A program made the position numbers and the translations under genes. Below are positions 1 through 55,809 of a stretch of 55,809 nucleotides of DNA, one piece after another. The notes under the pieces are model-generated. The model had not been told where the DNA came from. It searched no databases and saw only the letters and a list, made by a program, of their open reading frames with translations. The stretch is from Opitutaceae bacterium (GTDB lineage: Bacteria > Verrucomicrobiota > Verrucomicrobiia > Opitutales > Opitutaceae): the NCBI GenBank assembly GCA_947474995.1, contig CANJNJ010000009.1:1-55809 (forward strand). The letters run 5' to 3'. Numbering within the stretch: position 1 is the first letter of the stretch; every line of letters begins with the position of its first letter.

Positions 1-1
1 G

Positions 2-2005
2 GAGGGCGCCCTGCTCGGGTTGTTCGTCATTCTGTTCGCGCATATTGCGGCCGGTTTTTGCACGGCGCTGGTGGGTTTCTATGTGATCAACCGCGGGGGG
101 GACAGCTCCCGCATCACCGCGACGCTCAAAGAAGGCGAGGAGCCGAAGCTGGCGGCGACGGCCATTGTCATGCCGGCGTTCAACGAAGACGTGAGCCGCG
201 TCTTTGAAGGCCTGCGTGTGGTGTTTCGCTCCGTGCAGGAAACGAAGCGGTTGGAGCACTTCGATTTCTTCGTTTTGAGCGATTCGAACCAGCCGAACCA
301 ATGGATTCAGGAGGAGGTCGCCTGGGCCGAGCTCTGCAAGCAGGTCGGCGGCTTCGGGAAGATTTTTTACCGCAAGCGTCGCCATTCGATTAACAAGAAG
401 GCGGGCAACGTCGCGGATTTTCTCCGCCGCTGGGGCCGGCGCTACCGCTACATGATCGTGCTCGACGCCGACTCGATCATGACGGGCAAGGCGCTCGTCG
501 ACCTCGTCGCGCTGATGGAGAAAAATCCCGAGGTGGGCATCATCCAGACCGCGCCGCGCATCGTGAACGGCGAGACGCTGTTCGCCCGCATGCAGTCGTT
601 CGCCAGCCGGCTCTACAGCCCGCTTTTTCTCGCGGGACTGAACTACTGGCAGCAGCACGAGGGAAATTTCTGGGGCCACAACGCCGTGGTGCGCGTGCAG
701 CCCTTCATCGATCATTGCTCCCTGCCCGAATTGCCCGGCAGCGAACCTTTCGGCGGTCGCATCCTGTCGCACGATTTCGTCGAGGCCGCGCTGATGCGCA
801 AGGCGGGCTGGTCGGTGTGGCTTGCGGCGGAGATCGAGGGCAGCTACGAGGAGGGGCCGCCCACCCTCATCGACTCCGCCAAGCGCGACCGGCGCTGGTG
901 CCAGGGCAATCTCCAGCACGCCTGGCTGCTCACGACCCACGGGTTCCGACCCGCGAGCCGGTTTCACCTGCTGATGGGCGTGATGGGGTACGTTTCGTCG
1001 CTGCTGTGGCTGCTGTTCATGATTCTAAGTACCATCCGGGTCGTCGCCGAGATGGCGGGACCGGCGCGGGAGGTGAATCCGGCGGCGGACACAACGTCGT
1101 GGTTTGGCTACATGGTCAAAACGCCGGAGGCCCTCACCCTTTTCGTGTTCACGATGCTGCTGATCTTCCTGCCGAAAATCGTGAGCGTCGTGGTGACGCT
1201 GGGCCGCCGCGACGAGGTGGCGAAGTTCGGCGGCAAGCATCGGCTCGTGTTGAGCGCGCTGTTGGAAACGATTGGCTCCGCGCTCCTCGCGCCCATCAAC
1301 ATGGCCTTCAACTCGAAGTTCGTTCTCTTCACCCTGCTCGGGCAGGGCGTGGCCTGGGTGACGCAGAAGCGCGGCAGCGACGACGACGGCACGGACTGGC
1401 GCGAGGCCATCATCACGCACGGCGGACAGACGGTGTTTGGCCTCGTGTGGGCGGTCTCGGCCTACGTGGTGTCGCCGGCGTTTTTCTGGTGGTTGAGCCC
1501 GGTGCTCGCCGGCCTCGTGTTATCGGTGCCACTCTCGATTTTCCTGAGCAAGGCGGGCGTGGGCCGCGCCGCGCGACGGCTGGGACTTTTCCTGACGGCC
1601 GAGGAAACCAACCCCCCTTACGAGCTGCGGCGGCTGCAGCAAAATCTTGCGGAGTGTTACCGGCACCTGCCGCCCTTCGAACCCTTGCGGGCTGATTACG
1701 GCCTGCTGCAGGCGGTGCTCGATCCGTACGTGAACGCCCTCCATGTCGCACTCCTGCGGCAACGTCACCCGAGCCAGGAGGCGCGCAAATGGTTCGTGCA
1801 ACTGCGCGAGCGGCTGCTGCGCGAGGGTCCGGCGAAATTGGCGACGCGCGAGAAGATGGCGCTGCTCATGGACGCGCAGTCGATGATCTGGCTGCATCGC
1901 GAACTCTGGAGCTGTCCGGCGGGCTCGCTCGCCGAATGGTGGCGGCTCGCGATGCGGCAGTACAACGTGCTGACGTCCGTGCCGACGACGGCGCTTTATC
2001 GCTGA
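2..2005 (+). CDS. opgH: Glucans biosynthesis glucosyltransferase OpgH (MdoH), 5' end outside window
   Basis: Inner-membrane GT2-family glucosyltransferase that uses UDP-glucose to build the linear beta-1,2 backbone of osmoregulated periplasmic glucans. The frame is open from base 2. The first in-window start is a TTG at 20, but the residues before it continue a membrane helix, so the true start is upstream of the window. Seen: nucleotide-sugar motif LDADS near residue 155, LSHDFVEA near 256, and the RRWCQGN box (QxxRW type) near 298, followed by several hydrophobic helices (residues ~310-515) that would form the translocation path. The C-terminal ~150 residues are soluble. About 667 residues are visible, compared with roughly 700-850 for complete family members. 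opgG, the usual partner, would be expected upstream, but that is inference. No alternative family fits this motif set. Confidence 0.93.
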   Translation, partial: EGALLGLFVILFAHIAAGFCTALVGFYVINRGGDSSRITATLKEGEEPKLAATAIVMPAFNEDVSRVFEGLRVVFRSVQETKRLEHFDFFVLSDSNQPNQWIQEEVAWAELCKQVGGFGKIFYRKRRHSINKKAGNVADFLRRWGRRYRYMIVLDADSIMTGKALVDLVALMEKNPEVGIIQTAPRIVNGETLFARMQSFASRLYSPLFLAGLNYWQQHEGNFWGHNAVVRVQPFIDHCSLPELPGSEPFGGRILSHDFVEAALMRKAGWSVWLAAEIEGSYEEGPPTLIDSAKRDRRWCQGNLQHAWLLTTHGFRPASRFHLLMGVMGYVSSLLWLLFMILSTIRVVAEMAGPAREVNPAADTTSWFGYMVKTPEALTLFVFTMLLIFLPKIVSVVVTLGRRDEVAKFGGKHRLVLSALLETIGSALLAPINMAFNSKFVLFTLLGQGVAWVTQKRGSDDDGTDWREAIITHGGQTVFGLVWAVSAYVVSPAFFWWLSPVLAGLVLSVPLSIFLSKAGVGRAARRLGLFLTAEETNPPYELRRLQQNLAECYRHLPPFEPLRADYGLLQAVLDPYVNALHVALLRQRHPSQEARKWFVQLRERLLREGPAKLATREKMALLMDAQSMIWLHRELWSCPAGSLAEWWRLAMRQYNVLTSVPTTALYR

Positions 2006-2034
2006 GCGGGTGTCGGATTCGGCGTTACGTTCCG

Positions 2035-2109
2035 TGGCCGCGCGGCGGAACGCGCGGCCCAACCATCGTGCTGATCCTACCGGGTGGGCCGGGCACTCCG
2101 TGCGCGGCC
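2035..2109. repeat. Palindromic repeat family B, copy 1
   Basis: GC-rich intergenic element with a compact inverted repeat (GGCCGCGC...GCGCGGCC) followed by the family-B core GGTGGGCCGGGCACTCCGTG. The same core recurs near 3770, 33074 and (degenerate) 42824. It lies between opgH and the peptidase gene. Confidence 0.7.
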
Positions 2110-2201
2110 TTTGTTTTCGGCTCAGTCGCACCTGAGCCAGCGCCCCCCGGCCATCGTCTGCGGCCTTGGCACCCGCCGCCCAACCTGCGAGTGATTGTCG
2201 C

Positions 2202-3743
2202 ATGATCCGCCTCCGCCCCGGTTTCATTTTGCTCCTACTGCTTTCTTTCTGCCCCGCCCAAGCCGCCCCATCCCCGCTGCAGGAAAAGGTCCGCGCCTGG
2301 CGTGTCGCCCACGAGCGCGAACTGATCGACGAGTACCGCGAGTTCGTCGCGATTCCGAATATCACGATCGACCGCGCCAATATCCGCCGCAACGCCGACT
2401 TCATCGTCGGGATGCTCCAGCGCCGCGGCGTCGAGGCCCGGCTGCTCACGCTCCCGTCGCCCAACGCCAATCCCGTCGTCTACGGCGAGGTAAACGTGCC
2501 CGGGGCGACGCGCACGATCATGTTCTACGCGCACTACGACGGCCAGCCGGTCAACCCGGCGCAGTGGGCGCCGGGTTGGGAGCCGTTCACCCCGAAATTT
2601 GCCACGGCGCCGGTCGAACAGGGCGGAAAGATCATTGAGGGTTGGAAGTCCGGCGATCGCGTCGATCCGCAGTGGCGGCTCACCGGCCGCGGCAGCGCGG
2701 ATGACAAGGCCGGCGTGATGACCATCATCAACGCCTACGCGGCCCTCGCGGCCGCCGGCGCCGGGCCGACGGCGAATTTGAAATTCTTCTTCGACGGCGA
2801 GGAGGAACTCAACTCCCCCAGCCTGGCTGATATGATCACCGCGCACCGCGAGCTGCTGCGCGCCGATCTCTGGCTCATCCTCGACGGACCCTGTCACCCT
2901 TCGGGAAAAAAAGTCGTGGGCTTCGGCGTGCGGGGCGACGTGAACCTGAACCTCACGGTCTTCGGTCCGAAGCGTCCGCTGCACAGCGGCAATTACGGCA
3001 ACTGGGCGCCCAACCCGTCGCAGGCGCTCGTGAACCTGCTCGCCTCGATGAAGGATGAGTCCGGCCGCGTGGTGGTGGCGGGATTTTACGATGACGTGAT
3101 TCCGCTGACGCCCGCGGAGCGGCAGGCGCTGGCGGCCGTTCCGTCGATTGAGGATGAGCTTAAGCGCGAGCTCGGCCTCGCGAATCCGGAGGTGCCCGGT
3201 CGCACGTTGTTCGAAGGTTTCACTCTCCCCACGCTCAACCTCAACGGCATCCAGGGGGCCAATGTCGGCCTCCTGGCGGCCAATGTCATTCCCACGGTGG
3301 CGCGCGCGACGCTCGATCTCCGGCTGGTTTCCGGCAACGACGCGAAGCGCCAGGTGGCCAAGGTCGTCGCGCACATCGAGGCGCGCGGCTGGCACGTGCT
3401 CGACCGCGATCCCACCGACGCCGAGCGCGCGCAATACTCGCGGATCATTCGGATCGAATTGAAATCCCTCGGCACCAACCCCCAGCGCACGCCCATGGAC
3501 CTGCCGATCGCGCGGGCGGTCGTGGCCGCGGTGCAATCGACCGTCGACTATCCCGTCGTGCAGTTGCCGACGCTCGGTGGAACGCTGCCGTTGATCACCA
3601 TCGAGCAGATGCTGGGCCCGAAAATCATTTCCGTGCCGGTGGTGAATTCGGACAGCAACCAGCACGCGGAAAACGAAAACCTGAAGGTGCAGTTCCTCTG
3701 GGACGGCCTCGAGACCTACGCGGCGTTGATGACGATGCGGTGA
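2202..3743 (+). CDS. Exported M20-family metallopeptidase
   Basis: Predicted zinc-dependent exopeptidase or amidohydrolase of the M20 (ArgE/DapE/CNDP-like) family, 513 residues. The ATG at 2202 is chosen because it starts directly with a signal peptide (IRLRPGF, then a leucine-rich core, then an Ala-rich cleavage region). The upstream in-frame extension to 2166 only reads through repeat DNA. Seen motifs: HYDGQPV near residue 120 (metal-binding His-x-Asp), GRGSADDKAG near 166 (bridging Asp), DGEEELNSP near 200 (catalytic Glu pair) and HSGNYGNWAPNP near 262. Its substrate cannot be told from the sequence. It probably acts in the periplasm. It stands alone between repeat elements, so it is likely monocistronic. 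Confidence 0.87.
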   Translation: MIRLRPGFILLLLLSFCPAQAAPSPLQEKVRAWRVAHERELIDEYREFVAIPNITIDRANIRRNADFIVGMLQRRGVEARLLTLPSPNANPVVYGEVNVPGATRTIMFYAHYDGQPVNPAQWAPGWEPFTPKFATAPVEQGGKIIEGWKSGDRVDPQWRLTGRGSADDKAGVMTIINAYAALAAAGAGPTANLKFFFDGEEELNSPSLADMITAHRELLRADLWLILDGPCHPSGKKVVGFGVRGDVNLNLTVFGPKRPLHSGNYGNWAPNPSQALVNLLASMKDESGRVVVAGFYDDVIPLTPAERQALAAVPSIEDELKRELGLANPEVPGRTLFEGFTLPTLNLNGIQGANVGLLAANVIPTVARATLDLRLVSGNDAKRQVAKVVAHIEARGWHVLDRDPTDAERAQYSRIIRIELKSLGTNPQRTPMDLPIARAVVAAVQSTVDYPVVQLPTLGGTLPLITIEQMLGPKIISVPVVNSDSNQHAENENLKVQFLWDGLETYAALMTMR

Positions 3744-3766
3744 GGGGTCAATCGCATCTGGCGATC

Positions 3767-3902
3767 GTACCGGGTGGGCCGGGCACTCCGTGCGCGGCCA
3801 TCAATCGTAAGATCGAACCCAACGCCTTGGCCGTGCGGCGGAGCGCACGGCCCACCCGTTATGATAATCGTACCCGGCGGGCCGGGCGCTCCGCGCCCGG
3901 CC
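3767..3902. repeat. Palindromic repeat family B, copy 2 (compound)
   Basis: A GGTGGGCCGGGCACTCCGTG unit at about 3773 is followed by its inverted counterpart (GCGGAGCGCACGGCCCACC, about 3838) and a third, diverged unit (GGCGGGCCGGGCGCTCCGCG, about 3874). The unit fills most of the 237-base gap between the peptidase and channel genes. Confidence 0.75.
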
Positions 3903-3980
3903 TATCATTACGTTCGCCCCCACGGTCTTTTGGCCGGCCACGGAGTGGCCGGCCCGGCGCAACGCCCGAGATTCGGCGGC

Positions 3981-4727
3981 ATGTCCGACGGTCCGCCCCC
4001 TGACGAATTGGGCCCGATCCAATTTGTCATCCTTGTCCTGTCGCTGCTGCTGCTCGCGGCACTGGCCGCGGAATTGATTCTTCCCGTGCCCAAGGAAGTC
4101 TCGCGGCTGATTGGCTTCATCGACACCGCGGTGTGCGTGGTTTTTCTCGCCGACTTCGTCGATCGTTTCCGCCGCGCGCCCTCGAAGGCGGCGTTCATGA
4201 AGTGGGGTTGGATCGATCTGCTCGCGAGTGTTCCGGCCATTCCGGCCCTGCGGTGGGGACGGGTGTTCCGGGTGCTCCGGATCGCACGGCTGCTGCTCGC
4301 GGTGAAATCGTTTCGGCGACTGCTGGGGCTGCTCTTCACCAGCAAGGCCCACGCAGGCTTTGCCTCGGTCTTCGCCTTCGGCTTCGTTATCATCTCGTCC
4401 AGCTCGATCGCGATTCTCCTGTGCGAGGGAGCTCGCGGAAACATCCAGACCGCCGGCGACGCCCTGTGGTGGTGCCTGGTCACGATCACGAAGGTCGGCT
4501 ATGGCTATTTTTATCCAATCACCACCGGCGGACGCATCGTCGCGGTCCTCACGATGTTTTCCGGCGTCGGCATCTTCGGCGCCCTGAGCGGCGTGATCGC
4601 GACCGTGCTCCTGGGCTCGATGCAAAAGGAAGAGGACGAAATCCTCGTGGAAATCCGGGCCCTCAAGGCTGAAGTCGCGCGGCTCCGGGAGACGACTACC
4701 CCGCCGAACGACTCCGCGAAGAAATAG
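3981..4727 (+). CDS. Six-transmembrane voltage-gated-type potassium channel with atypical filter
   Basis: Ion-transport-domain protein of 248 residues. The ATG at 3981 is chosen because the longer frame only adds translated repeat DNA. Order: S1 at residues ~14-34, S2 ~42-62, S3 ~76-90, an arginine-rich S4 (RWGRVFRVLRIARLLL, 91-106), S5 ~126-147, pore helix ~159-170, S6 ~186-213, then a charged coiled-coil tail (~215-240). The pore line reads T-I-T-K-V-G-Y-G-Y, where the family normally has T-x-T-T-V-G-Y-G-D. Lys171 therefore replaces the filter threonine and Tyr176 replaces the aspartate. The fold assignment is secure. Whether the pore conducts potassium normally is open. Bacterial homologues of this size form homotetramers in the inner membrane. 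Confidence 0.87.
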   Translation: MSDGPPPDELGPIQFVILVLSLLLLAALAAELILPVPKEVSRLIGFIDTAVCVVFLADFVDRFRRAPSKAAFMKWGWIDLLASVPAIPALRWGRVFRVLRIARLLLAVKSFRRLLGLLFTSKAHAGFASVFAFGFVIISSSSIAILLCEGARGNIQTAGDALWWCLVTITKVGYGYFYPITTGGRIVAVLTMFSGVGIFGALSGVIATVLLGSMQKEEDEILVEIRALKAEVARLRETTTPPNDSAKK

Positions 4728-5072
4728 GCAGCCACTAATCGGTCGACCTGGTTTGGCTGCATCCGCGGAAATGTCCGGGGTCCGACCCAAACCATACCTT
4801 TCCGCGGACGACCCAGCGCGGCGCAGCCGCAACCAAAGGGACAGGCTCCTTCTTGAACCACTGATTCACACTAATTGAACACTAATCTGGCTACGATCCA
4901 GCGCCTGCCTTATTAGTGAGTCATTAGTGTAGATCAGTGGTTGAAGTTGCCTTGGTTTGGCCTGGTTGCGGCTCGCACTATAAAAATGCACGCAGGAAAA
5001 CATCATCTTCAGATATACCAGTGCGGATGGATGCCCGGTCTAAAAAGGGAGGGTCGTTATTTGGATCCTCAC
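4728..5072. other. Gene-poor 345-base gap with two long palindromes
   Basis: It lies between the channel (plus) and carbonic anhydrase (minus) genes, so both transcripts end here. It holds an inverted pair TCCGCGGAAA (4762-4771) / TTTCCGCGGA (4799-4808) and the larger AT-richer palindrome listed separately. Short open frames on either strand look like shadows, so no gene is called. Confidence 0.6.
4856..4942. repeat. Long imperfect palindrome
   Basis: Arms at 4856-4874 (AACCACTGATTCACACTAA) and 4924-4942 pair at 17 of 19 positions. An inner ACACTAAT/ATTAGTGA pair lies between them. It is clearly lower in GC than its surroundings. It could act as a bidirectional terminator for the convergent neighbours or be a mobile palindromic unit. 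No poly-T tract follows. Confidence 0.7.
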
Positions 5073-5717
5073 CTACCCGATCGCTGCGAGGGCCGCGCGG
5101 TACTGCGGCTCGAATTCGGCCCGGGAGGAGACGTTTAGCCCAAGGCCGCGGATGATGCCGTCGTTCAGTCCGTAAATCCAGCCATGCACGGTGACCGGCT
5201 GGCTTCGCTCCCACGCGTCACGAACGATCGTCGTCTGGCACACGTTGCCCACCTGCTCGATCACGTTCAGCTCGCACAAGACATTTCCCCGCGTCGTTTC
5301 GCCGTCAAAACGGTGGACACACGCCTGGTGTTTTTCCGCCACGTCCTGAATGTGCCGCAGCCAGTTGTCGGCCAGCCCGACGCGATCGCAGCGCAACGCG
5401 GCTTGCACACCGCTGCAGCCATAGTGACCGCAGACGATGATGTGCTTCACCTTCAGGACATCGACGGCGAATTGCATCACCGAGAGACAATTCAGATCGG
5501 TGTGCACCACCACATTGGCGATGTTGCGGTGCACGAACAATTCGCCGGGCAGCAGGTTGACGATCTCGTTGGCCGGCACACGGCTGTCCGAGCAGCCGAT
5601 CCACAGATACTCTGGCGCCTGCTGGCGCGATAGCTTGAGAAAAAAGTCGGGGTCCCGCGCCCGAATCCCGTCCGCCCAGGCGCGATTCTGTTTAAAAAGA
5701 TGATCCAATGGCCCCAT
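5073..5717 (-). CDS. can: Beta-carbonic anhydrase
   Basis: Cytoplasmic zinc enzyme interconverting carbon dioxide and bicarbonate, 214 residues, close in length and order to the Can/YadF type. Seen: GCSDSRVP near residue 42 (first zinc Cys and the Asp-Arg dyad), GELFVHRN near 60, HTDLNCLSV near 75, and GHYGCSG near 100 (zinc His and Cys), then WLRHIQD and CELNVIEQV helices. The ATG at 5717 (MGPLDHLF) fits the family start. The frame continues 30 codons upstream without similarity. The gene sits convergent with the channel gene and downstream of a PEP-CTERM gene on the same strand (49-base gap). Confidence 0.94.
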   Translation of the reverse strand: MGPLDHLFKQNRAWADGIRARDPDFFLKLSRQQAPEYLWIGCSDSRVPANEIVNLLPGELFVHRNIANVVVHTDLNCLSVMQFAVDVLKVKHIIVCGHYGCSGVQAALRCDRVGLADNWLRHIQDVAEKHQACVHRFDGETTRGNVLCELNVIEQVGNVCQTTIVRDAWERSQPVTVHGWIYGLNDGIIRGLGLNVSSRAEFEPQYRAALAAIG

Positions 5718-5766
5718 ACAAGCCCCATGCTCCGCGCCCCGGCGGGCTTGTCGATGGCAATTCGAG

Positions 5767-6369
5767 TCAACGTGGTCGACGGCGCCAACTCGTGCCCGCC
5801 AATACACTCAGGCCGGCGATCGCGGCGCAGGCGGCGGGTTCGGGAACCGCTACCGCGGTAAATGTCGTGACGGAGCCACCGTTGCTGAAGGTCAGAACCC
5901 CTCCACTGGTGTTGATCGTTCCATTCGACGACCCCCACTGCATCAGGGTTCCGGTGCCGGTAATCGGACCAATCCCGGTGAGCAGATCCCAAGTGGAAAA
6001 CGCCGGGTCACCCGGCCCATCGAAGAGATCGCTGCCTCCAAACCCTCCCCGGGAAAATCCAACCGACGTCACGCTGTTGTTTACAAACGTCCGCGTGGGC
6101 GAACTAAAGGGGTAGGTTCCCACCCCCGTAATCGCAATCGAAGCCGACAAATCGTCGATGAAGTATCCACCGGCCATGGTCTGGCGGGTGGCCGTGTCGA
6201 CGGTGTCCGAAATCGTAAACGTGGCATTCGTGAACGACGTCGCTCCAATCTGCCCGGAACCCGTGCCCGTGTGCGTGAGGAGCAAAACCGCCGCGAACGA
6301 CGACGGCGCCAGCCAAAAAAACACCCCGGCCGACACCCGCGCGAGCAGTGTTGGAAATTTGGTCTTCAT
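5767..6369 (-). CDS. PEP-CTERM sorting-domain protein
   Basis: Predicted exported protein of 200 residues. An N-terminal signal peptide (MKTKF then a hydrophobic core ending SSFAA) precedes a Gly/Thr/Ser-rich body of likely beta structure. The last 25 residues are a PEP-CTERM tail: VPEPAA, a hydrophobic helix, and an Arg cluster. PEP-CTERM tails are recognised by exosortase for processing and surface delivery. The body shows no family I recognise. The longer open frame upstream of 6369 is a shadow of the neighbouring hydrolase, so the ATG at 6369 is used. Confidence 0.82.
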   Translation of the reverse strand: MKTKFPTLLARVSAGVFFWLAPSSFAAVLLLTHTGTGSGQIGATSFTNATFTISDTVDTATRQTMAGGYFIDDLSASIAITGVGTYPFSSPTRTFVNNSVTSVGFSRGGFGGSDLFDGPGDPAFSTWDLLTGIGPITGTGTLMQWGSSNGTINTSGGVLTFSNGGSVTTFTAVAVPEPAACAAIAGLSVLAGTSWRRRPR

Positions 6370-6530
6370 GGAGCCGCGATGAAATAACCATCTGCTCGCT
6401 CGACCGTCAAGACCACGCCCACGTCCGGCGGTGCCGGGCTTATCGTGGAGTCGCCTGTGCCTCTTCTCCCGAAGCGGGCGACGCGACAGAGTTCTTCTTC
6501 GGTGGCCCGCCACGGGAGAGGCGGGATCCC

Positions 6531-7679
6531 TCAACCCTGCGCGCCCAACAAATTCCGCACCTGCTCCACCAACGCCGTCGTCAGCGCCATGCGCGGCGCA
6601 TCGAGCGGCATCGCCTGCGAGGAAAACTTCGCGATGACGATCCCGGCCGCCCGATCGATAAACAGATTTTGCCCGTGGATGCCCATGCCGAAGAGCAACG
6701 GCCGATCGCCCCGCACCACGTACCACTTGCTGCGGTAATGCATCGGCAAGCCCGGGTAATATTGGACAAACGGCCCCTGGTCCCAGGCCTGCGGATCCCC
6801 GAGATCGAAGAGATCCTCAATCCACCCAGACGGAAGCACCTGCTTCCCGGCGCGCTTGCCGCCATCGACGATCAACTGCCCAACGCGCGCGAGGTCGCGG
6901 GTCGTCATGCACATCCCGCCGGCACACCGCGGCGCGCCCAGCCGGTCGACGGTGATATACGCGCTGTGTTCGGCGCCCATCGGCCGCCACAATAACTCGC
7001 TCAGCAAATCCGCGTAACGCACCCCCGCCGAGCGCTCGATCACCCAGCCCAGGAGATCCGTGTTCGGCGAAACATAGTGGAAGCGACCGCCGTGCAGGCC
7101 GTCCGAGCCGGTCAGCTCCTGAAAAAACGCGCGCAGGTCGGAGGGTTTGTCACCCGCACCGAGCGGATTCCAACCGGTGGCCTTGCGATACGCGACGATG
7201 GAGCCCGACGTCGCAAGGTAATCCTCGTTGAAGTCCACGCCCACGCGCATGTCGAGCAACTGGCGGATGGTCGCGCCGCGATAGCCGGTGCCCTTCAGCT
7301 CGGGAATCACCTCGGTCACGGGTTTCGCCAGATCCAGTTGCCCGCGCGCCTCGAGAATGCCGACCACGATCGCGAGCATCGATTTCGAGACCGACATCAA
7401 AATGTGCGGCGAAGCCGCGGTCATGCCGTTCGCGTAGTGTTCGAAGACCATCCGGCCGTGCTGCAAAATGACGAGCCCGTCGGTATCCGTCGCCGTCAGA
7501 TCGCCCAAGGGAAGATCGCGTGGCGCGCGCGGCAGTTCCCAAACGGTGTGCCGATCGTTGGGGATGTCCGCCGACGGCACGAGCTCGCGCACGTGCTGAA
7601 AACCCCAGCGGTGGAACGGCGCCGTCCGCCAATTCGCCAGCGTCACCTGTTCGCCCGGGGCCGGAGGAAAGCCGTTCAT
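6531..7679 (-). CDS. Serine hydrolase, 6-aminohexanoate-dimer hydrolase (NylB)-like
   Basis: Beta-lactamase-fold serine hydrolase, 382 residues, without a signal peptide. The N-terminal stretch PPAPGEQVTLANW...RWGFQHVREL is the pattern seen in NylB-type carboxylesterases/amidases. Catalytic features: SVSKS near residue 127 (SxxK nucleophile and base) and YVSPNTDLLGW near 221 (the YxN-type tyrosine). The start codon overlaps the stop of the upstream DUF1501 gene by 4 bases (ATGA), so the two are translationally coupled and this is the last gene of a three-gene operon. The substrate is unknown. NylB resemblance shows the fold and catalytic class, not nylon-oligomer use. Confidence 0.86.
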   Translation of the reverse strand: MNGFPPAPGEQVTLANWRTAPFHRWGFQHVRELVPSADIPNDRHTVWELPRAPRDLPLGDLTATDTDGLVILQHGRMVFEHYANGMTAASPHILMSVSKSMLAIVVGILEARGQLDLAKPVTEVIPELKGTGYRGATIRQLLDMRVGVDFNEDYLATSGSIVAYRKATGWNPLGAGDKPSDLRAFFQELTGSDGLHGGRFHYVSPNTDLLGWVIERSAGVRYADLLSELLWRPMGAEHSAYITVDRLGAPRCAGGMCMTTRDLARVGQLIVDGGKRAGKQVLPSGWIEDLFDLGDPQAWDQGPFVQYYPGLPMHYRSKWYVVRGDRPLLFGMGIHGQNLFIDRAAGIVIAKFSSQAMPLDAPRMALTTALVEQVRNLLGAQG

Positions 7680-9115
7680 GCGAGGATTCCCTGGACCACC
7701 TCGCCGGCCACGTCGGTCAGCCGGAAGTTGCGACCCTGGTAGCGGTAGGTCAGCCGCGTGTGGTCGATGCCAAAGAGGTGCAGCATCGTCGCGTGCAGGT
7801 CGTGCACGCTCACGCGGTTTTCCACCGCCTCGTAGCCAAGCTCGTCCGTCGACCCGTAGGTGACGCCGCCCTTGATGCCGCCACCGGCGAGCATGAGGGA
7901 AAAGCCCTTGATGTGATGATCGCGCCCCTTGCCCTGGGCCATCGGCGTGCGGCCGAACTCGCCACCCCAGATGATCAGCGTTTCGTCGAACAGGCCCCTC
8001 TCCTTGAGGTCGCGGATCAACGCCGCCGTCGGCCGATCAACTTCCTCCGCCTTGAATTTCACGTGCGACACGTCGTCGTGATGATCCCAGTCGCGGTGAT
8101 AAAGCTGGATGAAGCGCACGCCCTTTTCCGCGAGGCGCCGCGCGAGCAGGCAATTGGAGGCGAAGCTGCCATCGCCCGGCTGCGCGCCGTACTGCTCGAG
8201 CACGGCGGCCGGTTCCTGGGCGATGTCCATCAGGCCGGGCACGCCGGCCTGCATCCGAAAGGCCATTTCGTACTGGCTGATGCGCGCCAGAATCTCGGGA
8301 TCGTGGACGGCGTCGTGCTGCACCCGGTTGAGCTGGTTGACCGCGTCCACGATTTCCCCTTCGTCGCGCCGCGTGACCCCGGGCGGATTTTTGAGATAGA
8401 GCACGGGGTCGCCGTTCGACTGAAACTTCACGCCTTGGAACCGGCTCGGCAAATAGCCGCTATGCCACTGCCGCGAGGCAATCGGCTGCATCTGCCCGCC
8501 GCGGCCAGCGGACGTCAGCACGACAAAGCCCGGCAGGTCTTCCGTCTCCGCCCCGAGCCCGTAGGTCAGCCACGAGCCCATGCTGGGCCGGCCGGGGATG
8601 ACCGAGCCGGTGTTCATGAACGTGTGCGCCGGATCGTGGTTGATCTGCTCGGTAAACATCGAGCGCACGATGCAGATGTCGTCCGCCACACTCCCGATCT
8701 GCGGGAAGAGCGAGCAGATTTGCTGGCCGGATTTTCCGTATCGTTCGAAGGGGAACTGCGGGGCATGGCACTTGAGTTCCTTGCCCTGCAACTGCGCGAT
8801 CTGCTGCCCCTTGGTAAACGATTCCGGCATGCCCTGGCCATGCATCGCCGCGAGCTTCGGCTTGTAATCGAAGGTCTCCAGGTGGGACGGACCGCCGGCC
8901 TGGTAGAGATAGATGACGCGCTTGATCTTCGCGGGATGATGGAGCGGATCGATGATCCCGCGCCACCGCTCGTTCGAACCCGCGGGAGCCGCCGCGGCGC
9001 GGAGAAGTCCCGGGTTCAACAGCGAGCCGAGCGCGATCGAGCCGAGGCCGGTCGCGACCCGGGACAGGAACGCGCGCCGGGTGAGGTCCTGCAGATGCTG
9101 TTCGAATGGCTTCAT
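7676..9115 (-). CDS. Tat-exported DUF1501 protein (sulfatase-like fold)
   Basis: DUF1501 protein of 479 residues, belonging to the alkaline-phosphatase/sulfatase superfamily and abundant in Planctomycetes and Verrucomicrobia. Seen: a twin-arginine signal (TRRAFLSRVATG, residues ~12-24), YLYQAGGPSHLETFDYKP near 70 (family signature), and WGGEFGRTP with GRDHH near 385-400 (metal-site region). The function of the family is not settled. It usually sits next to DUF1549/DUF1553 cytochrome-like proteins. That is the case here: the upstream gene ends 18 bases before this start, and the downstream hydrolase overlaps by 4 bases. Confidence 0.9.
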   Translation of the reverse strand: MKPFEQHLQDLTRRAFLSRVATGLGSIALGSLLNPGLLRAAAAPAGSNERWRGIIDPLHHPAKIKRVIYLYQAGGPSHLETFDYKPKLAAMHGQGMPESFTKGQQIAQLQGKELKCHAPQFPFERYGKSGQQICSLFPQIGSVADDICIVRSMFTEQINHDPAHTFMNTGSVIPGRPSMGSWLTYGLGAETEDLPGFVVLTSAGRGGQMQPIASRQWHSGYLPSRFQGVKFQSNGDPVLYLKNPPGVTRRDEGEIVDAVNQLNRVQHDAVHDPEILARISQYEMAFRMQAGVPGLMDIAQEPAAVLEQYGAQPGDGSFASNCLLARRLAEKGVRFIQLYHRDWDHHDDVSHVKFKAEEVDRPTAALIRDLKERGLFDETLIIWGGEFGRTPMAQGKGRDHHIKGFSLMLAGGGIKGGVTYGSTDELGYEAVENRVSVHDLHATMLHLFGIDHTRLTYRYQGRNFRLTDVAGEVVQGILA

Positions 9116-9133
9116 GGGCGGGTGTCGGATTCC

Positions 9134-12100
9134 TCAGTTGCGCGTGATGGTCTCGTGGAGGTTGAGCACGGCCCGCGTGACAGCCGTCCACGCAGCGAGG
9201 TCGGCCGCGCCGGCTTTGCTGGTGACCGGGGCGGCCCCGACCGCGGCCAGTTCGCGGGCCGCGGGCTCCTCGGCGCGGTAACGGGCGCGCTGCCGGTTGA
9301 ACAGCTCCTGCAGAATCCCGGTTTCCGCGGTCGTCGGCGGGCGCGCCAGCGCGTGTCGAAACGCCCAGGTCAGCTTGCCGCGAAACGTCCAGCCTCCTTC
9401 GCGCAGCACTCGTTCCGCGAAGGCGCGCGCCGCCTCGACATACGTGGGGTCGTTCAGGAGCACGAGGGCCTGCAGCGGCGTGTTGGAGACGGCGCGATTG
9501 GCCGTGCACTCCTCGCGCGCCGGCGCATCAAACGCCGCGAGGCTCGGATGCAGAAAGGTCCGCTGCCAGTGCGTGTAGAGTCCGCGCCGATAGAGCCCCT
9601 CGCCGTCGTCGGGCACATACTCCCGCTTCGGAAAATTCAGCGTCGAGTAAAAGCCGGCCGGCTGGTAGGGCTTCGCGCTCTCGCCGCCGACGCGATCCAC
9701 CAGCAGGCCGCTGATCGCGAGCGCATTGTCGCGCACGATTTCCGCCTCGAGGCGCAACGGCACCTGCCGCGCCAGCAGCCGGTTCAACGGGTCGGCCTCC
9801 AGCAGGGCGGGCACCGGCTGCGACGACTGCCGATAGGTGCGGGAGGTAACGATCAATTCCACCATGTGCTTGATGTCCCAGCCCTGCTCGCGGAATTCGA
9901 CCGCGAGCCAGTCGAGCAACGCGGGATGGCTGGGCCACTCGCCCTGGGAGCCGAGATCTTCGAGCGTACGGGTGAGCCCGGCGCCAAAGAAATTTTTCCA
10001 CAGGCGGTTGACGAAGGTCCGCGCCGTCAGCGGATTGTCGGGCGCGACGAGCCAATTCGCGAGATCGAGCCGCGAAGCGCGGCCGCCGGCCGCCGGCTGC
10101 AGCTGGCGCAGGAACTGCGGCACGCCGGGTTCGGCGATCTCGCCGCTCTCGTCCATCCAGTTGGCCCGGGCCAACACGCGGATCGGGCGCGGTTCGACGC
10201 TGCGCGATACCGGCACGGTCGGAATGGTCAGGGCCACGGAATCGCGCTGCTTCACCGCCGCGGCGAGCCGCTCGCGCATCGACGCCAGCGCCGGGGCCAC
10301 CGTGCGATAGTATTCCGCCACTTCCTTCCCCTCGGCTGGCTTCCGTTCCGCCGCGGGCACGCGCAGCGCCTTGAGCACGGCATCGGGCACGCTTTCCGGA
10401 TAAGCGTCGGGTTCCGGGAGCGCGTGCAGCGCGATCCGAAAGCGGCCGAGATTCTGAAAGCGGTGCTGCTTCGCGCCGTGGATTTTCACCGTCAACCGCG
10501 CCTCGGGGCCGCCGGCGAAAGGCTCGGCCAATTGCAGGGCGATGCCGCCCCCGACCTTGCGGACAAAGGAGAGCGCCGTCGCGGGATTGCCGTCGATCAC
10601 GGCGGCGGGCGGATAACCCGCCTCGTGGCGGCTGCTGGCCCGGGCCACGGTCACCCGCAGCGGACGGAACGGGGCGCCGCGACCGGAAGATCCCAGCACT
10701 TCGATTTCCGAGATGAAGAACGCCGAGCCACCGCGGGACACTTCGTCGCCGGGATAGCGGGCGTCCTGCATCACCTCCACGCGGGCCGCCGTGATGCGCT
10801 CGAGCGGCGCCGGCACCGTGACGATATAGGTGTCGGATTCCGGATTCCGGCCGCCCGGCACGACGGAATCATCCTCTTCGATGGCGAGCGGCGTGCCCTC
10901 CGGTGAGGTCGCCGCGAGCGGATGCTGCGCCGTCCAAGCCAGCTGGCCGGCGTCGGCCAGCGCGAGCGTCGACTTCTCCCACTCGCTGCGGCTGGCGGCG
11001 AGCTGATCGTCGGTGACGGCCTCGAGTTCCCGGCGCCGCGCCGCGATCCCGGTGTCGAACGCCTTCATCTGCTCTTCCTGGGCGGGCGAGGCGAAAAGCG
11101 TTTCCTCACTGAGATTCTCGGGCGTGAATCCGCCGCTGAGATTGTAGGCACCTTTTTCCTTCAGGTCGGAGAAAATCGCGGCAAAGCGGTAGAAGTCCCG
11201 GTTCGTGAAGGGATCAAACTTGTGGTCGTGGCATTCCGCGCACGCCATGGTCGCCCCGAGCCACGTCGTGGCCGTCGTGCGCACGCGATCGGCCGCGTAT
11301 TTCGCGAGGTATTCCTTGTCCTGAATGCCACCCTCGGCGCTGATGCGGTGGAGCCGATTGTAGCCGGAAGCCACGCGCTGGCGGCTCGTCGCGCCGGGCA
11401 GCAGATCGCCAGCGAGCTGCTCGCGCGTGAACTGATCGAACGGCAGGTTGCGGTTGAACGCGTCGATGACGTAGTCGCGATAAGGCCACACGCGGATCGG
11501 GACGTCGTTGTGAAACCCGACCGTGTCCGCATAGCGCACGAGATCCAGCCAGGGAATTGCGAGCCGTTCGCCGTAGTGAGGGGAGGCGAGGTATTTCCTG
11601 ACCAGCTGCTCATAAGCCCGGGGATCCCGGCTCCGCGCAAACGCCTCGACGTCGTCCGCCGCCGGCGGCAGGCCCGTGAGATCCAGGCTGAGGCGGCGGA
11701 TGAGCGTCCGACGATCGGCCTCCGGCGACGGGGCGAGCCCGGCGTGATCGAGCGCCTCGAGGATGAAGGCATCGATGGGGTTGGCCGGGGCGGACGCCAC
11801 GGCGGGGACGGACGGACGCTGGGGTGCGACGAAAGCCCAGTGCGGCTCATATTCGGCGCCTTCCGCGATCCAGCGTTTCAGGATCTCCTTCTGCGGCCCG
11901 GTCAGGCGGTGGTTGGCCTCGGGCGGCGGCATCTGCTCTTCCGGGTCGTCGCTGAAAATCCGGCGAACGAGTTCGCTGGCCTCGGGCTGGCCAGGCTCGA
12001 ACGCGCCGACCGCGAGGGCAACGTCGCGCTGATCCAGTCGCAGCTTGGCCTTGCGCTGATTCTGATCCGGGCCGTGGCACCGAAAACAATTCTCCGAAAG

Positions 12101-12217
12101 AATCGGCCGGACCTCGCGGTTGAAGCCCAGCCGTTCCGCGGCGCCGCCCGTGGCCGTCCCGCCGCCGAGTCCGGCGAGCGCGACCAACAGGCAGGCCAGC
12201 GCAGCCCGCCAGCGCAT
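9134..12217 (-). CDS. Exported PSCyt1/DUF1549/DUF1553 protein
   Basis: Large exported protein of 1027 residues, first gene of the operon with the DUF1501 gene. Order: signal peptide (RWRAALACLLVALAGLGGG), a PSCyt1 domain with the haem-type motif CFRCH near residue 44, DUF1549 (residues ~130-350, with another CxxCH-type motif, CAECH, near 324), a sugar-binding-like beta region (~470-600), and DUF1553 (~680-960). The pairing is typical of planctomycete and verrucomicrobial polymer-degradation gene sets. The biochemical role is unproven. The ATG at 12217 starts cleanly with the signal peptide. A GTG at 12238 would add seven residues, and neither has a clear ribosome binding site. Confidence 0.88.
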   Translation of the reverse strand: MRWRAALACLLVALAGLGGGTATGGAAERLGFNREVRPILSENCFRCHGPDQNQRKAKLRLDQRDVALAVGAFEPGQPEASELVRRIFSDDPEEQMPPPEANHRLTGPQKEILKRWIAEGAEYEPHWAFVAPQRPSVPAVASAPANPIDAFILEALDHAGLAPSPEADRRTLIRRLSLDLTGLPPAADDVEAFARSRDPRAYEQLVRKYLASPHYGERLAIPWLDLVRYADTVGFHNDVPIRVWPYRDYVIDAFNRNLPFDQFTREQLAGDLLPGATSRQRVASGYNRLHRISAEGGIQDKEYLAKYAADRVRTTATTWLGATMACAECHDHKFDPFTNRDFYRFAAIFSDLKEKGAYNLSGGFTPENLSEETLFASPAQEEQMKAFDTGIAARRRELEAVTDDQLAASRSEWEKSTLALADAGQLAWTAQHPLAATSPEGTPLAIEEDDSVVPGGRNPESDTYIVTVPAPLERITAARVEVMQDARYPGDEVSRGGSAFFISEIEVLGSSGRGAPFRPLRVTVARASSRHEAGYPPAAVIDGNPATALSFVRKVGGGIALQLAEPFAGGPEARLTVKIHGAKQHRFQNLGRFRIALHALPEPDAYPESVPDAVLKALRVPAAERKPAEGKEVAEYYRTVAPALASMRERLAAAVKQRDSVALTIPTVPVSRSVEPRPIRVLARANWMDESGEIAEPGVPQFLRQLQPAAGGRASRLDLANWLVAPDNPLTARTFVNRLWKNFFGAGLTRTLEDLGSQGEWPSHPALLDWLAVEFREQGWDIKHMVELIVTSRTYRQSSQPVPALLEADPLNRLLARQVPLRLEAEIVRDNALAISGLLVDRVGGESAKPYQPAGFYSTLNFPKREYVPDDGEGLYRRGLYTHWQRTFLHPSLAAFDAPAREECTANRAVSNTPLQALVLLNDPTYVEAARAFAERVLREGGWTFRGKLTWAFRHALARPPTTAETGILQELFNRQRARYRAEEPAARELAAVGAAPVTSKAGAADLAAWTAVTRAVLNLHETITRN

Positions 12218-12334
12218 AAAAAATAGGGGTACTCTCACCGCGAAGAACCAACACAGGAAAATCGGCGAAGGGAAGAACGAGTTGCGGCGCGGCGCCTATC
12301 CGTCGCTGATATCCGATCCCCTCCCGCTTCTCCC

Positions 12335-12414
12335 CAGACTGTGGGAAAACTCGAAAAAGAACTCATTTTGTCATTCGGCGCGAAGCGAAGAATGACAGAC
12401 TTTCACCCAGTCTG
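12335..12414. repeat. Nested palindrome in divergent promoter gap
   Basis: Outer arms CAGACTGTGGGAAA (12335-12348) and TTTCACCCAGTCTG (12401-12414) enclose a perfect inner pair TGTCATTC (12369-12376) / GAATGACA (12390-12397). It lies between two divergent genes, so it is placed to affect transcription in either direction rather than to end it. Confidence 0.65.
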
Positions 12415-12495
12415 AAGAGGGCGGGACGCGTGGCACGCCGCAAACCGCAGCCGCGGCTTGCGGCGTGGCGCGCGACGGTTTCGACTGCCGCCGCC

Positions 12496-13080
12496 ATGGA
12501 GATCTACGCCCGCGCCCGCACACTCATTGACGCCGCCCACGCCGGCGATCCGCATCAGGCGGCCGACGGCCGGCCCGCGGAACTCGTCTACTCCGACCGG
12601 ATGGAGGCGTGGGTGGCCCGGCTGGTGCCCGCCGCGCCGGTCTTGCTGCGCCTGGCCGCGCGTTGCCAGCATCTCGAGCGCTGGTCAGTGCCGCGAAACA
12701 CTTTCCCCCTCGACAAGCCTGGCTACCACGCCTGGCGCCGCTCCCTCTACACCAAGCAGGCCGAACGCGCCCACGCGCTCCTGCTCGCCGCGGGCGTCTC
12801 GACCGCGGAAGCCGCCGCAGTCGCCACGTGGGTGTCCAAGACCGGCCTCAAGACCAATGCGGGCACGCAGGCGCTCGAGGATGCGGCCTGCCTGGTTTTT
12901 CTGGAAAACGAAATCAAGGATTTTGCCGCGCAGCATGCGGAATATCCGCGGGAAAAATTCATCGATATCATCCGCAAGACCTGGCGGAAAATGAGTCCCG
13001 GCGCCCAAGCCGCAGCGCTGGCCTTGGAATTGCCGGCCGCGGTGGCCTCACTCGTGCGCGACGCGCTAAAATCGGGATGA
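12496..13080 (+). CDS. DUF4202 domain-containing protein
   Basis: Cytoplasmic protein of 194 residues matching the DUF4202 family along its whole length. Seen: ARCQHLERWSVPR near residue 54, a Gly-Tyr-x-x-Trp-Arg segment near 76, EDAACLVFLENE near 132 and an EKFIDIIRKTWRKMS helix near 155. The conserved His, Glu and Asp residues suggest a metal-dependent phosphohydrolase-like (HD-type) helical fold, which is inference only. The ATG at 12496 gives the usual family length. A GTG at 12430 would add a poorly conserved tail. The function is unknown. Confidence 0.8.
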   Translation: MEIYARARTLIDAAHAGDPHQAADGRPAELVYSDRMEAWVARLVPAAPVLLRLAARCQHLERWSVPRNTFPLDKPGYHAWRRSLYTKQAERAHALLLAAGVSTAEAAAVATWVSKTGLKTNAGTQALEDAACLVFLENEIKDFAAQHAEYPREKFIDIIRKTWRKMSPGAQAAALALELPAAVASLVRDALKSG

Positions 13081-13106
13081 GCCCCGCAAGCCCCGAACTA
13101 GAGATT

Positions 13107-13179
13107 AATTCAGAAGCCAGGAAGCCATGAGTGATCTCGGTGGCCTGGCTCAGCCTCCTGGTTTCCTGGCTTCTGAATT
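13107..13179. repeat. Perfect 17-base inverted repeat
   Basis: Arms 13107-13123 (AATTCAGAAGCCAGGAA) and 13163-13179 match perfectly around a 39-base centre. It follows the DUF4202 stop by 26 bases and may serve as its terminator. There is no poly-T tract. The rest of the gap before the Rieske gene (13180-13362) shows nothing recognisable. Confidence 0.72.
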
Positions 13180-13362
13180 CAACGAGGATTGATTCCGGGG
13201 GGTGTTTAATCGGATCGGTTTAGGTCAGCGCCAAACATTCGCCCTACTGCCCGCTCACGCGTGGCATCATATGTTTCGGGTGACCCGATTCCGGGTTGCA
13301 ACGATTCCCGCGTCGATTCGTCATCTCCCATCGCAGCCCATTGGCCGCCCTTTTCTGCCAGC

Positions 13363-13908
13363 ATGCACCAGCCCCACGTTCCGCCTCCACCCGATCGGCG
13401 CAATTTCCTCACCAAAGCGGCCTCCATCGTCATCGGTGGCGCGCTGGCGGTGGTCGCGCCCGTCGCCGGCCTTTTTGTTCTCTTGGATCCCTTGCGCCGC
13501 AAATCCCAGGCCGGAACCTTCGTCAAGGTCGGCTCGTTGTCCTCCCTTCCCGCCGGCGGCGCGGCCCAAAAATTTCAGGTGCTCGAGACCAAGACCGACG
13601 TCTGGAATGTGACGCCGAATGAACCGGTGGGAGCCGTCTACCTCCAGCGCGTCGGCGAGGGCAAGGTGCGCGCCCTCAATGCGAAGTGCCCCCACGCCGG
13701 CTGCTTCGTCAATTTCAAGCCGGGCGACGCCATGCACTACCATTGCCCCTGCCATAACAGCAGCTTCGGGATGGACGGGAAGATTCTCAATCCCAACAGC
13801 CCCAGTCCCCGCGCGCTCGACGAGCTGCCGGTGGAGCTGCGCGGCACCGAGATCTGGGTGCGCTTCCAAAACTTCCGCGCCGGCGTCAAGGACCGGGAGC
13901 CGGTTTGA
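13363..13908 (+). CDS. Rieske iron-sulfur protein of a cytochrome b-c complex
   Basis: Membrane-anchored [2Fe-2S] protein of 181 residues, taking electrons from quinol and passing them to a c-type haem. One N-terminal hydrophobic helix (residues ~17-38, preceded by RRNFLTKAAS) is followed by the Rieske domain. Cluster ligands are in CPHAGC near residue 109 and CPCHNSSF near 130, the latter with Asn where CPCHGS is common. The ATG at 13363 is used because upstream codons do not extend the anchor plausibly. The stop overlaps the next start by one base (TGATG), so it is co-translated with the cytochrome b gene. Confidence 0.9.
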   Translation: MHQPHVPPPPDRRNFLTKAASIVIGGALAVVAPVAGLFVLLDPLRRKSQAGTFVKVGSLSSLPAGGAAQKFQVLETKTDVWNVTPNEPVGAVYLQRVGEGKVRALNAKCPHAGCFVNFKPGDAMHYHCPCHNSSFGMDGKILNPNSPSPRALDELPVELRGTEIWVRFQNFRAGVKDREPV

Positions 13909-15692
13909 TGAAGTCGTTCTTCGACTGGATCGATCACCGCACCGGCAGCAAGAAACTGCTGCACGAGGTGCTGTTTGAAAACGTGCCGGGCGGCGCGCGC
14001 TGGCGTTACGCCTGGGGCAGCACGCTGGTCTTCTGTTTTTCCATCCAGGTCGTGACCGGCCTGTTTCTCTGGCTGGCCTACAGCCCGAGTTCCCAGACCG
14101 CGTGGGAAAGCGTCTATTACATCCAGCATGTGATGTGGGGCGGCTGGTTCCTCCGCGGCCTCCACCATTTCACCGCCCAGGCCATGACCGTGCTGCTCGC
14201 CCTGCATCTGATGCAGGTCGTGATCGACGGGGCGTACAAGGCGCCGCGGGAAGTGAACTTCTGGACCGGCGTGCTGCTGCTCCTGCTCGTGCTCGCGCTG
14301 TCGCTGACCGGTTACCTGCTGCCGTGGGACCAGAAAGGCTACTGGGCCACGCGGGTCGCCACGGGCATCGCCGGCATCACGCCGATGATCGGCCCGGCGG
14401 TGGAGCGACTCGTGGTGGGCGCGAACGACTACGGCCATCACACGCTCACGCGTTTCTTCGCGCTGCACGCCGGCATCATCCCCGGCGGCATCATCGCGTT
14501 CATCGTCGCCCACGTGTATTTGTTCCGACGGCACGGCCTCACGGCCAAGCTGCCGAAAAAGGCCCCGGACTCCCCGTTCTGGCCGGATCAGGTGTTTCGC
14601 GACGCCGTCGTCTGCCTGGCGGTGCTGATCGTCATCCTGTTTTTCAACTTCCGCTCCCACGGCGCGGACCTCGATGCGCCGGCGGATCCCTCCGAGCCCT
14701 ATCCCGCCCGGCCGGAGTGGTATTTTCTCTTTCTCTTCCAGATGCTGAAGCTCCCCGTCTTCAAGGGGAGCATGGAAGTCGTGGGCGCCATCGTGGTCCC
14801 CACCGTGGTCATGGTCGTCCTGGTGGCGATGCCTTACCTCGGAAATTCCAAGCAGGGCCATCGCTTCAACCTGGGATTTCTTTGGGCGATGCTGGGCGTC
14901 ATGGCCTCCCTGACTTATCTCGCGATGAACGAGGATCGAAATGACCCGGGATTCCAGGCCGACGTTCGGGCCGCCAAATGGGAGGCCGAGCGCGTGATCA
15001 CCCTCGCCGGGGAAGGCATTCCGACCACGGGCGCGATCACGCTGCTGCGCAACGACCCGCTCACGCAGGGACCGAAGATCTTCGCCCGCAATTGCGCCAG
15101 TTGCCACCGCTACGACGGCCACGACGGGCTCGGCGGCCAGCCCAAGGACAAGATTTCCGCCTCCGACCTGAAGGGCTTCGGCAGCCGGGAATGGCTGACC
15201 GGGCTTTTCGACCCCGAGAAGATCGCGGGCCCGCTTTATTGGGGCGGCACGGAACACGCCGAGGGCAAAATGGCCAAATTCGTGAAAGAGGACGTCCCGG
15301 AATTTAACGCCGAGCAGAAGGAGAAACTTCGCCAAGGCCTCATCGCCCTCTCGGCCGAGGCCGGCCTGAAGGCTCAAGCGGCTTTGGACAAACGCGACGC
15401 CGCGCTGATTGCGGAAGGCCAAAAGGAACTCAAGGGCAGCACCATCAACTGCGCCGACTGCCACAAATTCCACGGTGACGGCGATGACACGGGTCCGGAC
15501 CTGACGGGCTGGGGCTCTCGCGAGTGGCTGACGGCCTTCATCTCCGACGCGTCGCACGAGCGCTTCTACGGCGAGAAGAACGATCGGATGCCCGCGTTTG
15601 GCACGGACAAAATGCTGACCGAGCGGGAAATCGGCCTCGTCGCGGACTGGCTCCGTGGCGAATGGTACGTCCCGAAATCCCGGGCCGAGTAA
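13908..15692 (+). CDS. Cytochrome b fused to two cytochrome c domains
   Basis: Integral membrane quinol-oxidising subunit of 594 residues. The N-terminal cytochrome b part carries haem ligands at His86/His100 and His187/His202; the 15-residue spacing of the second pair is the b6-type arrangement. The Qo-site motif PEWY is at 269-272, followed by further helices up to ~340. Two soluble c-type domains follow, with CASCH at 396-400 and CADCH at 515-519 and candidate Met ligands downstream of each (the second in RMPAF). Fusion removes the need for a separate cytochrome c1 or f. Together with the Rieske gene it makes a two-gene alternative bc complex operon. Confidence 0.92.
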   Translation: MKSFFDWIDHRTGSKKLLHEVLFENVPGGARWRYAWGSTLVFCFSIQVVTGLFLWLAYSPSSQTAWESVYYIQHVMWGGWFLRGLHHFTAQAMTVLLALHLMQVVIDGAYKAPREVNFWTGVLLLLLVLALSLTGYLLPWDQKGYWATRVATGIAGITPMIGPAVERLVVGANDYGHHTLTRFFALHAGIIPGGIIAFIVAHVYLFRRHGLTAKLPKKAPDSPFWPDQVFRDAVVCLAVLIVILFFNFRSHGADLDAPADPSEPYPARPEWYFLFLFQMLKLPVFKGSMEVVGAIVVPTVVMVVLVAMPYLGNSKQGHRFNLGFLWAMLGVMASLTYLAMNEDRNDPGFQADVRAAKWEAERVITLAGEGIPTTGAITLLRNDPLTQGPKIFARNCASCHRYDGHDGLGGQPKDKISASDLKGFGSREWLTGLFDPEKIAGPLYWGGTEHAEGKMAKFVKEDVPEFNAEQKEKLRQGLIALSAEAGLKAQAALDKRDAALIAEGQKELKGSTINCADCHKFHGDGDDTGPDLTGWGSREWLTAFISDASHERFYGEKNDRMPAFGTDKMLTEREIGLVADWLRGEWYVPKSRAE

Positions 15693-15693
15693 T

Positions 15694-15720
15694 GGGAGCG
15701 CGGGCGCCCTCGCCCGCTCC
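15694..15720. repeat. Short palindrome after cytochrome gene
   Basis: GGAGCGCGGGCG / CGCCCGCTCC form a compact hairpin two bases after the cytochrome stop. It may terminate the operon or be a repeat unit, as its GCCCTCG loop resembles the palindrome at 28701-28752. Confidence 0.6.
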
Positions 15721-15744
15721 GTCCTCGTCACGGGAAACCAACCG

Positions 15745-16305
15745 GTGCCCAACCCTAAAAACACCCCTCGGCCTCCGTCCTCCTTCGGCACCGCGCGGCT
15801 GGTCGCGCGTATCCCGCGCGCCGACGATGGACCAGCCGTGTTTGCTTCCTACGCGGGCGATCCGGACGTCACGCGGTATTTGAGCTGGCGGGCGTACGAG
15901 CGCGTGGAACCGCTGAATCTGTTTCTCCGCGAAGCCGTCGCGCATTGGGAAAAAGGCGACGGCCAGTACGCGTGGCTGCTTTGCCTGAAGGGCACGGAGA
16001 CGCCAATCGGATCCATCGGCGTCGACCTTGCGAGCGAGGGCAAGGCGATGTTCGGCTACGTGCTGGCGAAAAAATTCTGGGGCCACGGTTTTACCGCCGA
16101 AGCGTTACAGCCTCTGGTCGACTGGTCGCTGGCGCAGCCAACGATTTTTCGCGCGTGGGCCTTTTGCGACGTCGAGAATCCCGCGTCTGTGCGCGTGATG
16201 GAAAAAGCCGGGCTGGTGCGCGAAGGCATCCTCCGGCGCTGGCACACCTCGCCGACGCTCGGACCCGTGCCGCGCGATTGCATCGTCTGCGCGAAGGTGA
16301 AGTAG
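15745..16305 (+). CDS. GNAT family N-acetyltransferase (RimJ/RimL-like)
   Basis: Acetyl-CoA-dependent acetyltransferase of 186 residues, of the RimJ/RimL type that often modifies protein N-termini or small amines. Seen: TARLVARIPRADD near residue 15, IGSIGVDL near 88, the acetyl-CoA-binding stretch GYVLAKKFWGHGFTAEAL near 103-120, and WAFCDVENPASVRVMEKAGL near 137-156. The start is a GTG at 15745, placed just before the first conserved strand. A longer frame reaches back into the cytochrome gene and is less plausible. The exact substrate is unknown. Confidence 0.85.
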   Translation: MPNPKNTPRPPSSFGTARLVARIPRADDGPAVFASYAGDPDVTRYLSWRAYERVEPLNLFLREAVAHWEKGDGQYAWLLCLKGTETPIGSIGVDLASEGKAMFGYVLAKKFWGHGFTAEALQPLVDWSLAQPTIFRAWAFCDVENPASVRVMEKAGLVREGILRRWHTSPTLGPVPRDCIVCAKVK

Positions 16306-16312
16306 GAAGGCG

Positions 16313-16393
16313 GGCCGGGTTGGTCGTTCCGCCCTCAGGCGGAATCCGAAGTTCTCAAACCTTCCGCCTAAAGGCGGAACGACCAACCCGGCC
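16313..16393. repeat. Palindromic repeat family A, copy 1
   Basis: Perfect 21-base outer arms (16313-16333 and 16373-16393) containing GGTTGGTCGTTCCGCC enclose two mini-hairpins of the form TTCCGCC...GGCGGAA. It sits between the acetyltransferase and DUF2007 genes. Three more copies lie near 18045, 24854 and 37145. Confidence 0.88.
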
Positions 16394-16450
16394 ACCGGCC
16401 TTCGCCCGGAATCGCTCGCGAAATTGCCTGGGGTGGATCACCTTCCTCCC

Positions 16451-16672
16451 ATGACCACCGTGCAGCGCTGCCCCACGATCGACCAGGCGCTGTTCACGCG
16501 GTCATTGCTCGACGGCTGCGGCGTCAAAGCCTACGTCCCGGACGAACTCACGGCTCAAACCGATCCGGTGATTTTTTTCGGCAGCATGAACAGCATCCGC
16601 GTGCAGGTGGATGATGCGGATGCGGTGACCGCGCGGGCGATCCTGGCACAAAACGGGTTTCCGCCGGAATAG
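16451..16672 (+). CDS. DUF2007-type small protein
   Basis: Cytoplasmic protein of 73 residues resembling DUF2007 (putative signal-transducing) proteins: an N-terminal DQALFTRSLLDGCGVKAYV helix-strand unit, a central FFGSMNSIRVQV strand pair, and a C-terminal DADAVTARAILAQ helix. The ATG at 16451 is preferred, as the longer frame reads out of repeat DNA. The TAG stop abuts a hairpin repeat shared with the convergent hydrolase gene. The function of the family is unknown. Confidence 0.72.
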   Translation: MTTVQRCPTIDQALFTRSLLDGCGVKAYVPDELTAQTDPVIFFGSMNSIRVQVDDADAVTARAILAQNGFPPE

Positions 16673-16695
16673 GACGGGTCGGAGACCCGCGCTAC
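16673..16695. repeat. Family C hairpin supplying a stop codon
   Basis: CGGGTC-GGA-GACCCG hairpin. Read on the minus strand it is GTAGCGCGGGTCTCCGACCC, and the TAG inside it is the stop of the minus-strand hydrolase. It separates two convergent genes by only 19 bases and may act as their shared terminator. Related units are near 20928, 30360 and 48487. Confidence 0.75.
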
Positions 16696-17876
16696 TTCAA
16701 GGCGCCGATCACCTGACCGAGGAAGTTATCCAGCGTCTTGTCGTCCTTGATCCAGCGGACGACGACGACGAGGTCGTTTTCCCAGTCGATGTAGACGATA
16801 TTGGGACCGTTGCCGCGAAAGGTGACGCTCGACGCCGGCGTGCTCGGCAGCGGTTTGCGGCCGGTGTTCAGAGACCAGTTGGCGAAGCCGTACGTGTTGT
16901 TGGCCGGGCCCGGCGTCCGCGCGAGAGCGATCCATTCCTTCGACACGATTTGCCGATCGTCCCAGCGGCCTTCCCGCAAAAACAGATAGCCGAACCGCGC
17001 CAGATCGAAGGCGCTGATGAACATGCCGCCGCCAAAGTGTCCGCCCCCACTGACCGACTGAATCTGCTGGCCGTCGATCAACACCCACGAATTTTCGTAG
17101 CCGTGCCAGCGCCAGGTGGTAGAGGCCCCGATCGGGTCCATGATTTCCTCGCGCAACACCTGCGGCAACGGCCGGCGCCAGATATGCAGCGCCGCGAGCG
17201 CGAGCAAGTTTACGCGGACATCATTGTATTTAAAAAAGGCACCCGGATCGTGCATCTCCCGCTTTGGATAATCTTCCGGTGTGGCGCCCACCGGCCGATC
17301 CGCCCAGTCGGGCACGCCCCATAACGTCCCCGACCAGTCGCTGGTTTGCCGCAGGAGATGATCCCACGTGATCGGCGCGTTGTGCTCCGAGCCGAAGAGC
17401 TCGGCCCGCTCGGCCGTCGGCAGGTAGCCGCTCACGCGATTGTTCACGTCGCGAATCAGCCCGCGTTGCCACGCGAGTCCGACGACCGTGGTCAAAAACG
17501 TCTTCGTGACGCTGTGCGTCATGTCGGTCCGCGCGGTGTCGCCCCACTCGGCCACGACGTAGCCGCGATGCACCACGAGGCCGTTGATCGCGGCACGTGG
17601 CTGGGTCGGGCCGAGCAATTTGAAATTCGGCTCATGCGCCCCGAAGGTTTCCTTCATCAGCGTCGCCATGTCCTTCGTCGCCGGGTTGTCGTTGGCGCGG
17701 GCGTAGTCAACGGCCTGCTGCATCTTCAGCGAGTCCAGGTTGAGCTGGTCCGGCCGGCGGTGTTCCCAGTCGCCGCGCGGCGGAAAATACTCGGCCGCGG
17801 CGAGCGGCGTGACGCAGCGGACCAAGGCAACGAGCAACAGGCCGAGCGTGGCCGGGGAAAAACGACGGGGGGTCAT
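16692..17876 (-). CDS. Exported serine hydrolase, beta-lactamase/class C-like fold
   Basis: Serine beta-lactamase-like protein of 394 residues. A signal peptide (PRRFSPATLGLLLVALV..., cleavage near AAAEY) directs export. The catalytic SVTK motif is near residue 142 (SxxK), KYNDVRVN near 237 supplies the YxN-type motif, and a GGHFGGGMF loop is near 281. It is a paralogue in fold, not a close copy, of the 6531-7679 protein. Likely roles are esterase, D-aminopeptidase or amidase in the periplasm, and beta-lactam hydrolysis is not implied. It stands alone, convergent with the DUF2007 gene, and its stop codon lies inside a family C repeat. Confidence 0.87.
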   Translation of the reverse strand: MTPRRFSPATLGLLLVALVRCVTPLAAAEYFPPRGDWEHRRPDQLNLDSLKMQQAVDYARANDNPATKDMATLMKETFGAHEPNFKLLGPTQPRAAINGLVVHRGYVVAEWGDTARTDMTHSVTKTFLTTVVGLAWQRGLIRDVNNRVSGYLPTAERAELFGSEHNAPITWDHLLRQTSDWSGTLWGVPDWADRPVGATPEDYPKREMHDPGAFFKYNDVRVNLLALAALHIWRRPLPQVLREEIMDPIGASTTWRWHGYENSWVLIDGQQIQSVSGGGHFGGGMFISAFDLARFGYLFLREGRWDDRQIVSKEWIALARTPGPANNTYGFANWSLNTGRKPLPSTPASSVTFRGNGPNIVYIDWENDLVVVVRWIKDDKTLDNFLGQVIGALK

Positions 17877-17961
17877 GCTGAAACTCTAAACGCGGCGCCC
17901 CGGCCGGGCGATGTCTTTTGATCTGATGTTTCACGCGGAGCAGCGGAGCCACCGTGTCTTG

Positions 17962-18011
17962 GTCCAAACCATTTCTCCCGCCCGCTTCGCTCACGGCGCG
18001 GAGGCGCAGAG
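17962..18011 (+). repeat. Dispersed repeat family E, copy 1
   Basis: About 48 bases built around TCTCCCGCCCGCTTCGCTCA and GGCGCGGAGG are repeated with a few changes at 30507-30556. Both copies lie in gene gaps in the same orientation. Confidence 0.7.
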
Positions 18012-18044
18012 TTCAACCAATCCACCCTCGGCCTCCGCGTGCTT

Positions 18045-18115
18045 TGTTGGTAGTCCCGCCTTTAGGCGGAATCCGAGCGGCGCAATCCTTCCGCCTGAAG
18101 GCGGAACTACCAACA
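18045..18115. repeat. Palindromic repeat family A, copy 2
   Basis: Sixteen-base arms TGTTGGTAGTCCCGCC / GGCGGAACTACCAACA with one mismatch enclose the same pair of inner GCGGAA hairpins as copy 1. Confidence 0.85.
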
Positions 18116-18303
18116 ACCGGGCGCCGCAAGAAAGTGAGATGCGCCCAGGCCGGCGCTAATTCAAGAAATAGCGTTGCCGATCCGTTGGGCCGGGCTAAAA
18201 CGGTACGTTTCATGGATGGCATGAACCACAACGCTTGGGCCGGCCTGGTTGCGAGCGCGACGCCCGCAAGGGAAGGCGCCTATCCGCGCACCTGGGAGGC
18301 ACC

Positions 18304-18654
18304 ATGTACCAGGTGACCTTTTCGGAACAGGCGATGCAGGAGCTGCACAAACTCGACCAGATGGCCCAGCTCGACGCCATCGACCCTCTGACCAGCCTGC
18401 GTCCAGACGACATCGCCAATCCGCGGGAGCCGCTCGGCAAGTTTCGGCGCGGCACCAAGTCTCTTTACCGATTGCGGTCGGGTAACTTCCGATTCTATTT
18501 TGAAGCGCAGGGCGAAGCCCTGCACGTCGACTATATTCTGCACCGCAATTCCCTCGAAGATTTCCTCCTGCGCAACAAGCTGCCGGTTTCCGAACAACAA
18601 CTGGTTGAGCAGGACTCCAAGTTTTGGAAGTACTTGGAAAGTTTGACGAAATGA
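18304..18654 (+). CDS. RelE/ParE-superfamily protein without an antitoxin, coupled to pssA
   Basis: Protein of 116 residues with the RelE/ParE toxin fold pattern: YQVTFSEQAMQELHKLD (strand then helix), LGKFRRGTKSLYRLRSGNFRFYF (basic central strands) and VDYILHRNSLEDFL (C-terminal strand and helix). RelE-type proteins cleave mRNA on ribosomes and ParE-type proteins poison gyrase. Here no antitoxin gene is adjacent. A C-terminal extension of about 25 residues is present, and the stop overlaps the pssA start by ATGA. It may be a domesticated regulatory protein rather than an active toxin, which is inference. The ATG at 18304 starts directly on the first strand. Confidence 0.75.
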   Translation: MYQVTFSEQAMQELHKLDQMAQLDAIDPLTSLRPDDIANPREPLGKFRRGTKSLYRLRSGNFRFYFEAQGEALHVDYILHRNSLEDFLLRNKLPVSEQQLVEQDSKFWKYLESLTK

Positions 18655-19571
18655 TTAACTCCCGCCGCCGCCCGCCGCCTGAAGAGAGCGCCGCCGCCGA
18701 TCTCGCCCGGCGCGAGGATCCGTACAACGTCACCCAGGCGAGCCGGATCTATTTCCTGCCGAACCTGATGACGGCCGGAAACCTCTTCTGCGGTTTCATG
18801 GCCATCGTGGAATGCATCCAGGCCCGCCTCGCGGAATCCTCGCCTTCCGCCGAATACCTCGGAGCGACCAATGCGGAGCATTACAAATACGCCGTCTGGC
18901 TGATCTTCGGCGCGGCAGCCTTCGACATGCTCGACGGCCGGCTGGCGCGCATGGGCGGCCGCGAGTCGCTCTTCGGGGCCGAATTCGATTCGCTGGCGGA
19001 CATCATTTCCTTCGGCATGGCGCCGGCACTCCTGATGTTTTACCTCATCATCTCGCCCACCCAGGGCATCGAGTGGTTTCGCCACATCGGCTGGTTCATC
19101 GGCTTCGTCTACCTGCTTTGCGCGGCGATCCGGCTGGCGCGGTTCAACGTGATCACCAACCCGCTGCTTTACCGCAATAAAAAGGAAACGAGCAAAGACT
19201 TCGTCGGCCTTCCGGTGCCGGCCGCCGCCGCCACCGTGGCTTCGCTCGTGTTGTTCCTGCTCAAGCTGGCAGAAACGGATCGCTCGTTGAAAAGTTGGGC
19301 GCTGGCGCTGCCTTTCCTGATGCTGCTGGTCGCGATGCTGATGGTCAGCACGGTTCGCTACCCCAGTGGCAAGAACTTGGATTTGCAGACCCAAACCCGC
19401 CTCCGGACATTCATCCTCACCCTTATCGTGGTCGGCTTCGTGGTGCTCTATAAGGAAATCGCCGTTTTCGCGATCTGCCTCGCCTACATTTTCTTTGGCC
19501 TCATCCGGCAATGGCGCCGCCCAAAGACTCCCGGTCCGGGCAGTCCGTCGTCCGCACCGAATTCCTTGTGA
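18651..19571 (+). CDS. pssA: CDP-diacylglycerol--serine O-phosphatidyltransferase
   Basis: Membrane enzyme of 306 residues making phosphatidylserine from CDP-diacylglycerol and serine, the precursor of phosphatidylethanolamine. The CDP-alcohol phosphotransferase signature is complete around residues 94-116: DGRLAR, then eight residues, G, AEF, D, SLA, D. Several hydrophobic helices are visible (~37-55, 78-95, 118-135, 145-165, 195-215, 222-240, 250-275). The ATG at 18651 overlaps the stop of the RelE-like gene by 4 bases, so translation is coupled. Unusually, no phosphatidylserine decarboxylase gene (psd) adjoins; dnaN follows after a 221-base gap. Confidence 0.92.
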   Translation: MINSRRRPPPEESAAADLARREDPYNVTQASRIYFLPNLMTAGNLFCGFMAIVECIQARLAESSPSAEYLGATNAEHYKYAVWLIFGAAAFDMLDGRLARMGGRESLFGAEFDSLADIISFGMAPALLMFYLIISPTQGIEWFRHIGWFIGFVYLLCAAIRLARFNVITNPLLYRNKKETSKDFVGLPVPAAAATVASLVLFLLKLAETDRSLKSWALALPFLMLLVAMLMVSTVRYPSGKNLDLQTQTRLRTFILTLIVVGFVVLYKEIAVFAICLAYIFFGLIRQWRRPKTPGPGSPSSAPNSL

Positions 19572-19735
19572 AAAGCCTGTGCATGCTTTCCCAACAACCC
19601 GCGTTTGGGAACAACTGGCTGGTTACGCGCAAAGTCCCCGAAGTTCTTCACCACGATTTTTCGGCCGCTTTCACAGGGAAAATCGCCGGTTGCTGGGCTT
19701 ATGCGCAGCCTATATGACTACTGATAGGATTCCTA

Positions 19736-19764
19736 TTGAACCTCTATCCTTTTAGCCTTTGTTA
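19736..19764 (+). promoter_or_regulatory. Candidate sigma-70 promoter of dnaN
   Basis: TTGAAC (19736-19741) and TTGTTA (19759-19764) are separated by 17 bases. This places a start site about 20 bases before the dnaN ATG. The gap here is visibly AT-rich compared with the rest of the window. Confidence 0.45.
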
Positions 19765-19792
19765 GTTACTGCCTTCACCAAGTAGCCCTGAA

Positions 19793-20917
19793 ATGAAATT
19801 CAAAATCAACCGCGATCATTTTGCCAACGGCCTCGCGCAGGTGCTCAACGTCGTCGGCTCGAAGGCCACGATGCCCATTTTGAGCAACGTTTTGATCGAA
19901 GCGGAGAAGGATCAAATCTCGCTCACGACCACCAACCTTGATTTGGGCATTCGCTGCAAAATCAAGGCCGAGGTGAAGGAAACCGGGTCGGTCACCCTGC
20001 CGGTCAAACGTTTGGCCGGGATTGTGCGCGAACTGCCCAATGTGGACGTTTCCTTCGATGGGTCGCCCAATCATCAGGTCAAGCTGACCTCCGGTGGCTC
20101 GACGTTTCGGATCATGGGCATCGGCAAGGAAGAATTCCCCCCGCTGCCGGAATTCGGTGAGGAAAAGGCGTACAGCCTCGAGCAGGGTGAACTCGTGACG
20201 ATGCTCAAGAGCGTCGCCTACGCGCAATCGACGGACGAGACACGCTACATCCTCAACGGCGTCTATTTCAACTTTAAGGACGGCAAACTCTCGCTTGTCG
20301 CCACCGATGGCCGGCGGCTCGCCCTCATCGCCAAGGAAATGGAAGTTCCAGCCGCCAGCGCGGGTGCCATCATCCTGCCGGCCAAAACCGTGGGCGAACT
20401 CACGCGCCTCCTCGACAAGGGCGAGAAGGTCAAAATCAACTTCAACGAACGCCGGGCCGCCTTCCAAATCGCAACGGACAAGGATTCCAGCGGGCTGATC
20501 GACCACGTTTACCTCTACTCGAAAGTGGTCGAGGGCAATTACCCGAATTACCAGCAGGTCATCCCCAAGGAGACGCACCAGCGGATCAAGCTCGAGCGCG
20601 AGCTTTTCCTGCAATGCGTCCATCGCGCCGCCTTGGTTTGCTCCGAAAAAGCCAACTCGGTGAAGATCAAACTTTCGAGCAACCTGCTCGAGCTGTCCGC
20701 GCAAAGCCCGGATTTCGGCGAGGCCCACGAATCCATGGCCATCAGCTACAGCGGGCCAGATCTCCAGGTGGCCTTTAATCCGGCATTCGTGATGGACCCA
20801 TTGCGGGCGCTGTCGAAGGACGAAGTCTTTTTCGAAGTCAAGGACGAGGTCAGCCCGGGCGTGTTCAAGACGCTCGAGAATTTCGTCTGCGTGATTATGC
20901 CGGTGCGACTGAGCTAA
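19793..20917 (+). CDS. dnaN: DNA polymerase III beta subunit (sliding clamp)
   Basis: Ring-forming processivity clamp of 374 residues that tethers polymerase III and repair proteins to DNA. Three repeated clamp domains are visible. Landmarks: [25 protein letters not shown] (residues ~10-34), [16 protein letters not shown] (~66-81), [17 protein letters not shown] (~142-158), [11 protein letters not shown] (~167), and the C-terminal ending [11 protein letters not shown], the usual hydrophobic-Pro-Met/Val-Arg pocket. The gene lies downstream of pssA rather than next to dnaA, and no dnaA or origin-like repeats are seen in this window. A candidate promoter precedes it. Confidence 0.97.
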
Positions 20918-20927
20918 GGAGGATAAA

Positions 20928-20949
20928 GTAGCACCGGGCTCTGACCGGC
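20928..20949 (+). repeat. Family C repeat after dnaN
   Basis: GTAGCACCGGGCTCTGACCGG begins 11 bases after the dnaN stop. It matches the units at 48487 (GTAGCGCCGGGCTCCGACCGG) and, more loosely, 30360 and 16673. Here the gene already stops upstream at TAA, so the repeat TAG is not used. Confidence 0.7.
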
Positions 20950-21101
20950 TTCGGCGCTGGGTTTTAGCGGTGAAAAGGCGGGACGGGTTCCGAGTTATCG
21001 GGGTCCCCTGATTTACCCAAAAATGCACGCCTGGCTTTATGCGAGGCAAGTTTGTGCTAGCGTGCAGCGCAGGATTCGCGTCCGATCGCCCGTTTCGCCT
21101 G

Positions 21102-21980
21102 ATGGAACCGACCTATTTCACCCTCTCTGCCATGGTCCTTTCGCTCGTGTTGATGCAGATCAACCGGCGGATGGCGTCCCCCATTCTTTCGATTCTGGAT
21201 CGCTGGTTGCGGTGGGTGGTCTTTTCCCTGGTCAGCGCGCACCTGGTGCGGGAGTTCGAGCTGATTGACCGGCCGTTTTGGGCGCTGGCGCTCGCTTTCT
21301 TCCTGCTCTGGTTCCTCGGCGAGACCCTCTACAACTGGATGGCGATCACGGCGCACAGCCTGAGTCCGGTGCCCCTGTTTCCCCGCTATGTGGTCAACAC
21401 GAGCGGCGAGGAGTGGCCGGTGCAACCGCGGCTCCTCCGGATTCGGGAGTGGCTGCGCGCGCAGGGCTTCAAGCAGACCCAGGCGCTGCGAGCCGAAATC
21501 GGGGGCGGCATTTTCCTGCGCGTTTCCATTTACCAGGATGCCGCGGCGACGTTTCGGATCCAGGTTACTTTCATTCCGCAGGTCAACGGGGCGCTGTCCG
21601 TCTGCTACGCCGTCACCTCGGTCACGGCGGATGACTCCCGCTACCTCACGGACAACCTGTACATTCCCTTCGGCGGGTTTTATCCCGAGACGTGGTTTGT
21701 CGAACGTGCGCCCTGGCGCCGTTCCCTGCCCCGGTTGCTCGCGCGTCATCGCGCCCGGCTCACGGCGGCGGGCGCGGTGCCCGTGCCGTTTACCACCGAT
21801 CCGCTGGCCGATCTCAACACGGTCCAGCACGAACTGGATCAGCTCAACACCGAGCTGGGTTTTCTCTATCCGCACTCCGACCGCGACGATCTCGGCAAGT
21901 TCACCCAGGAAGGCCGCTATCGGGTGTGGAAGGAAATCTGGATGCTGAACTATCTGGGGCGGTCGGCCCGGTACGAATAG
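21102..21980 (+). CDS. Uncharacterised membrane-anchored protein
   Basis: Protein of 292 residues with no family recognised. Two or three hydrophobic helices fill residues ~7-75 (FTLSAMVLSLVLM, WVVFSLVSAHLV, FWALALAFFLLWFLGE). A soluble region of about 215 residues follows, with alternating strands (FLRVSIYQDAAATFRIQVTFI) and the tryptophan-rich end WKEIWMLNYLGR. The ATG at 21102 starts immediately before the first helix. The soluble part probably lies in the cytoplasm or periplasm as a partner-binding domain. It is monocistronic, with a strong hairpin directly after its stop. Confidence 0.7.
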   Translation: MEPTYFTLSAMVLSLVLMQINRRMASPILSILDRWLRWVVFSLVSAHLVREFELIDRPFWALALAFFLLWFLGETLYNWMAITAHSLSPVPLFPRYVVNTSGEEWPVQPRLLRIREWLRAQGFKQTQALRAEIGGGIFLRVSIYQDAAATFRIQVTFIPQVNGALSVCYAVTSVTADDSRYLTDNLYIPFGGFYPETWFVERAPWRRSLPRLLARHRARLTAAGAVPVPFTTDPLADLNTVQHELDQLNTELGFLYPHSDRDDLGKFTQEGRYRVWKEIWMLNYLGRSARYE

Positions 21981-22000
21981 GTTTGGGCGCCGCCCAAACC
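21980..22000. terminator. Bidirectional hairpin between convergent genes
   Basis: GGTTTGGGCG-C-CGCCCAAACC is a perfect palindrome filling the entire 20-base space between the membrane-protein stop and the moaA stop. It is well placed to end both transcripts. No long T tract is present on either side. Confidence 0.7.
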
Positions 22001-23017
22001 TTATCCGCCGATATAGCTCATCTCAATCTTGGCGCGGGATTCGCCGGCGGCGAGGATTTCGGACCGTTCGTCGCTGTAGCGATCCACCCGCCCCCGCCAG
22101 ATGCGGGTGAGAAAGTTTTCCAGTTCCGGGTCGCTCGCCGACGCCCGCGCCGCGCCGAGCACGTCCCAACCGAGTGACGCAAAGAGGCAGGTGTAGAGTT
22201 TGCCGTCCGCGGAGAGCCGCGCCCGGTGACAATCGCGACAGAAGGGTTCCGTGACGGAGCTGATGAGCCCGATTTCACCGCGACCATCGCGATAACGATA
22301 ACGCGAAGCCACCTCCCCGCGATAGGCCGGACCGACGGGCTCGAGCGGCCAAAACGCCCCGACCCGCTCCACGATCTCCCGGGCCGGTACCACCCGTTCG
22401 AGCGTCCAATGGTTCGTGTTGCCCACGTCCATGAACTCGATGAACCGCAGGGTGTGGCCGCGGGCCCGGAAATACTCGCACAGCGCCGGCAACTCGAGGT
22501 CGTTCACGCCGCGTTGCATCACGCAGTTGATTTTGACCGGCAGGCCATGCGCCGCGGCGGCATCAATGCCGCGCAGGACGCGGGCGACCTTGAAGCCGAG
22601 GCCGTTCAATTTGCCCGCCGTGACGTCGTCGAGGGAATCAACGGAGACATTCACCCGGTCGAGCCCCGCCGCCTTCAGCGCGGGGGCAAGTTTTTCGAGC
22701 AGCCAGCCATTCGTGGTGAGCGCGACATCCTTCACCCCGAGATCCTGTTTCAGCACCCGAATCAGTTCCGGGACATCAGCCCGCAGCAGCGGCTCGCCGC
22801 CCGTGAGCCGGACTTTCTCGACGCCCAGAGCCCGAAACGCGCGGACAATCCGGGTGAGCTCGGCGAGCGTCATCAATTGCGGGTCGCGCAGAAAGGCATG
22901 GCCGGGGCCGAAAATCTCCGCGGGCATGCAATAAGGGCAGCGGAAGTTGCAGCGGTCGGTGACCGAGATCCGCAGGTCGCGCAGCGGACGGTTGAATTGA
23001 TCGGTGGGATGGTCCAT
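22001..23017 (-). CDS. moaA: GTP 3',8-cyclase MoaA
   Basis: Radical-SAM enzyme of 338 residues for the first step of molybdenum-cofactor synthesis, converting GTP to (8S)-3',8-cyclo-7,8-dihydroguanosine triphosphate. Seen: the SAM cluster motif CNFRCPYCM (residues ~23-31), RLTGGEPLLR near 70, TTNGWLLEK near 101, and the C-terminal second-cluster region FCRDCHRARLSADGKLYTCLF near 260-280. The last residues are YIGG, the conserved double-glycine tail. It is divergent from moeA and convergent with the membrane-protein gene. Confidence 0.96.
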   Translation of the reverse strand: MDHPTDQFNRPLRDLRISVTDRCNFRCPYCMPAEIFGPGHAFLRDPQLMTLAELTRIVRAFRALGVEKVRLTGGEPLLRADVPELIRVLKQDLGVKDVALTTNGWLLEKLAPALKAAGLDRVNVSVDSLDDVTAGKLNGLGFKVARVLRGIDAAAAHGLPVKINCVMQRGVNDLELPALCEYFRARGHTLRFIEFMDVGNTNHWTLERVVPAREIVERVGAFWPLEPVGPAYRGEVASRYRYRDGRGEIGLISSVTEPFCRDCHRARLSADGKLYTCLFASLGWDVLGAARASASDPELENFLTRIWRGRVDRYSDERSEILAAGESRAKIEMSYIGG

Positions 23018-23023
23018 GCAGGG

Positions 23024-23082
23024 GCGGCTTTACGCCGCGGGGAAAATGAGATGAAACTCGTTTTCGCGCGGCGTAAAGCCGC
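23024..23082. repeat. Perfect 16-base palindrome in moaA-moeA gap
   Basis: Arms GCGGCTTTACGCCGCG (23024-23039) and CGCGGCGTAAAGCCGC (23067-23082) fill the 78-base divergent region almost completely. Any promoters for moaA and moeA must lie in or across it. Confidence 0.8.
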
Positions 23083-23095
23083 ACCTACCGTTTTC

Positions 23096-24301
23096 ATGCT
23101 TACCCCCGCCGAGGCCGAAAGGCTCATTAACGAGAATATTACGCCGCTCCACCGCGAGGATTGCGCGATTGCCTCGGCCCACGGACGCATCCTGCGGACT
23201 GATTTGCGCGCCGATCGCGACCTGCCCCCCTTTGACCGGGTGACCATGGACGGCTATGCGCTGCGCTCTTCCGCCGTGGCGGCTGGCACCTGGGTATTTC
23301 GGGTTGAAGCCGTGCAGGCGGCCGGGATGCGAGCCTTCAAGTTGGGGGCGGCGGCGGACGGGTGTATCGAGGTGATGACGGGGGCGGTGCTGCCCGAGGG
23401 GGCCGACTGCGTTATCCCCTACGAGGAGACGAAACGGGACGGCGCCACCATGACGCTGAGCCCCGACGCGCCGGCCAAAGCGGGCAACGCCATCCATCGT
23501 CGGGGGAGCGATCATCGGGCCAATGCGATCATGGTGCGGGCCGACACCCGGTTGACCGGCCGCGAAATCGCGGTGGCCGCGGCCTGCGGCTATGGCGTTC
23601 TGACGGTCAGCCAGCTGCCGAAGATCGCGGTCGTGGCGACGGGCGATGAACTGGTGGAGGTCGATTCCCCGGTGGCGCCGCACCAGATTCGGCGCAGCAA
23701 TGACCATGCCTTGCGGGCCGCGCTGATCCTCGCGGGCTATCCCAACGTCGAACGCTTTCATTTTCGCGACGTGCGCCACGAAATCGAGCACATGCTCTGG
23801 CATGTCATCGCCGAGTTCGACGTCGTGGTCGTGACCGGAGGCGTTTCCAAGGGGAAATTCGACTACCTGCCGGCTGAGCTCGATCGTCAGGGCGTGAAAA
23901 AGATTTTTCAGGGTGTCGCGCAGCGGCCGGGCAAGCCCTTGTGGTTTGGCCGGAGTGCGCGGGGCACGCCCGTGTTCGCCCTGCCGGGCAATCCCGTTTC
24001 GGCCTACACGTGCCTGCACCGTTACGTGCTCCCGGCGCTGGCGCGCGCGGGTGGGCTCACGCCGATTGGGCCGCGGATGGTGGCGTTGGCGTCCGCCGTG
24101 ACCTTTCGGCCCAGGCTCGCTTATTTTCTCCCGGTGAAATTGACCACCGGCCCACGGGCCGAGGTGCTGGCGATTCCCGATCCCAGCAACACCTCCGGTG
24201 ATTTTGCCGGCCTGGTCGACACGGACGGCTTCGTGGAATTGCCCGCGGAGACGGATGAGTTCCCCGCGGGAACGCTCGTCGCGTTTCGGCCATGGGTGTA
24301 G
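23096..24301 (+). CDS. moeA: Molybdopterin molybdenumtransferase MoeA
   Basis: Enzyme of 401 residues that inserts molybdenum into adenylylated molybdopterin. Seen: PPFDRVTMDGYAL near residue 43-55 (family start signature), GAVLPEGADCVIPYEE near 97, VVATGDELVEVDSP near 180, VVVTGGVSKGKFDYLP near 246 (GGxSxG loop, with Lys where many members have Met or Val) and FALPGNPVSAYTC near 298. The open frame runs far upstream, but that part is antisense to moaA, so the ATG at 23096 is used. It is first of a plus-strand set with moaC, moaD and moaE. Confidence 0.93.
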   Translation: MLTPAEAERLINENITPLHREDCAIASAHGRILRTDLRADRDLPPFDRVTMDGYALRSSAVAAGTWVFRVEAVQAAGMRAFKLGAAADGCIEVMTGAVLPEGADCVIPYEETKRDGATMTLSPDAPAKAGNAIHRRGSDHRANAIMVRADTRLTGREIAVAAACGYGVLTVSQLPKIAVVATGDELVEVDSPVAPHQIRRSNDHALRAALILAGYPNVERFHFRDVRHEIEHMLWHVIAEFDVVVVTGGVSKGKFDYLPAELDRQGVKKIFQGVAQRPGKPLWFGRSARGTPVFALPGNPVSAYTCLHRYVLPALARAGGLTPIGPRMVALASAVTFRPRLAYFLPVKLTTGPRAEVLAIPDPSNTSGDFAGLVDTDGFVELPAETDEFPAGTLVAFRPWV

Positions 24302-24347
24302 GATTTTCCATTCGTCATTTGCCGTTGGTCATTGGACCTTTTCCCCT

Positions 24348-24821
24348 ATGTTTTCCCACCTCGACGCGAAAAACCGCCCCTCGATGGTCAACGTCGGCGC
24401 CAAGGCCGTGACCCGGCGCACGGCGCACGCGGTCGCGATTGTGACGCTGCCAGGGGAGCTGGCCGCCCTGTTGCGCGACGGGGAGATCGCGACGAAGAAA
24501 GGCCCGCTTTTTCACACCGCCGTGCTGGCCGGTGTCATGGGCGCCAAGAAAACCAGCGAACTTATCCCGCTGTGTCACCCGCTGGCCCTCGACGATTGTC
24601 AGGTCGAAATCAAACCCGATGTCGGACGCGGGGAGATCGCGATTCATTGCCGCGTGGAGACGCATTCGAAGACCGGAGTAGAAATGGAGGCGCTGACCGG
24701 CGCCTCCATCGCGGCGCTGACTTTTTACGACATGGCCAAGGCGGTTTCGCATGGCATCATCATCAAGGAGGTTCGCCTCCTGGAAAAGACCGGCGGCAAG
24801 AGCGACTACCATGCGTCGTAG
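24348..24821 (+). CDS. moaC: Cyclic pyranopterin monophosphate synthase MoaC
   Basis: Enzyme of 157 residues turning the MoaA product into cyclic pyranopterin monophosphate. Seen: MVNVGAKAVTRRTAHA near residue 13, KKGPLFHTAVLAGVMGAKKTSELIPLCHPLAL across 51-82 (active-site Lys and His), and GVEMEALTGASIAALTFYDMAKA near 112-134 (conserved catalytic Lys and Asp). Ends with the typical GGKSDY tail. It follows moeA by 46 bases. The ATG at 24348 is right for the family. Confidence 0.95.
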   Translation: MFSHLDAKNRPSMVNVGAKAVTRRTAHAVAIVTLPGELAALLRDGEIATKKGPLFHTAVLAGVMGAKKTSELIPLCHPLALDDCQVEIKPDVGRGEIAIHCRVETHSKTGVEMEALTGASIAALTFYDMAKAVSHGIIIKEVRLLEKTGGKSDYHAS

Positions 24822-24853
24822 CAGGAAACAGTTGGGCCATGGGCTACGCGCCA

Positions 24854-24925
24854 GGTTGGTCGTTCCGCCTTCAGGCGGAATCCGGCCACTTCAAGGCGTC
24901 CGCCTAAAGACGGAACGACCAATCC
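24854..24925. repeat. Palindromic repeat family A, copy 3
   Basis: GGTTGGTCGTTCCGCCT (24854-24870) pairs with its complement ending at 24925, one base changed, around the usual inner GCGGAA hairpin. It ends seven bases before the moaD start, so it occupies the place where a ribosome binding site should be. Confidence 0.85.
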
Positions 24926-24932
24926 GGGCAAA

Positions 24933-25172
24933 ATGACCATCTCCGTCCAATATTTTGCCATCCTGCGGGAACAGCGGGGCCTGACCGAGGAGCGGCTCAA
25001 CACGGCCGCCACCACGCCGGCCGCGCTCTACGAGGAGCTGAAGGCCCGACATGCGTTTTCGCTGCCCTCCAACCGGATTCGCGCCGCGATCAACGACGAG
25101 TTTGTTGCGCCGACTGCGCTGCTGCGCGAAGGGGATCGGGTCGTTTTCATCCCTCCGGTCGCCGGCGGCTAA
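24933..25172 (+). CDS. moaD: MoaD, molybdopterin synthase small subunit
   Basis: Ubiquitin-fold sulfur carrier of 79 residues. It ends in the Gly-Gly tail (PVAGG) that is thiocarboxylated and delivers sulfur to precursor Z in complex with MoaE. Seen: ISVQYFAILREQRGL at the start, TPAALYEELKARH helix near 28, and INDEFVAPTALLREGDRVVFIPPVAGG at the end. There is no clear ribosome binding site: the 20 bases before the ATG are the arm of a palindromic repeat. It is followed 14 bases later by moaE. Confidence 0.93.
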   Translation: MTISVQYFAILREQRGLTEERLNTAATTPAALYEELKARHAFSLPSNRIRAAINDEFVAPTALLREGDRVVFIPPVAGG

Positions 25173-25186
25173 ATTTTTCTCCCCGT

Positions 25187-25639
25187 ATGTTCAAAATCTC
25201 GTCCGAGCCTTTCGATCCGGCTTCCCTCCAACGCGTGCTTGCGGAAGCGCGGGCCGGGGCCTGCGTGACGTTTGAAGGCTGGGTGCGAAATCACAATGAA
25301 GGCCAGGCGGTGCAGTCGCTCGAATACGAAGCTTACGCCCCGTTGGCGGTTAAAGAGGGTGAGAGGATTTTGGCCGAAGCCCACGAAAAATATGCCCTTT
25401 TGGGGGCGGTTTGTGTCCACCGGGTCGGGCACCTGCGCTTGGGCGACCTCGCGGTCTGGGTCGGGGTGACGGCGGAGCATCGCGGTGCAGCGTTCGACGC
25501 CTGCCGCTACATCATCGACGAGGCCAAGGCCCGGGTACCGATTTGGAAGAAAGAGCACTACGCCACCGGTTCGACCGCCTGGATCAATGCGGCCACCCGT
25601 GGTGAACACGCGACACCCGACGCCCGACCGCCGGGCTAG
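25187..25639 (+). CDS. moaE: MoaE, molybdopterin synthase large subunit
   Basis: Catalytic subunit of 150 residues that, with MoaD, makes the dithiolene of molybdopterin. Seen: VTFEGWVRNHNEGQAVQSLEYEAY (residues ~28-51), VCVHRVGHLRLGD near 82, HRGAAFDACRYIIDEAK near 101-117 and VPIWKKEHYATGSTAWI near 119-135 with the active-site lysines. It is the last gene of the moeA-moaC-moaD-moaE run. A mogA/moaB adenylyltransferase gene is not in the window. Confidence 0.95.
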   Translation: MFKISSEPFDPASLQRVLAEARAGACVTFEGWVRNHNEGQAVQSLEYEAYAPLAVKEGERILAEAHEKYALLGAVCVHRVGHLRLGDLAVWVGVTAEHRGAAFDACRYIIDEAKARVPIWKKEHYATGSTAWINAATRGEHATPDARPPG

Positions 25640-25653
25640 CTTAGCGTCCGTGA

Positions 25654-25723
25654 AGGAGGGCCGAGCTGCGTCGAGGCCGAATCAATGTCATCGGGATTAA
25701 AGGGCTCGACGGAGCTCGCCCTC
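25654..25723. repeat. Long palindrome after moaE
   Basis: GGAGGGCCGAGCTGCGTCGAG (from 25655) pairs with CTCGACGGAGCTCGCCCTCC (25704-25723), with one extra base and one change. It lies just after the moaE stop and could end the molybdenum-cofactor transcript. Confidence 0.75.
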
Positions 25724-25870
25724 CATTGTCACCTCATCTAATTGTAAAACAATGGGTAACAAGCTGGAGCAGTAAAGTACCCGACCATTCCTTAGGCTAA
25801 AATTTGGCGAATAATGGGCGGGAAAGTAATTCGTCTCGATTGACTAGGGGCGGGGTCTACTACGGGGACC

Positions 25871-26185
25871 ATGAATATCGCCGCTGCTTTCTCGAACGTC
25901 GCCAATTCGACTGCCGCCGACCGGCTTCGGCAGATTCCGATGGAATTCTGGATGAAGGTTGGGCTGGGAATTTTGATCATCTTCGGAACGGTGATTTTGA
26001 TTCGGAAAGTGGCCCAAGTGAACAAGAGCGTGCTCGCCGTCGTTTCCGGCCTGGTGTTGACGATCGTTGGCTTTAGCTGGATCTACGAACGAAACGAGCC
26101 GAGTTGGGCGACCCCGGCGGTGAAGTTTTTGTCAGGTTTTTTCCCCACCAAAGGAGTGGTCCAGCAAAAGGGGCACGGTGTATGA
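25871..26185 (+). CDS. Small two-helix membrane protein
   Basis: Protein of 104 residues, not assigned to a family. An amphipathic N-terminal stretch (NIAAAFSNVANSTAADRLRQ) leads into two membrane helices, FWMKVGLGILIIFGTVILI (~26-44) and VLAVVSGLVLTIVGFSWIY (~54-72), and a short soluble tail. A GGGGACC purine run immediately precedes the ATG at 25871. It stands alone between moaE and gnd. Confidence 0.62.
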   Translation: MNIAAAFSNVANSTAADRLRQIPMEFWMKVGLGILIIFGTVILIRKVAQVNKSVLAVVSGLVLTIVGFSWIYERNEPSWATPAVKFLSGFFPTKGVVQQKGHGV

Positions 26186-26277
26186 CGGTGACGCCGGCTT
26201 CTTTTTGAGCCGCCGTGTTAGAATCGGGTTGGTTTTCGCAGGCCATCGGCTAGTTCTGGCGACCCCTTTCCATCGTT

Positions 26278-27783
26278 ATGGCCAAAACGCATTCTGACAT
26301 CGGACTCATCGGGCTTGCCGTGATGGGTCAGAACCTCGCCCTGAATATCGCCGACCACGGCTTCCAAATCTCGGTTTACAACCGCACCACGGAGAAAACC
26401 GAGAAGTTCGCGGCGGAAAACCCGAACACTCCAGGTGGGTTAATCGGAACCAAGACGCTCCAGGAGTTTGTCCAGTCCCTCGCCAAGCCGCGCCGGGCCA
26501 TCATCCTGGTCCAGGCCGGCAAGGCCACCGATGCGGTCATCGACAGCCTCGTCCCTCTCTTCGAAAAGGACGACATCATCATCGACGGCGGCAACGCGCT
26601 TTGGACCGACACCATTCGCCGCGAAAAGGCGCTGAAGGAGAAGGGCCTGCGGTTCATTGGCAGCGGCGTGTCCGGCGGCGAAGAGGGTGCGCGCTTCGGC
26701 CCGGCCCTCATGCCGGGTGGCGATCGCGCCGCCTACGCCGAGATTGAATCAATTTGGAACGCGGTCGCCGCGAAGGTTGATGCCAAGACCGGTCGTCCCC
26801 TCGAGGGTGCCGCGCCGGGCAAGCCCATCGTCGGAGGGGTTCCTTGCGCCGCCTACATCGGTGAGAATGGGGCCGGTCACTACGTGAAGATGGTCCACAA
26901 CGGCATCGAATACGGCGACATGCAGATGATCTGTGAGTCGTACGATTTGATGAAGCGCCTCCTCGGCCTGAAGGCCCCGGAAATGGGCGCGATTTTCTCC
27001 GAATGGAACCAGGGCATGCTCGGCAGCTTCCTGATCGAAATCACGGCGGACATCCTCAAGCAGAAGGATCCCGTCACCAAGAAGCCGATCGTCGACGTCA
27101 TCCTCGACACCGCCGGCCAAAAAGGCACCGGCAAGTGGACCTCGGTCAATGCCCTCGACATGGGTGTGCCGGCCCCGACGATCGCCGAGTCCGTGTTCGC
27201 CCGCTGTCTCAGCGCGATCAAGGAGGAACGCGTCGCCGCTTCGAAGATCTTGAAGGGCCCGAAGAAGAAATACCGCGGCTCGAAGAAGGCGCTCGTCGCT
27301 GCGATTCACGATGCCCTCTACTGCTCGAAGATTTGCTCTTACGCCCAGGGCTTCCAACTGATTCGCGAGGCGCAGAAGGAGTACAAGTGGAAGCTGAATT
27401 TCGGCGAGATCGCCCAGATCTGGCGGGGTGGCTGCATCATCCGCGCCGTGTTCCTGCAGAAGATCACCGAGGCCTACACGCGCAATCCGGATCTCGCGAA
27501 CCTGCTCCTCGACCCCTATTTCAACAAGACCGTCAAGAAGGCCCAGGAAAACTGGCGCAAGGTGGTGTCCATCGCCAGCGAGTGCGGCGTGCCGGTCCCG
27601 ACCTTCGGTTCCGCCCTTTCCTACTACGACGGCTATCGTTCGGCCCGGTTGCCCGCCAACCTGCTGCAGGGCCAGCGTGACTTCTTCGGCGCCCACACGT
27701 ACGAGCGCACCGACCAGCCGCGCGGGAAGTTCTACCACATCGATTGGCCCGAGCCCGTCCGCCCGCAGTTGGAAATCAAATAA
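26278..27783 (+). CDS. gnd: 6-phosphogluconate dehydrogenase, decarboxylating
   Basis: NADP-dependent enzyme of 501 residues of the oxidative pentose phosphate pathway, converting 6-phosphogluconate to ribulose 5-phosphate and carbon dioxide. Seen: [16 protein letters not shown] (residues ~8-23, dinucleotide site), [11 protein letters not shown] near 34, [21 protein letters not shown] near 127-147, [19 protein letters not shown] near 200 (catalytic Lys) and [14 protein letters not shown] near the end. An extra ~20-residue charged loop ([14 protein letters not shown]) before the catalytic Lys is longer than in many homologues. Likely monocistronic; a hairpin follows. Confidence 0.96.
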
Positions 27784-27797
27784 GTCCGATCCAAACG

Positions 27798-27826
27798 CGT
27801 CGTGTCAGCCAATCGGTGACACGACG
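27798..27826 (+). terminator. Hairpin after gnd
   Basis: CGTCGTGTCA (27798-27807) and TGACACGACG (27817-27826) form a perfect 10-base stem with a 9-base loop, 14 bases after the gnd stop. The following T run is short (GTCTTC). Confidence 0.65.
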
Positions 27827-27937
27827 TCTTCGGCGGCGGCGGAAGCCTCAGGCGAAGTAAGGCTGCGTTTCGCCGCTTTCCAACGTTTGCCGCCCCTCAC
27901 GGCTGGCCTTTCCCCGTGGGAATGCTTTACTCCCGCG

Positions 27938-28630
27938 ATGATTTTCGGTCGGTTGCTCCTCCCTGCCCTGCTCATGCTGGGCGCGCTGCCGCGGGCCGTC
28001 GTGGCGGCCACGCCAACCGCCGCCCCGCCGCCCGCGACCGAATTGAAACACTGGGTCGTCGAGCAAATGCCCGGCGGCCGGACGACGGAGCGCGACGATG
28101 TCCTGGAAATCGAAGACGCCGCCGGGTGCACGGCCTGGTGGCGGGAGAAGCTGACCGGGCCCGTTGAAATCACCTACGACGTGACCGTCGTGTTTGCCGG
28201 CGGCCCGCTGGACCGCGTCTCCGATCTCAATTGTTTTTGGATGGCAGCCGATCCGGGCGCAACTACCGCCCCTTTCGTGACGCGGCGCCGCAGTGGAAAA
28301 TTCCCCGACTACGATTCGCTCTTCACCTACTACGTCGGTTGCGGCGGGAACGAAAACACCACGACCCGCTTTCGACGCTACGACGGCACGGCGGCGCGGC
28401 CGCTCCTGCCCGAGCACGATCTCCGCGAGAAGAAATTTCTCCTCGAGCCCGGCCGCACGTACCACATCCGGCTCGTGGCCCGCGATGGTCTCGCGGAATT
28501 CTATCGGGACGGAGAAAAATTTTTCTCCTTTCGCGATCCGGCGCCGTTGGCCAGCGGATGGTTCGCGATCCGCACGGTCAAGAGCCACCTCATCGTGCGC
28601 CACGTCACCATCCGGCGCGGCGCGCCTTGA
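27938..28630 (+). CDS. Exported DUF6250 (concanavalin-like) protein
   Basis: Predicted secreted protein of 230 residues. Signal peptide (IFGRLLLPALLMLGALPRAVVAA) followed by a single domain matching DUF6250. Seen: WVVEQMPGG near residue 37, DDVLEIEDAAGCTAWW near 50, DRVSDLNCFWMAADP near 86, SGKFPDYDSLFTYYVGCGGNENTTTRFRRYDG across 110-142, and YRDGEKFFSFRDPAP near 190. The fold is probably a beta-jellyroll. Relatives are often found with pectin or other polysaccharide-degrading enzymes (from memory of the family). The ATG at 27938 fits the signal peptide, and it precedes a symporter gene. Confidence 0.8.
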   Translation: MIFGRLLLPALLMLGALPRAVVAATPTAAPPPATELKHWVVEQMPGGRTTERDDVLEIEDAAGCTAWWREKLTGPVEITYDVTVVFAGGPLDRVSDLNCFWMAADPGATTAPFVTRRRSGKFPDYDSLFTYYVGCGGNENTTTRFRRYDGTAARPLLPEHDLREKKFLLEPGRTYHIRLVARDGLAEFYRDGEKFFSFRDPAPLASGWFAIRTVKSHLIVRHVTIRRGAP

Positions 28631-28700
28631 GGCCGCGACGCCATGCGCCGAGAACCTGGGATGAACTTTGGCTTTCGCAATCACGGGTCTTGCTGGGGAC

Positions 28701-28752
28701 GCGACGCCCTCGTCGCGTTGCCTGCGAAGAAATGCCGCGACGAGGGCGTCGC
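28701..28752. repeat. Perfect 17-base palindrome
   Basis: GCGACGCCCTCGTCGCG (28701-28717) and its complement (28736-28752) sit between the DUF6250 and symporter genes, 54 bases before the symporter start. Confidence 0.8.
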
Positions 28753-28806
28753 GGCTCCAAGGATCGTTGGCTGAAAATGCATGACAGCGGCTGACCGTTT
28801 CGTCCC

Positions 28807-30363
28807 GTGACCGAGCCGCTTTCACTGCGCACGCTGGCCTGGCCCGACTATCTGGCGCTCACGCTTTATTTCGCGGCTAATCTCGGCATCGGCTGGTGGT
28901 TCGCGCGCCACCGCCGTTCCGGCAACGACTTCTTTCTCGGCGGCCGCAAGGTCGCGTGGTGGGCCGCGGGCATCAGCTTTTTTGCCACCAGCACTAGCAG
29001 TATCAGCTTCATGGCGCTGCCGGCGAAAACATTTCAATCCGACTGGCTCGCTTTCGGTTCCGGCCCGGCGCAGTCCTTCGCCGGCGTCGTGGTGGGTTTC
29101 GTCTTCGTGGGCCTTTTGCGCCGGCTGAACATGACGACGATCTTCGACTACCTTGAGCGTCGGTTCGATCGGCGGGTGCGGCTGCTCGGCGCCGGGCTGG
29201 CCGTGCTGCTCAAGGTTTGCGGGCGGATGAGCGTCGTCATGCTGCTGCCCGCGCTGGCGCTCGCGACGGTGACCGGGCTGAACGTTTACCTCAGCATCCT
29301 GCTGATGGGCGTCGTCACGACGATCTATGCGATGGAGGGCGGCTTCGAGGCCGTGGTGTGGACCGATGTGATGCAGGTCGGCGTGATGTTCGGCGGCGTC
29401 GCGGCCGCGCTTTGGTTCATCGCCCGCGGCGTCGACGGCGGCCTCGCCGGCATCATTCAAACCGGCGCGACGACGGGAAAGTTTCAGATGGTCGCGTGGG
29501 AGTGGGATGCCACGCAGCCGACGGTGTGGGTGTTCATCGGCATGTTCCTGGGTTCGATTTTCACGCAGCTCGCGGATCAGCCGTTGATGCAACGGGCGCT
29601 CGCGACGTCCGATGCCGGCGCGGCCCGGCGCACCGTGGTGCTGGGTACCTTGATCGGTCTGCCCAGCACCGTGGTGTTCTTCTTCGTCGGCACGGCGCTG
29701 CACGTTTTCTACCGCGCCCACCCCGAGCGCCTATCGAGTGCGCTGCCCAACGACGCGATCTTTCCCTACTTCATCGTCAACGAAATGCCACGCGGGCTGG
29801 TTGGCTTGATCATCGCCGGACTCTTCGCGGCGGCAATGGGAGCGCTGTCGAGCGCCCTCAACGCCACCGCCGCCATCATGGTGAGCGACTTCTATGGCAC
29901 GCTGCGTCCGGCGACCACCGAGACGGAGCGCGGGCAGCTGGCGCGGCGGGCGACGCTCATCGCGGGCTTGGTCGCCACGGCCATGGCGGCGATCATCGCC
30001 TCGCTCCACGTGGAGTCGCTCTGGGATCAATTCCTGAAACTCGTCGCCCTCATCGGCGGCGGCTTCCCGGGAGTGTTTGCGCTCGGTCTCCTCACCCGCC
30101 GGGCGAACGCCCCCGGCGTCATGGTGGGCGCGGTCGTCAGTATCGCCGTCACCTGGTGGGTGCAGAATTTCACCGCCACGAATGTCTTCCTCCACGGGTT
30201 TGTCGCGGTCGGGACGTGCGTGATCGTCGGCTACGCTGCCAGCTTCTGCTTCCGCGCTCGCCGTCCGGCGGAATCCAGCGATGTGCTCACGCTCTGGGAC
30301 CTCGGTCCGTCCCGCCGCGGCGGCAAAGATCCTCGGAGCACTGGAGAAACCCGGGCGATGTAG
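28807..30363 (+). CDS. Sodium:solute symporter (SSS family)
   Basis: Inner-membrane sodium-coupled transporter of 518 residues with about 13 predicted helices. Seen: DYLALTLYFAANLGIGWW near residue 14-31, DFFLGGRKVAWWAAGISFFATSTSSISFMALP (residues ~40-72, the family's first-core-helix region with the serine-rich sodium site), and GALSSALNATAAIMVSDFY near 345-364 (second sodium-site helix). The substrate is probably a sugar or sugar acid, given the neighbouring genes. The start is GTG at 28807. The TAG stop at 30361-30363 lies inside a family C repeat. Confidence 0.9.
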   Translation: MTEPLSLRTLAWPDYLALTLYFAANLGIGWWFARHRRSGNDFFLGGRKVAWWAAGISFFATSTSSISFMALPAKTFQSDWLAFGSGPAQSFAGVVVGFVFVGLLRRLNMTTIFDYLERRFDRRVRLLGAGLAVLLKVCGRMSVVMLLPALALATVTGLNVYLSILLMGVVTTIYAMEGGFEAVVWTDVMQVGVMFGGVAAALWFIARGVDGGLAGIIQTGATTGKFQMVAWEWDATQPTVWVFIGMFLGSIFTQLADQPLMQRALATSDAGAARRTVVLGTLIGLPSTVVFFFVGTALHVFYRAHPERLSSALPNDAIFPYFIVNEMPRGLVGLIIAGLFAAAMGALSSALNATAAIMVSDFYGTLRPATTETERGQLARRATLIAGLVATAMAAIIASLHVESLWDQFLKLVALIGGGFPGVFALGLLTRRANAPGVMVGAVVSIAVTWWVQNFTATNVFLHGFVAVGTCVIVGYAASFCFRARRPAESSDVLTLWDLGPSRRGGKDPRSTGETRAM

Positions 30364-30402
30364 CCGGGGCTTTGACCCCGGCCCGACCTCAGCGAGGCCG
30401 GC
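30360..30402 (+). repeat. Family C repeat supplying the symporter stop
   Basis: GTAGCCGGGGCTTTGACCCC contains the hairpin CCGGGGC-TTT-GACCCCGG (30364-30381). The TAG at its left edge is the symporter stop codon. Confidence 0.7.
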
Positions 30403-30506
30403 TGCAGTCAGGCAGGTTTTTTACCGCCGATTTCACCGATGGGCACAGATGCGGGAGGCATTTTCCTTCGCGTCTCTGCGCCTCTGCGCGAGTTAAACTG
30501 CCTTGA

Positions 30507-30556
30507 GCAAACCAATCTCTCCCGCCCGCTTCGCTCAAGGCGCGGAGGTGCAAAGA
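30507..30556 (+). repeat. Dispersed repeat family E, copy 2
   Basis: Near-identical to 17962-18011, built around TCTCCCGCCCGCTTCGCTCA and GGCGCGGAGG. It lies between the symporter and oxidoreductase genes. Confidence 0.7.
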
Positions 30557-30594
30557 AGCCAAGCCAAAGAGCCAAGCGACGGCGGGAGTTCGGC

Positions 30595-31830
30595 TCAGCG
30601 CGCGGTGCCAGTGGTCTCGACCGCCGGCACGGTCCAGCAGCCGCCAAATTCCCGGTAGTCTTTCAGTGATTGCATCGGGTTGGACCGGGCCCATTTCGCA
30701 CCGACCTCGCTGAACAGCGCGCCCTGTTTCGCGGCCGCGGCGATCGTTTCATCGAGGTCGCGGCCAAGAGAGGCGGTCCCCTGACCGGCGTCACCCTTGG
30801 CGCACGCCAGATCGGCGATGGGAAAGAATTCGTGCAGGGCGTTCACGACGAGCGTATGGCTGCGGGCGAGCGATGGCTCGACGATGAAGTCATTTTCTCC
30901 GCGCAATCGCGTGACGACGGCCTCGAGCACGCGCAGGCGGGTTTCCAGCTGGTCCGGCACGGGAAAGGTTTCGGTCGCTCCGCTGGTGCGCCTGACCGTG
31001 TAGTCTTTTTCGTAGGTCCAGCGGATTTCACCGTGATCGCCGAGGAGGTGAATGTCGGGCGGTCGATCCTCGACCCCCGAGTGAGATCCGTAGAAAAGAA
31101 TTTCCACCCCACTCGCGGTCCGGGCGCGCAGGCTGACGGTGTCGAAACTCTCCATGGGTCGGAACCGGCTGAGCTCGGCTTCGAGCGTGACGACGGGCGA
31201 CGCGGTGGAGGGCTTTGCGCCGGTCCAAAAAAGCGCCAGCATCAAAAAATGAGCGAAGGCGTTATTGACCGGGGAATCGAGCACCCACGCCTCGCCCACG
31301 CGCAGCCGGCCCGCCCAGTTGTTGCGCGCATAATAGGCGGGGCCGCGCGGCCATTGGGCCCGCACGGTGATGCGCCGCAGGGTTCCAAGGTCACCGCGCA
31401 GGACGCGTGATTTGATGTCATGCGCGGCGGGCACGCAGAGTTCCTGAAAACCCACGGCGACCAGTCGCTCGGCCTTGCGCTGCGCCGCCTCGATCGCATC
31501 GATCTCCTGCAGCGTCGCCGCGATCGGCTTTTCCACCAGCACGTGGGCGCCCGCGTTCAGGGCGGCGATGGCCATCGGCGCGTGCCATTGAATTCCGGTA
31601 GGAAGCAGCACGAGGTCGATGTGCCCGGAGAGCGCGAGCATCATTTCCTCGAAGCGGCCAAAGATTTTCACACCGTGGCGCCGCAGCCGGGCACAAAGGG
31701 TCGCTGCTTCCGGTTCGTTGATGACCACGGCGCCGACCAGCTGCAGCTGGCCCAGCAAGGATTGCTCCATCGCCATCAGGAGATGCCAGCGGCCATAGCC
31801 CGTCACGCCAACCAGTGCGGCCCGAATCAT
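30595..31830 (-). CDS. Gfo/Idh/MocA-family oxidoreductase
   Basis: NAD(P)-dependent sugar-type dehydrogenase of 411 residues. Seen: AALVGVTGYGRWHLLM (residues ~4-19, with G-x-x-G-x-G-like cofactor site), VLLPTGIQWHAPMAIAALNAGAHVLVEKPIAAT across 75-107 with the conserved EKP lysine, and a C-terminal sheet region including HLLGDHGEIRW near 258. The catalytic histidine of typical members is less obvious (candidate SPVNNAFAHFLM near 186-197). It is divergent from the LacI-type regulator, which may control it. Probably acts on a sugar or inositol derivative. Confidence 0.86.
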   Translation of the reverse strand: MIRAALVGVTGYGRWHLLMAMEQSLLGQLQLVGAVVINEPEAATLCARLRRHGVKIFGRFEEMMLALSGHIDLVLLPTGIQWHAPMAIAALNAGAHVLVEKPIAATLQEIDAIEAAQRKAERLVAVGFQELCVPAAHDIKSRVLRGDLGTLRRITVRAQWPRGPAYYARNNWAGRLRVGEAWVLDSPVNNAFAHFLMLALFWTGAKPSTASPVVTLEAELSRFRPMESFDTVSLRARTASGVEILFYGSHSGVEDRPPDIHLLGDHGEIRWTYEKDYTVRRTSGATETFPVPDQLETRLRVLEAVVTRLRGENDFIVEPSLARSHTLVVNALHEFFPIADLACAKGDAGQGTASLGRDLDETIAAAAKQGALFSEVGAKWARSNPMQSLKDYREFGGCWTVPAVETTGTAR

Positions 31831-31851
31831 CGGACTGGAAAGGTTAGCTTT

Positions 31852-31921
31852 GCGCGCGCCCGCCCTCGGTCGCTGAACCGGAGGCGGCCGAGGTCGGGCG
31901 CGCTCCCAAAAGAATCCGGGT
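31852..31921. repeat. Dispersed repeat family D, copy 1
   Basis: CGCGCGCCCGCCCTCGGTCG and CTGAACCGGAGGCG with an inverted half (CCGAGGTCGGGCGCGC), then AATCCGGGTA. A related unit with the same order, ending in ATCCGGGTA, lies at 39038-39116. Confidence 0.65.
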
Positions 31922-32031
31922 ACATATAGTGGGTGTCTTTGTGCGGCGCCCGGCGGAAAACCGGCGACCAGACAGGAAATGGGCTTGTCGGTTCAAAGTC
32001 ATCCCAACTGAATTGGATGCGTTGCAAGACC

Positions 32032-33054
32032 ATGCCCAAAGCCACCCTTCGCGCGCTCGCTGAAAGCTGTGGCGTGTCCGCCGCGACGGTGTCGCGGGCG
32101 CTGTCGGGACACCCCAACGTGCGGGCCGACGTTCGCGCGCGGGTTGAGGCGGCGGCGCGTGAGCAGGGCTATCAGCGCAATCACCTTGTTGGCGCCATCA
32201 TGGCCCAGGTGCGCGCGGCGCGAACCCAGCAGTTTCTCGGCAACCTGGCGTTTGTTCACGTGCCCTCGCCGGAGCAGGCGCGGCTGCGGCCGATGCAAGT
32301 GCGCATGGTTCGGGCAGCGGAGGAGCGCGCCCGGGAACTCGGCTTTCACTTGGACGTCCTGCACCTTGATGCCGCCCGCAACGCGCCGGCGACACTTGGG
32401 CGCATCCTGCATGCGCGGGGCGTCCAGGGCGTCGTCTTTCTTTACTCCCGTCCGACTGACGCGGTGAATGGGTTTCCCTGGCAGCTCTTTGCCTCGGTCG
32501 AAATCGACTACGGTTCGCCCGAGCTGAAGCAGCACACGGTGTCGATCGATCACCACCTGACGCTGACTGGGGCGCTCATGCGGTTGCGTATCCTCGGGTA
32601 CCACCGCTGCGGACTTTTCATCGAGCGGCACAAGGATGAGCGGCTGATTTTCAAATGGTCGGCGGCCTTTCGATCGTTTCAGGAGAATCAAGGAGGCATC
32701 GGCAGGGTGCCGGTGCTAGTCGCCGAGACGATGACCGCGGAAAAATTTCTGGCGTGGCATGGGGAACATCGCCCTGGATTGGTGATCGGCCACGTGGACA
32801 AGGCTGTCGGTTGGCTGCGGCGCGCGGGTGTACCGGTTCCGGCGGGCACGGGATTCTTCAACTTGAACTGGAACGAACGGACGATCCGTTGCGCCGGGCT
32901 CGATCTGCGGCCGGAATTGCAGGGCGTCGCCGCCGTTGAATCACTGGTTGGACAGATCCACCGGAATGAGCGCGGTCTGCCAGCGGACCCGCACACCGTG
33001 ATGGTGGGCGGCCGCTGGGTTGATGGACCCACCCTGCGGAAATCCGTAGCCTGA
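32032..33054 (+). CDS. LacI-family transcriptional regulator
   Basis: Repressor-type regulator of 340 residues. The N-terminal helix-turn-helix (TLRALAESCGVSAATVSRALSGHP, residues ~4-27) and hinge (RVEAAAREQGYQRN) precede a periplasmic-binding-protein-like effector domain. Landmarks: GVQGVVFLYSRP near 134, SIDHHLTLTGALMRLRILGYHRCG near 173-196, and PADPHTVMVGGRWVDGPT at the end. The ATG at 32032 (MPKATLR) is chosen because the HTH starts there; upstream codons read through repeat DNA. It lies divergent from the Gfo/Idh/MocA gene, a classic position for local control of sugar genes. Confidence 0.9.
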   Translation: MPKATLRALAESCGVSAATVSRALSGHPNVRADVRARVEAAAREQGYQRNHLVGAIMAQVRAARTQQFLGNLAFVHVPSPEQARLRPMQVRMVRAAEERARELGFHLDVLHLDAARNAPATLGRILHARGVQGVVFLYSRPTDAVNGFPWQLFASVEIDYGSPELKQHTVSIDHHLTLTGALMRLRILGYHRCGLFIERHKDERLIFKWSAAFRSFQENQGGIGRVPVLVAETMTAEKFLAWHGEHRPGLVIGHVDKAVGWLRRAGVPVPAGTGFFNLNWNERTIRCAGLDLRPELQGVAAVESLVGQIHRNERGLPADPHTVMVGGRWVDGPTLRKSVA

Positions 33055-33073
33055 TTCATAGACTCTGGCTCGA

Positions 33074-33160
33074 GGTGGGCCGGGCACTCCGTGCGCGGCT
33101 TCCGGGTGGCTGGGAAAGGCGCTCCGACAATTCTGCCGCGCACGGAGAGCCCGGCCCACC
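33074..33160. repeat. Palindromic repeat family B, copy 3
   Basis: Arms 33074-33098 and 33136-33160 match at 24 of 25 positions and contain the family core GGTGGGCCGGGCACTCCGTG. It lies between convergent genes, twenty bases after the regulator stop. Confidence 0.85.
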
Positions 33161-33179
33161 TTCAAGGCGAAGCCGGCAG

Positions 33180-34187
33180 CTATTTTCCCTTGGCCTGCGA
33201 CCACGCCAAAACCTTATCCGCCGCGGCGAGGGCCTTCGCATCTCCGCGTTCGAGTCCGTAATGCGTCAGCGCAAAAACGACCTCGTTGTAATTCACGCCC
33301 TTCGATTGGCCGAGATAAGTTTCGGTTCCGACACCGGTGCGCGTGTTGGCCGAGACGTCGACTTCCCCGCTCTCCCGAATCATGGTGAGCTGCCATGCGA
33401 CCACCGCGGGCAGGGCGGCGGCAAATTCGGGGAGCGCGAGATGCGCGGCCAGCTGCTCACCGAAAAGAATCGAAACCGCGTTGTAGCTCGAGTCGCGTCC
33501 GCCCTTTTCGATGAAGACCCCTCCTTCGTCCCGCAGGGTCAGCGCGAGCGCCACCAGTTGGTGCGCCGTCGCCACCAGCTGGTCGTCATGGAGCACGAGC
33601 CCGCAAAGGCCGAAAGCCTTGGCCGCGATGAAGAGCCGGTTCACCGCCTTGCTGCTGTTTTCAATAATGGTGTCGTAGCCGGCTTGGATGAACGCACACC
33701 CGCGTCGCACCTTCGGTTCGAGGGCAGCGATGCGCGCATGAAAATGAGCTTCGTGGGGCGACTCCCGGATGACGAGAACGGCCCGGCCGAGTTCCTGCAT
33801 AAAAAAGAACGCCGCTTGGACGCGAGCGGTGTGTGGGTCGGCCGGACCGATGTCGCCCTTGCCCCGAGGGTTGGATTCGAACCCGCCGTCGGGCAGTTGG
33901 TGGGCAAATGCGGTGTCGATGGCCCTCCAGGCATCGTCGGCCGCGGCCAGATTCCCGGCGACGACGGCGGCCACCACGGCTCGGCAGCCGCCGCGCTGCA
34001 TCCCCGCTTCCATCCAGCGTTTTTCGCTCCGATTGCCGCCGGTGAACCCGTTGGCATCCGGTCGGTCACCGGCAGAAAGCGCGGCGAGGCGGCCCGCCGG
34101 GAAATTTTTCAGCAGCTCGTATTCCGAAGCGGGGGCTTTAAACGGCACCGCTGACAGCAGCAAAAGAGGGAGAAGAAAACGCTTCAT
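33180..34187 (-). CDS. Exported helical protein, paralogue of 36068-37096
   Basis: Predicted secreted protein of 335 residues; no named family recognised. Signal peptide (KRFLLPLLLLSAVPF), then repeated amphipathic helices suggestive of an alpha/alpha-toroid. Segments shared with the paralogue include QAAFFFMQELGRAVLVIRES, NRLFIAAKAFGLCGLVLHDD and GGRDSSYNAVSILFG. The conserved ESPHEAHFHAR and GGRDSSYN stretches are candidate active-site or ligand-binding patches. The start overlaps the stop of the upstream sulfatase by ATGA, so both are in one operon. Best guess is a polysaccharide lyase-like or glycan-binding protein. Confidence 0.72.
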   Translation of the reverse strand: MKRFLLPLLLLSAVPFKAPASEYELLKNFPAGRLAALSAGDRPDANGFTGGNRSEKRWMEAGMQRGGCRAVVAAVVAGNLAAADDAWRAIDTAFAHQLPDGGFESNPRGKGDIGPADPHTARVQAAFFFMQELGRAVLVIRESPHEAHFHARIAALEPKVRRGCAFIQAGYDTIIENSSKAVNRLFIAAKAFGLCGLVLHDDQLVATAHQLVALALTLRDEGGVFIEKGGRDSSYNAVSILFGEQLAAHLALPEFAAALPAVVAWQLTMIRESGEVDVSANTRTGVGTETYLGQSKGVNYNEVVFALTHYGLERGDAKALAAADKVLAWSQAKGK

Positions 34188-35851
34188 GGGGTAAAGGAGG
34201 CCATCCATTCAATTTCGGGCCACGCGGGCGACATCGGTTGCGGCGTTCCGGGCGTTGAGCGGCCCTGCTCGACATAACGGCGCAGTAGCCGGCCGAGGCG
34301 CTGGACGATTTCGGGATGCGCGGCGGCCACGTTGTTCTTTTCCCCGGGATCGGAGGAGAGATCGTAAAGCTGGAACGGTGGAAGTACGCTCAGGTCCGCG
34401 ATCGGCACGCTGAGCCACTGACTGGGCTTGGTCGTTGGCGAACTCCATCCGCCAGAGCCGGGCCAGAGCAAAAGTTTCCACTGGCCCTGGCGAATCGTGA
34501 ACCGGCCATCTCCGGAATGATGGACCAGCGCTTCGCGCAAAGGCTTGGCCGGTTTCGCGCCCCGCAGTAGCGGAAGCAGGCTGACGCTGTCCTCTGCCGC
34601 ACCTTCCGGCAGCTTCGCGCCGAGCAGCTCGGCACACGCGGCAAAAAAATCCAGCTGGCCGACCAGCTCGGCGGTACGACCGCCGGCCGGCGTGTGGCCG
34701 GGCCATCGCGCAAGGTAGGGAATCCGGTGTCCGCCCTCAAAAAGGTCGGACTTGTAGCCGCGGTAGCCCGCACTCGGCTCGTGGTGCAGGGCCTGCAACG
34801 CCGCGAGCCCGGCGGCGGGCGCAAAGCCATTGTCGGCCGTGAATATGACGATCGTGTTTTGCGCGAGGCCGCTCTTTTCCAGCGCCGCGAGAACCTTGCC
34901 CACGTCGGCATCGACCTGGGTGACGAAATCCCCGTAGAGCGTCGTGTGGGTTTTGCCTTCGAATTCCGGCGTCGGCAAAAGCGGCGTGTGCGGGGCGGCG
35001 AGGGCGAGATAAAGAAAGAAGGGCTTTCGGTCGCGCTCCGCCGCGCGTTCGGCGAGATAGGCGGTGGCCTTGGCGATCAGCCGCGGCTCGACCTCTTCCA
35101 TCTTGAAATCCGAGCTGATAGGTCCGGCGCGCCACAGCTTCGGCGGCGGGCTGTCGGTCACCCGGCCGGTCGGCACCATCGTCGCCTTCGTTTGATCGAG
35201 CCAGACATAGGGCGGCATGTCGAGTGAGGCCGTGAGCCCAAAGAAACGATCGAAGCCGTGCGCGAGTGGGCCGCCACCAAACGGCCGCGCAAAAGCGACG
35301 TCCTCGGGGTTGGGTCCGTTGCGTTCCCAATCGACGCCGAGGTGCCACTTGCCGAACATCGCCGTGGCATAGCCCTGGGCGCGCAGAAATTCCGGCAGCG
35401 TGAGCCGACCGGGTTCAATGATCCCTCGGTCGTAGCCATTGGCGACACCCTGCTTCAACGCGCCTCGCCACGCATAGCGACCCGTCAGAAACGCATAGCG
35501 GCTCGGAGTGCAGAGGGCCGAGGCCGCGTGGGCGTCGGTGAACATCAGGCCTTGGGAGGCCAGTCGATCGAGATTCGGTGTCCGCCACTTGCTGCCCGGA
35601 CTGAAGCACGAGACGTCGCCGATGCCGAGATCGTCGGCCAGGATGTAAACGATGTTGGGTCGTTCGGCGGTCGCGGCCGACGCGACGCCACAACCAAACC
35701 ACAAGGCGAGTGCCCACACAAAGGCACAAAAATTACCGAGGCTGCGGTGAAGATTTTTCCCGGGCCTACAAGTCCATGCAGACTCCCGTCGTGGCGAATG
35801 ATCTTTGTATTGCTGTCCCGCAGAGTCCTCGCAAGCCGCGATGAATTTCAT
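34184..35851 (-). CDS. Arylsulfatase-type sulfatase
   Basis: Exported family S1 sulfatase hydrolysing sulfate esters, probably on a polysaccharide. Seen: RPNIVYILADDLGIGDV (metal-binding DD pair, residues ~64-80), LCTPSRYAFLTGRYAW (CxPSR motif whose Cys becomes formylglycine, ~113), MFGKWHLGV near 171, and FTADNGFAP near 346. About 555 residues from the ATG at 35851. The start is uncertain: the signal-peptide-like core (FVWALALWFGCGVASAA) begins near residue 45, and a GTG at 35719 would give a shorter, more typical leader. Needs a maturase (FGE or anaerobic sulfatase-maturing enzyme), not seen here. Overlaps the next gene by 4 bases. Confidence 0.9.
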   Translation of the reverse strand: MKFIAACEDSAGQQYKDHSPRRESAWTCRPGKNLHRSLGNFCAFVWALALWFGCGVASAATAERPNIVYILADDLGIGDVSCFSPGSKWRTPNLDRLASQGLMFTDAHAASALCTPSRYAFLTGRYAWRGALKQGVANGYDRGIIEPGRLTLPEFLRAQGYATAMFGKWHLGVDWERNGPNPEDVAFARPFGGGPLAHGFDRFFGLTASLDMPPYVWLDQTKATMVPTGRVTDSPPPKLWRAGPISSDFKMEEVEPRLIAKATAYLAERAAERDRKPFFLYLALAAPHTPLLPTPEFEGKTHTTLYGDFVTQVDADVGKVLAALEKSGLAQNTIVIFTADNGFAPAAGLAALQALHHEPSAGYRGYKSDLFEGGHRIPYLARWPGHTPAGGRTAELVGQLDFFAACAELLGAKLPEGAAEDSVSLLPLLRGAKPAKPLREALVHHSGDGRFTIRQGQWKLLLWPGSGGWSSPTTKPSQWLSVPIADLSVLPPFQLYDLSSDPGEKNNVAAAHPEIVQRLGRLLRRYVEQGRSTPGTPQPMSPAWPEIEWMASFTP

Positions 35852-36067
35852 GGCCGTCACGGTCGCCAGTGGGGACGAGAACAGGCCCCGGGTTCTTACA
35901 GGAGGACAAACCGAGGCCAGGCGGAGGGAGGGATCTCTGAATGTCCTCGGATGGGCCTCCTGTGCAAAAGGATTGGGGTTTAGTTGCGGCTCCGCCGCTC
36001 TACGTTTTTTTGTGGCCATAAAATTTCCGGAGTGCAGCGGGACGACATTACGAGCGACTGACCGGCT

Positions 36068-37096
36068 TCATTGGGCCGCCTTCTTATCCATGGCCGCTCG
36101 GTAGGCGAAAACTTTCTCGGCGGCGGCGAGGCATGCGTCGTCGTGGTGAATGAGTCCATAGAGGGTCAGCGCCTGCACGACTTCGCCGTAGTTCACCGTC
36201 TTGGGATCGCCGAAATAGGACGGTTCCAAGCCGACGCCGGTGCGGGTATTGCCCGTGACGTCGACTTCCCCGCGGGGTCCGATGCGAGTAAGTTCCCAAG
36301 CGACGGCGGCGGGTAGCGCGGTTTCAAGCTCTGGGAGAGAAAGATGCAGGGCCAGGACCTGACCGAACAGGATCGAGACCACGTTGTAGCTGGAATCCCG
36401 GCCGCCGTGCTCGATGAACACGCCGTCCTGGTCGCGCAGGGTCAGTGCGTGGGTGACCAACCGGCGCGACGTGGCGACGAGCGCTTCGTCGTGCAGGACG
36501 AGGCCGCACAGGCCAAATGCTTTGGCGGCGATGAATATCCGGTTCACCGCCTTGCTGCTGCCGGCGATGATCGTGTCGTGGCCCGACGTGATGAAGGCCA
36601 TGGCGCGGCGCATTTTCGGCTCGAGCTCGGCGATGCGGGCGTGGAAATGCGCTTCGTGCGGCGATTCCCGGATGACCAGGATTGCGCGGCCCAACTCCTG
36701 CATGAAGAAGAAAGCCGTCTGGATGGCGGCCGGGAAAGGCTTGGCGCTCGTGCCGTTGGGCCGGTCGCTGGCTTCGAATCCGCCGTCCGCGCGCTGGCGG
36801 GCGAAGGTCGCGTCGATCCCCCGCCAGGCGTTGTCAGCGTAGGCGAAATCGTCGGTCACGACTCCGACGATGACAGCGCGGGAGCTGCCGCGCTGCGTGC
36901 CGGCTTCGAGCCAGCGTCCGGCGCGGTGGTTGGTGCCGATGAAACCCTGGGCGTCCGGGACGTCGCCCATCAAGGCCCGCAGCCGCTCCGCCGGGATCGC
37001 ACGGAGGATCTCGTATTCCGTGCGAGGGCGCGCCGGTGCGGCGGCGGCAGTGGCACAGGAAAGGAGCAGGAGCACTGCGAGCGATCGGAGTTTCAT
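36068..37096 (-). CDS. Exported helical protein, paralogue of 33180-34187
   Basis: Predicted secreted protein of 342 residues, clearly homologous along its full length to the protein encoded at 33180-34187. Signal peptide (KLRSLAVLLLLSCATAAAA) then helical repeats. Shared blocks: DGGFEASDRP near 105, QTAFFFMQELGRAILVIRES near 123, NRIFIAAKAFGLCGLVLHDE near 182 and EHGGRDSSYNVVSILFGQ near 222. The ATG at 37096 fits the leader. The duplication brackets the sulfatase gene, pointing to a shared substrate. No family name can be given; a toroidal lyase-like fold is the leading guess. Confidence 0.72.
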   Translation of the reverse strand: MKLRSLAVLLLLSCATAAAAPARPRTEYEILRAIPAERLRALMGDVPDAQGFIGTNHRAGRWLEAGTQRGSSRAVIVGVVTDDFAYADNAWRGIDATFARQRADGGFEASDRPNGTSAKPFPAAIQTAFFFMQELGRAILVIRESPHEAHFHARIAELEPKMRRAMAFITSGHDTIIAGSSKAVNRIFIAAKAFGLCGLVLHDEALVATSRRLVTHALTLRDQDGVFIEHGGRDSSYNVVSILFGQVLALHLSLPELETALPAAVAWELTRIGPRGEVDVTGNTRTGVGLEPSYFGDPKTVNYGEVVQALTLYGLIHHDDACLAAAEKVFAYRAAMDKKAAQ

Positions 37097-37144
37097 CGTG
37101 AATAGAATCACTGGCAGGATGTGGCTTGGCCGGATTGGGGCGTG

Positions 37145-37212
37145 GTTCGTAGTTCCGCCTTCAGGCGGAAGGATTGAGACGCTGGATTCGGCCTGAAGGC
37201 GGAACTACGAAC
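37145..37212. repeat. Palindromic repeat family A, copy 4
   Basis: Perfect 22-base arms (37145-37166 and 37191-37212) with the TTCCGCCTTCAGGCGGAA mini-hairpin. It lies between the helical protein and the lyase-like gene. Confidence 0.87.
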
Positions 37213-37272
37213 TCGGATGAAATGTTGATTCGAGAGCAAAGTACGTTTTGCGCCGGCGACAGCAGGCAGGCG

Positions 37273-39000
37273 TCAGCCGATTTGGATTGTGGCATGGAAC
37301 GGCGTGAAGCCAGTGAGGTAGACGCTTTGGCCGTCCCACTTGGGCAGCGCTCCGCGCAGTTGGGTCCAGGTGTGTTCTGTGTGCCCGGGACCGAATTCGA
37401 TTACATTCCCTTCGTGGAGATACTGGCCGCGTCCGTTGCGCAGGAGGAAAGCGTCCTTCATTCCCGCGACCGGTTCGACACCGCGCAGCTCACCGCCATG
37501 ACGAAACGCGAGTTCGACTGCGACCGGCACCTGATCCGTTCCCGTGATGCTGAGCACGATTTCAAACTTACCCGCGTTCTCCGTGATGGTCACCACGCTT
37601 TCGAGGGTTTGGATGTTGCTGCGCGCGCGCAGTGCCCTCGGGCCGGCAGCCAGAGTGCCGTTCGGCGCAAGTTTCACGTGACCTCCGTCGGCATCGAGCT
37701 GCTCCTTGGTCAGCGGTTGAAAGTACGGGCCGTCGAGCGCCTGTCGCATGACATAGCGGCCATCGGGGAGCTCGAGCGTCTCGCCGACGAACTGGCCCTT
37801 GCCGAAAAACGCGCTGGCGACACGCACGGCTTCGAGCGCGGCCGTGCCTTTGCGCAGGGAAAAAACCGTGGAGTTCTCGGCGAGAATGGTCGCGCTGATC
37901 TGCTGGCGGCGAATCCGTGCGAGCGCCGAGTAACGGAAAAATTTCACGTAGTCTGTCGGCAGCGGCGCGCTTGCGGGCATCGGGCGTTGGAGCGTCGGGT
38001 CTTCGAGAAACGCCGGCAAATCTTGCGCCAATGGCGCCGTCGCGGTGCGTTCGATTTGGCGGGCCATGGCGGCGAACCGGCCGTTGCTGTCGCGCAGGGC
38101 GAGCCAGCGATAGGAATAATAATATTTTCCCATGCTCCCGCGCTGGTATTTGTCCTGGCGCTTCGAGGCTTCGGTCACGACCTCGCCGTCCGGATGAACG
38201 TAGAAAAGCGTCATCTCGAGATTTCGGCGTACGGCTTCGATCAGTTCCGGCCGGTTGAGCAATCGTGCGACCGTGAGAAGAGCTTGATCGACGACGGGTG
38301 AGTAGACCGACGTGCTTTTTTCGGTAAACTGGCCGTCGGGATCGATGTCGACGGTCTCGGCCATCCACTGGTCGATCCGGGCGAGATACTTGGGATGAGG
38401 AAAAAGTGTCTGAACCCGCGCCAGGCCCGCGCAGACGACCCAGCGGTGATTGGGTGTGTGCACGCCGCCATTCGTGAAAGCTTCGCCCGCTTTTAAGGCG
38501 AAGGCCTTGAGATCTGCCAGCAACGCGTCGCACGCGGACCATTTTCCGTTCTGAATAATAACGATCGCGGGTCCGACCGACTCGAGAGTGAAGGCGGTGT
38601 CCGGGGTGGAATGAAAATTGGTCGCCGGCAAATCCGTCGTGCCGTCTTCATGTTGCGCGGTGAGCAGGCAACGCGAAGCGAGCCGCAGCGGCTCCAGTAG
38701 GCTGTCGGCCCGATAAAAGGCGGACTCCGGCGCGTGGGCGGCGCTCACGAGCGTGACGATGAACTGGCCGATCTCCCTCGCGGCGAAGATGCCGAAGTCG
38801 TCGGGAATCCCGCCTAGCCAGCGATGTCCGGCTCGCTGCTCTTGCCGCGGCAGGTAACGCCGCACGACGTCGTCGTTGGCGCGAATCAGGGTGAGTACCA
38901 GCGGATCACGGTCCGCGGCGGTGGCACCGTAAAGTCGCGGGGCGATCGTTACGGCGCCGAAAGCGCCGGCCGTGGAAAGGATGAAGTCCCGGCGATTCAT
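37273..39000 (-). CDS. Tat-exported polysaccharide-lyase-like protein
   Basis: Protein of 575 residues. A twin-arginine leader (NRRDFILSTAGAFG) directs folded export. The first ~340 residues are helical repeats (FHSTPDTAFTLESVGPAIVI, NHRWVVCAGLARVQTLFP, DGQFTEKSTSVYSPVVDQALL), and the last ~230 are strand-rich, ending VYLTGFTPFHATIQIG. This toroid-plus-beta-sandwich layout is that of heparinase/alginate-lyase-type enzymes. Candidate active residues are the NHRW and VYSPVVDQ tyrosine/histidine patches. No signature is decisive, so the substrate is not assigned. The nearby sulfatase and TonB receptor support a polysaccharide role. Confidence 0.66.
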   Translation of the reverse strand: MNRRDFILSTAGAFGAVTIAPRLYGATAADRDPLVLTLIRANDDVVRRYLPRQEQRAGHRWLGGIPDDFGIFAAREIGQFIVTLVSAAHAPESAFYRADSLLEPLRLASRCLLTAQHEDGTTDLPATNFHSTPDTAFTLESVGPAIVIIQNGKWSACDALLADLKAFALKAGEAFTNGGVHTPNHRWVVCAGLARVQTLFPHPKYLARIDQWMAETVDIDPDGQFTEKSTSVYSPVVDQALLTVARLLNRPELIEAVRRNLEMTLFYVHPDGEVVTEASKRQDKYQRGSMGKYYYSYRWLALRDSNGRFAAMARQIERTATAPLAQDLPAFLEDPTLQRPMPASAPLPTDYVKFFRYSALARIRRQQISATILAENSTVFSLRKGTAALEAVRVASAFFGKGQFVGETLELPDGRYVMRQALDGPYFQPLTKEQLDADGGHVKLAPNGTLAAGPRALRARSNIQTLESVVTITENAGKFEIVLSITGTDQVPVAVELAFRHGGELRGVEPVAGMKDAFLLRNGRGQYLHEGNVIEFGPGHTEHTWTQLRGALPKWDGQSVYLTGFTPFHATIQIG

Positions 39001-39037
39001 GCCCGATGGATTCGCATTTGTTTTGGTTTGGTTTGCC

Positions 39038-39116
39038 GGGAGCGCGACCGCCCCCGGTCGCTGAGCCGGAAGCGACCCGGAGCGTTCGCGCTCCGACTAT
39101 CCATGGGATCCGGGTA
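39038..39116. repeat. Dispersed repeat family D, copy 2
   Basis: GGGAGCGCGACCG...CGGTCGCTGAGCCGGAAGCG...GTTCGCGCTCC with ATCCGGGTA at the end. It parallels 31852-31921. Confidence 0.65.
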
Positions 39117-39137
39117 AACGACGAAGCCTTGGCAACG

Positions 39138-39156
39138 GACGGCTCGAAGAGCCGTC
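39138..39156. repeat. Repeat family G hairpin, copy 1
   Basis: GACGGCTCGAAGAGCCGTC is a perfect 8-base stem with a 3-base loop. It recurs as GACGGCTCTCCGAGCCGTC at about 47514. Confidence 0.65.
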
Positions 39157-39196
39157 GCTACCTCACAGAAGTCCATTTCCCGAAACGGAGCGAAGA

Positions 39197-42100
39197 TCAA
39201 AGGTCAAACGACGTGCTCAGGATAAACTGGCGCGGATCGACGATGCGGTAGGCGTAGGGCGCGCCGTCGGGATTGACGCCGATGGCCTGGAGCCGGCCGC
39301 CTTCGAAGGCGTTCTTGAGGTTGAGCTGAGCCTTGCCGCGAAATTTGCTTCCAAACAGCTTGAACCGGTAGCCAGCGTTTAGATCGACGTAGAACCGGGC
39401 CTGGTCGTAGACCGGCTTGTCGCTGTCGAGGAGGAGCACAGCGCCCCGGTAGGGGCCGCTGGTCTCGGGCGCAGCACCGAGGAAACCGATCGAGGCCCGA
39501 CTCTCCCAGCGCACCGCGCCGCCGACGGTGAAGTTCTTAAACTTACCCTCGGTGAAGTCGTAGTTGGTGAGCCCGGCGAACCGAAACTCACGCATCTGGG
39601 TCCTGGGTTTCCCGGCGTTGGTGGACGCGGCCCAGTACGCCGCCCATTGGTCCGCCGTCCACCGCGTCTGGGGTGTACGGTTGCTGTCGTTGGCTTGGGG
39701 TGTTTCCCACCACGTCGGGCCCTTGCCATCGCTAGGGACGATGTCGCTGCGCAAGGTGCTCCAAATCGGTACCCGGGTTTGCCACCAGTCATAGATTTCC
39801 GGAGAAACCCGATCGTCCTGGGCCTGAGTCTGTGATCCGGTGAACTTCATCCGCCAGTTGCGGGTGGGATTGTAAGTGGCCTCGAGTTCGAAGCCCTTCG
39901 AGCTGACATCGGTGGTCCCGACGGTCTGGGGCTGGCTGGGACCGGAGTAAACCAATCGCGTGTACAGGTCCTGAGAAATTCCCATCAACTTGGCGACGGC
40001 CGGGTCCAACTCGGCTTGGGTGGGCTTCGGGTTGCCGGCGGCAGCGAACCGGCCGAGGGCGATTTGCGTGCAGAAATAGCGGAACGAGGCCGGTTGGATG
40101 TTGTTACTGCCGTCCGGCCGGCCCTCCATATCGAGATAGCGGTTGCCGAGTGTGCCGACTTCGCTGCCACGGGAATAGAGCTCCTTGGTTTGGAATCGAT
40201 TGATCCGGATGTTGAATTTGCCGTCGGGGGTCGCGACGCTGAAGCCCCACTCGGTCGAGTAGCCGTGGGGATTGGGCACGTTGCCCGTGCTGTTCACGGC
40301 TTGACGCACCGTCTGGGGGGCGAAGCTATCGGACTTGTTGAAGTGGACGTTCAACCAACGATTCACCTTCACGACGGCACCGTAGGTCTTGGTGTCGCCG
40401 TCTTGTTGCACCCACCCGGGCAGATTGATAATGGTACCAGACGGCGAGACAAAGTTTTGGGCCGGGCCAAAAATGCCGGTGTTGGATAAGTCGGCCAAGC
40501 CTGTCTTCGGATCGACGAACGCCCCCGCGCCGGTGCGCTGGCGATAGCGGTCGCGCCGCAAACCGGCGGTCAGCACGAGCCGATCGTTGAAAAGGTAACT
40601 CTGGGCCGTGCCATTAAACGTGCGAATTTCGGTGCGCTCCCGGGCTCCGGAGCCGCTGTTATACAATTCGCTAACGGTGACAGGCTCGTTGGTCCAGACG
40701 CCCGTCCGGTTGTTGAACCACGTCAACGGATAAGTGCCGTTGATATTATCGGTGGCTGACGTGCCATAATCCATGTTTTGGCCCTGCGGGTCGCCAATAT
40801 ACCAGCGCTCGCCGATTTGCTGATTGTTTACGCCGCCGACCAGATTCAAGTTTCCCGGAGTATTCCACGGATGGTTGGCATCGACGCGCGGCGTAACGGT
40901 GTAAGGAATGCGATCTTCTAGTTTTTGTTCGGCGTGAACGGCGAGACGCTGCTGGCCGATCCATTTCAGCCAACGTGGTTGATCGCTCGGCGTCAGTTGA
41001 TAGGCGAGGTCAGCGGACGTGATGGCGGTGTTCTTCGGCTCGTATCGGATGCTTGGCGAAGTGGCCTGGACGTAGGGCCGCTTGAAATACGGGTTGGGTG
41101 TGCCGTCGAGCCGCTTTTCGTTCACATCGACATAGATCACGGTCTCCAAGTTATCGATGAAACTATAGGTTCGGCGGCTATAATTTTGCTGAAAGGCCCC
41201 GGCGCGAGCCGCCAGGAGTTGATGCGGCGTGTTGAACACGATCTGTTCGATCTCGACGCTGTAGGTCTTGGCTTCGTCGGTGCCGTGGTTGGGCGCCACG
41301 ATATTATACTTGGTCCAGTCGTAGATCGATTTGTCCGCGGTGCCGTTCACAATGTACAATGGCAGGCTCGTGGGCCCGAGCAGGCCGAAGCGGCGCATGA
41401 CGTCGGTGCCGCTCGTCAAATAACGCAGAGGGCTGTTGCCGCCGGTAAACGGACTCGTCGGCAGGGCCGTGCCCGTGACGGCCGTGCGCGTGTTGGTGAT
41501 CGTGAAGGCTTGGATGGAGTTGTTGTCGATGATGACCGTCGGATGGAGGTAGAATCCGTTGTAACCGCCAATTAACCCGGGCGGCAGGACGTAGGGAGAG
41601 ATGGACACACCCGAGATACCGGGAAGGGGAACCGACGGATTGTCCGCGGGAAACGGCCCGGCCTTGGTGCCGTTGGCGAAAGTAACCATCTGGGTGGTTG
41701 GATCCCACGTTGGGCTCCCGCCGGCTTTCCACTCGGTCGTGGTGTCGCGCGCGGTGATCGAATTGGGCCGGCGGTAGTTATCCCGGTAATGCTCGGCCGA
41801 CGCGCGGATGGTCGTGTTCTTGAACGGCCGCGCCAGCATCGTCGCAAATTCGCGGTGAATTTTCTCAGAGGAGGGTTTGCGAATGAAACCCTTCGATTCA
41901 TTGACCGCGGCAACACGCAGGGCGAGTTTTTCGCGGAGCAGCGGGACGTTGAGATTCAGGCTCTCGCGATGGCCGCCGTAACTGTCGAAGCGCAGGTCGG
42001 CGCTATACGATTGGCGGGTGGGATTGGCCTGGGTCGGCACGATGCTGACGGTGCCGGCGGCCTGGCCGAGGCCGAAAAGATTGGAGTTGGGGCCGCGGGA

Positions 42101-42679
42101 AATCTCGATCGCGGCGATGTTATACGGATCGAACGGGATGTCGGGGTTGCTCGTGAAATTGCCCCATGCGGTGTTAGCGCCACCGACGCTTTGGCCGGCC
42201 TGGGTGACACCGCGCACGCGGTTGGACCGTTGCGGATCGGATTGGATCTGATCATTCACGCCTCCGGATCGGTTGCGGTTGAAGGTGGTGAAGTTGTCGA
42301 CGCCTTCCGTGCTGGCTTCGTAGCGGAAGACGTCGTTGATATCGAGCGAGGCCATGTCCTCCATCTGCTGCTTCGTGATGACCGTGATCGAAGAGCCGAT
42401 GTCCTCCAGCTTGGTATTGAGGCGGGTGCCCGAGAGCGTGTTAGAGGCTTGGTAACCCTTGTTGTCGGAGACGACTTCGAAAGGGGAAAGGGTCACGACC
42501 TCATCCCTGGCGGCTGCCGGCGTGGCGGTGGAACGGGCTGGTGCGGCCTGGCCCACCATGCGTGAGGTCAGACCAACGAGCAGCAGCGAAGCAACGGCGA
42601 GTGAACAAATCGGCGAACGAAAACTGGCGGTAACAAGCGATCGTCGACGGGCTGAACGGGAGGACATGGATAGATTCAT
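39197..42679 (-). CDS. TonB-dependent outer-membrane receptor
   Basis: Large outer-membrane transporter of 1160 residues. A leader (SFRSPICSLAVASLLLVGLTS) precedes a TonB-box-like stretch EVVTLSPFEVVSD near residue 60, the pattern common in Opitutaceae receptors. The plug region follows: GTRLNTKLEDIGSSITVITKQQMEDM (~85-110) and EISRGPNSNLFGLGQAAGTVSIVPTQ (~192-217). The long beta-barrel ends in aromatic QFILSTSFDL, the usual barrel terminus. Substrate is presumably an oligosaccharide from the adjacent lyase/sulfatase genes. A start at the ATG at 42679 or 42667 is possible. Confidence 0.93.
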   Translation of the reverse strand: MNLSMSSRSARRRSLVTASFRSPICSLAVASLLLVGLTSRMVGQAAPARSTATPAAARDEVVTLSPFEVVSDNKGYQASNTLSGTRLNTKLEDIGSSITVITKQQMEDMASLDINDVFRYEASTEGVDNFTTFNRNRSGGVNDQIQSDPQRSNRVRGVTQAGQSVGGANTAWGNFTSNPDIPFDPYNIAAIEISRGPNSNLFGLGQAAGTVSIVPTQANPTRQSYSADLRFDSYGGHRESLNLNVPLLREKLALRVAAVNESKGFIRKPSSEKIHREFATMLARPFKNTTIRASAEHYRDNYRRPNSITARDTTTEWKAGGSPTWDPTTQMVTFANGTKAGPFPADNPSVPLPGISGVSISPYVLPPGLIGGYNGFYLHPTVIIDNNSIQAFTITNTRTAVTGTALPTSPFTGGNSPLRYLTSGTDVMRRFGLLGPTSLPLYIVNGTADKSIYDWTKYNIVAPNHGTDEAKTYSVEIEQIVFNTPHQLLAARAGAFQQNYSRRTYSFIDNLETVIYVDVNEKRLDGTPNPYFKRPYVQATSPSIRYEPKNTAITSADLAYQLTPSDQPRWLKWIGQQRLAVHAEQKLEDRIPYTVTPRVDANHPWNTPGNLNLVGGVNNQQIGERWYIGDPQGQNMDYGTSATDNINGTYPLTWFNNRTGVWTNEPVTVSELYNSGSGARERTEIRTFNGTAQSYLFNDRLVLTAGLRRDRYRQRTGAGAFVDPKTGLADLSNTGIFGPAQNFVSPSGTIINLPGWVQQDGDTKTYGAVVKVNRWLNVHFNKSDSFAPQTVRQAVNSTGNVPNPHGYSTEWGFSVATPDGKFNIRINRFQTKELYSRGSEVGTLGNRYLDMEGRPDGSNNIQPASFRYFCTQIALGRFAAAGNPKPTQAELDPAVAKLMGISQDLYTRLVYSGPSQPQTVGTTDVSSKGFELEATYNPTRNWRMKFTGSQTQAQDDRVSPEIYDWWQTRVPIWSTLRSDIVPSDGKGPTWWETPQANDSNRTPQTRWTADQWAAYWAASTNAGKPRTQMREFRFAGLTNYDFTEGKFKNFTVGGAVRWESRASIGFLGAAPETSGPYRGAVLLLDSDKPVYDQARFYVDLNAGYRFKLFGSKFRGKAQLNLKNAFEGGRLQAIGVNPDGAPYAYRIVDPRQFILSTSFDL

Positions 42680-42991
42680 GGACGTGGTGGAGGCAGCGGT
42701 TGGTTCTTGGGTTGCTCGCGTCAGCGGGGAGCAAAACCGGGGTCGGGATTAGCGTGCCCTTACGGAGGGTGTAGTCACGTCAACAGTGTTGGAAGCGTTG
42801 CAGGGAGATAAAATGAGCGTTCGGACCCACCGCCTTGCTCGCGCGCGGAGCGCCCAACCTGGAAGGTGCCTTCGAGGCCAATGCTCTGGCCGTGAGCGGA
42901 GTTCCCGGCCCACCTGGTAGGAGAGGCGCTAGGTAAAAGCCGCAGCTGAACCACGCTTGAAAAATAGGTATATAACCCTAGTTTACTTTGA
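42680..42991. other. 312-base divergent gap with degenerate repeat
   Basis: It separates the TonB receptor (minus) from the surface-protein gene (plus), so it should hold both promoters. It contains a diverged family B palindrome (42824-42916) and an AT-rich stretch at 42957-42990 (TTGAAAAATAGG and TATAAC) that may carry the plus-strand promoter. No gene is seen. Confidence 0.55.
42824..42916. repeat. Palindromic repeat family B, copy 4 (degenerate)
   Basis: GCGCGGAGCGCCCAACCTGG and GAGCGGAGTTCCCGGCCCAC echo the family B core in both orientations, but arms match only partly. Confidence 0.5.
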
Positions 42992-45900
42992 GTGAAAGCC
43001 CTAGCTTTAACCCTCGTCGCAGCAACGCTCGCACTGACTCAGAACGTGCGTGGCCAGGCCGTTGTAACAGAGACGTTTAAGAACGCTACAACGGCGGATG
43101 CCAACTGGGTTTTCGCCGGTTCGGGGTACACGCCGACCCTCACTTCGGGAGTCAGTGACACGGCGGGGAATGGGTGGCTGCGTCTCACGACGACGGCTAC
43201 CAATCAGGCGACAAGCGCCTACTACAACCAGGCGTTTACGGCGGCGAACGCGACCGTCTACGCCAAGTTTGATTACGAATCCTACGGCGGCACTGGCGCT
43301 GACGGCATAACTTTTTTCCTCTTCGACGGATCGAAGGCTTTCAACGTTGGTGCCTACGGCGGTTCAATTGGCTACGCCCAGAAGACCGTCGCCAGTGGTG
43401 GCGGTGCGAACATTAACGGGATGAACGGCGGCTATCTCGGGGTGGCTCTCGATGAATATGGCAATTTTTCTTCGGCATCGGAAGGCCGCGTCGGCGGATT
43501 GAATGGCACCACCGGTTTGGTTCCCGACTCGATTGGCGTTCGTGGCCCCGGTCAGGATCTCAGCGGTTATGCTTTCCTCGGCGGCAGCGGAACACTCGCG
43601 CAGTCCATCGATTCGGCCGCGCGGCCTACCCAGACAAACACGATGCAGGTTCTCCTCAGCGCGACGAACCAGCTCAGTGTTACGCTGCAACAGGGCGGGA
43701 CCAGTCCGCAGACGATCATCCAGATGGACCTTTCGGGCTACGCTCGTCCCGACACGCTCAAGTTTGGTTTTTCCGCGGGCACGGGTGGGTCGACTGACTA
43801 TCATGACATTCGGAACCTGAACGTCACGACCCTCTCGGCCAATCTTTGGTCGGGCACCGGCGCCAATGGACTCTGGGCGTCGCAATCGAACTGGAATCCC
43901 ACCGTCGTGCCGACGGCCGGCGCTGATGTGCTCTTCGACAACACCTACGTCTCCTCGAATCAGACGATCGACACGGGGGCAGATCGCAACGTGCGCTCCC
44001 TCTCCTTCGACGCGGCGTCCAACTTCACGCTCAACAACAATACCTTCACCTTCGACAATCAAGGCGTCCCCGGCTTCTCCGGCATCTCGGTGTCGCAGAC
44101 CCACGGCACGGCGACGAACACGATCAATTCCGGCCTGAGTCTGGCCAACGCGATCTTCATCCGCAACAACTCGACCGGGACGCTCAACGTGAACGGAGCC
44201 ATTGCCGCGGGCGCCAACAGCATCACCCTCGATGGCGCCGGCACCAATACGTTCATCACCGGCGTAATTTCCGGCACGGGCGCCTCGATCATCAAGAACG
44301 ACGCCGGCACGGCCACGTTGTCCGGAGCGAATACCTATATGGGTGGAACCTCGGTCAACAATGGTACGTTGAACGCCAACCATGCGACGGCCCTCGGCAC
44401 TGGCGCGGTCACGCTCGCCGGTGGTTCGCTGGGTTCGACCAACGGCACGACGATCGGCAACACCCTTTCCCTGACCGCGAGCTCCGGCCTCGCGAACCTC
44501 ACGTCGACGGGCGCTCTGACCCAGACCGGCGGCAGCTACAATCTCGTCATGAACGGCGTCACCCAGACGGGTAACGTCGCTATCTCCAATACCAACACCG
44601 CGCAGACGCTGACGGTCCAAGTCGACTCCACAGACTCGACCATCAATGGAATAATCTCCAACGGCGGCACGGGTGCGGGCAACCTGACCAAGACCGGCGC
44701 GGCGACCCTCACCCTTGGCGGCGCCAACACGTACACGGGAACGACGACCATCACGGGCGGCTCGCTGAAACTCGGGGCCAGTGACCGGCTTGCCGATGCG
44801 AGTTCGCTCAACATCGGAGCTGCCGGCACCTTCGACCTCAACGGGTACTCCGAAAAAATTGGCGCGCTGACGGCGGCGGGCGGCGCGACGCTCGACTTCG
44901 GTGCCACCGCCGGCGCGAACACGTTCATCTTCGGCACCTATACCGCACCGGCCAGCGGCGTCCTCGTGGTCAATAACTACCAGAGCGGCGTGGACAAGCT
45001 CGCGACCACCATCGCCACGCAGACGGTCAACACCATCTACCTCTCCGGTCTCGGTGTGGCGACGGAATCGGCCAGCCTCACCGCGATGGGCGGTACTTAC
45101 GGCAACGCTTATCTCTTAACTCCGGTTGCGGTGGCGACGGTCGAATGGGACGGCAGTTCCAGCGCCAACTGGAACACCAACGCCAACTGGACCCCGGCCG
45201 CGAAGCCGACGACGTCGCAAGTAGCCTTGTTCGATGTCCTCGGCGTGGCTCAGCCCAATGTCACGGTCAACGGCGCGAACACGGTCGCGGGCATCAAGTT
45301 CGGCACCGGCGCCTCGGTTGGCTACAACCTCGGTGGCACCCTCGGTCTGACCCTCTCCGGCACGCTCCCCTATATTCAGCAGCAGAGCGCGAACAACCAG
45401 ACGATCAGCACTTCGGGCGGGCTCACCCTCGGTGCCAACACCGTGGTCGATATTACGGGCGTGGGCAACCTGACCATCTCCTCGCCGATTACCTCGGTCG
45501 GCAAGAATCTGATCCGGGACGGTTCCGGGAGCGGAAAACTCATCCTCTCCGGTAACAACAGCGCCGCGACCGGCAGCGTGTACGTCAACAACGGCATCGT
45601 GCAGGCCGCGCATACCAATGCGCTCGGCACTGGCGCAACGGTCGTCTCCGCGGGCGCGACCCTCGAACTCTCCGGTGGCATCGCGCCGACCAACGCCATC
45701 TCCATCGCGGGCACGGGCGTCGGCAGCAACGGCGCGATTCGCAACGTCAGCGGTGCCAATACGCTTTCGGGCACGATTACGGAAACCGTCTCGGCCAAGA
45801 TTACCGCGGACACGGGTACGACGCTGAATCTCACCGGCAACCTGACGGGTTCCAACATGACCACGTGGCTGGGCGGCGCGGGTGACATCAACATCAGCCA

Positions 45901-47473
45901 AATTACGACCGGCTTGGGTCAGGTGAACGTCGCCGGCAGCGGCACCGTGACCTACAACGGCGGAACGACGGCCAACACCTACACCGGTCTGACGATCGTC
46001 GATTCGGGCACGCTTTCGCTGAACAAAACTGCCGGAACCAACGCCATCACGGCGGGGGGCCTGTTGATCAACGGTGGCACGGTGAGCCTCGCGGCGAACA
46101 ACCAGATTGCCGACGGGGCGGCCGTGACGCTGAACGGCACCGGCATTTTCAACGTCAACGGCAAGACCGAGACCATCGGCCAGCTCAACACCACGAGCGC
46201 GACCGCCACGACGGCGCTGGGCGCGGGCAGCCTGACGATTGCCGGTCCGAACAACACGAATTCGAACTACGCGGGTGCCCTGACGGGCGCGGCCGGGAGC
46301 AGCTTTAATGTCGCGGGCACGGGCAAGGTTTACCTCAACGGTAACAACTCCGGCTTCGCCGGCACAGTCAATGTCACCAACGGCACGCTGAATGTTTCGG
46401 GTTCGAATTCCGTCCTCGGCACGGGCAACGTGAGCGTCTCGTCGGTCGGCAACCTGCAATTGCAGGGCGGCATTTCCGTGGCGAACACGATAACGGTCAA
46501 CGGCACGGGCACCTCGGGCAACGGCGCCATCGAGAATTTTGCGGGCAACAACGCGATCAACGGCGCGGTGACGCTCGGTGGGAACAGCCGCGTTCAATCG
46601 GACGGCGGCACGCTTACCCTCGGCGGTGGGGTCACCCTCGGCGCGAACACGCTGAATGTCGGCGGCGTCGCGGATGTCAGTATCACGGGGACGATTGCCG
46701 GTGTGGGCGGGCTCACCAAGGATGGCCTTGGGGCCTTGCGCCTTGGCGCGGCGAATTCTTTCAGCGGCACGACCGTAATCACGGCCGGGTCGATCATCAC
46801 GGATGCGACCAACGCCTTTAACAACAGCGCCGCCCTGACCGTCAATGCCGGGGCGTCTCTCCTGTTGCAGACTTCGAGTCAAACGATCGGCAGTCTGGGC
46901 GGATCCGGCACGGTCGATTTCGGCACCAGCGGGCAACTGACCCTCGGCAGTGGCACCAGCACGTTCTCGGGGACGTTCACGGGTGCGGGCGAATTAATCA
47001 TCGGGCCGGGCGCGACGCTGGTGCTCGGGGCCAATTTCAACGACCCGAACCTCAAGATCACGCTCGCCGGCGGCACGCTGTCGCTCAACGGCACGACCGA
47101 CACTTTTGGTGCGCTGAATGTCACGGGAGCTTCGGTGTTGGACTTCGGCCTCAACACCGCCTCGGTGTTGAACACGACCACGGTGACAATGGGTGCCAGT
47201 GGCAGTCTCACGATTAACAACTGGGTGAATCTGGTGGATTACTTCTACACGCAGAATTTTACCGGGGCCACTACGAGTACCCTGCGGGGTGCCGCGCCGC
47301 TCAATCAGATTGGGTTTGGTGGCATGGCGAACAACGGCAACACGGCGTGGCAGAGCTGGGATCGCCAGATCACCCCCGCCCCCGAGCCTGCGACCTATGG
47401 CCTCTGCTTCATCGGCGGGTGCCTTGGCTTCACTTTCTGGCGCCGCCGGCGGAGCGCTCAGGCGCAGGCCTGA
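42992..47473 (+). CDS. Giant PEP-CTERM protein with lectin-like domain and autotransporter-type beta repeats
   Basis: Exported protein of 1493 residues, rich in Gly, Thr, Asn and Ser. Signal peptide (KALALTLVAATLALTQN) from a GTG start at 42992. Residues ~30-290 resemble an L-type (legume-like) lectin: GADGITFFLFDG, GGYLGVALDEYGNF, PDSIGVRGPG. From ~295 a long series of autotransporter-associated beta-strand repeats follows, e.g. LTKTGAATLTLGGANTYTGT, predicted to form a beta-helix. The end is PAPEPATYG, a hydrophobic helix, then RRRR: a PEP-CTERM sorting tail rather than a C-terminal beta-barrel. It probably sits on the cell surface or in the matrix and binds glycans. Confidence 0.88.
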   Translation: MKALALTLVAATLALTQNVRGQAVVTETFKNATTADANWVFAGSGYTPTLTSGVSDTAGNGWLRLTTTATNQATSAYYNQAFTAANATVYAKFDYESYGGTGADGITFFLFDGSKAFNVGAYGGSIGYAQKTVASGGGANINGMNGGYLGVALDEYGNFSSASEGRVGGLNGTTGLVPDSIGVRGPGQDLSGYAFLGGSGTLAQSIDSAARPTQTNTMQVLLSATNQLSVTLQQGGTSPQTIIQMDLSGYARPDTLKFGFSAGTGGSTDYHDIRNLNVTTLSANLWSGTGANGLWASQSNWNPTVVPTAGADVLFDNTYVSSNQTIDTGADRNVRSLSFDAASNFTLNNNTFTFDNQGVPGFSGISVSQTHGTATNTINSGLSLANAIFIRNNSTGTLNVNGAIAAGANSITLDGAGTNTFITGVISGTGASIIKNDAGTATLSGANTYMGGTSVNNGTLNANHATALGTGAVTLAGGSLGSTNGTTIGNTLSLTASSGLANLTSTGALTQTGGSYNLVMNGVTQTGNVAISNTNTAQTLTVQVDSTDSTINGIISNGGTGAGNLTKTGAATLTLGGANTYTGTTTITGGSLKLGASDRLADASSLNIGAAGTFDLNGYSEKIGALTAAGGATLDFGATAGANTFIFGTYTAPASGVLVVNNYQSGVDKLATTIATQTVNTIYLSGLGVATESASLTAMGGTYGNAYLLTPVAVATVEWDGSSSANWNTNANWTPAAKPTTSQVALFDVLGVAQPNVTVNGANTVAGIKFGTGASVGYNLGGTLGLTLSGTLPYIQQQSANNQTISTSGGLTLGANTVVDITGVGNLTISSPITSVGKNLIRDGSGSGKLILSGNNSAATGSVYVNNGIVQAAHTNALGTGATVVSAGATLELSGGIAPTNAISIAGTGVGSNGAIRNVSGANTLSGTITETVSAKITADTGTTLNLTGNLTGSNMTTWLGGAGDINISQITTGLGQVNVAGSGTVTYNGGTTANTYTGLTIVDSGTLSLNKTAGTNAITAGGLLINGGTVSLAANNQIADGAAVTLNGTGIFNVNGKTETIGQLNTTSATATTALGAGSLTIAGPNNTNSNYAGALTGAAGSSFNVAGTGKVYLNGNNSGFAGTVNVTNGTLNVSGSNSVLGTGNVSVSSVGNLQLQGGISVANTITVNGTGTSGNGAIENFAGNNAINGAVTLGGNSRVQSDGGTLTLGGGVTLGANTLNVGGVADVSITGTIAGVGGLTKDGLGALRLGAANSFSGTTVITAGSIITDATNAFNNSAALTVNAGASLLLQTSSQTIGSLGGSGTVDFGTSGQLTLGSGTSTFSGTFTGAGELIIGPGATLVLGANFNDPNLKITLAGGTLSLNGTTDTFGALNVTGASVLDFGLNTASVLNTTTVTMGASGSLTINNWVNLVDYFYTQNFTGATTSTLRGAAPLNQIGFGGMANNGNTAWQSWDRQITPAPEPATYGLCFIGGCLGFTFWRRRRSAQAQA

Positions 47474-47512
47474 GACTCGTTACCATTGGCAACTGGACTC
47501 TTGAAAAGGTAA

Positions 47513-47533
47513 GGACGGCTCTCCGAGCCGTCC
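47513..47533. repeat. Repeat family G hairpin, copy 2
   Basis: GGACGGCTC-TCC-GAGCCGTCC, a perfect 9-base stem, 40 bases after the surface-protein stop. It may serve as terminator. The rest of the gap up to 47740 shows no recognisable element. Confidence 0.65.
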
Positions 47534-47740
47534 GCGGCCGCCGGCGGAGAGGCGTCCCTTCTCGGCTGCAGGGCGAAAGACCCAAGCCGTTTAGCAATTG
47601 GAATGAAGCCAAAGGGCCATGGGGATTTATTCCGTGGAACGTCGAGGGTCGGCGTGATGTCTTGCGAGCACGCTAGGGCGCAATGCTACCGTCCGGTGTA
47701 CCGCATGAACTTCCGACGCGTTTATCCCCTTTGGCTTTCG

Positions 47741-48490
47741 ATGAAGATTTCGTCAGCCGGTCCCACTGTGCCCGGCTGCCGCCAAACGCTGCTCGCGCTT
47801 TTGTTCATTTTTACCGTCGGGGCGCTGGCGGCGGAGAAAAAACCGGCCAAGAACGCGGCGGAGCCAAAAAATGAGCCGCCCGTTCTGATGTCCCGCACCG
47901 GGGGAGGCGATATTTGGGCCGACGTCAAGGAACTCACGGCCGCGGCCAACAAGGGAAACCCCAAGGCGCGAGCGCAGTTGGGAGAAATGCTCCTGCGCGG
48001 CGATCCCGTGCACAAGGTCGTGCAGGACCGGCCACAGGCCATCGCGCTGTTGGAACAGGCGGCCCGGGCCGGGGAAGCCTCAGCCGCGTTCCGTATCGGC
48101 ATGTTGCTGGATGACGGCGACGTGATCTCCCAGGATCGCACCCGGGCCCTTGCTTATTTTCGGGCTGCCGCCGCCGGCGGGGCGAAGGAAGCCTATTTTA
48201 ACATCGGCGCAGCGTACGCTGGGGGCCGCGGCGTGAAACCGGATTTGGCGGAGGCGCTCGGCTGGTTGATTCTCGCCGGACGCCAGGGAGCCGATCCCGG
48301 CGCCGAGCAGGCGTTGCGCGCCCGTCTGGAAGCCCAGCGCCGTTGGGAACTGATTGCACTGGGCGAACGCCGTTCGCGGGAAATCGAGGGTGAAATCGCC
48401 GAGCGCAAGGTCGTCGACCTGCTGCCGCCGCCTGCTCCCCTCGCCTTCGCCACCGCCAGTCCGACCGCGCCAAAGCCGGTGTCCAAGTAG
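47741..48490 (+). CDS. Exported Sel1-repeat (TPR-like) protein
   Basis: Predicted periplasmic protein of 249 residues. A leader (RQTLLALLFIFTVGALA) is followed by a charged linker and about three Sel1-like helical repeats: AQLGEMLLRGDPVHKVVQDR, AAFRIGMLLDDGDVISQDRT and AYFNIGAAYAGGRGVKPDLA, each ending with a linker helix such as ALLEQAARAG. A basic helical tail and a proline-rich end complete it. Sel1 repeats mediate protein-protein contact. The ATG at 47741 suits the leader; an ATG at 47705 is possible. The TAG stop (48488-48490) lies in a family C repeat. Confidence 0.8.
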   Translation: MKISSAGPTVPGCRQTLLALLFIFTVGALAAEKKPAKNAAEPKNEPPVLMSRTGGGDIWADVKELTAAANKGNPKARAQLGEMLLRGDPVHKVVQDRPQAIALLEQAARAGEASAAFRIGMLLDDGDVISQDRTRALAYFRAAAAGGAKEAYFNIGAAYAGGRGVKPDLAEALGWLILAGRQGADPGAEQALRARLEAQRRWELIALGERRSREIEGEIAERKVVDLLPPPAPLAFATASPTAPKPVSK

Positions 48491-48511
48491 CGCCGGGCTC
48501 CGACCGGCGGC
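48487..48511 (+). repeat. Family C repeat supplying a stop codon
   Basis: GTAGCGCCGGGCTCCGACCGG, near-identical to the unit after dnaN. Its TAG terminates the Sel1-repeat gene. Confidence 0.72.
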
Positions 48512-48664
48512 GAAAAGCCCGCACTTGGCGTGAACCCAGCGGGCGCAGAAACGTGGAATCCGGCGGTCGCCGAGGCTAATATCCCGTTGAAGCTTTGCCG
48601 CTAACTGCTGATTACGCGTTGCCGCGCCGCGCGACCGGTCGTTTTGTTTGCGCCTTCGGTTTTC

Positions 48665-49405
48665 ATGTCCGTCCAGCCTGCCACTTCCTATTCGCCCGAG
48701 CGCGAAACCGTGTTTCACGTGCGGGACCTCGCGCGGATTTACGGCGAGGGTACCGCAGCCGTCACCGCTCTGGCGGGAGTCGACCTCGACCTCTACGCCG
48801 GTGAATTGATTGTTTTGCTCGGCGCGTCGGGCAGTGGAAAATCTACGTTGCTCAATCAACTCGGGGGACTCGACTCCCCGACCCATGGGACCCTGCTCTA
48901 CCGCGGGACCAACCTCGCCGGGTTCGATGAGAATGAGCTGACCAACTTTCGCCGCGACGCGGTCGGGTTTGTTTTTCAGGCCTACAATCTCATTCCGAGC
49001 CTGACGGCGCGCGAGAACGTGGCGTTGATCACGGAGATTTGCGCCGATCCGATGGCGCCCGAGGAAGCCCTGGCCTTGGTGGACCTGGCCAACCGCATGG
49101 ATCATTTTCCGGCGCAATTATCCGGTGGAGAACAGCAGCGCGTGGCGATTGCCCGCGCCATCGCCAAACGCCCGGCCGTATTGCTTTGCGACGAACCGAC
49201 CGGCGCCCTCGACGTGCGGACGGGCATCACCGTCCTCGAGGCCATCGAGCGGATCAACGAAGAGCTCGGCACGCTTGCCGTGATCATCACGCACAACGCT
49301 ATTTTGGCGGACATGGCCGATCGCGTTTTCACGTTGTCCGATGGCCGGATCGTCAATACCCGCAAAAACGCCCGGCGCGGTTCGGTGCGGGCGCTGGCCT
49401 GGTGA
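48665..49405 (+). CDS. ABC transporter ATP-binding protein (LolD/MacB type), no permease
   Basis: ATPase of 246 residues of the lipoprotein-release/macrolide-export type. Seen: Walker [10 protein letters not shown] near residue 55, Q-loop [18 protein letters not shown] near 97-114, signature [14 protein letters not shown] near 152, Walker [14 protein letters not shown] near 171 and H-loop ITHN near 207. Such genes are almost always followed by an FtsX-like permease. Here, seven bases after the stop, an ATG opens a frame of only eight codons, and a recombinase gene follows. The partner may have been cut off by an insertion. The ATG at 48665 is preferred to 48644. Confidence 0.9.
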
Positions 49406-49514
49406 CCCATGAAATCCGGTCACGTCAAAGGCTAGGGCGAGTTCTCGCTCCGCCAATGGGATACGCGGTCTCACTGGGTCTGCATGACACGCGGTTGACA
49501 ACCCAACCAAAGTC

Positions 49515-50762
49515 ATGAGCCAACCCATCGTCCTCACCAACGGAAATCAGGAAATCAAAATCTACACGGTCCAGAATCGGGGCCGTCCGGTGTTTCAACT
49601 CTCGTATTACGAGGGCGGCCATCGGGAACGAAAGACGTTCGGCAAACTGTCCGTCGCCCGTCGCGAGGCCAAGCTCGTTCTTGGCCGGCTCGCGGTGAAC
49701 GGGCACGACGCCGCCGAATTATCCACCGCCGACATGGAAAGCTATGTCGTCGCGAAAAAATGCATCGCACCCACCGGCCTGCCGCTGCACGTCTGCGCCG
49801 AGACTTTCGCCCAGGCGCACTCCAAACTCGCCGGACGGGCTGCCTCCATCACCGATGCCGTGGATTTCTACCTCGGATTTCATCCGGTCGCCGGGGTCGC
49901 GAAAAAGCTTTCCGAATTGATCGAGGACTTCGCGGAAGGCCGGAAGGCGATGGGCTCGCATCCTGATTATATCGCCGACATCCGCCGGCAGCTCGGGCGA
50001 CTCTCCGCCGCCAACCCCGGCCGCAGTGTTGCGGGCCTCCGCACCGCCGAAATGGACCGGTGGCTCGGCAGCCAGAACTGGCACCCGGTCACCAAAAACA
50101 ATGTCCGGAAGATCTTCATTACTTTCGGCAATTGGGCGAAGGCCAATCGCTACCTTCCCGCCAACCGCCCGACAGAATTCGATGCGCTGATGCTCTACCG
50201 GGAGCCGCCGACCAAGGTCGCGATCTACACCCCGGCGGAATTGGGCACGATGTTCGAGGCGATTGCGGCCAGACGCAGCGAACTGCTGCCGTGGCTGGCC
50301 TGTGCGGCCTACACTGGGGCCCGCGTATCTGAAATCGACCGGCTCTGCTGGGAACACCTCAACTTCGAGCGGAACTTTGTGGAAATCGCTTCGAGCAAAG
50401 TCCGCACCAAAGCGCGCCGACTCGTGCCGCTGTCGGAGGCACTCAAGCAACGGCTCCTATCCCTCAAACGCGATGTCGGTCTCATCAACGTCTACGTCGA
50501 TCCGCAGGCGGCCTTGAAGCGGGTTGCCGCCGAGGTCGGCCTCGAGCTCAAGGCCAACGGATTTCGGCACAGTTATATTAGCTACCGGCTGGCGCAGATC
50601 AACGACACCGCTCGCGTCGCGTTGGAGGCCGGCAATTCTCCAGAGGTCATTTTCCGCCATTACCGGGAACTGGTCTCTCCCGAAGACGCCGCGCTGTGGT
50701 TTTCGGTGAAATTGCCGACCTTGGCCAAACCGGATAATGTTGTGGCGATTAAATCGGCCTGA
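49515..50762 (+). CDS. Tyrosine-type site-specific recombinase (integrase)
   Basis: Phage-type integrase of 415 residues. The N-terminal half has an arm- and core-binding layout (SKLAGRAASITDAVDFYL, KKLSELIEDFAEGRKAMGSH); the catalytic domain runs from about 245. Active-site residues: Arg in YTGARVSEID near 276, Lys in SSKVRTKARR near 302, Arg and His in NGFRHSYISYRL near 350, and the nucleophile Tyr in FRHYREL near 386. The HxxR position carries Asn instead of the usual His. It marks the left end of a probable integrated element and lies 109 bases after the ABC ATPase gene. Start ATG at 49515. Confidence 0.9.
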   Translation: MSQPIVLTNGNQEIKIYTVQNRGRPVFQLSYYEGGHRERKTFGKLSVARREAKLVLGRLAVNGHDAAELSTADMESYVVAKKCIAPTGLPLHVCAETFAQAHSKLAGRAASITDAVDFYLGFHPVAGVAKKLSELIEDFAEGRKAMGSHPDYIADIRRQLGRLSAANPGRSVAGLRTAEMDRWLGSQNWHPVTKNNVRKIFITFGNWAKANRYLPANRPTEFDALMLYREPPTKVAIYTPAELGTMFEAIAARRSELLPWLACAAYTGARVSEIDRLCWEHLNFERNFVEIASSKVRTKARRLVPLSEALKQRLLSLKRDVGLINVYVDPQAALKRVAAEVGLELKANGFRHSYISYRLAQINDTARVALEAGNSPEVIFRHYRELVSPEDAALWFSVKLPTLAKPDNVVAIKSA

Positions 50763-50879
50763 CCACGTCCGATGGCTACAGGCTCATCTTAACGGCGTGG
50801 CCGCTGACCACGGAGGACGCGGGCTCATATTCGCACACCACCCGGAAATCTTGCGGCGTTGTCTGTAACCGCCCAGGCG

Positions 50880-51098
50880 TCACTCGAAACGACCTCCACC
50901 AAAGCCGACCAAACGCGGCTTCTCACCCTCTTTGATGCCCATCAATTGGCGATTGCGGGCCGCAATTTCAGCACCGCGGCCCTGCCGGAGCAGTTCCTGA
51001 TCTTCGCGCCGGAACTGGTCCTTCAGGGCAGCAACCTCCCGGTCGGCTTTCGTCAGATTGAGCCGCGAGAGTTTGTTGATGAAGTGCCGCAGTTTCAT
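50880..51098 (-). CDS. Small charged protein, paralogue of 54671-54949
   Basis: Protein of 72 residues, family not recognised. The central half aligns closely with the protein at 54671-54949: QFRREDQELLRQGRGAE here against QFRREDEELYRQGRGAE, and both precede a Leu/Met-Gly-Ile segment. The shared block is helical and highly charged, suitable for a coiled-coil or nucleic-acid contact. Because the paralogue is on the same strand and the reverse frame has no match, this frame is taken as real. Low but real confidence as a gene. Confidence 0.6.
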   Translation of the reverse strand: MKLRHFINKLSRLNLTKADREVAALKDQFRREDQELLRQGRGAEIAARNRQLMGIKEGEKPRLVGFGGGRFE

Positions 51099-51160
51099 GA
51101 GTAATGTGGTAGCAGGAGACCCCGTCGGATCAAGGGCAGTTGCAAGCTTCGGAAACCATC

Positions 51161-51529
51161 ATGCACGACCGTCGGGTGATTCTGGAGCTTGAGCCGAAAA
51201 AAGTGGCATATTTCACCTCGGGCGTGCGGCGATTCGCCAGGGTTGACACTGCGGCCTGGGTGATGCCGCCAGAAGAATTTTTCGCTAGCACCGCGCCGTC
51301 CGAGACTCTTTGGACGATCTCCGACGTCGCCCGTTTTTTCGGCTGCACCGTGCGCCATGTCCACAATCTGCAGGCTGCGGGCCTGCCGTATTTCCATCTC
51401 GGGCGGCTCGTGCGTTTCGATCCCGCCGAAGTTCGCGCCTACCTTCAAACCAACCGGTGCATTGTCGCCACCCGGGCGCGGCGCGCGGCCCGGGACTTCG
51501 CGGCGCGTTCGCCGGCGACGTTCGCCTAA
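51161..51529 (+). CDS. MerR/AlpA-type helix-turn-helix protein
   Basis: DNA-binding protein of 122 residues. The first ~50 residues (including ILELEPKKVAYFTSGVRRF) are unassigned. Residues ~50-95 carry a winged-helix HTH of the excisionase/AlpA type: LWTISDVARFFGCTVRHVHN then FHLGRLVRFDPAEVRAYL. Such proteins bias integrase toward excision or regulate element genes. Its place next to the integrase fits that. The stop overlaps the stop of the convergent gene by 3 bases. ATG at 51161 is chosen over the upstream TTG. Confidence 0.8.
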   Translation: MHDRRVILELEPKKVAYFTSGVRRFARVDTAAWVMPPEEFFASTAPSETLWTISDVARFFGCTVRHVHNLQAAGLPYFHLGRLVRFDPAEVRAYLQTNRCIVATRARRAARDFAARSPATFA

Positions 51530-52227
51530 TTCAAGTGGGGGTCGCGAGGCGGAGGCGCTGCTTCCTCGAACACACGGGCGCGCAGCATGTCGATGAACTC
51601 GGCGAGCGGGTGTAGTTCCGCCAAAGCAAGCTGCGCGGTGGCGGGCGGCCACCGCCGCCAGCATTCCGTCCGGTGACTGAGCATTCGGCTGGCGGCGCGT
51701 AATTCCCGCATCAGCCGGAAGGCGGTGACGGATTCGGCCGACGCGGCCGACGCCCCGCCCATGCGGCCGGCCAGATGGGCGCGAATGCGCTTGCGCAACG
51801 CCGCCGTCGAAAGCCTTTCCACTTCGGCCAATACCAGCCATCGCTCGATCTCGTTTGGATCGACGAAGGCGAGGCCGACTTCGCAGTGATGGGTCCAACT
51901 CAGAGCGTCATGGCGACATGACACCGGGATGCGGGTACAGACCATTTTCGCGTTGCGCAGCGTTCCAGCATCGAGCCCAGCCCCTCTGGCGCACTCGGCG
52001 ATCCAGCCTCGCCCGTACGCTTCGTCGTGAACCAGCACGTCGCCCATCCATGCGGTCAAAGTCTGCCGGGCGCCCGTGGTCGTCCGGGCAAGCCTGGTCA
52101 CGTGCGCCACGAGTTCGCGCCACGCGGCCGGTTTCATTTGCGGGTCCAGCGCCAAGCCCAGACGTGAGGCGCGGTTGATCGCAGCGCGGGGCAGCGTGGC
52201 GACGAGTTGCTCGACCTCAGTTTGCAT
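51526..52227 (-). CDS. Unassigned helical protein of the mobile element
   Basis: Protein of 233 residues with no family I can name with confidence. The pattern GRGWIAECARGAGLDAGTLRNAKMV followed by LSWTHHCEVGLAFVDPNEIERWL and LRKRIRAHLAG resembles the HTH segments of ParB-like or replication-control proteins carried by plasmids and integrative elements. It therefore may bind DNA. It overlaps the upstream gene by 11 bases, indicating co-translation, and converges with the HTH gene. Confidence 0.62.
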   Translation of the reverse strand: MQTEVEQLVATLPRAAINRASRLGLALDPQMKPAAWRELVAHVTRLARTTTGARQTLTAWMGDVLVHDEAYGRGWIAECARGAGLDAGTLRNAKMVCTRIPVSCRHDALSWTHHCEVGLAFVDPNEIERWLVLAEVERLSTAALRKRIRAHLAGRMGGASAASAESVTAFRLMRELRAASRMLSHRTECWRRWPPATAQLALAELHPLAEFIDMLRARVFEEAAPPPRDPHLN

Positions 52228-52618
52228 CGGGACGTTGCATTGGGCGTGGTGGCAGGCCGAGCCGGTGCTGCATGGCGAGAACGTGCTGCCGGAATCCTTC
52301 CGGCGAAAGTCCGTGCTTGCGCGCGTAGTCGCGCAGGCTGAGCAGATCGAATTCGGCGAGGCCTGTGGCGTAGATCAGCACATCAATCGCCAGATCGCGG
52401 TTTTGCGCTCCAGCCAGTTCATAGACCAGATCGCGCACCGCGCGGACGCAGGTCCCGTCGTTTGGCCGATCCCAGCCGAGCGCGGCCCGGAGCTCGTCGA
52501 GCAGGCCCTGCTGGGCGCAATCTTTCAGGACATCGCTGACGCTGTCGCCTCCGGGCAATCGTCCGGCCGGAGCCGCGTAGCGGTTCCATTGGGGTTGGGC
52601 GCGTTCAACTGGGTTCAT
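52217..52618 (-). CDS. Putative sigma-like HTH protein
   Basis: Protein of 133 residues, starting at the ATG at 52618 (MNPVERAQPQWNR). The middle is helical (DVLKDCAQQGLLDELRAALG; NRDLAIDVLIYATG). The C-terminal segment SLRDYARKHGLSPEGFRQHV followed by LGLPPRP has the form of a sigma-region-4-like helix-turn-helix. It overlaps the following gene by 11 bases. Function unknown; probably a regulator of the element. Confidence 0.55.
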   Translation of the reverse strand: MNPVERAQPQWNRYAAPAGRLPGGDSVSDVLKDCAQQGLLDELRAALGWDRPNDGTCVRAVRDLVYELAGAQNRDLAIDVLIYATGLAEFDLLSLRDYARKHGLSPEGFRQHVLAMQHRLGLPPRPMQRPDAN

Positions 52619-52758
52619 CTCGGATACAGGCAGATGGTGCCGTCTTGTTCGATCGAGACGAGCGCGCGCAGCGCACACCCGGACGGTTCAATGTGCGCCC
52701 GCGACGGGCAGGCCGGTGCCAAATAAACTTCCTGCGGAAAGCGTAACCCACCTGCCGG

Positions 52759-53070
52759 CTAAGCCTTCCTTTTGCGCGACTTCGCTTTTACCGCATCTCG
52801 CCCTTCGATTTCCCGCACGATCGAGCCGCATTCCGGACAACGAAAACGGCCGCCGCGAAGTTCACGAAAGCGAAGTCCCGTGTCACGGATCGGTGTATTC
52901 GGCCGGTAAGTGATGAGTAGGCCGCCCGAGACGACATCTTCCATCAATCCGCAGGACGAACACTCAAGCAGTTCCCGATCATTGGTGAAAACGCCCTCCG
53001 CTTTCGCCTTCTTTCGCAGGGCGGCGATTTCCCCGAAGAGGGCATGAAGCCGGTCATGGGCTCGGTTCAT
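52759..53070 (-). CDS. Small zinc-ribbon protein
   Basis: Protein of 103 residues. An N-terminal helix (RAHDRLHALFGEIAALRKKAK) is followed by CSSCG near residue 37 and CPECG near 78, two Cys pairs that would bind one zinc in a rubredoxin-like ribbon. The basic tail (VKAKSRKRKA) suggests nucleic-acid contact. Family not identified. It lies 47 bases downstream of the nucleotidyltransferase-like gene on the same strand. Confidence 0.62.
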   Translation of the reverse strand: MNRAHDRLHALFGEIAALRKKAKAEGVFTNDRELLECSSCGLMEDVVSGGLLITYRPNTPIRDTGLRFRELRGGRFRCPECGSIVREIEGRDAVKAKSRKRKA

Positions 53071-53117
53071 GGCGTGCAGGGCCGGCAGTCACCGGGAACG
53101 ATGCGGCATGGGATAGC

Positions 53118-53759
53118 TCAGAATCCGATGCGGTAGCCGGGGCCTTGCCGTGGCGGACGGACGTGCGGCGTGGGCGGCGGCACAATTTCCATTTCACGGA
53201 CGGCGGCAACAATCCGCTCGCACGCGCGGGGGAAGATCTCCCGGTAGTCGTCGGGCACGTGCGCCCGACGTGCCGCGTCGGCGACCTCAGCCGCAGAAAT
53301 TGTCACACCGGTGATTTCCCGGTGCAGGCGCAACATGTTGCGGACATCGTCCACGTCCTGGGCGTCGCCCCGTCCCATCTTGGACACGGCCAGATCCAAA
53401 ACCCTCGGGCGCTGCAGGCGCAGCTTCGCCAGGCCGTCCTGCGGCAGAGCAACCGTGTGTTGCTTCCATTCGGGCGTGAGCGCGACCTGTCGTTCCGCAA
53501 AAATGTGCGTGATATACAATCCCTGCCGCTTCAATTCGTGGTTGGTGGCTTCCAGTGCCTTCCAAAAATTCCGATCCGCCTCGATCTGCATTTCCCGGTG
53601 GCTGGGGATAATGATGTCGATGTCGTTTGTTTTCCGTCCCGGCATCCGCACCGCGAAAGCCTTGTCGAGCAGCAACGCGGCCGCCCCGAACACCACCACT
53701 TCCGTGCGCTGGGTGAGATGCCGATCGAGCGTTTGCGCAATGGTCTGCGCCGGATTCAT
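53118..53759 (-). CDS. Nucleotidyltransferase-like protein (DUF6036/AbiEii-like)
   Basis: Protein of 213 residues. The N-terminal part VVVFGAAALLLDKAF (residues ~21-35) and TNDIDIIIPS (~43-52) match the strand-helix-DxD layout of minimal nucleotidyltransferases such as DUF6036 and AbiEii-type toxins. The classic GGS turn is changed to GAA. Downstream: helical region with LAVSKMGRGDAQDVDDVRNML (~142-162), a pattern also seen in that group. The start overlaps the stop of the upstream gene by ATGA. A toxin-antitoxin or defence-type role is a hypothesis, not shown. Confidence 0.68.
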   Translation of the reverse strand: MNPAQTIAQTLDRHLTQRTEVVVFGAAALLLDKAFAVRMPGRKTNDIDIIIPSHREMQIEADRNFWKALEATNHELKRQGLYITHIFAERQVALTPEWKQHTVALPQDGLAKLRLQRPRVLDLAVSKMGRGDAQDVDDVRNMLRLHREITGVTISAAEVADAARRAHVPDDYREIFPRACERIVAAVREMEIVPPPTPHVRPPRQGPGYRIGF

Positions 53760-54343
53760 CGGCGATAGTCCGTGCGCAACCAGGTTCTCTCCGGGGGGCG
53801 CCCACGGCCCAAGACCAGCGTTTCCAAGACCAAGCGCGAAAGCCCCGGAAGAAATTCCTGCTCGCTGGGCGCGGTCGCAGGCAGCGTGTCCAGGATGCAC
53901 CGCCAGAAGTCCGGCCGTTCATCATGAATCCGCCCCAAGCGCGCGATATGCGCGACGCGCCGGGCGACACCCAACTCGTCCGCCGCCATCGCGATCGACT
54001 CGGGCGAATTGTTGAGGTCGCTCAACACCATCGCGCCACAGCGAATGGACTGAAACGTATCAACGTCAGTCGGCCCCCGCAGCAGCGCGCAGCCGAGCAC
54101 TTCGTGTGCAAGCGTCGAGCGCTCGTCGGGCGCGATGTCCGGCCACATCGTCGCGTAGTGCCAGCAGCCCCTCGCCACGGCGATGGCGAGCAATTCCCGA
54201 CGCGAGCGGCTGGCCACTTCCCGACAACCAACGGAAACCGCCGCCGACCCGTGAACCTCGCGCTTGTCAGGGGGTGCGGTTCGCGACGGATCCGGTCGGC
54301 TACGAACGACGAATGCGGTTGGCGATTTATGTTTCAGTGCCAT
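53756..54343 (-). CDS. Unknown partner gene upstream of the nucleotidyltransferase-like gene
   Basis: Protein of 195 residues from the ATG at 54343. An Arg/Ser-rich N-terminal stretch of ~45 residues precedes a helical domain (RELLAIAVARGCWHYATMWPD; STLAHEVLGCALLRG; SIAMAADELGVARRVAHIARLGR). The domain shows no motif I recognise. The gene overlaps the nucleotidyltransferase-like gene by 4 bases, the arrangement of an antitoxin-toxin pair, but no DNA-binding motif is obvious. A longer frame to 54511 exists but its extra residues look non-coding. Confidence 0.55.
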   Translation of the reverse strand: MALKHKSPTAFVVRSRPDPSRTAPPDKREVHGSAAVSVGCREVASRSRRELLAIAVARGCWHYATMWPDIAPDERSTLAHEVLGCALLRGPTDVDTFQSIRCGAMVLSDLNNSPESIAMAADELGVARRVAHIARLGRIHDERPDFWRCILDTLPATAPSEQEFLPGLSRLVLETLVLGRGRPPERTWLRTDYRR

Positions 54344-54670
54344 GGTGTGCGCACAGCGGTTGACCGAATGCGAATGGGCTAAGTATGGCCGGACCCACCA
54401 TGTCCGCGAATTCTTTTTCGCGAGCTCCCCGGTGGTCAATGGAAGCACCAGTCGTTGCCGCCCGCTTGATGGGCGGAGGGGTTTGGCTTCCAGCGGCAGC
54501 ACGATTCTCATTTCAAGAGAATGTCACGACGACCCGATGAAATACAGCCTCCGCAGCGCACACCTCATGCCTGCGGTGTGCGCCCCAGACAACCAATCAT
54601 TCAGCGGATCAGAGATGCTGGAACTGGCAAAGGCGAAGGAACCGCCACCTCCCCACCGCAGATGAACAAA
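54344..54670. other. 327-base gap with small hairpins
   Basis: Gap between two minus-strand genes of the element. GCGCACACC (54557-54565) and GGTGTGCGC (54576-54584) form a perfect 9-base stem. CCGCCCGCTTGATGGGCGG near 54458 is another. Open frames here have no convincing content. The promoter for the two-gene module should lie near 54344-54450. Confidence 0.5.
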
Positions 54671-54949
54671 TCACGGTTTGATGCGCATGCCATTGACGGT
54701 GAGCAGCCTCGTACTGCCGGAGTCGGTAATACCAAGGACCTTCATCCGATCGGACAAAACTTCGGCCCCGCGCCCCTGACGATAAAGCTCCTCATCCTCT
54801 CGGCGAAATTGCGCTTTCAATGCCGTCCCTTCCCGGGCCGCTTCGGTCAGGTCGGGCCGAGCCAGTTTGGTCGTGATGCGACGCAAGTTCACGGCTTCCG
54901 ACAGTGGGAACCGGAGCCGATGGGTCAACCGGCTTACAAGGGAAAACAT
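54671..54949 (-). CDS. Small charged protein, paralogue of 50880-51098
   Basis: Protein of 92 residues. An N-terminal helix (FSLVSRLTHRLRFPLSEAVN) precedes the block shared with the 50880-51098 protein: ALKAQFRREDEELYRQGRGAE (about residues 43-63), then VLGI. Unknown family. The two copies lie 3.6 kb apart on the same strand, one beside the integrase and one further into the element. Confidence 0.6.
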   Translation of the reverse strand: MFSLVSRLTHRLRFPLSEAVNLRRITTKLARPDLTEAAREGTALKAQFRREDEELYRQGRGAEVLSDRMKVLGITDSGSTRLLTVNGMRIKP

Positions 54950-55324
54950 CTCCAGCCAGCAGTCGATTTACGGTCGAGTGTGCGCTCCGGCCTCATCATT
55001 CGCGGGTTAACCAAAGCGGGGGCTGGGGCGGCGTGAGCCCCAGATAGCCCCGCCTGCGCCCGACGCCGGACGGGGCGTGGCAAAGCGTCGCAGGGAACGA
55101 CGCGCGGAGGTCCGCCGACTCCAACCGAGCCCCAATCACCCCACCAACCGGCCCCTTCACAGCAACTCCGAAGATACCCGTCCGAAAACGCACGGAACGC
55201 CCCCATGCCTTCCGCCGGCTGAATGCGGCCACGAGCGAATTGCGTCCCATGATACAATACCCACCTGCGACCCACACTCCCCAACGGATTCGATTCCTGG
55301 GCTCAAGTCCTCACGGACTGGAGC
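54950..55324. other. 375-base gap, no confident gene
   Basis: GC-rich stretch with several small palindromes (e.g. CTGGGGCGGCGTGAGCCCCAG near 55023). Open frames exist on both strands, but composition and lack of motif make them doubtful. It may hold the promoter of the plus-strand gene that follows. Confidence 0.4.
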
Positions 55325-55809
55325 GTGCGCCGCGCTTACGCTGCCTCCGGGCCTCCGCTCTGCTTCCAAAGCCGCCCGGAACTCGCCGCGCCCATGGTCG
55401 CGGAAATCGGCACTACCATCCGCGAAATTCAACTCCGGCGCCGGCCGGTGGAGCTGGCACTTCGCCGCGAGGCCGTCACGGAACCCGCCCACGACCAAGC
55501 TGGCGGGCCGGCCTATGTCGGTCTGCGGTGTTTGATGGAAGCCGCCCAAACGCGCTATTTCGCCCGTCGTTGCTCGCAATCCGTCGACCCGGAGCCGGAG
55601 TCCATCGTGCCCCTCCGCGCCGAAATGGATCGGCTGCAAAGTGAGTTTTTGGCGCGCCGTCGCCGCCACGAGTCCTTTGTCGGTCAAACTCGCGCGGCGG
55701 CTGCCCGCGCCTACTGGGCCGCAAATCCACCGCGCGTTATCACGGACGGCTTTTTTCGGGACGCACTCGTCCACGGTGTCACGGCCCGGATGAGCCGAGT
55801 GGATCCGCC
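55325..55809 (+). CDS. Unknown protein running off the right edge (3' partial)
   Basis: The frame is open from 55253 to the end of the window without a stop. No ATG occurs before 55394, so the start is either GTG 55325 (VRRAYAASGPP) or ATG 55394 (MVAEIGTTIREI). About 160 residues are visible, rich in amphipathic helices (AEMDRLQSEFLARRRRHESFVG, AAAARAYWAANPP). Codon third positions favour G/C, consistent with coding on this strand. No family recognised. It faces away from the minus-strand gene run. Confidence 0.5.
   Translation, partial: MRRAYAASGPPLCFQSRPELAAPMVAEIGTTIREIQLRRRPVELALRREAVTEPAHDQAGGPAYVGLRCLMEAAQTRYFARRCSQSVDPEPESIVPLRAEMDRLQSEFLARRRRHESFVGQTRAAAARAYWAANPPRVITDGFFRDALVHGVTARMSRVDP

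Follow-up and report, generated by a model that had tools for sequence, protein, structure and literature searches.

The stretch from 33180 to 42679 of the window (the whole 55,809-nucleotide piece of an Opitutaceae bacterium genome analysed here) has the features of a TonB-linked carbohydrate-use operon, in which two paralogous proteins, A and B, and a larger relative, LYA, are candidate lyases acting on a sulfated acid-sugar glycan. I give this reading roughly an even chance. What is new is a pair of unnamed, mutually related predicted toroid families lying in a conserved catabolic module, whereas the type of locus itself (receptor, sulfatase, degradative enzymes and regulator) is familiar.

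Organization of the locus

According to the list of open reading frames, the order of transcription on the minus strand is TonB receptor, LYA, B, sulfatase and A (Table 1), and the five genes may well share one transcript. The open reading frame of A runs from 34208 to 33180 and that of B from 37111 to 36068, their ATG codons giving proteins of 335 and 342 residues; both are full length with N termini that read as signal-like. A and B are 65% identical over 315 residues (E 4e-140), far beyond chance, which bears out a preliminary description of this DNA in which two full-length paralogues flank the sulfatase, the first overlapping it by ATGA (34187-34184, read from the sequence as common to the start of A and the stop of the sulfatase). 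The same description had a Tat-exported toroid-like protein and a TonB receptor follow the pair; both are present, but they precede it in transcription order.

Table 1. Features of the locus and its surroundings, in window coordinates.
Feature	Coordinates	Strand	Remarks
Sodium:solute symporter (SSF)	28807..30363	+	homologues in L018 (64%), L054 (40%)
GFO/IDH/MocA oxidoreductase	30595..31830	-	homologues in L046 (64%), L018 (53%), L058 (35%)
LacI-type regulator	31933..33054	+	domain match; homologues elsewhere
A, 335 aa, alpha/alpha-barrel protein by homology to B	33180..34187	-	Sec-type signal by reading
Sulfatase, PF00884, CTPSR	34184..36019	-	Cys170 of the ORF, codon 35512-35510
B, 342 aa, paralogue of A, modelled alpha/alpha barrel	36068..37096	-	
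REP-like inverted repeat between LYA and B	37145..37212	n/a	palindrome AGTTCCGCCTTCAGGCGGAA at 37151-37206
LYA, 575 aa, Tat-type start MNRRDF (by reading)	37273..39000	-	helical part homologous to A/B
TonB-dependent receptor, 1160 aa	39197..42679	-	TonB Plug domain, 9.2e-9

The locus is like the polysaccharide utilisation loci of Bacteroidota in grouping a TonB receptor and a sulfatase with candidate lyases and a regulator. It is unlike them in that the SusC/SusD pair is incomplete: the receptor is present, but no SusD-type match was found among the ten window proteins scanned. Divergent from the receptor gene lies one for a protein of 1493 residues (42992-47473) with PATR repeats and a PEP-CTERM end, the latter slightly under the Pfam cut-off and over the NCBIfam one, and a DUF6250 protein is encoded at 27428-28630, upstream of the SSF gene.

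All five gaps of the locus that were searched carry long inverted repeats. The palindrome between LYA and B, AGTTCCGCCTTCAGGCGGAA, is found again at 16325-16381, 18052-18108 and 24861-24880; it has seven matches in the window at up to three mismatches, against 0.02 expected. At up to two mismatches the whole genome has 321 matches and the reversed control none. Other inverted repeats, with arms of 20-27 nt and different sequences, lie at 33073-33161, 39039-39094, 31854-31903 and 28694-28759, and one 20-base word occurs exactly at 2083, 3773 and 33074. A simple palindrome scan of eight stretches, too simple to decide on regulator sites, returned no shared operator-like word.

A conserved LYA-(A/B)-sulfatase module

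Comparison of 19 neighbourhoods, taken from all 18 other genomes of the family with LYA (three partial LYA matches, two in G444 and one in G454, were left out), demonstrates that LYA, A/B and the sulfatase form a conserved module, spread over seven genera. Close LYA proteins (53-64% identity) occupy 15 of these loci (L017, L045-L057, L062) and distant ones (31-38%) the other four (L058-L061). A sulfatase 61-73% identical to that of the window lies near the close LYA in 13 of the 15 (the exceptions are L052 and L057), and an A/B gene in nine (L017, L045, L046, L047, L053, L054, L055, L056 and L062). Missing neighbours in L048 and L062 are uncertain, since the former is a 5.5-kb contig and the LYA gene of the latter starts 124 bases in. 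The LYA and A/B genes overlap or lie no more than 3 nt apart in L017, L047, L053 and L054.

Across whole genomes, nine of the 15 with a close LYA contain a single A/B match, G454 contains two pieces of one split gene (two overlapping frames at L047 10943-11988), and five (G491, G469, G501, G481 and G477) contain none. Thus, among the genomes with a close LYA, two intact A/B genes were found in the window's genome alone, and the bracketing of the sulfatase by paralogues, although real in the window, is peculiar to it. In G470, A/B and LYA lie on separate contigs.

Several loci depart from the module. The stretches L003, L004 and L005 hold A/B genes without LYA or sulfatase; LYA stands without the sulfatase in the two exceptions above and in the examined stretches of all four distant loci; and a TonB receptor adjoins LYA in only 8 of the 15 close loci. 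The receptor resembles that of the window over most of its length (41-51%) in L045, L053, L054 and L055, and mainly over the N-terminal third in L017, L047, L049 and L051. L046 and L056 have a protein of 639-681 residues in its place. Large proteins adjoining LYA are encoded at L046 10687-12606, L056 10905-12950 and L045 11089-12780, those of L046 and L045 having no Pfam match.

The remaining neighbours bear on the possible substrate. The module has a LacI homologue next to it in L045 and L046, a MocA homologue in L046 and an SSF homologue in L054. LacI homologues occur also in L018 and L058, and all three types are found in L018, where there are two A/B genes, both distant, but no LYA. Heparinase II/III-type genes occur in L018, L054 and L055, and distant A/B relatives carry CBM96 or DUF4114 domains. 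Near the A/B gene of L004 are genes for a galactonate dehydratase (314.9 bits against a cut-off of 311) and for a protein resembling galactonate transporters, which scores below its cut-off. The heparinase-type genes, the dehydratase and the CBM96 domain point to acid sugars, and the presence of a sulfatase and a receptor to a sulfated oligosaccharide. In at least 5 of the 15 loci (L017, L045, L049, L050 and L051, part of the neighbours having been scanned) the gene after the sulfatase encodes a tannase/feruloyl esterase, which keeps a phenolic ester in play. In L021 a DUF4114-A/B protein and a distant sulfatase (27% identical to that of the window) are encoded about 3.4 kb apart, at 2841-4346 and 7741-10374, a looser pairing.

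Among genomes drawn as samples, A/B was found with B as query in the window's own genome alone out of 177 from the order; a profile search of 288 genomes of the phylum gave eight, the window's among them, six of the eight having distant relatives only. These counts understate how common A/B is within the window's taxonomic family, since 10 of the 15 further genomes that carry a close LYA later proved to have A/B. For LYA, a sample of 100 genomes of that family contained 19 with the gene, counting the window's own, and a profile search of 387 genomes of the phylum gave nine, two of them weak. Further A/B genes come from three metagenome-assembled genomes named as Blastocatellia, Verrucomicrobia and Acidobacteria; none was found in plasmids. 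One Streptomyces and one Subdoligranulum record contain relatives of LYA that align over about 90% of its length at 26-31% identity; another Subdoligranulum record has a partial relative. Both A/B and LYA occur in the window's taxonomic family; beyond it, A/B extends to Acidobacteriota and LYA to one Streptomyces and one Oscillospiraceae record. A single weak LYA match in viral contigs proved on reading to be an unrelated protein and was taken as chance.

Two related families and a generic fold

Neither A nor B matches anything in Pfam or NCBIfam at E values up to 1, and LYA reaches no cut-off in either collection, its only match being Tat-signal-like (0.012, below its cut-off). Searched against the sequences of solved structures, A, B and LYA gave noise-level matches only and no credible relative; the solved lyase nearest to LYA, a hyaluronate lyase (E 0.02), is level with squalene cyclases (0.01). 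The toroid families PL8, PL12, PL33, PL38 and others were compared through these PDB sequence searches alone. Nor did the literature yield a paper tied to these proteins, the families being without a name to search by. By the measure of Pfam, NCBIfam and solved-structure sequences both families are therefore unnamed, although they may have an existing CAZy number.

They are nonetheless related to each other. Aligned by hhalign, A/B matches the helical part of LYA at 97.8% (E 1.2e-12, 218 columns), and at the level of sequence profiles A and B are remote homologues of that part. Profile-profile comparison of A/B and LYA with PL5-like, GH88, GlcNAc-epimerase and heparinase II/III sets gave no match, and neither did the sulfatase, TonB-receptor and SSF controls. 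This comparison sees near relatives only, because the known barrel families have no match among themselves. Singly, PL5 (PF05426) is absent from the matches of the 18 A/B rows and appears, at E 0.21, in a single row of the 13 for LYA, with hhalign probabilities against 20 PF05426 proteins of 5.9 (A/B) and 1.1 (LYA). Heparinase II/III (PF07940) has no profile match and hhalign values up to 0.2 (a set of three sequences), GH88/GH105 (PF07470) none and up to 2.8 (five sequences, four of them partial), and AGE (PF07221) none and up to 1.6 (eleven sequences, three of them short).

The structure of B, modelled from five sequences, is predicted as an alpha/alpha barrel (pLDDT 84, pTM 0.85). Foldseek returned a best E of 5e-4 (YihS) and a mixed list of epimerases, GH88, chondroitin AC lyase, PL17 lyase, the lyase BACCELL_00875 and terpene cyclases. 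With VIA the sugar epimerase 3vw5 scored highest (Z 19.9, rmsd 3.5, 275 aligned), ahead of GH105 (Z 18.4) and the alginate lyase AlgL (4ozv; Z 17.0, rmsd 4.1, 259 aligned). Comparison of a predicted structure with lyase families, as the preliminary description had proposed, thus placed lyases among the matches of B and epimerases above them. The modelled barrel is a generic fold, common to many families, and is clear as a predicted fold and ambiguous as to family. For LYA, modelled from an alignment of six sequences, the confidence is low (pLDDT 43), the C-terminal part coming out mostly beta.

A/B and LYA share an ordered motif, (N/H)R...E...Y...R. The Arg after N/H, the Glu, the Tyr and the second Arg are each invariant in the 18 A/B rows, and Asp234 (B numbering) is present in 17. 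N/H and Tyr are 52 residues apart in 17 of the 18 A/B rows and 75 in the remaining one, and N and Tyr 48-50 apart in all 13 LYA rows. In the model of B, by DSSP, N185-R186 fall in helix 184-200 and Y237 in helix 235-251, at helix starts, as would be expected for the active site of a barrel. The motif residues of LYA are N184-H185-R186, E227, Y233 and R281. Of two shared patches once thought functional, GGRDSSYN is near-invariant across the family (Tyr in 18 of 18 rows, Asp in 17). In contrast, ESPHEAHFHAR varies in near relatives (ESPYEAHFHDR in L046, QSPHEKHFHDR in L003) and is lost in distant ones.

For PL33, published work names N238, Y291 and H444 as key residues, gives the Tyr counterparts in PL12, PL15, PL17, PL21 and PL39, and allows a spacing of 53-55 to be read for N238/Y291 (PL33), H202/Y257 (PL21) and H311/Y365 (PL15) (PMC11848413). 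The spacing in A/B and LYA is close to this and would fit a lyase, as a resemblance and not a test. The two-domain toroid lyases (PL12, PL15, PL17, PL21, PL33 and PL39) are like LYA in having a helical and then a beta part, to judge from its low-confidence model, and resemble both A/B and LYA in sequence spacing, with Asn or His followed by Tyr about 50 residues on. They are unlike them in that neither A/B nor LYA has a credible sequence relation to the solved chains, and in that A and B have no beta domain, where H444 of PL33 sits. The PL5 alginate lyases share a single alpha/alpha barrel with B and differ in profile, by the hhalign values given above.

Origin of the pair and its sulfatase

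The tree speaks against a simple tandem duplication around the sulfatase. B groups with L003, L046 and L056 (support 99/99) and A with L004 (86/87), and a single clade of A and B has a p-AU of 0.02 for the whole protein. The clade fares worse over B residues 25-124 (p-AU 0.0006, with L056 omitted for this part) and is not rejected over residues 206-335 (p-AU 0.07), while over residues 125-205 A and B do group (84/83). A and B are thus probably not sisters, so that no simple local duplication accounts for them. The longest identical run of the pair, 22 nt over SSKAVNR, falls within the middle part and takes in Lys182 of B and its counterpart, also Lys, in A; His occupies this site in 11 of the 12 remaining near rows, the twelfth (L047) having its frame break there. 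Gene conversion confined to this middle stretch is only a suggestion made after the fact, because the parts of the protein were picked with the data already in view.

The sulfatase matches PF00884 at 2.7e-55 (188.2 bits, cut-off 25). C-x-P-x-R is the maturation motif of S1 formylglycine sulfatases, here present as CTPSR, and the window's genome encodes an FGE-type protein (PF03781, best 1.2e-84). PF00884 matches number 33 in this genome, including fragments and one match that scores under the cut-off. The true start of the protein is probably internal, since the initial 100 or so residues lie outside most homologue alignments. Among solved structures, 7oze and 6s20 are closest to it (E about 1e-77), the record of 6s20 bearing the name GalNAc-6-O-sulfatase. 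Published work identifies 7oze as BT1624 of subfamily S1_15, active on 6S-Gal/GalNAc (PMC10154620), and gives the specificity of BT3333 as GalNAc6S (PMC10154620, PMC6994673). The S1_15 sulfatases BT1624 and BT3333 are the known enzymes nearest to the window sulfatase, a likeness that does not fix subfamily or specificity.

What do these proteins do?

In the mechanism that I propose, the receptor would import an oligosaccharide, the sulfatase would strip sulfate esters in the periplasm, and LYA (a barrel with a beta domain) would, with A and B (each a barrel alone), cut the chain beside an acidic sugar, beta-elimination being the most likely chemistry. The conserved Tyr would serve as acid/base, and the (N/H)R pair and second Arg would hold the carboxylate. 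The neighbouring SSF, MocA and LacI proteins would probably see to uptake, oxidation and sensing of the product, with the cluster perhaps under common control. The preliminary description proposed a glycan locus with an unnamed enzyme family; synteny, the missing Pfam and NCBIfam matches, the barrel model of B, the A/B-LYA homology and the CBM96 and DUF4114 relatives speak for it, whereas "polysaccharide", "lyase" and "sulfated" keep the status of interpretations.

The chemistry might instead be hydrolytic, with A, B and LYA as glycoside hydrolases of an unnamed alpha/alpha-barrel family and Glu229 and Asp234 of B as acid/base in A/B. The conservation of these two residues suits such an enzyme, as do the many hydrolases among the structural neighbours of B (GH105, GH88, GH76 and GH48), but Asp234 has no aligned counterpart in LYA, whereas the motif residues (N/H, R, E, Y, R) occur in both groups, and the small GH88 set showed no profile link; I consider this possible but unlikely. 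The absence of a profile link to the lyase sets or of a credible match to a solved lyase and the higher structural rank of the epimerases also count against lyases, and the loci that depart from the module count against the proposed operon. A and B might also be enzymes of the AGE/YihS type, acting as epimerases or isomerases on sugars. Although YihS, cellobiose 2-epimerases or a related sugar epimerase head the Foldseek and VIA matches of B, the barrel they share is generic and PF07221 has no profile link to A/B. AGE enzymes are cytosolic and use His, whereas A and B have signal-like N termini and no His among their invariant or nearly invariant columns, so that this identity seems very improbable.

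The substrate could also be a small ester-bearing compound, such as a sulfated or phenolic glycoside, and no polysaccharide. The tannase/feruloyl-esterase genes of the related loci point this way, and the MocA and SSF genes would fit small sugars. Against this stand the receptors adjoining LYA, the CBM96 domain on an A/B relative, the heparinase-type genes nearby and the lack of a tannase among the ten window proteins scanned; I judge it a poor prospect, if a better one than the epimerases.

Returning to the candidate lyases, a broader proposal is that A/B (barrel alone) and LYA (barrel and beta part) are two architectures of one undescribed carbohydrate-lyase clan, paired in the window's family with a dedicated sulfatase; here two A/B proteins, probably not sisters and with a shared His-to-Lys change, would serve one sulfatase. 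I advance this tentatively, with less than even confidence. If the lyase reading is right, these proteins would constitute an uncharted enzyme family for sulfated acidic glycans. The conserved three-gene module, together with the relatives that have LYA and sulfatase and no A/B, would then make a ready test set, and the locus would provide an assay handle on one of the genome's many sulfatases.
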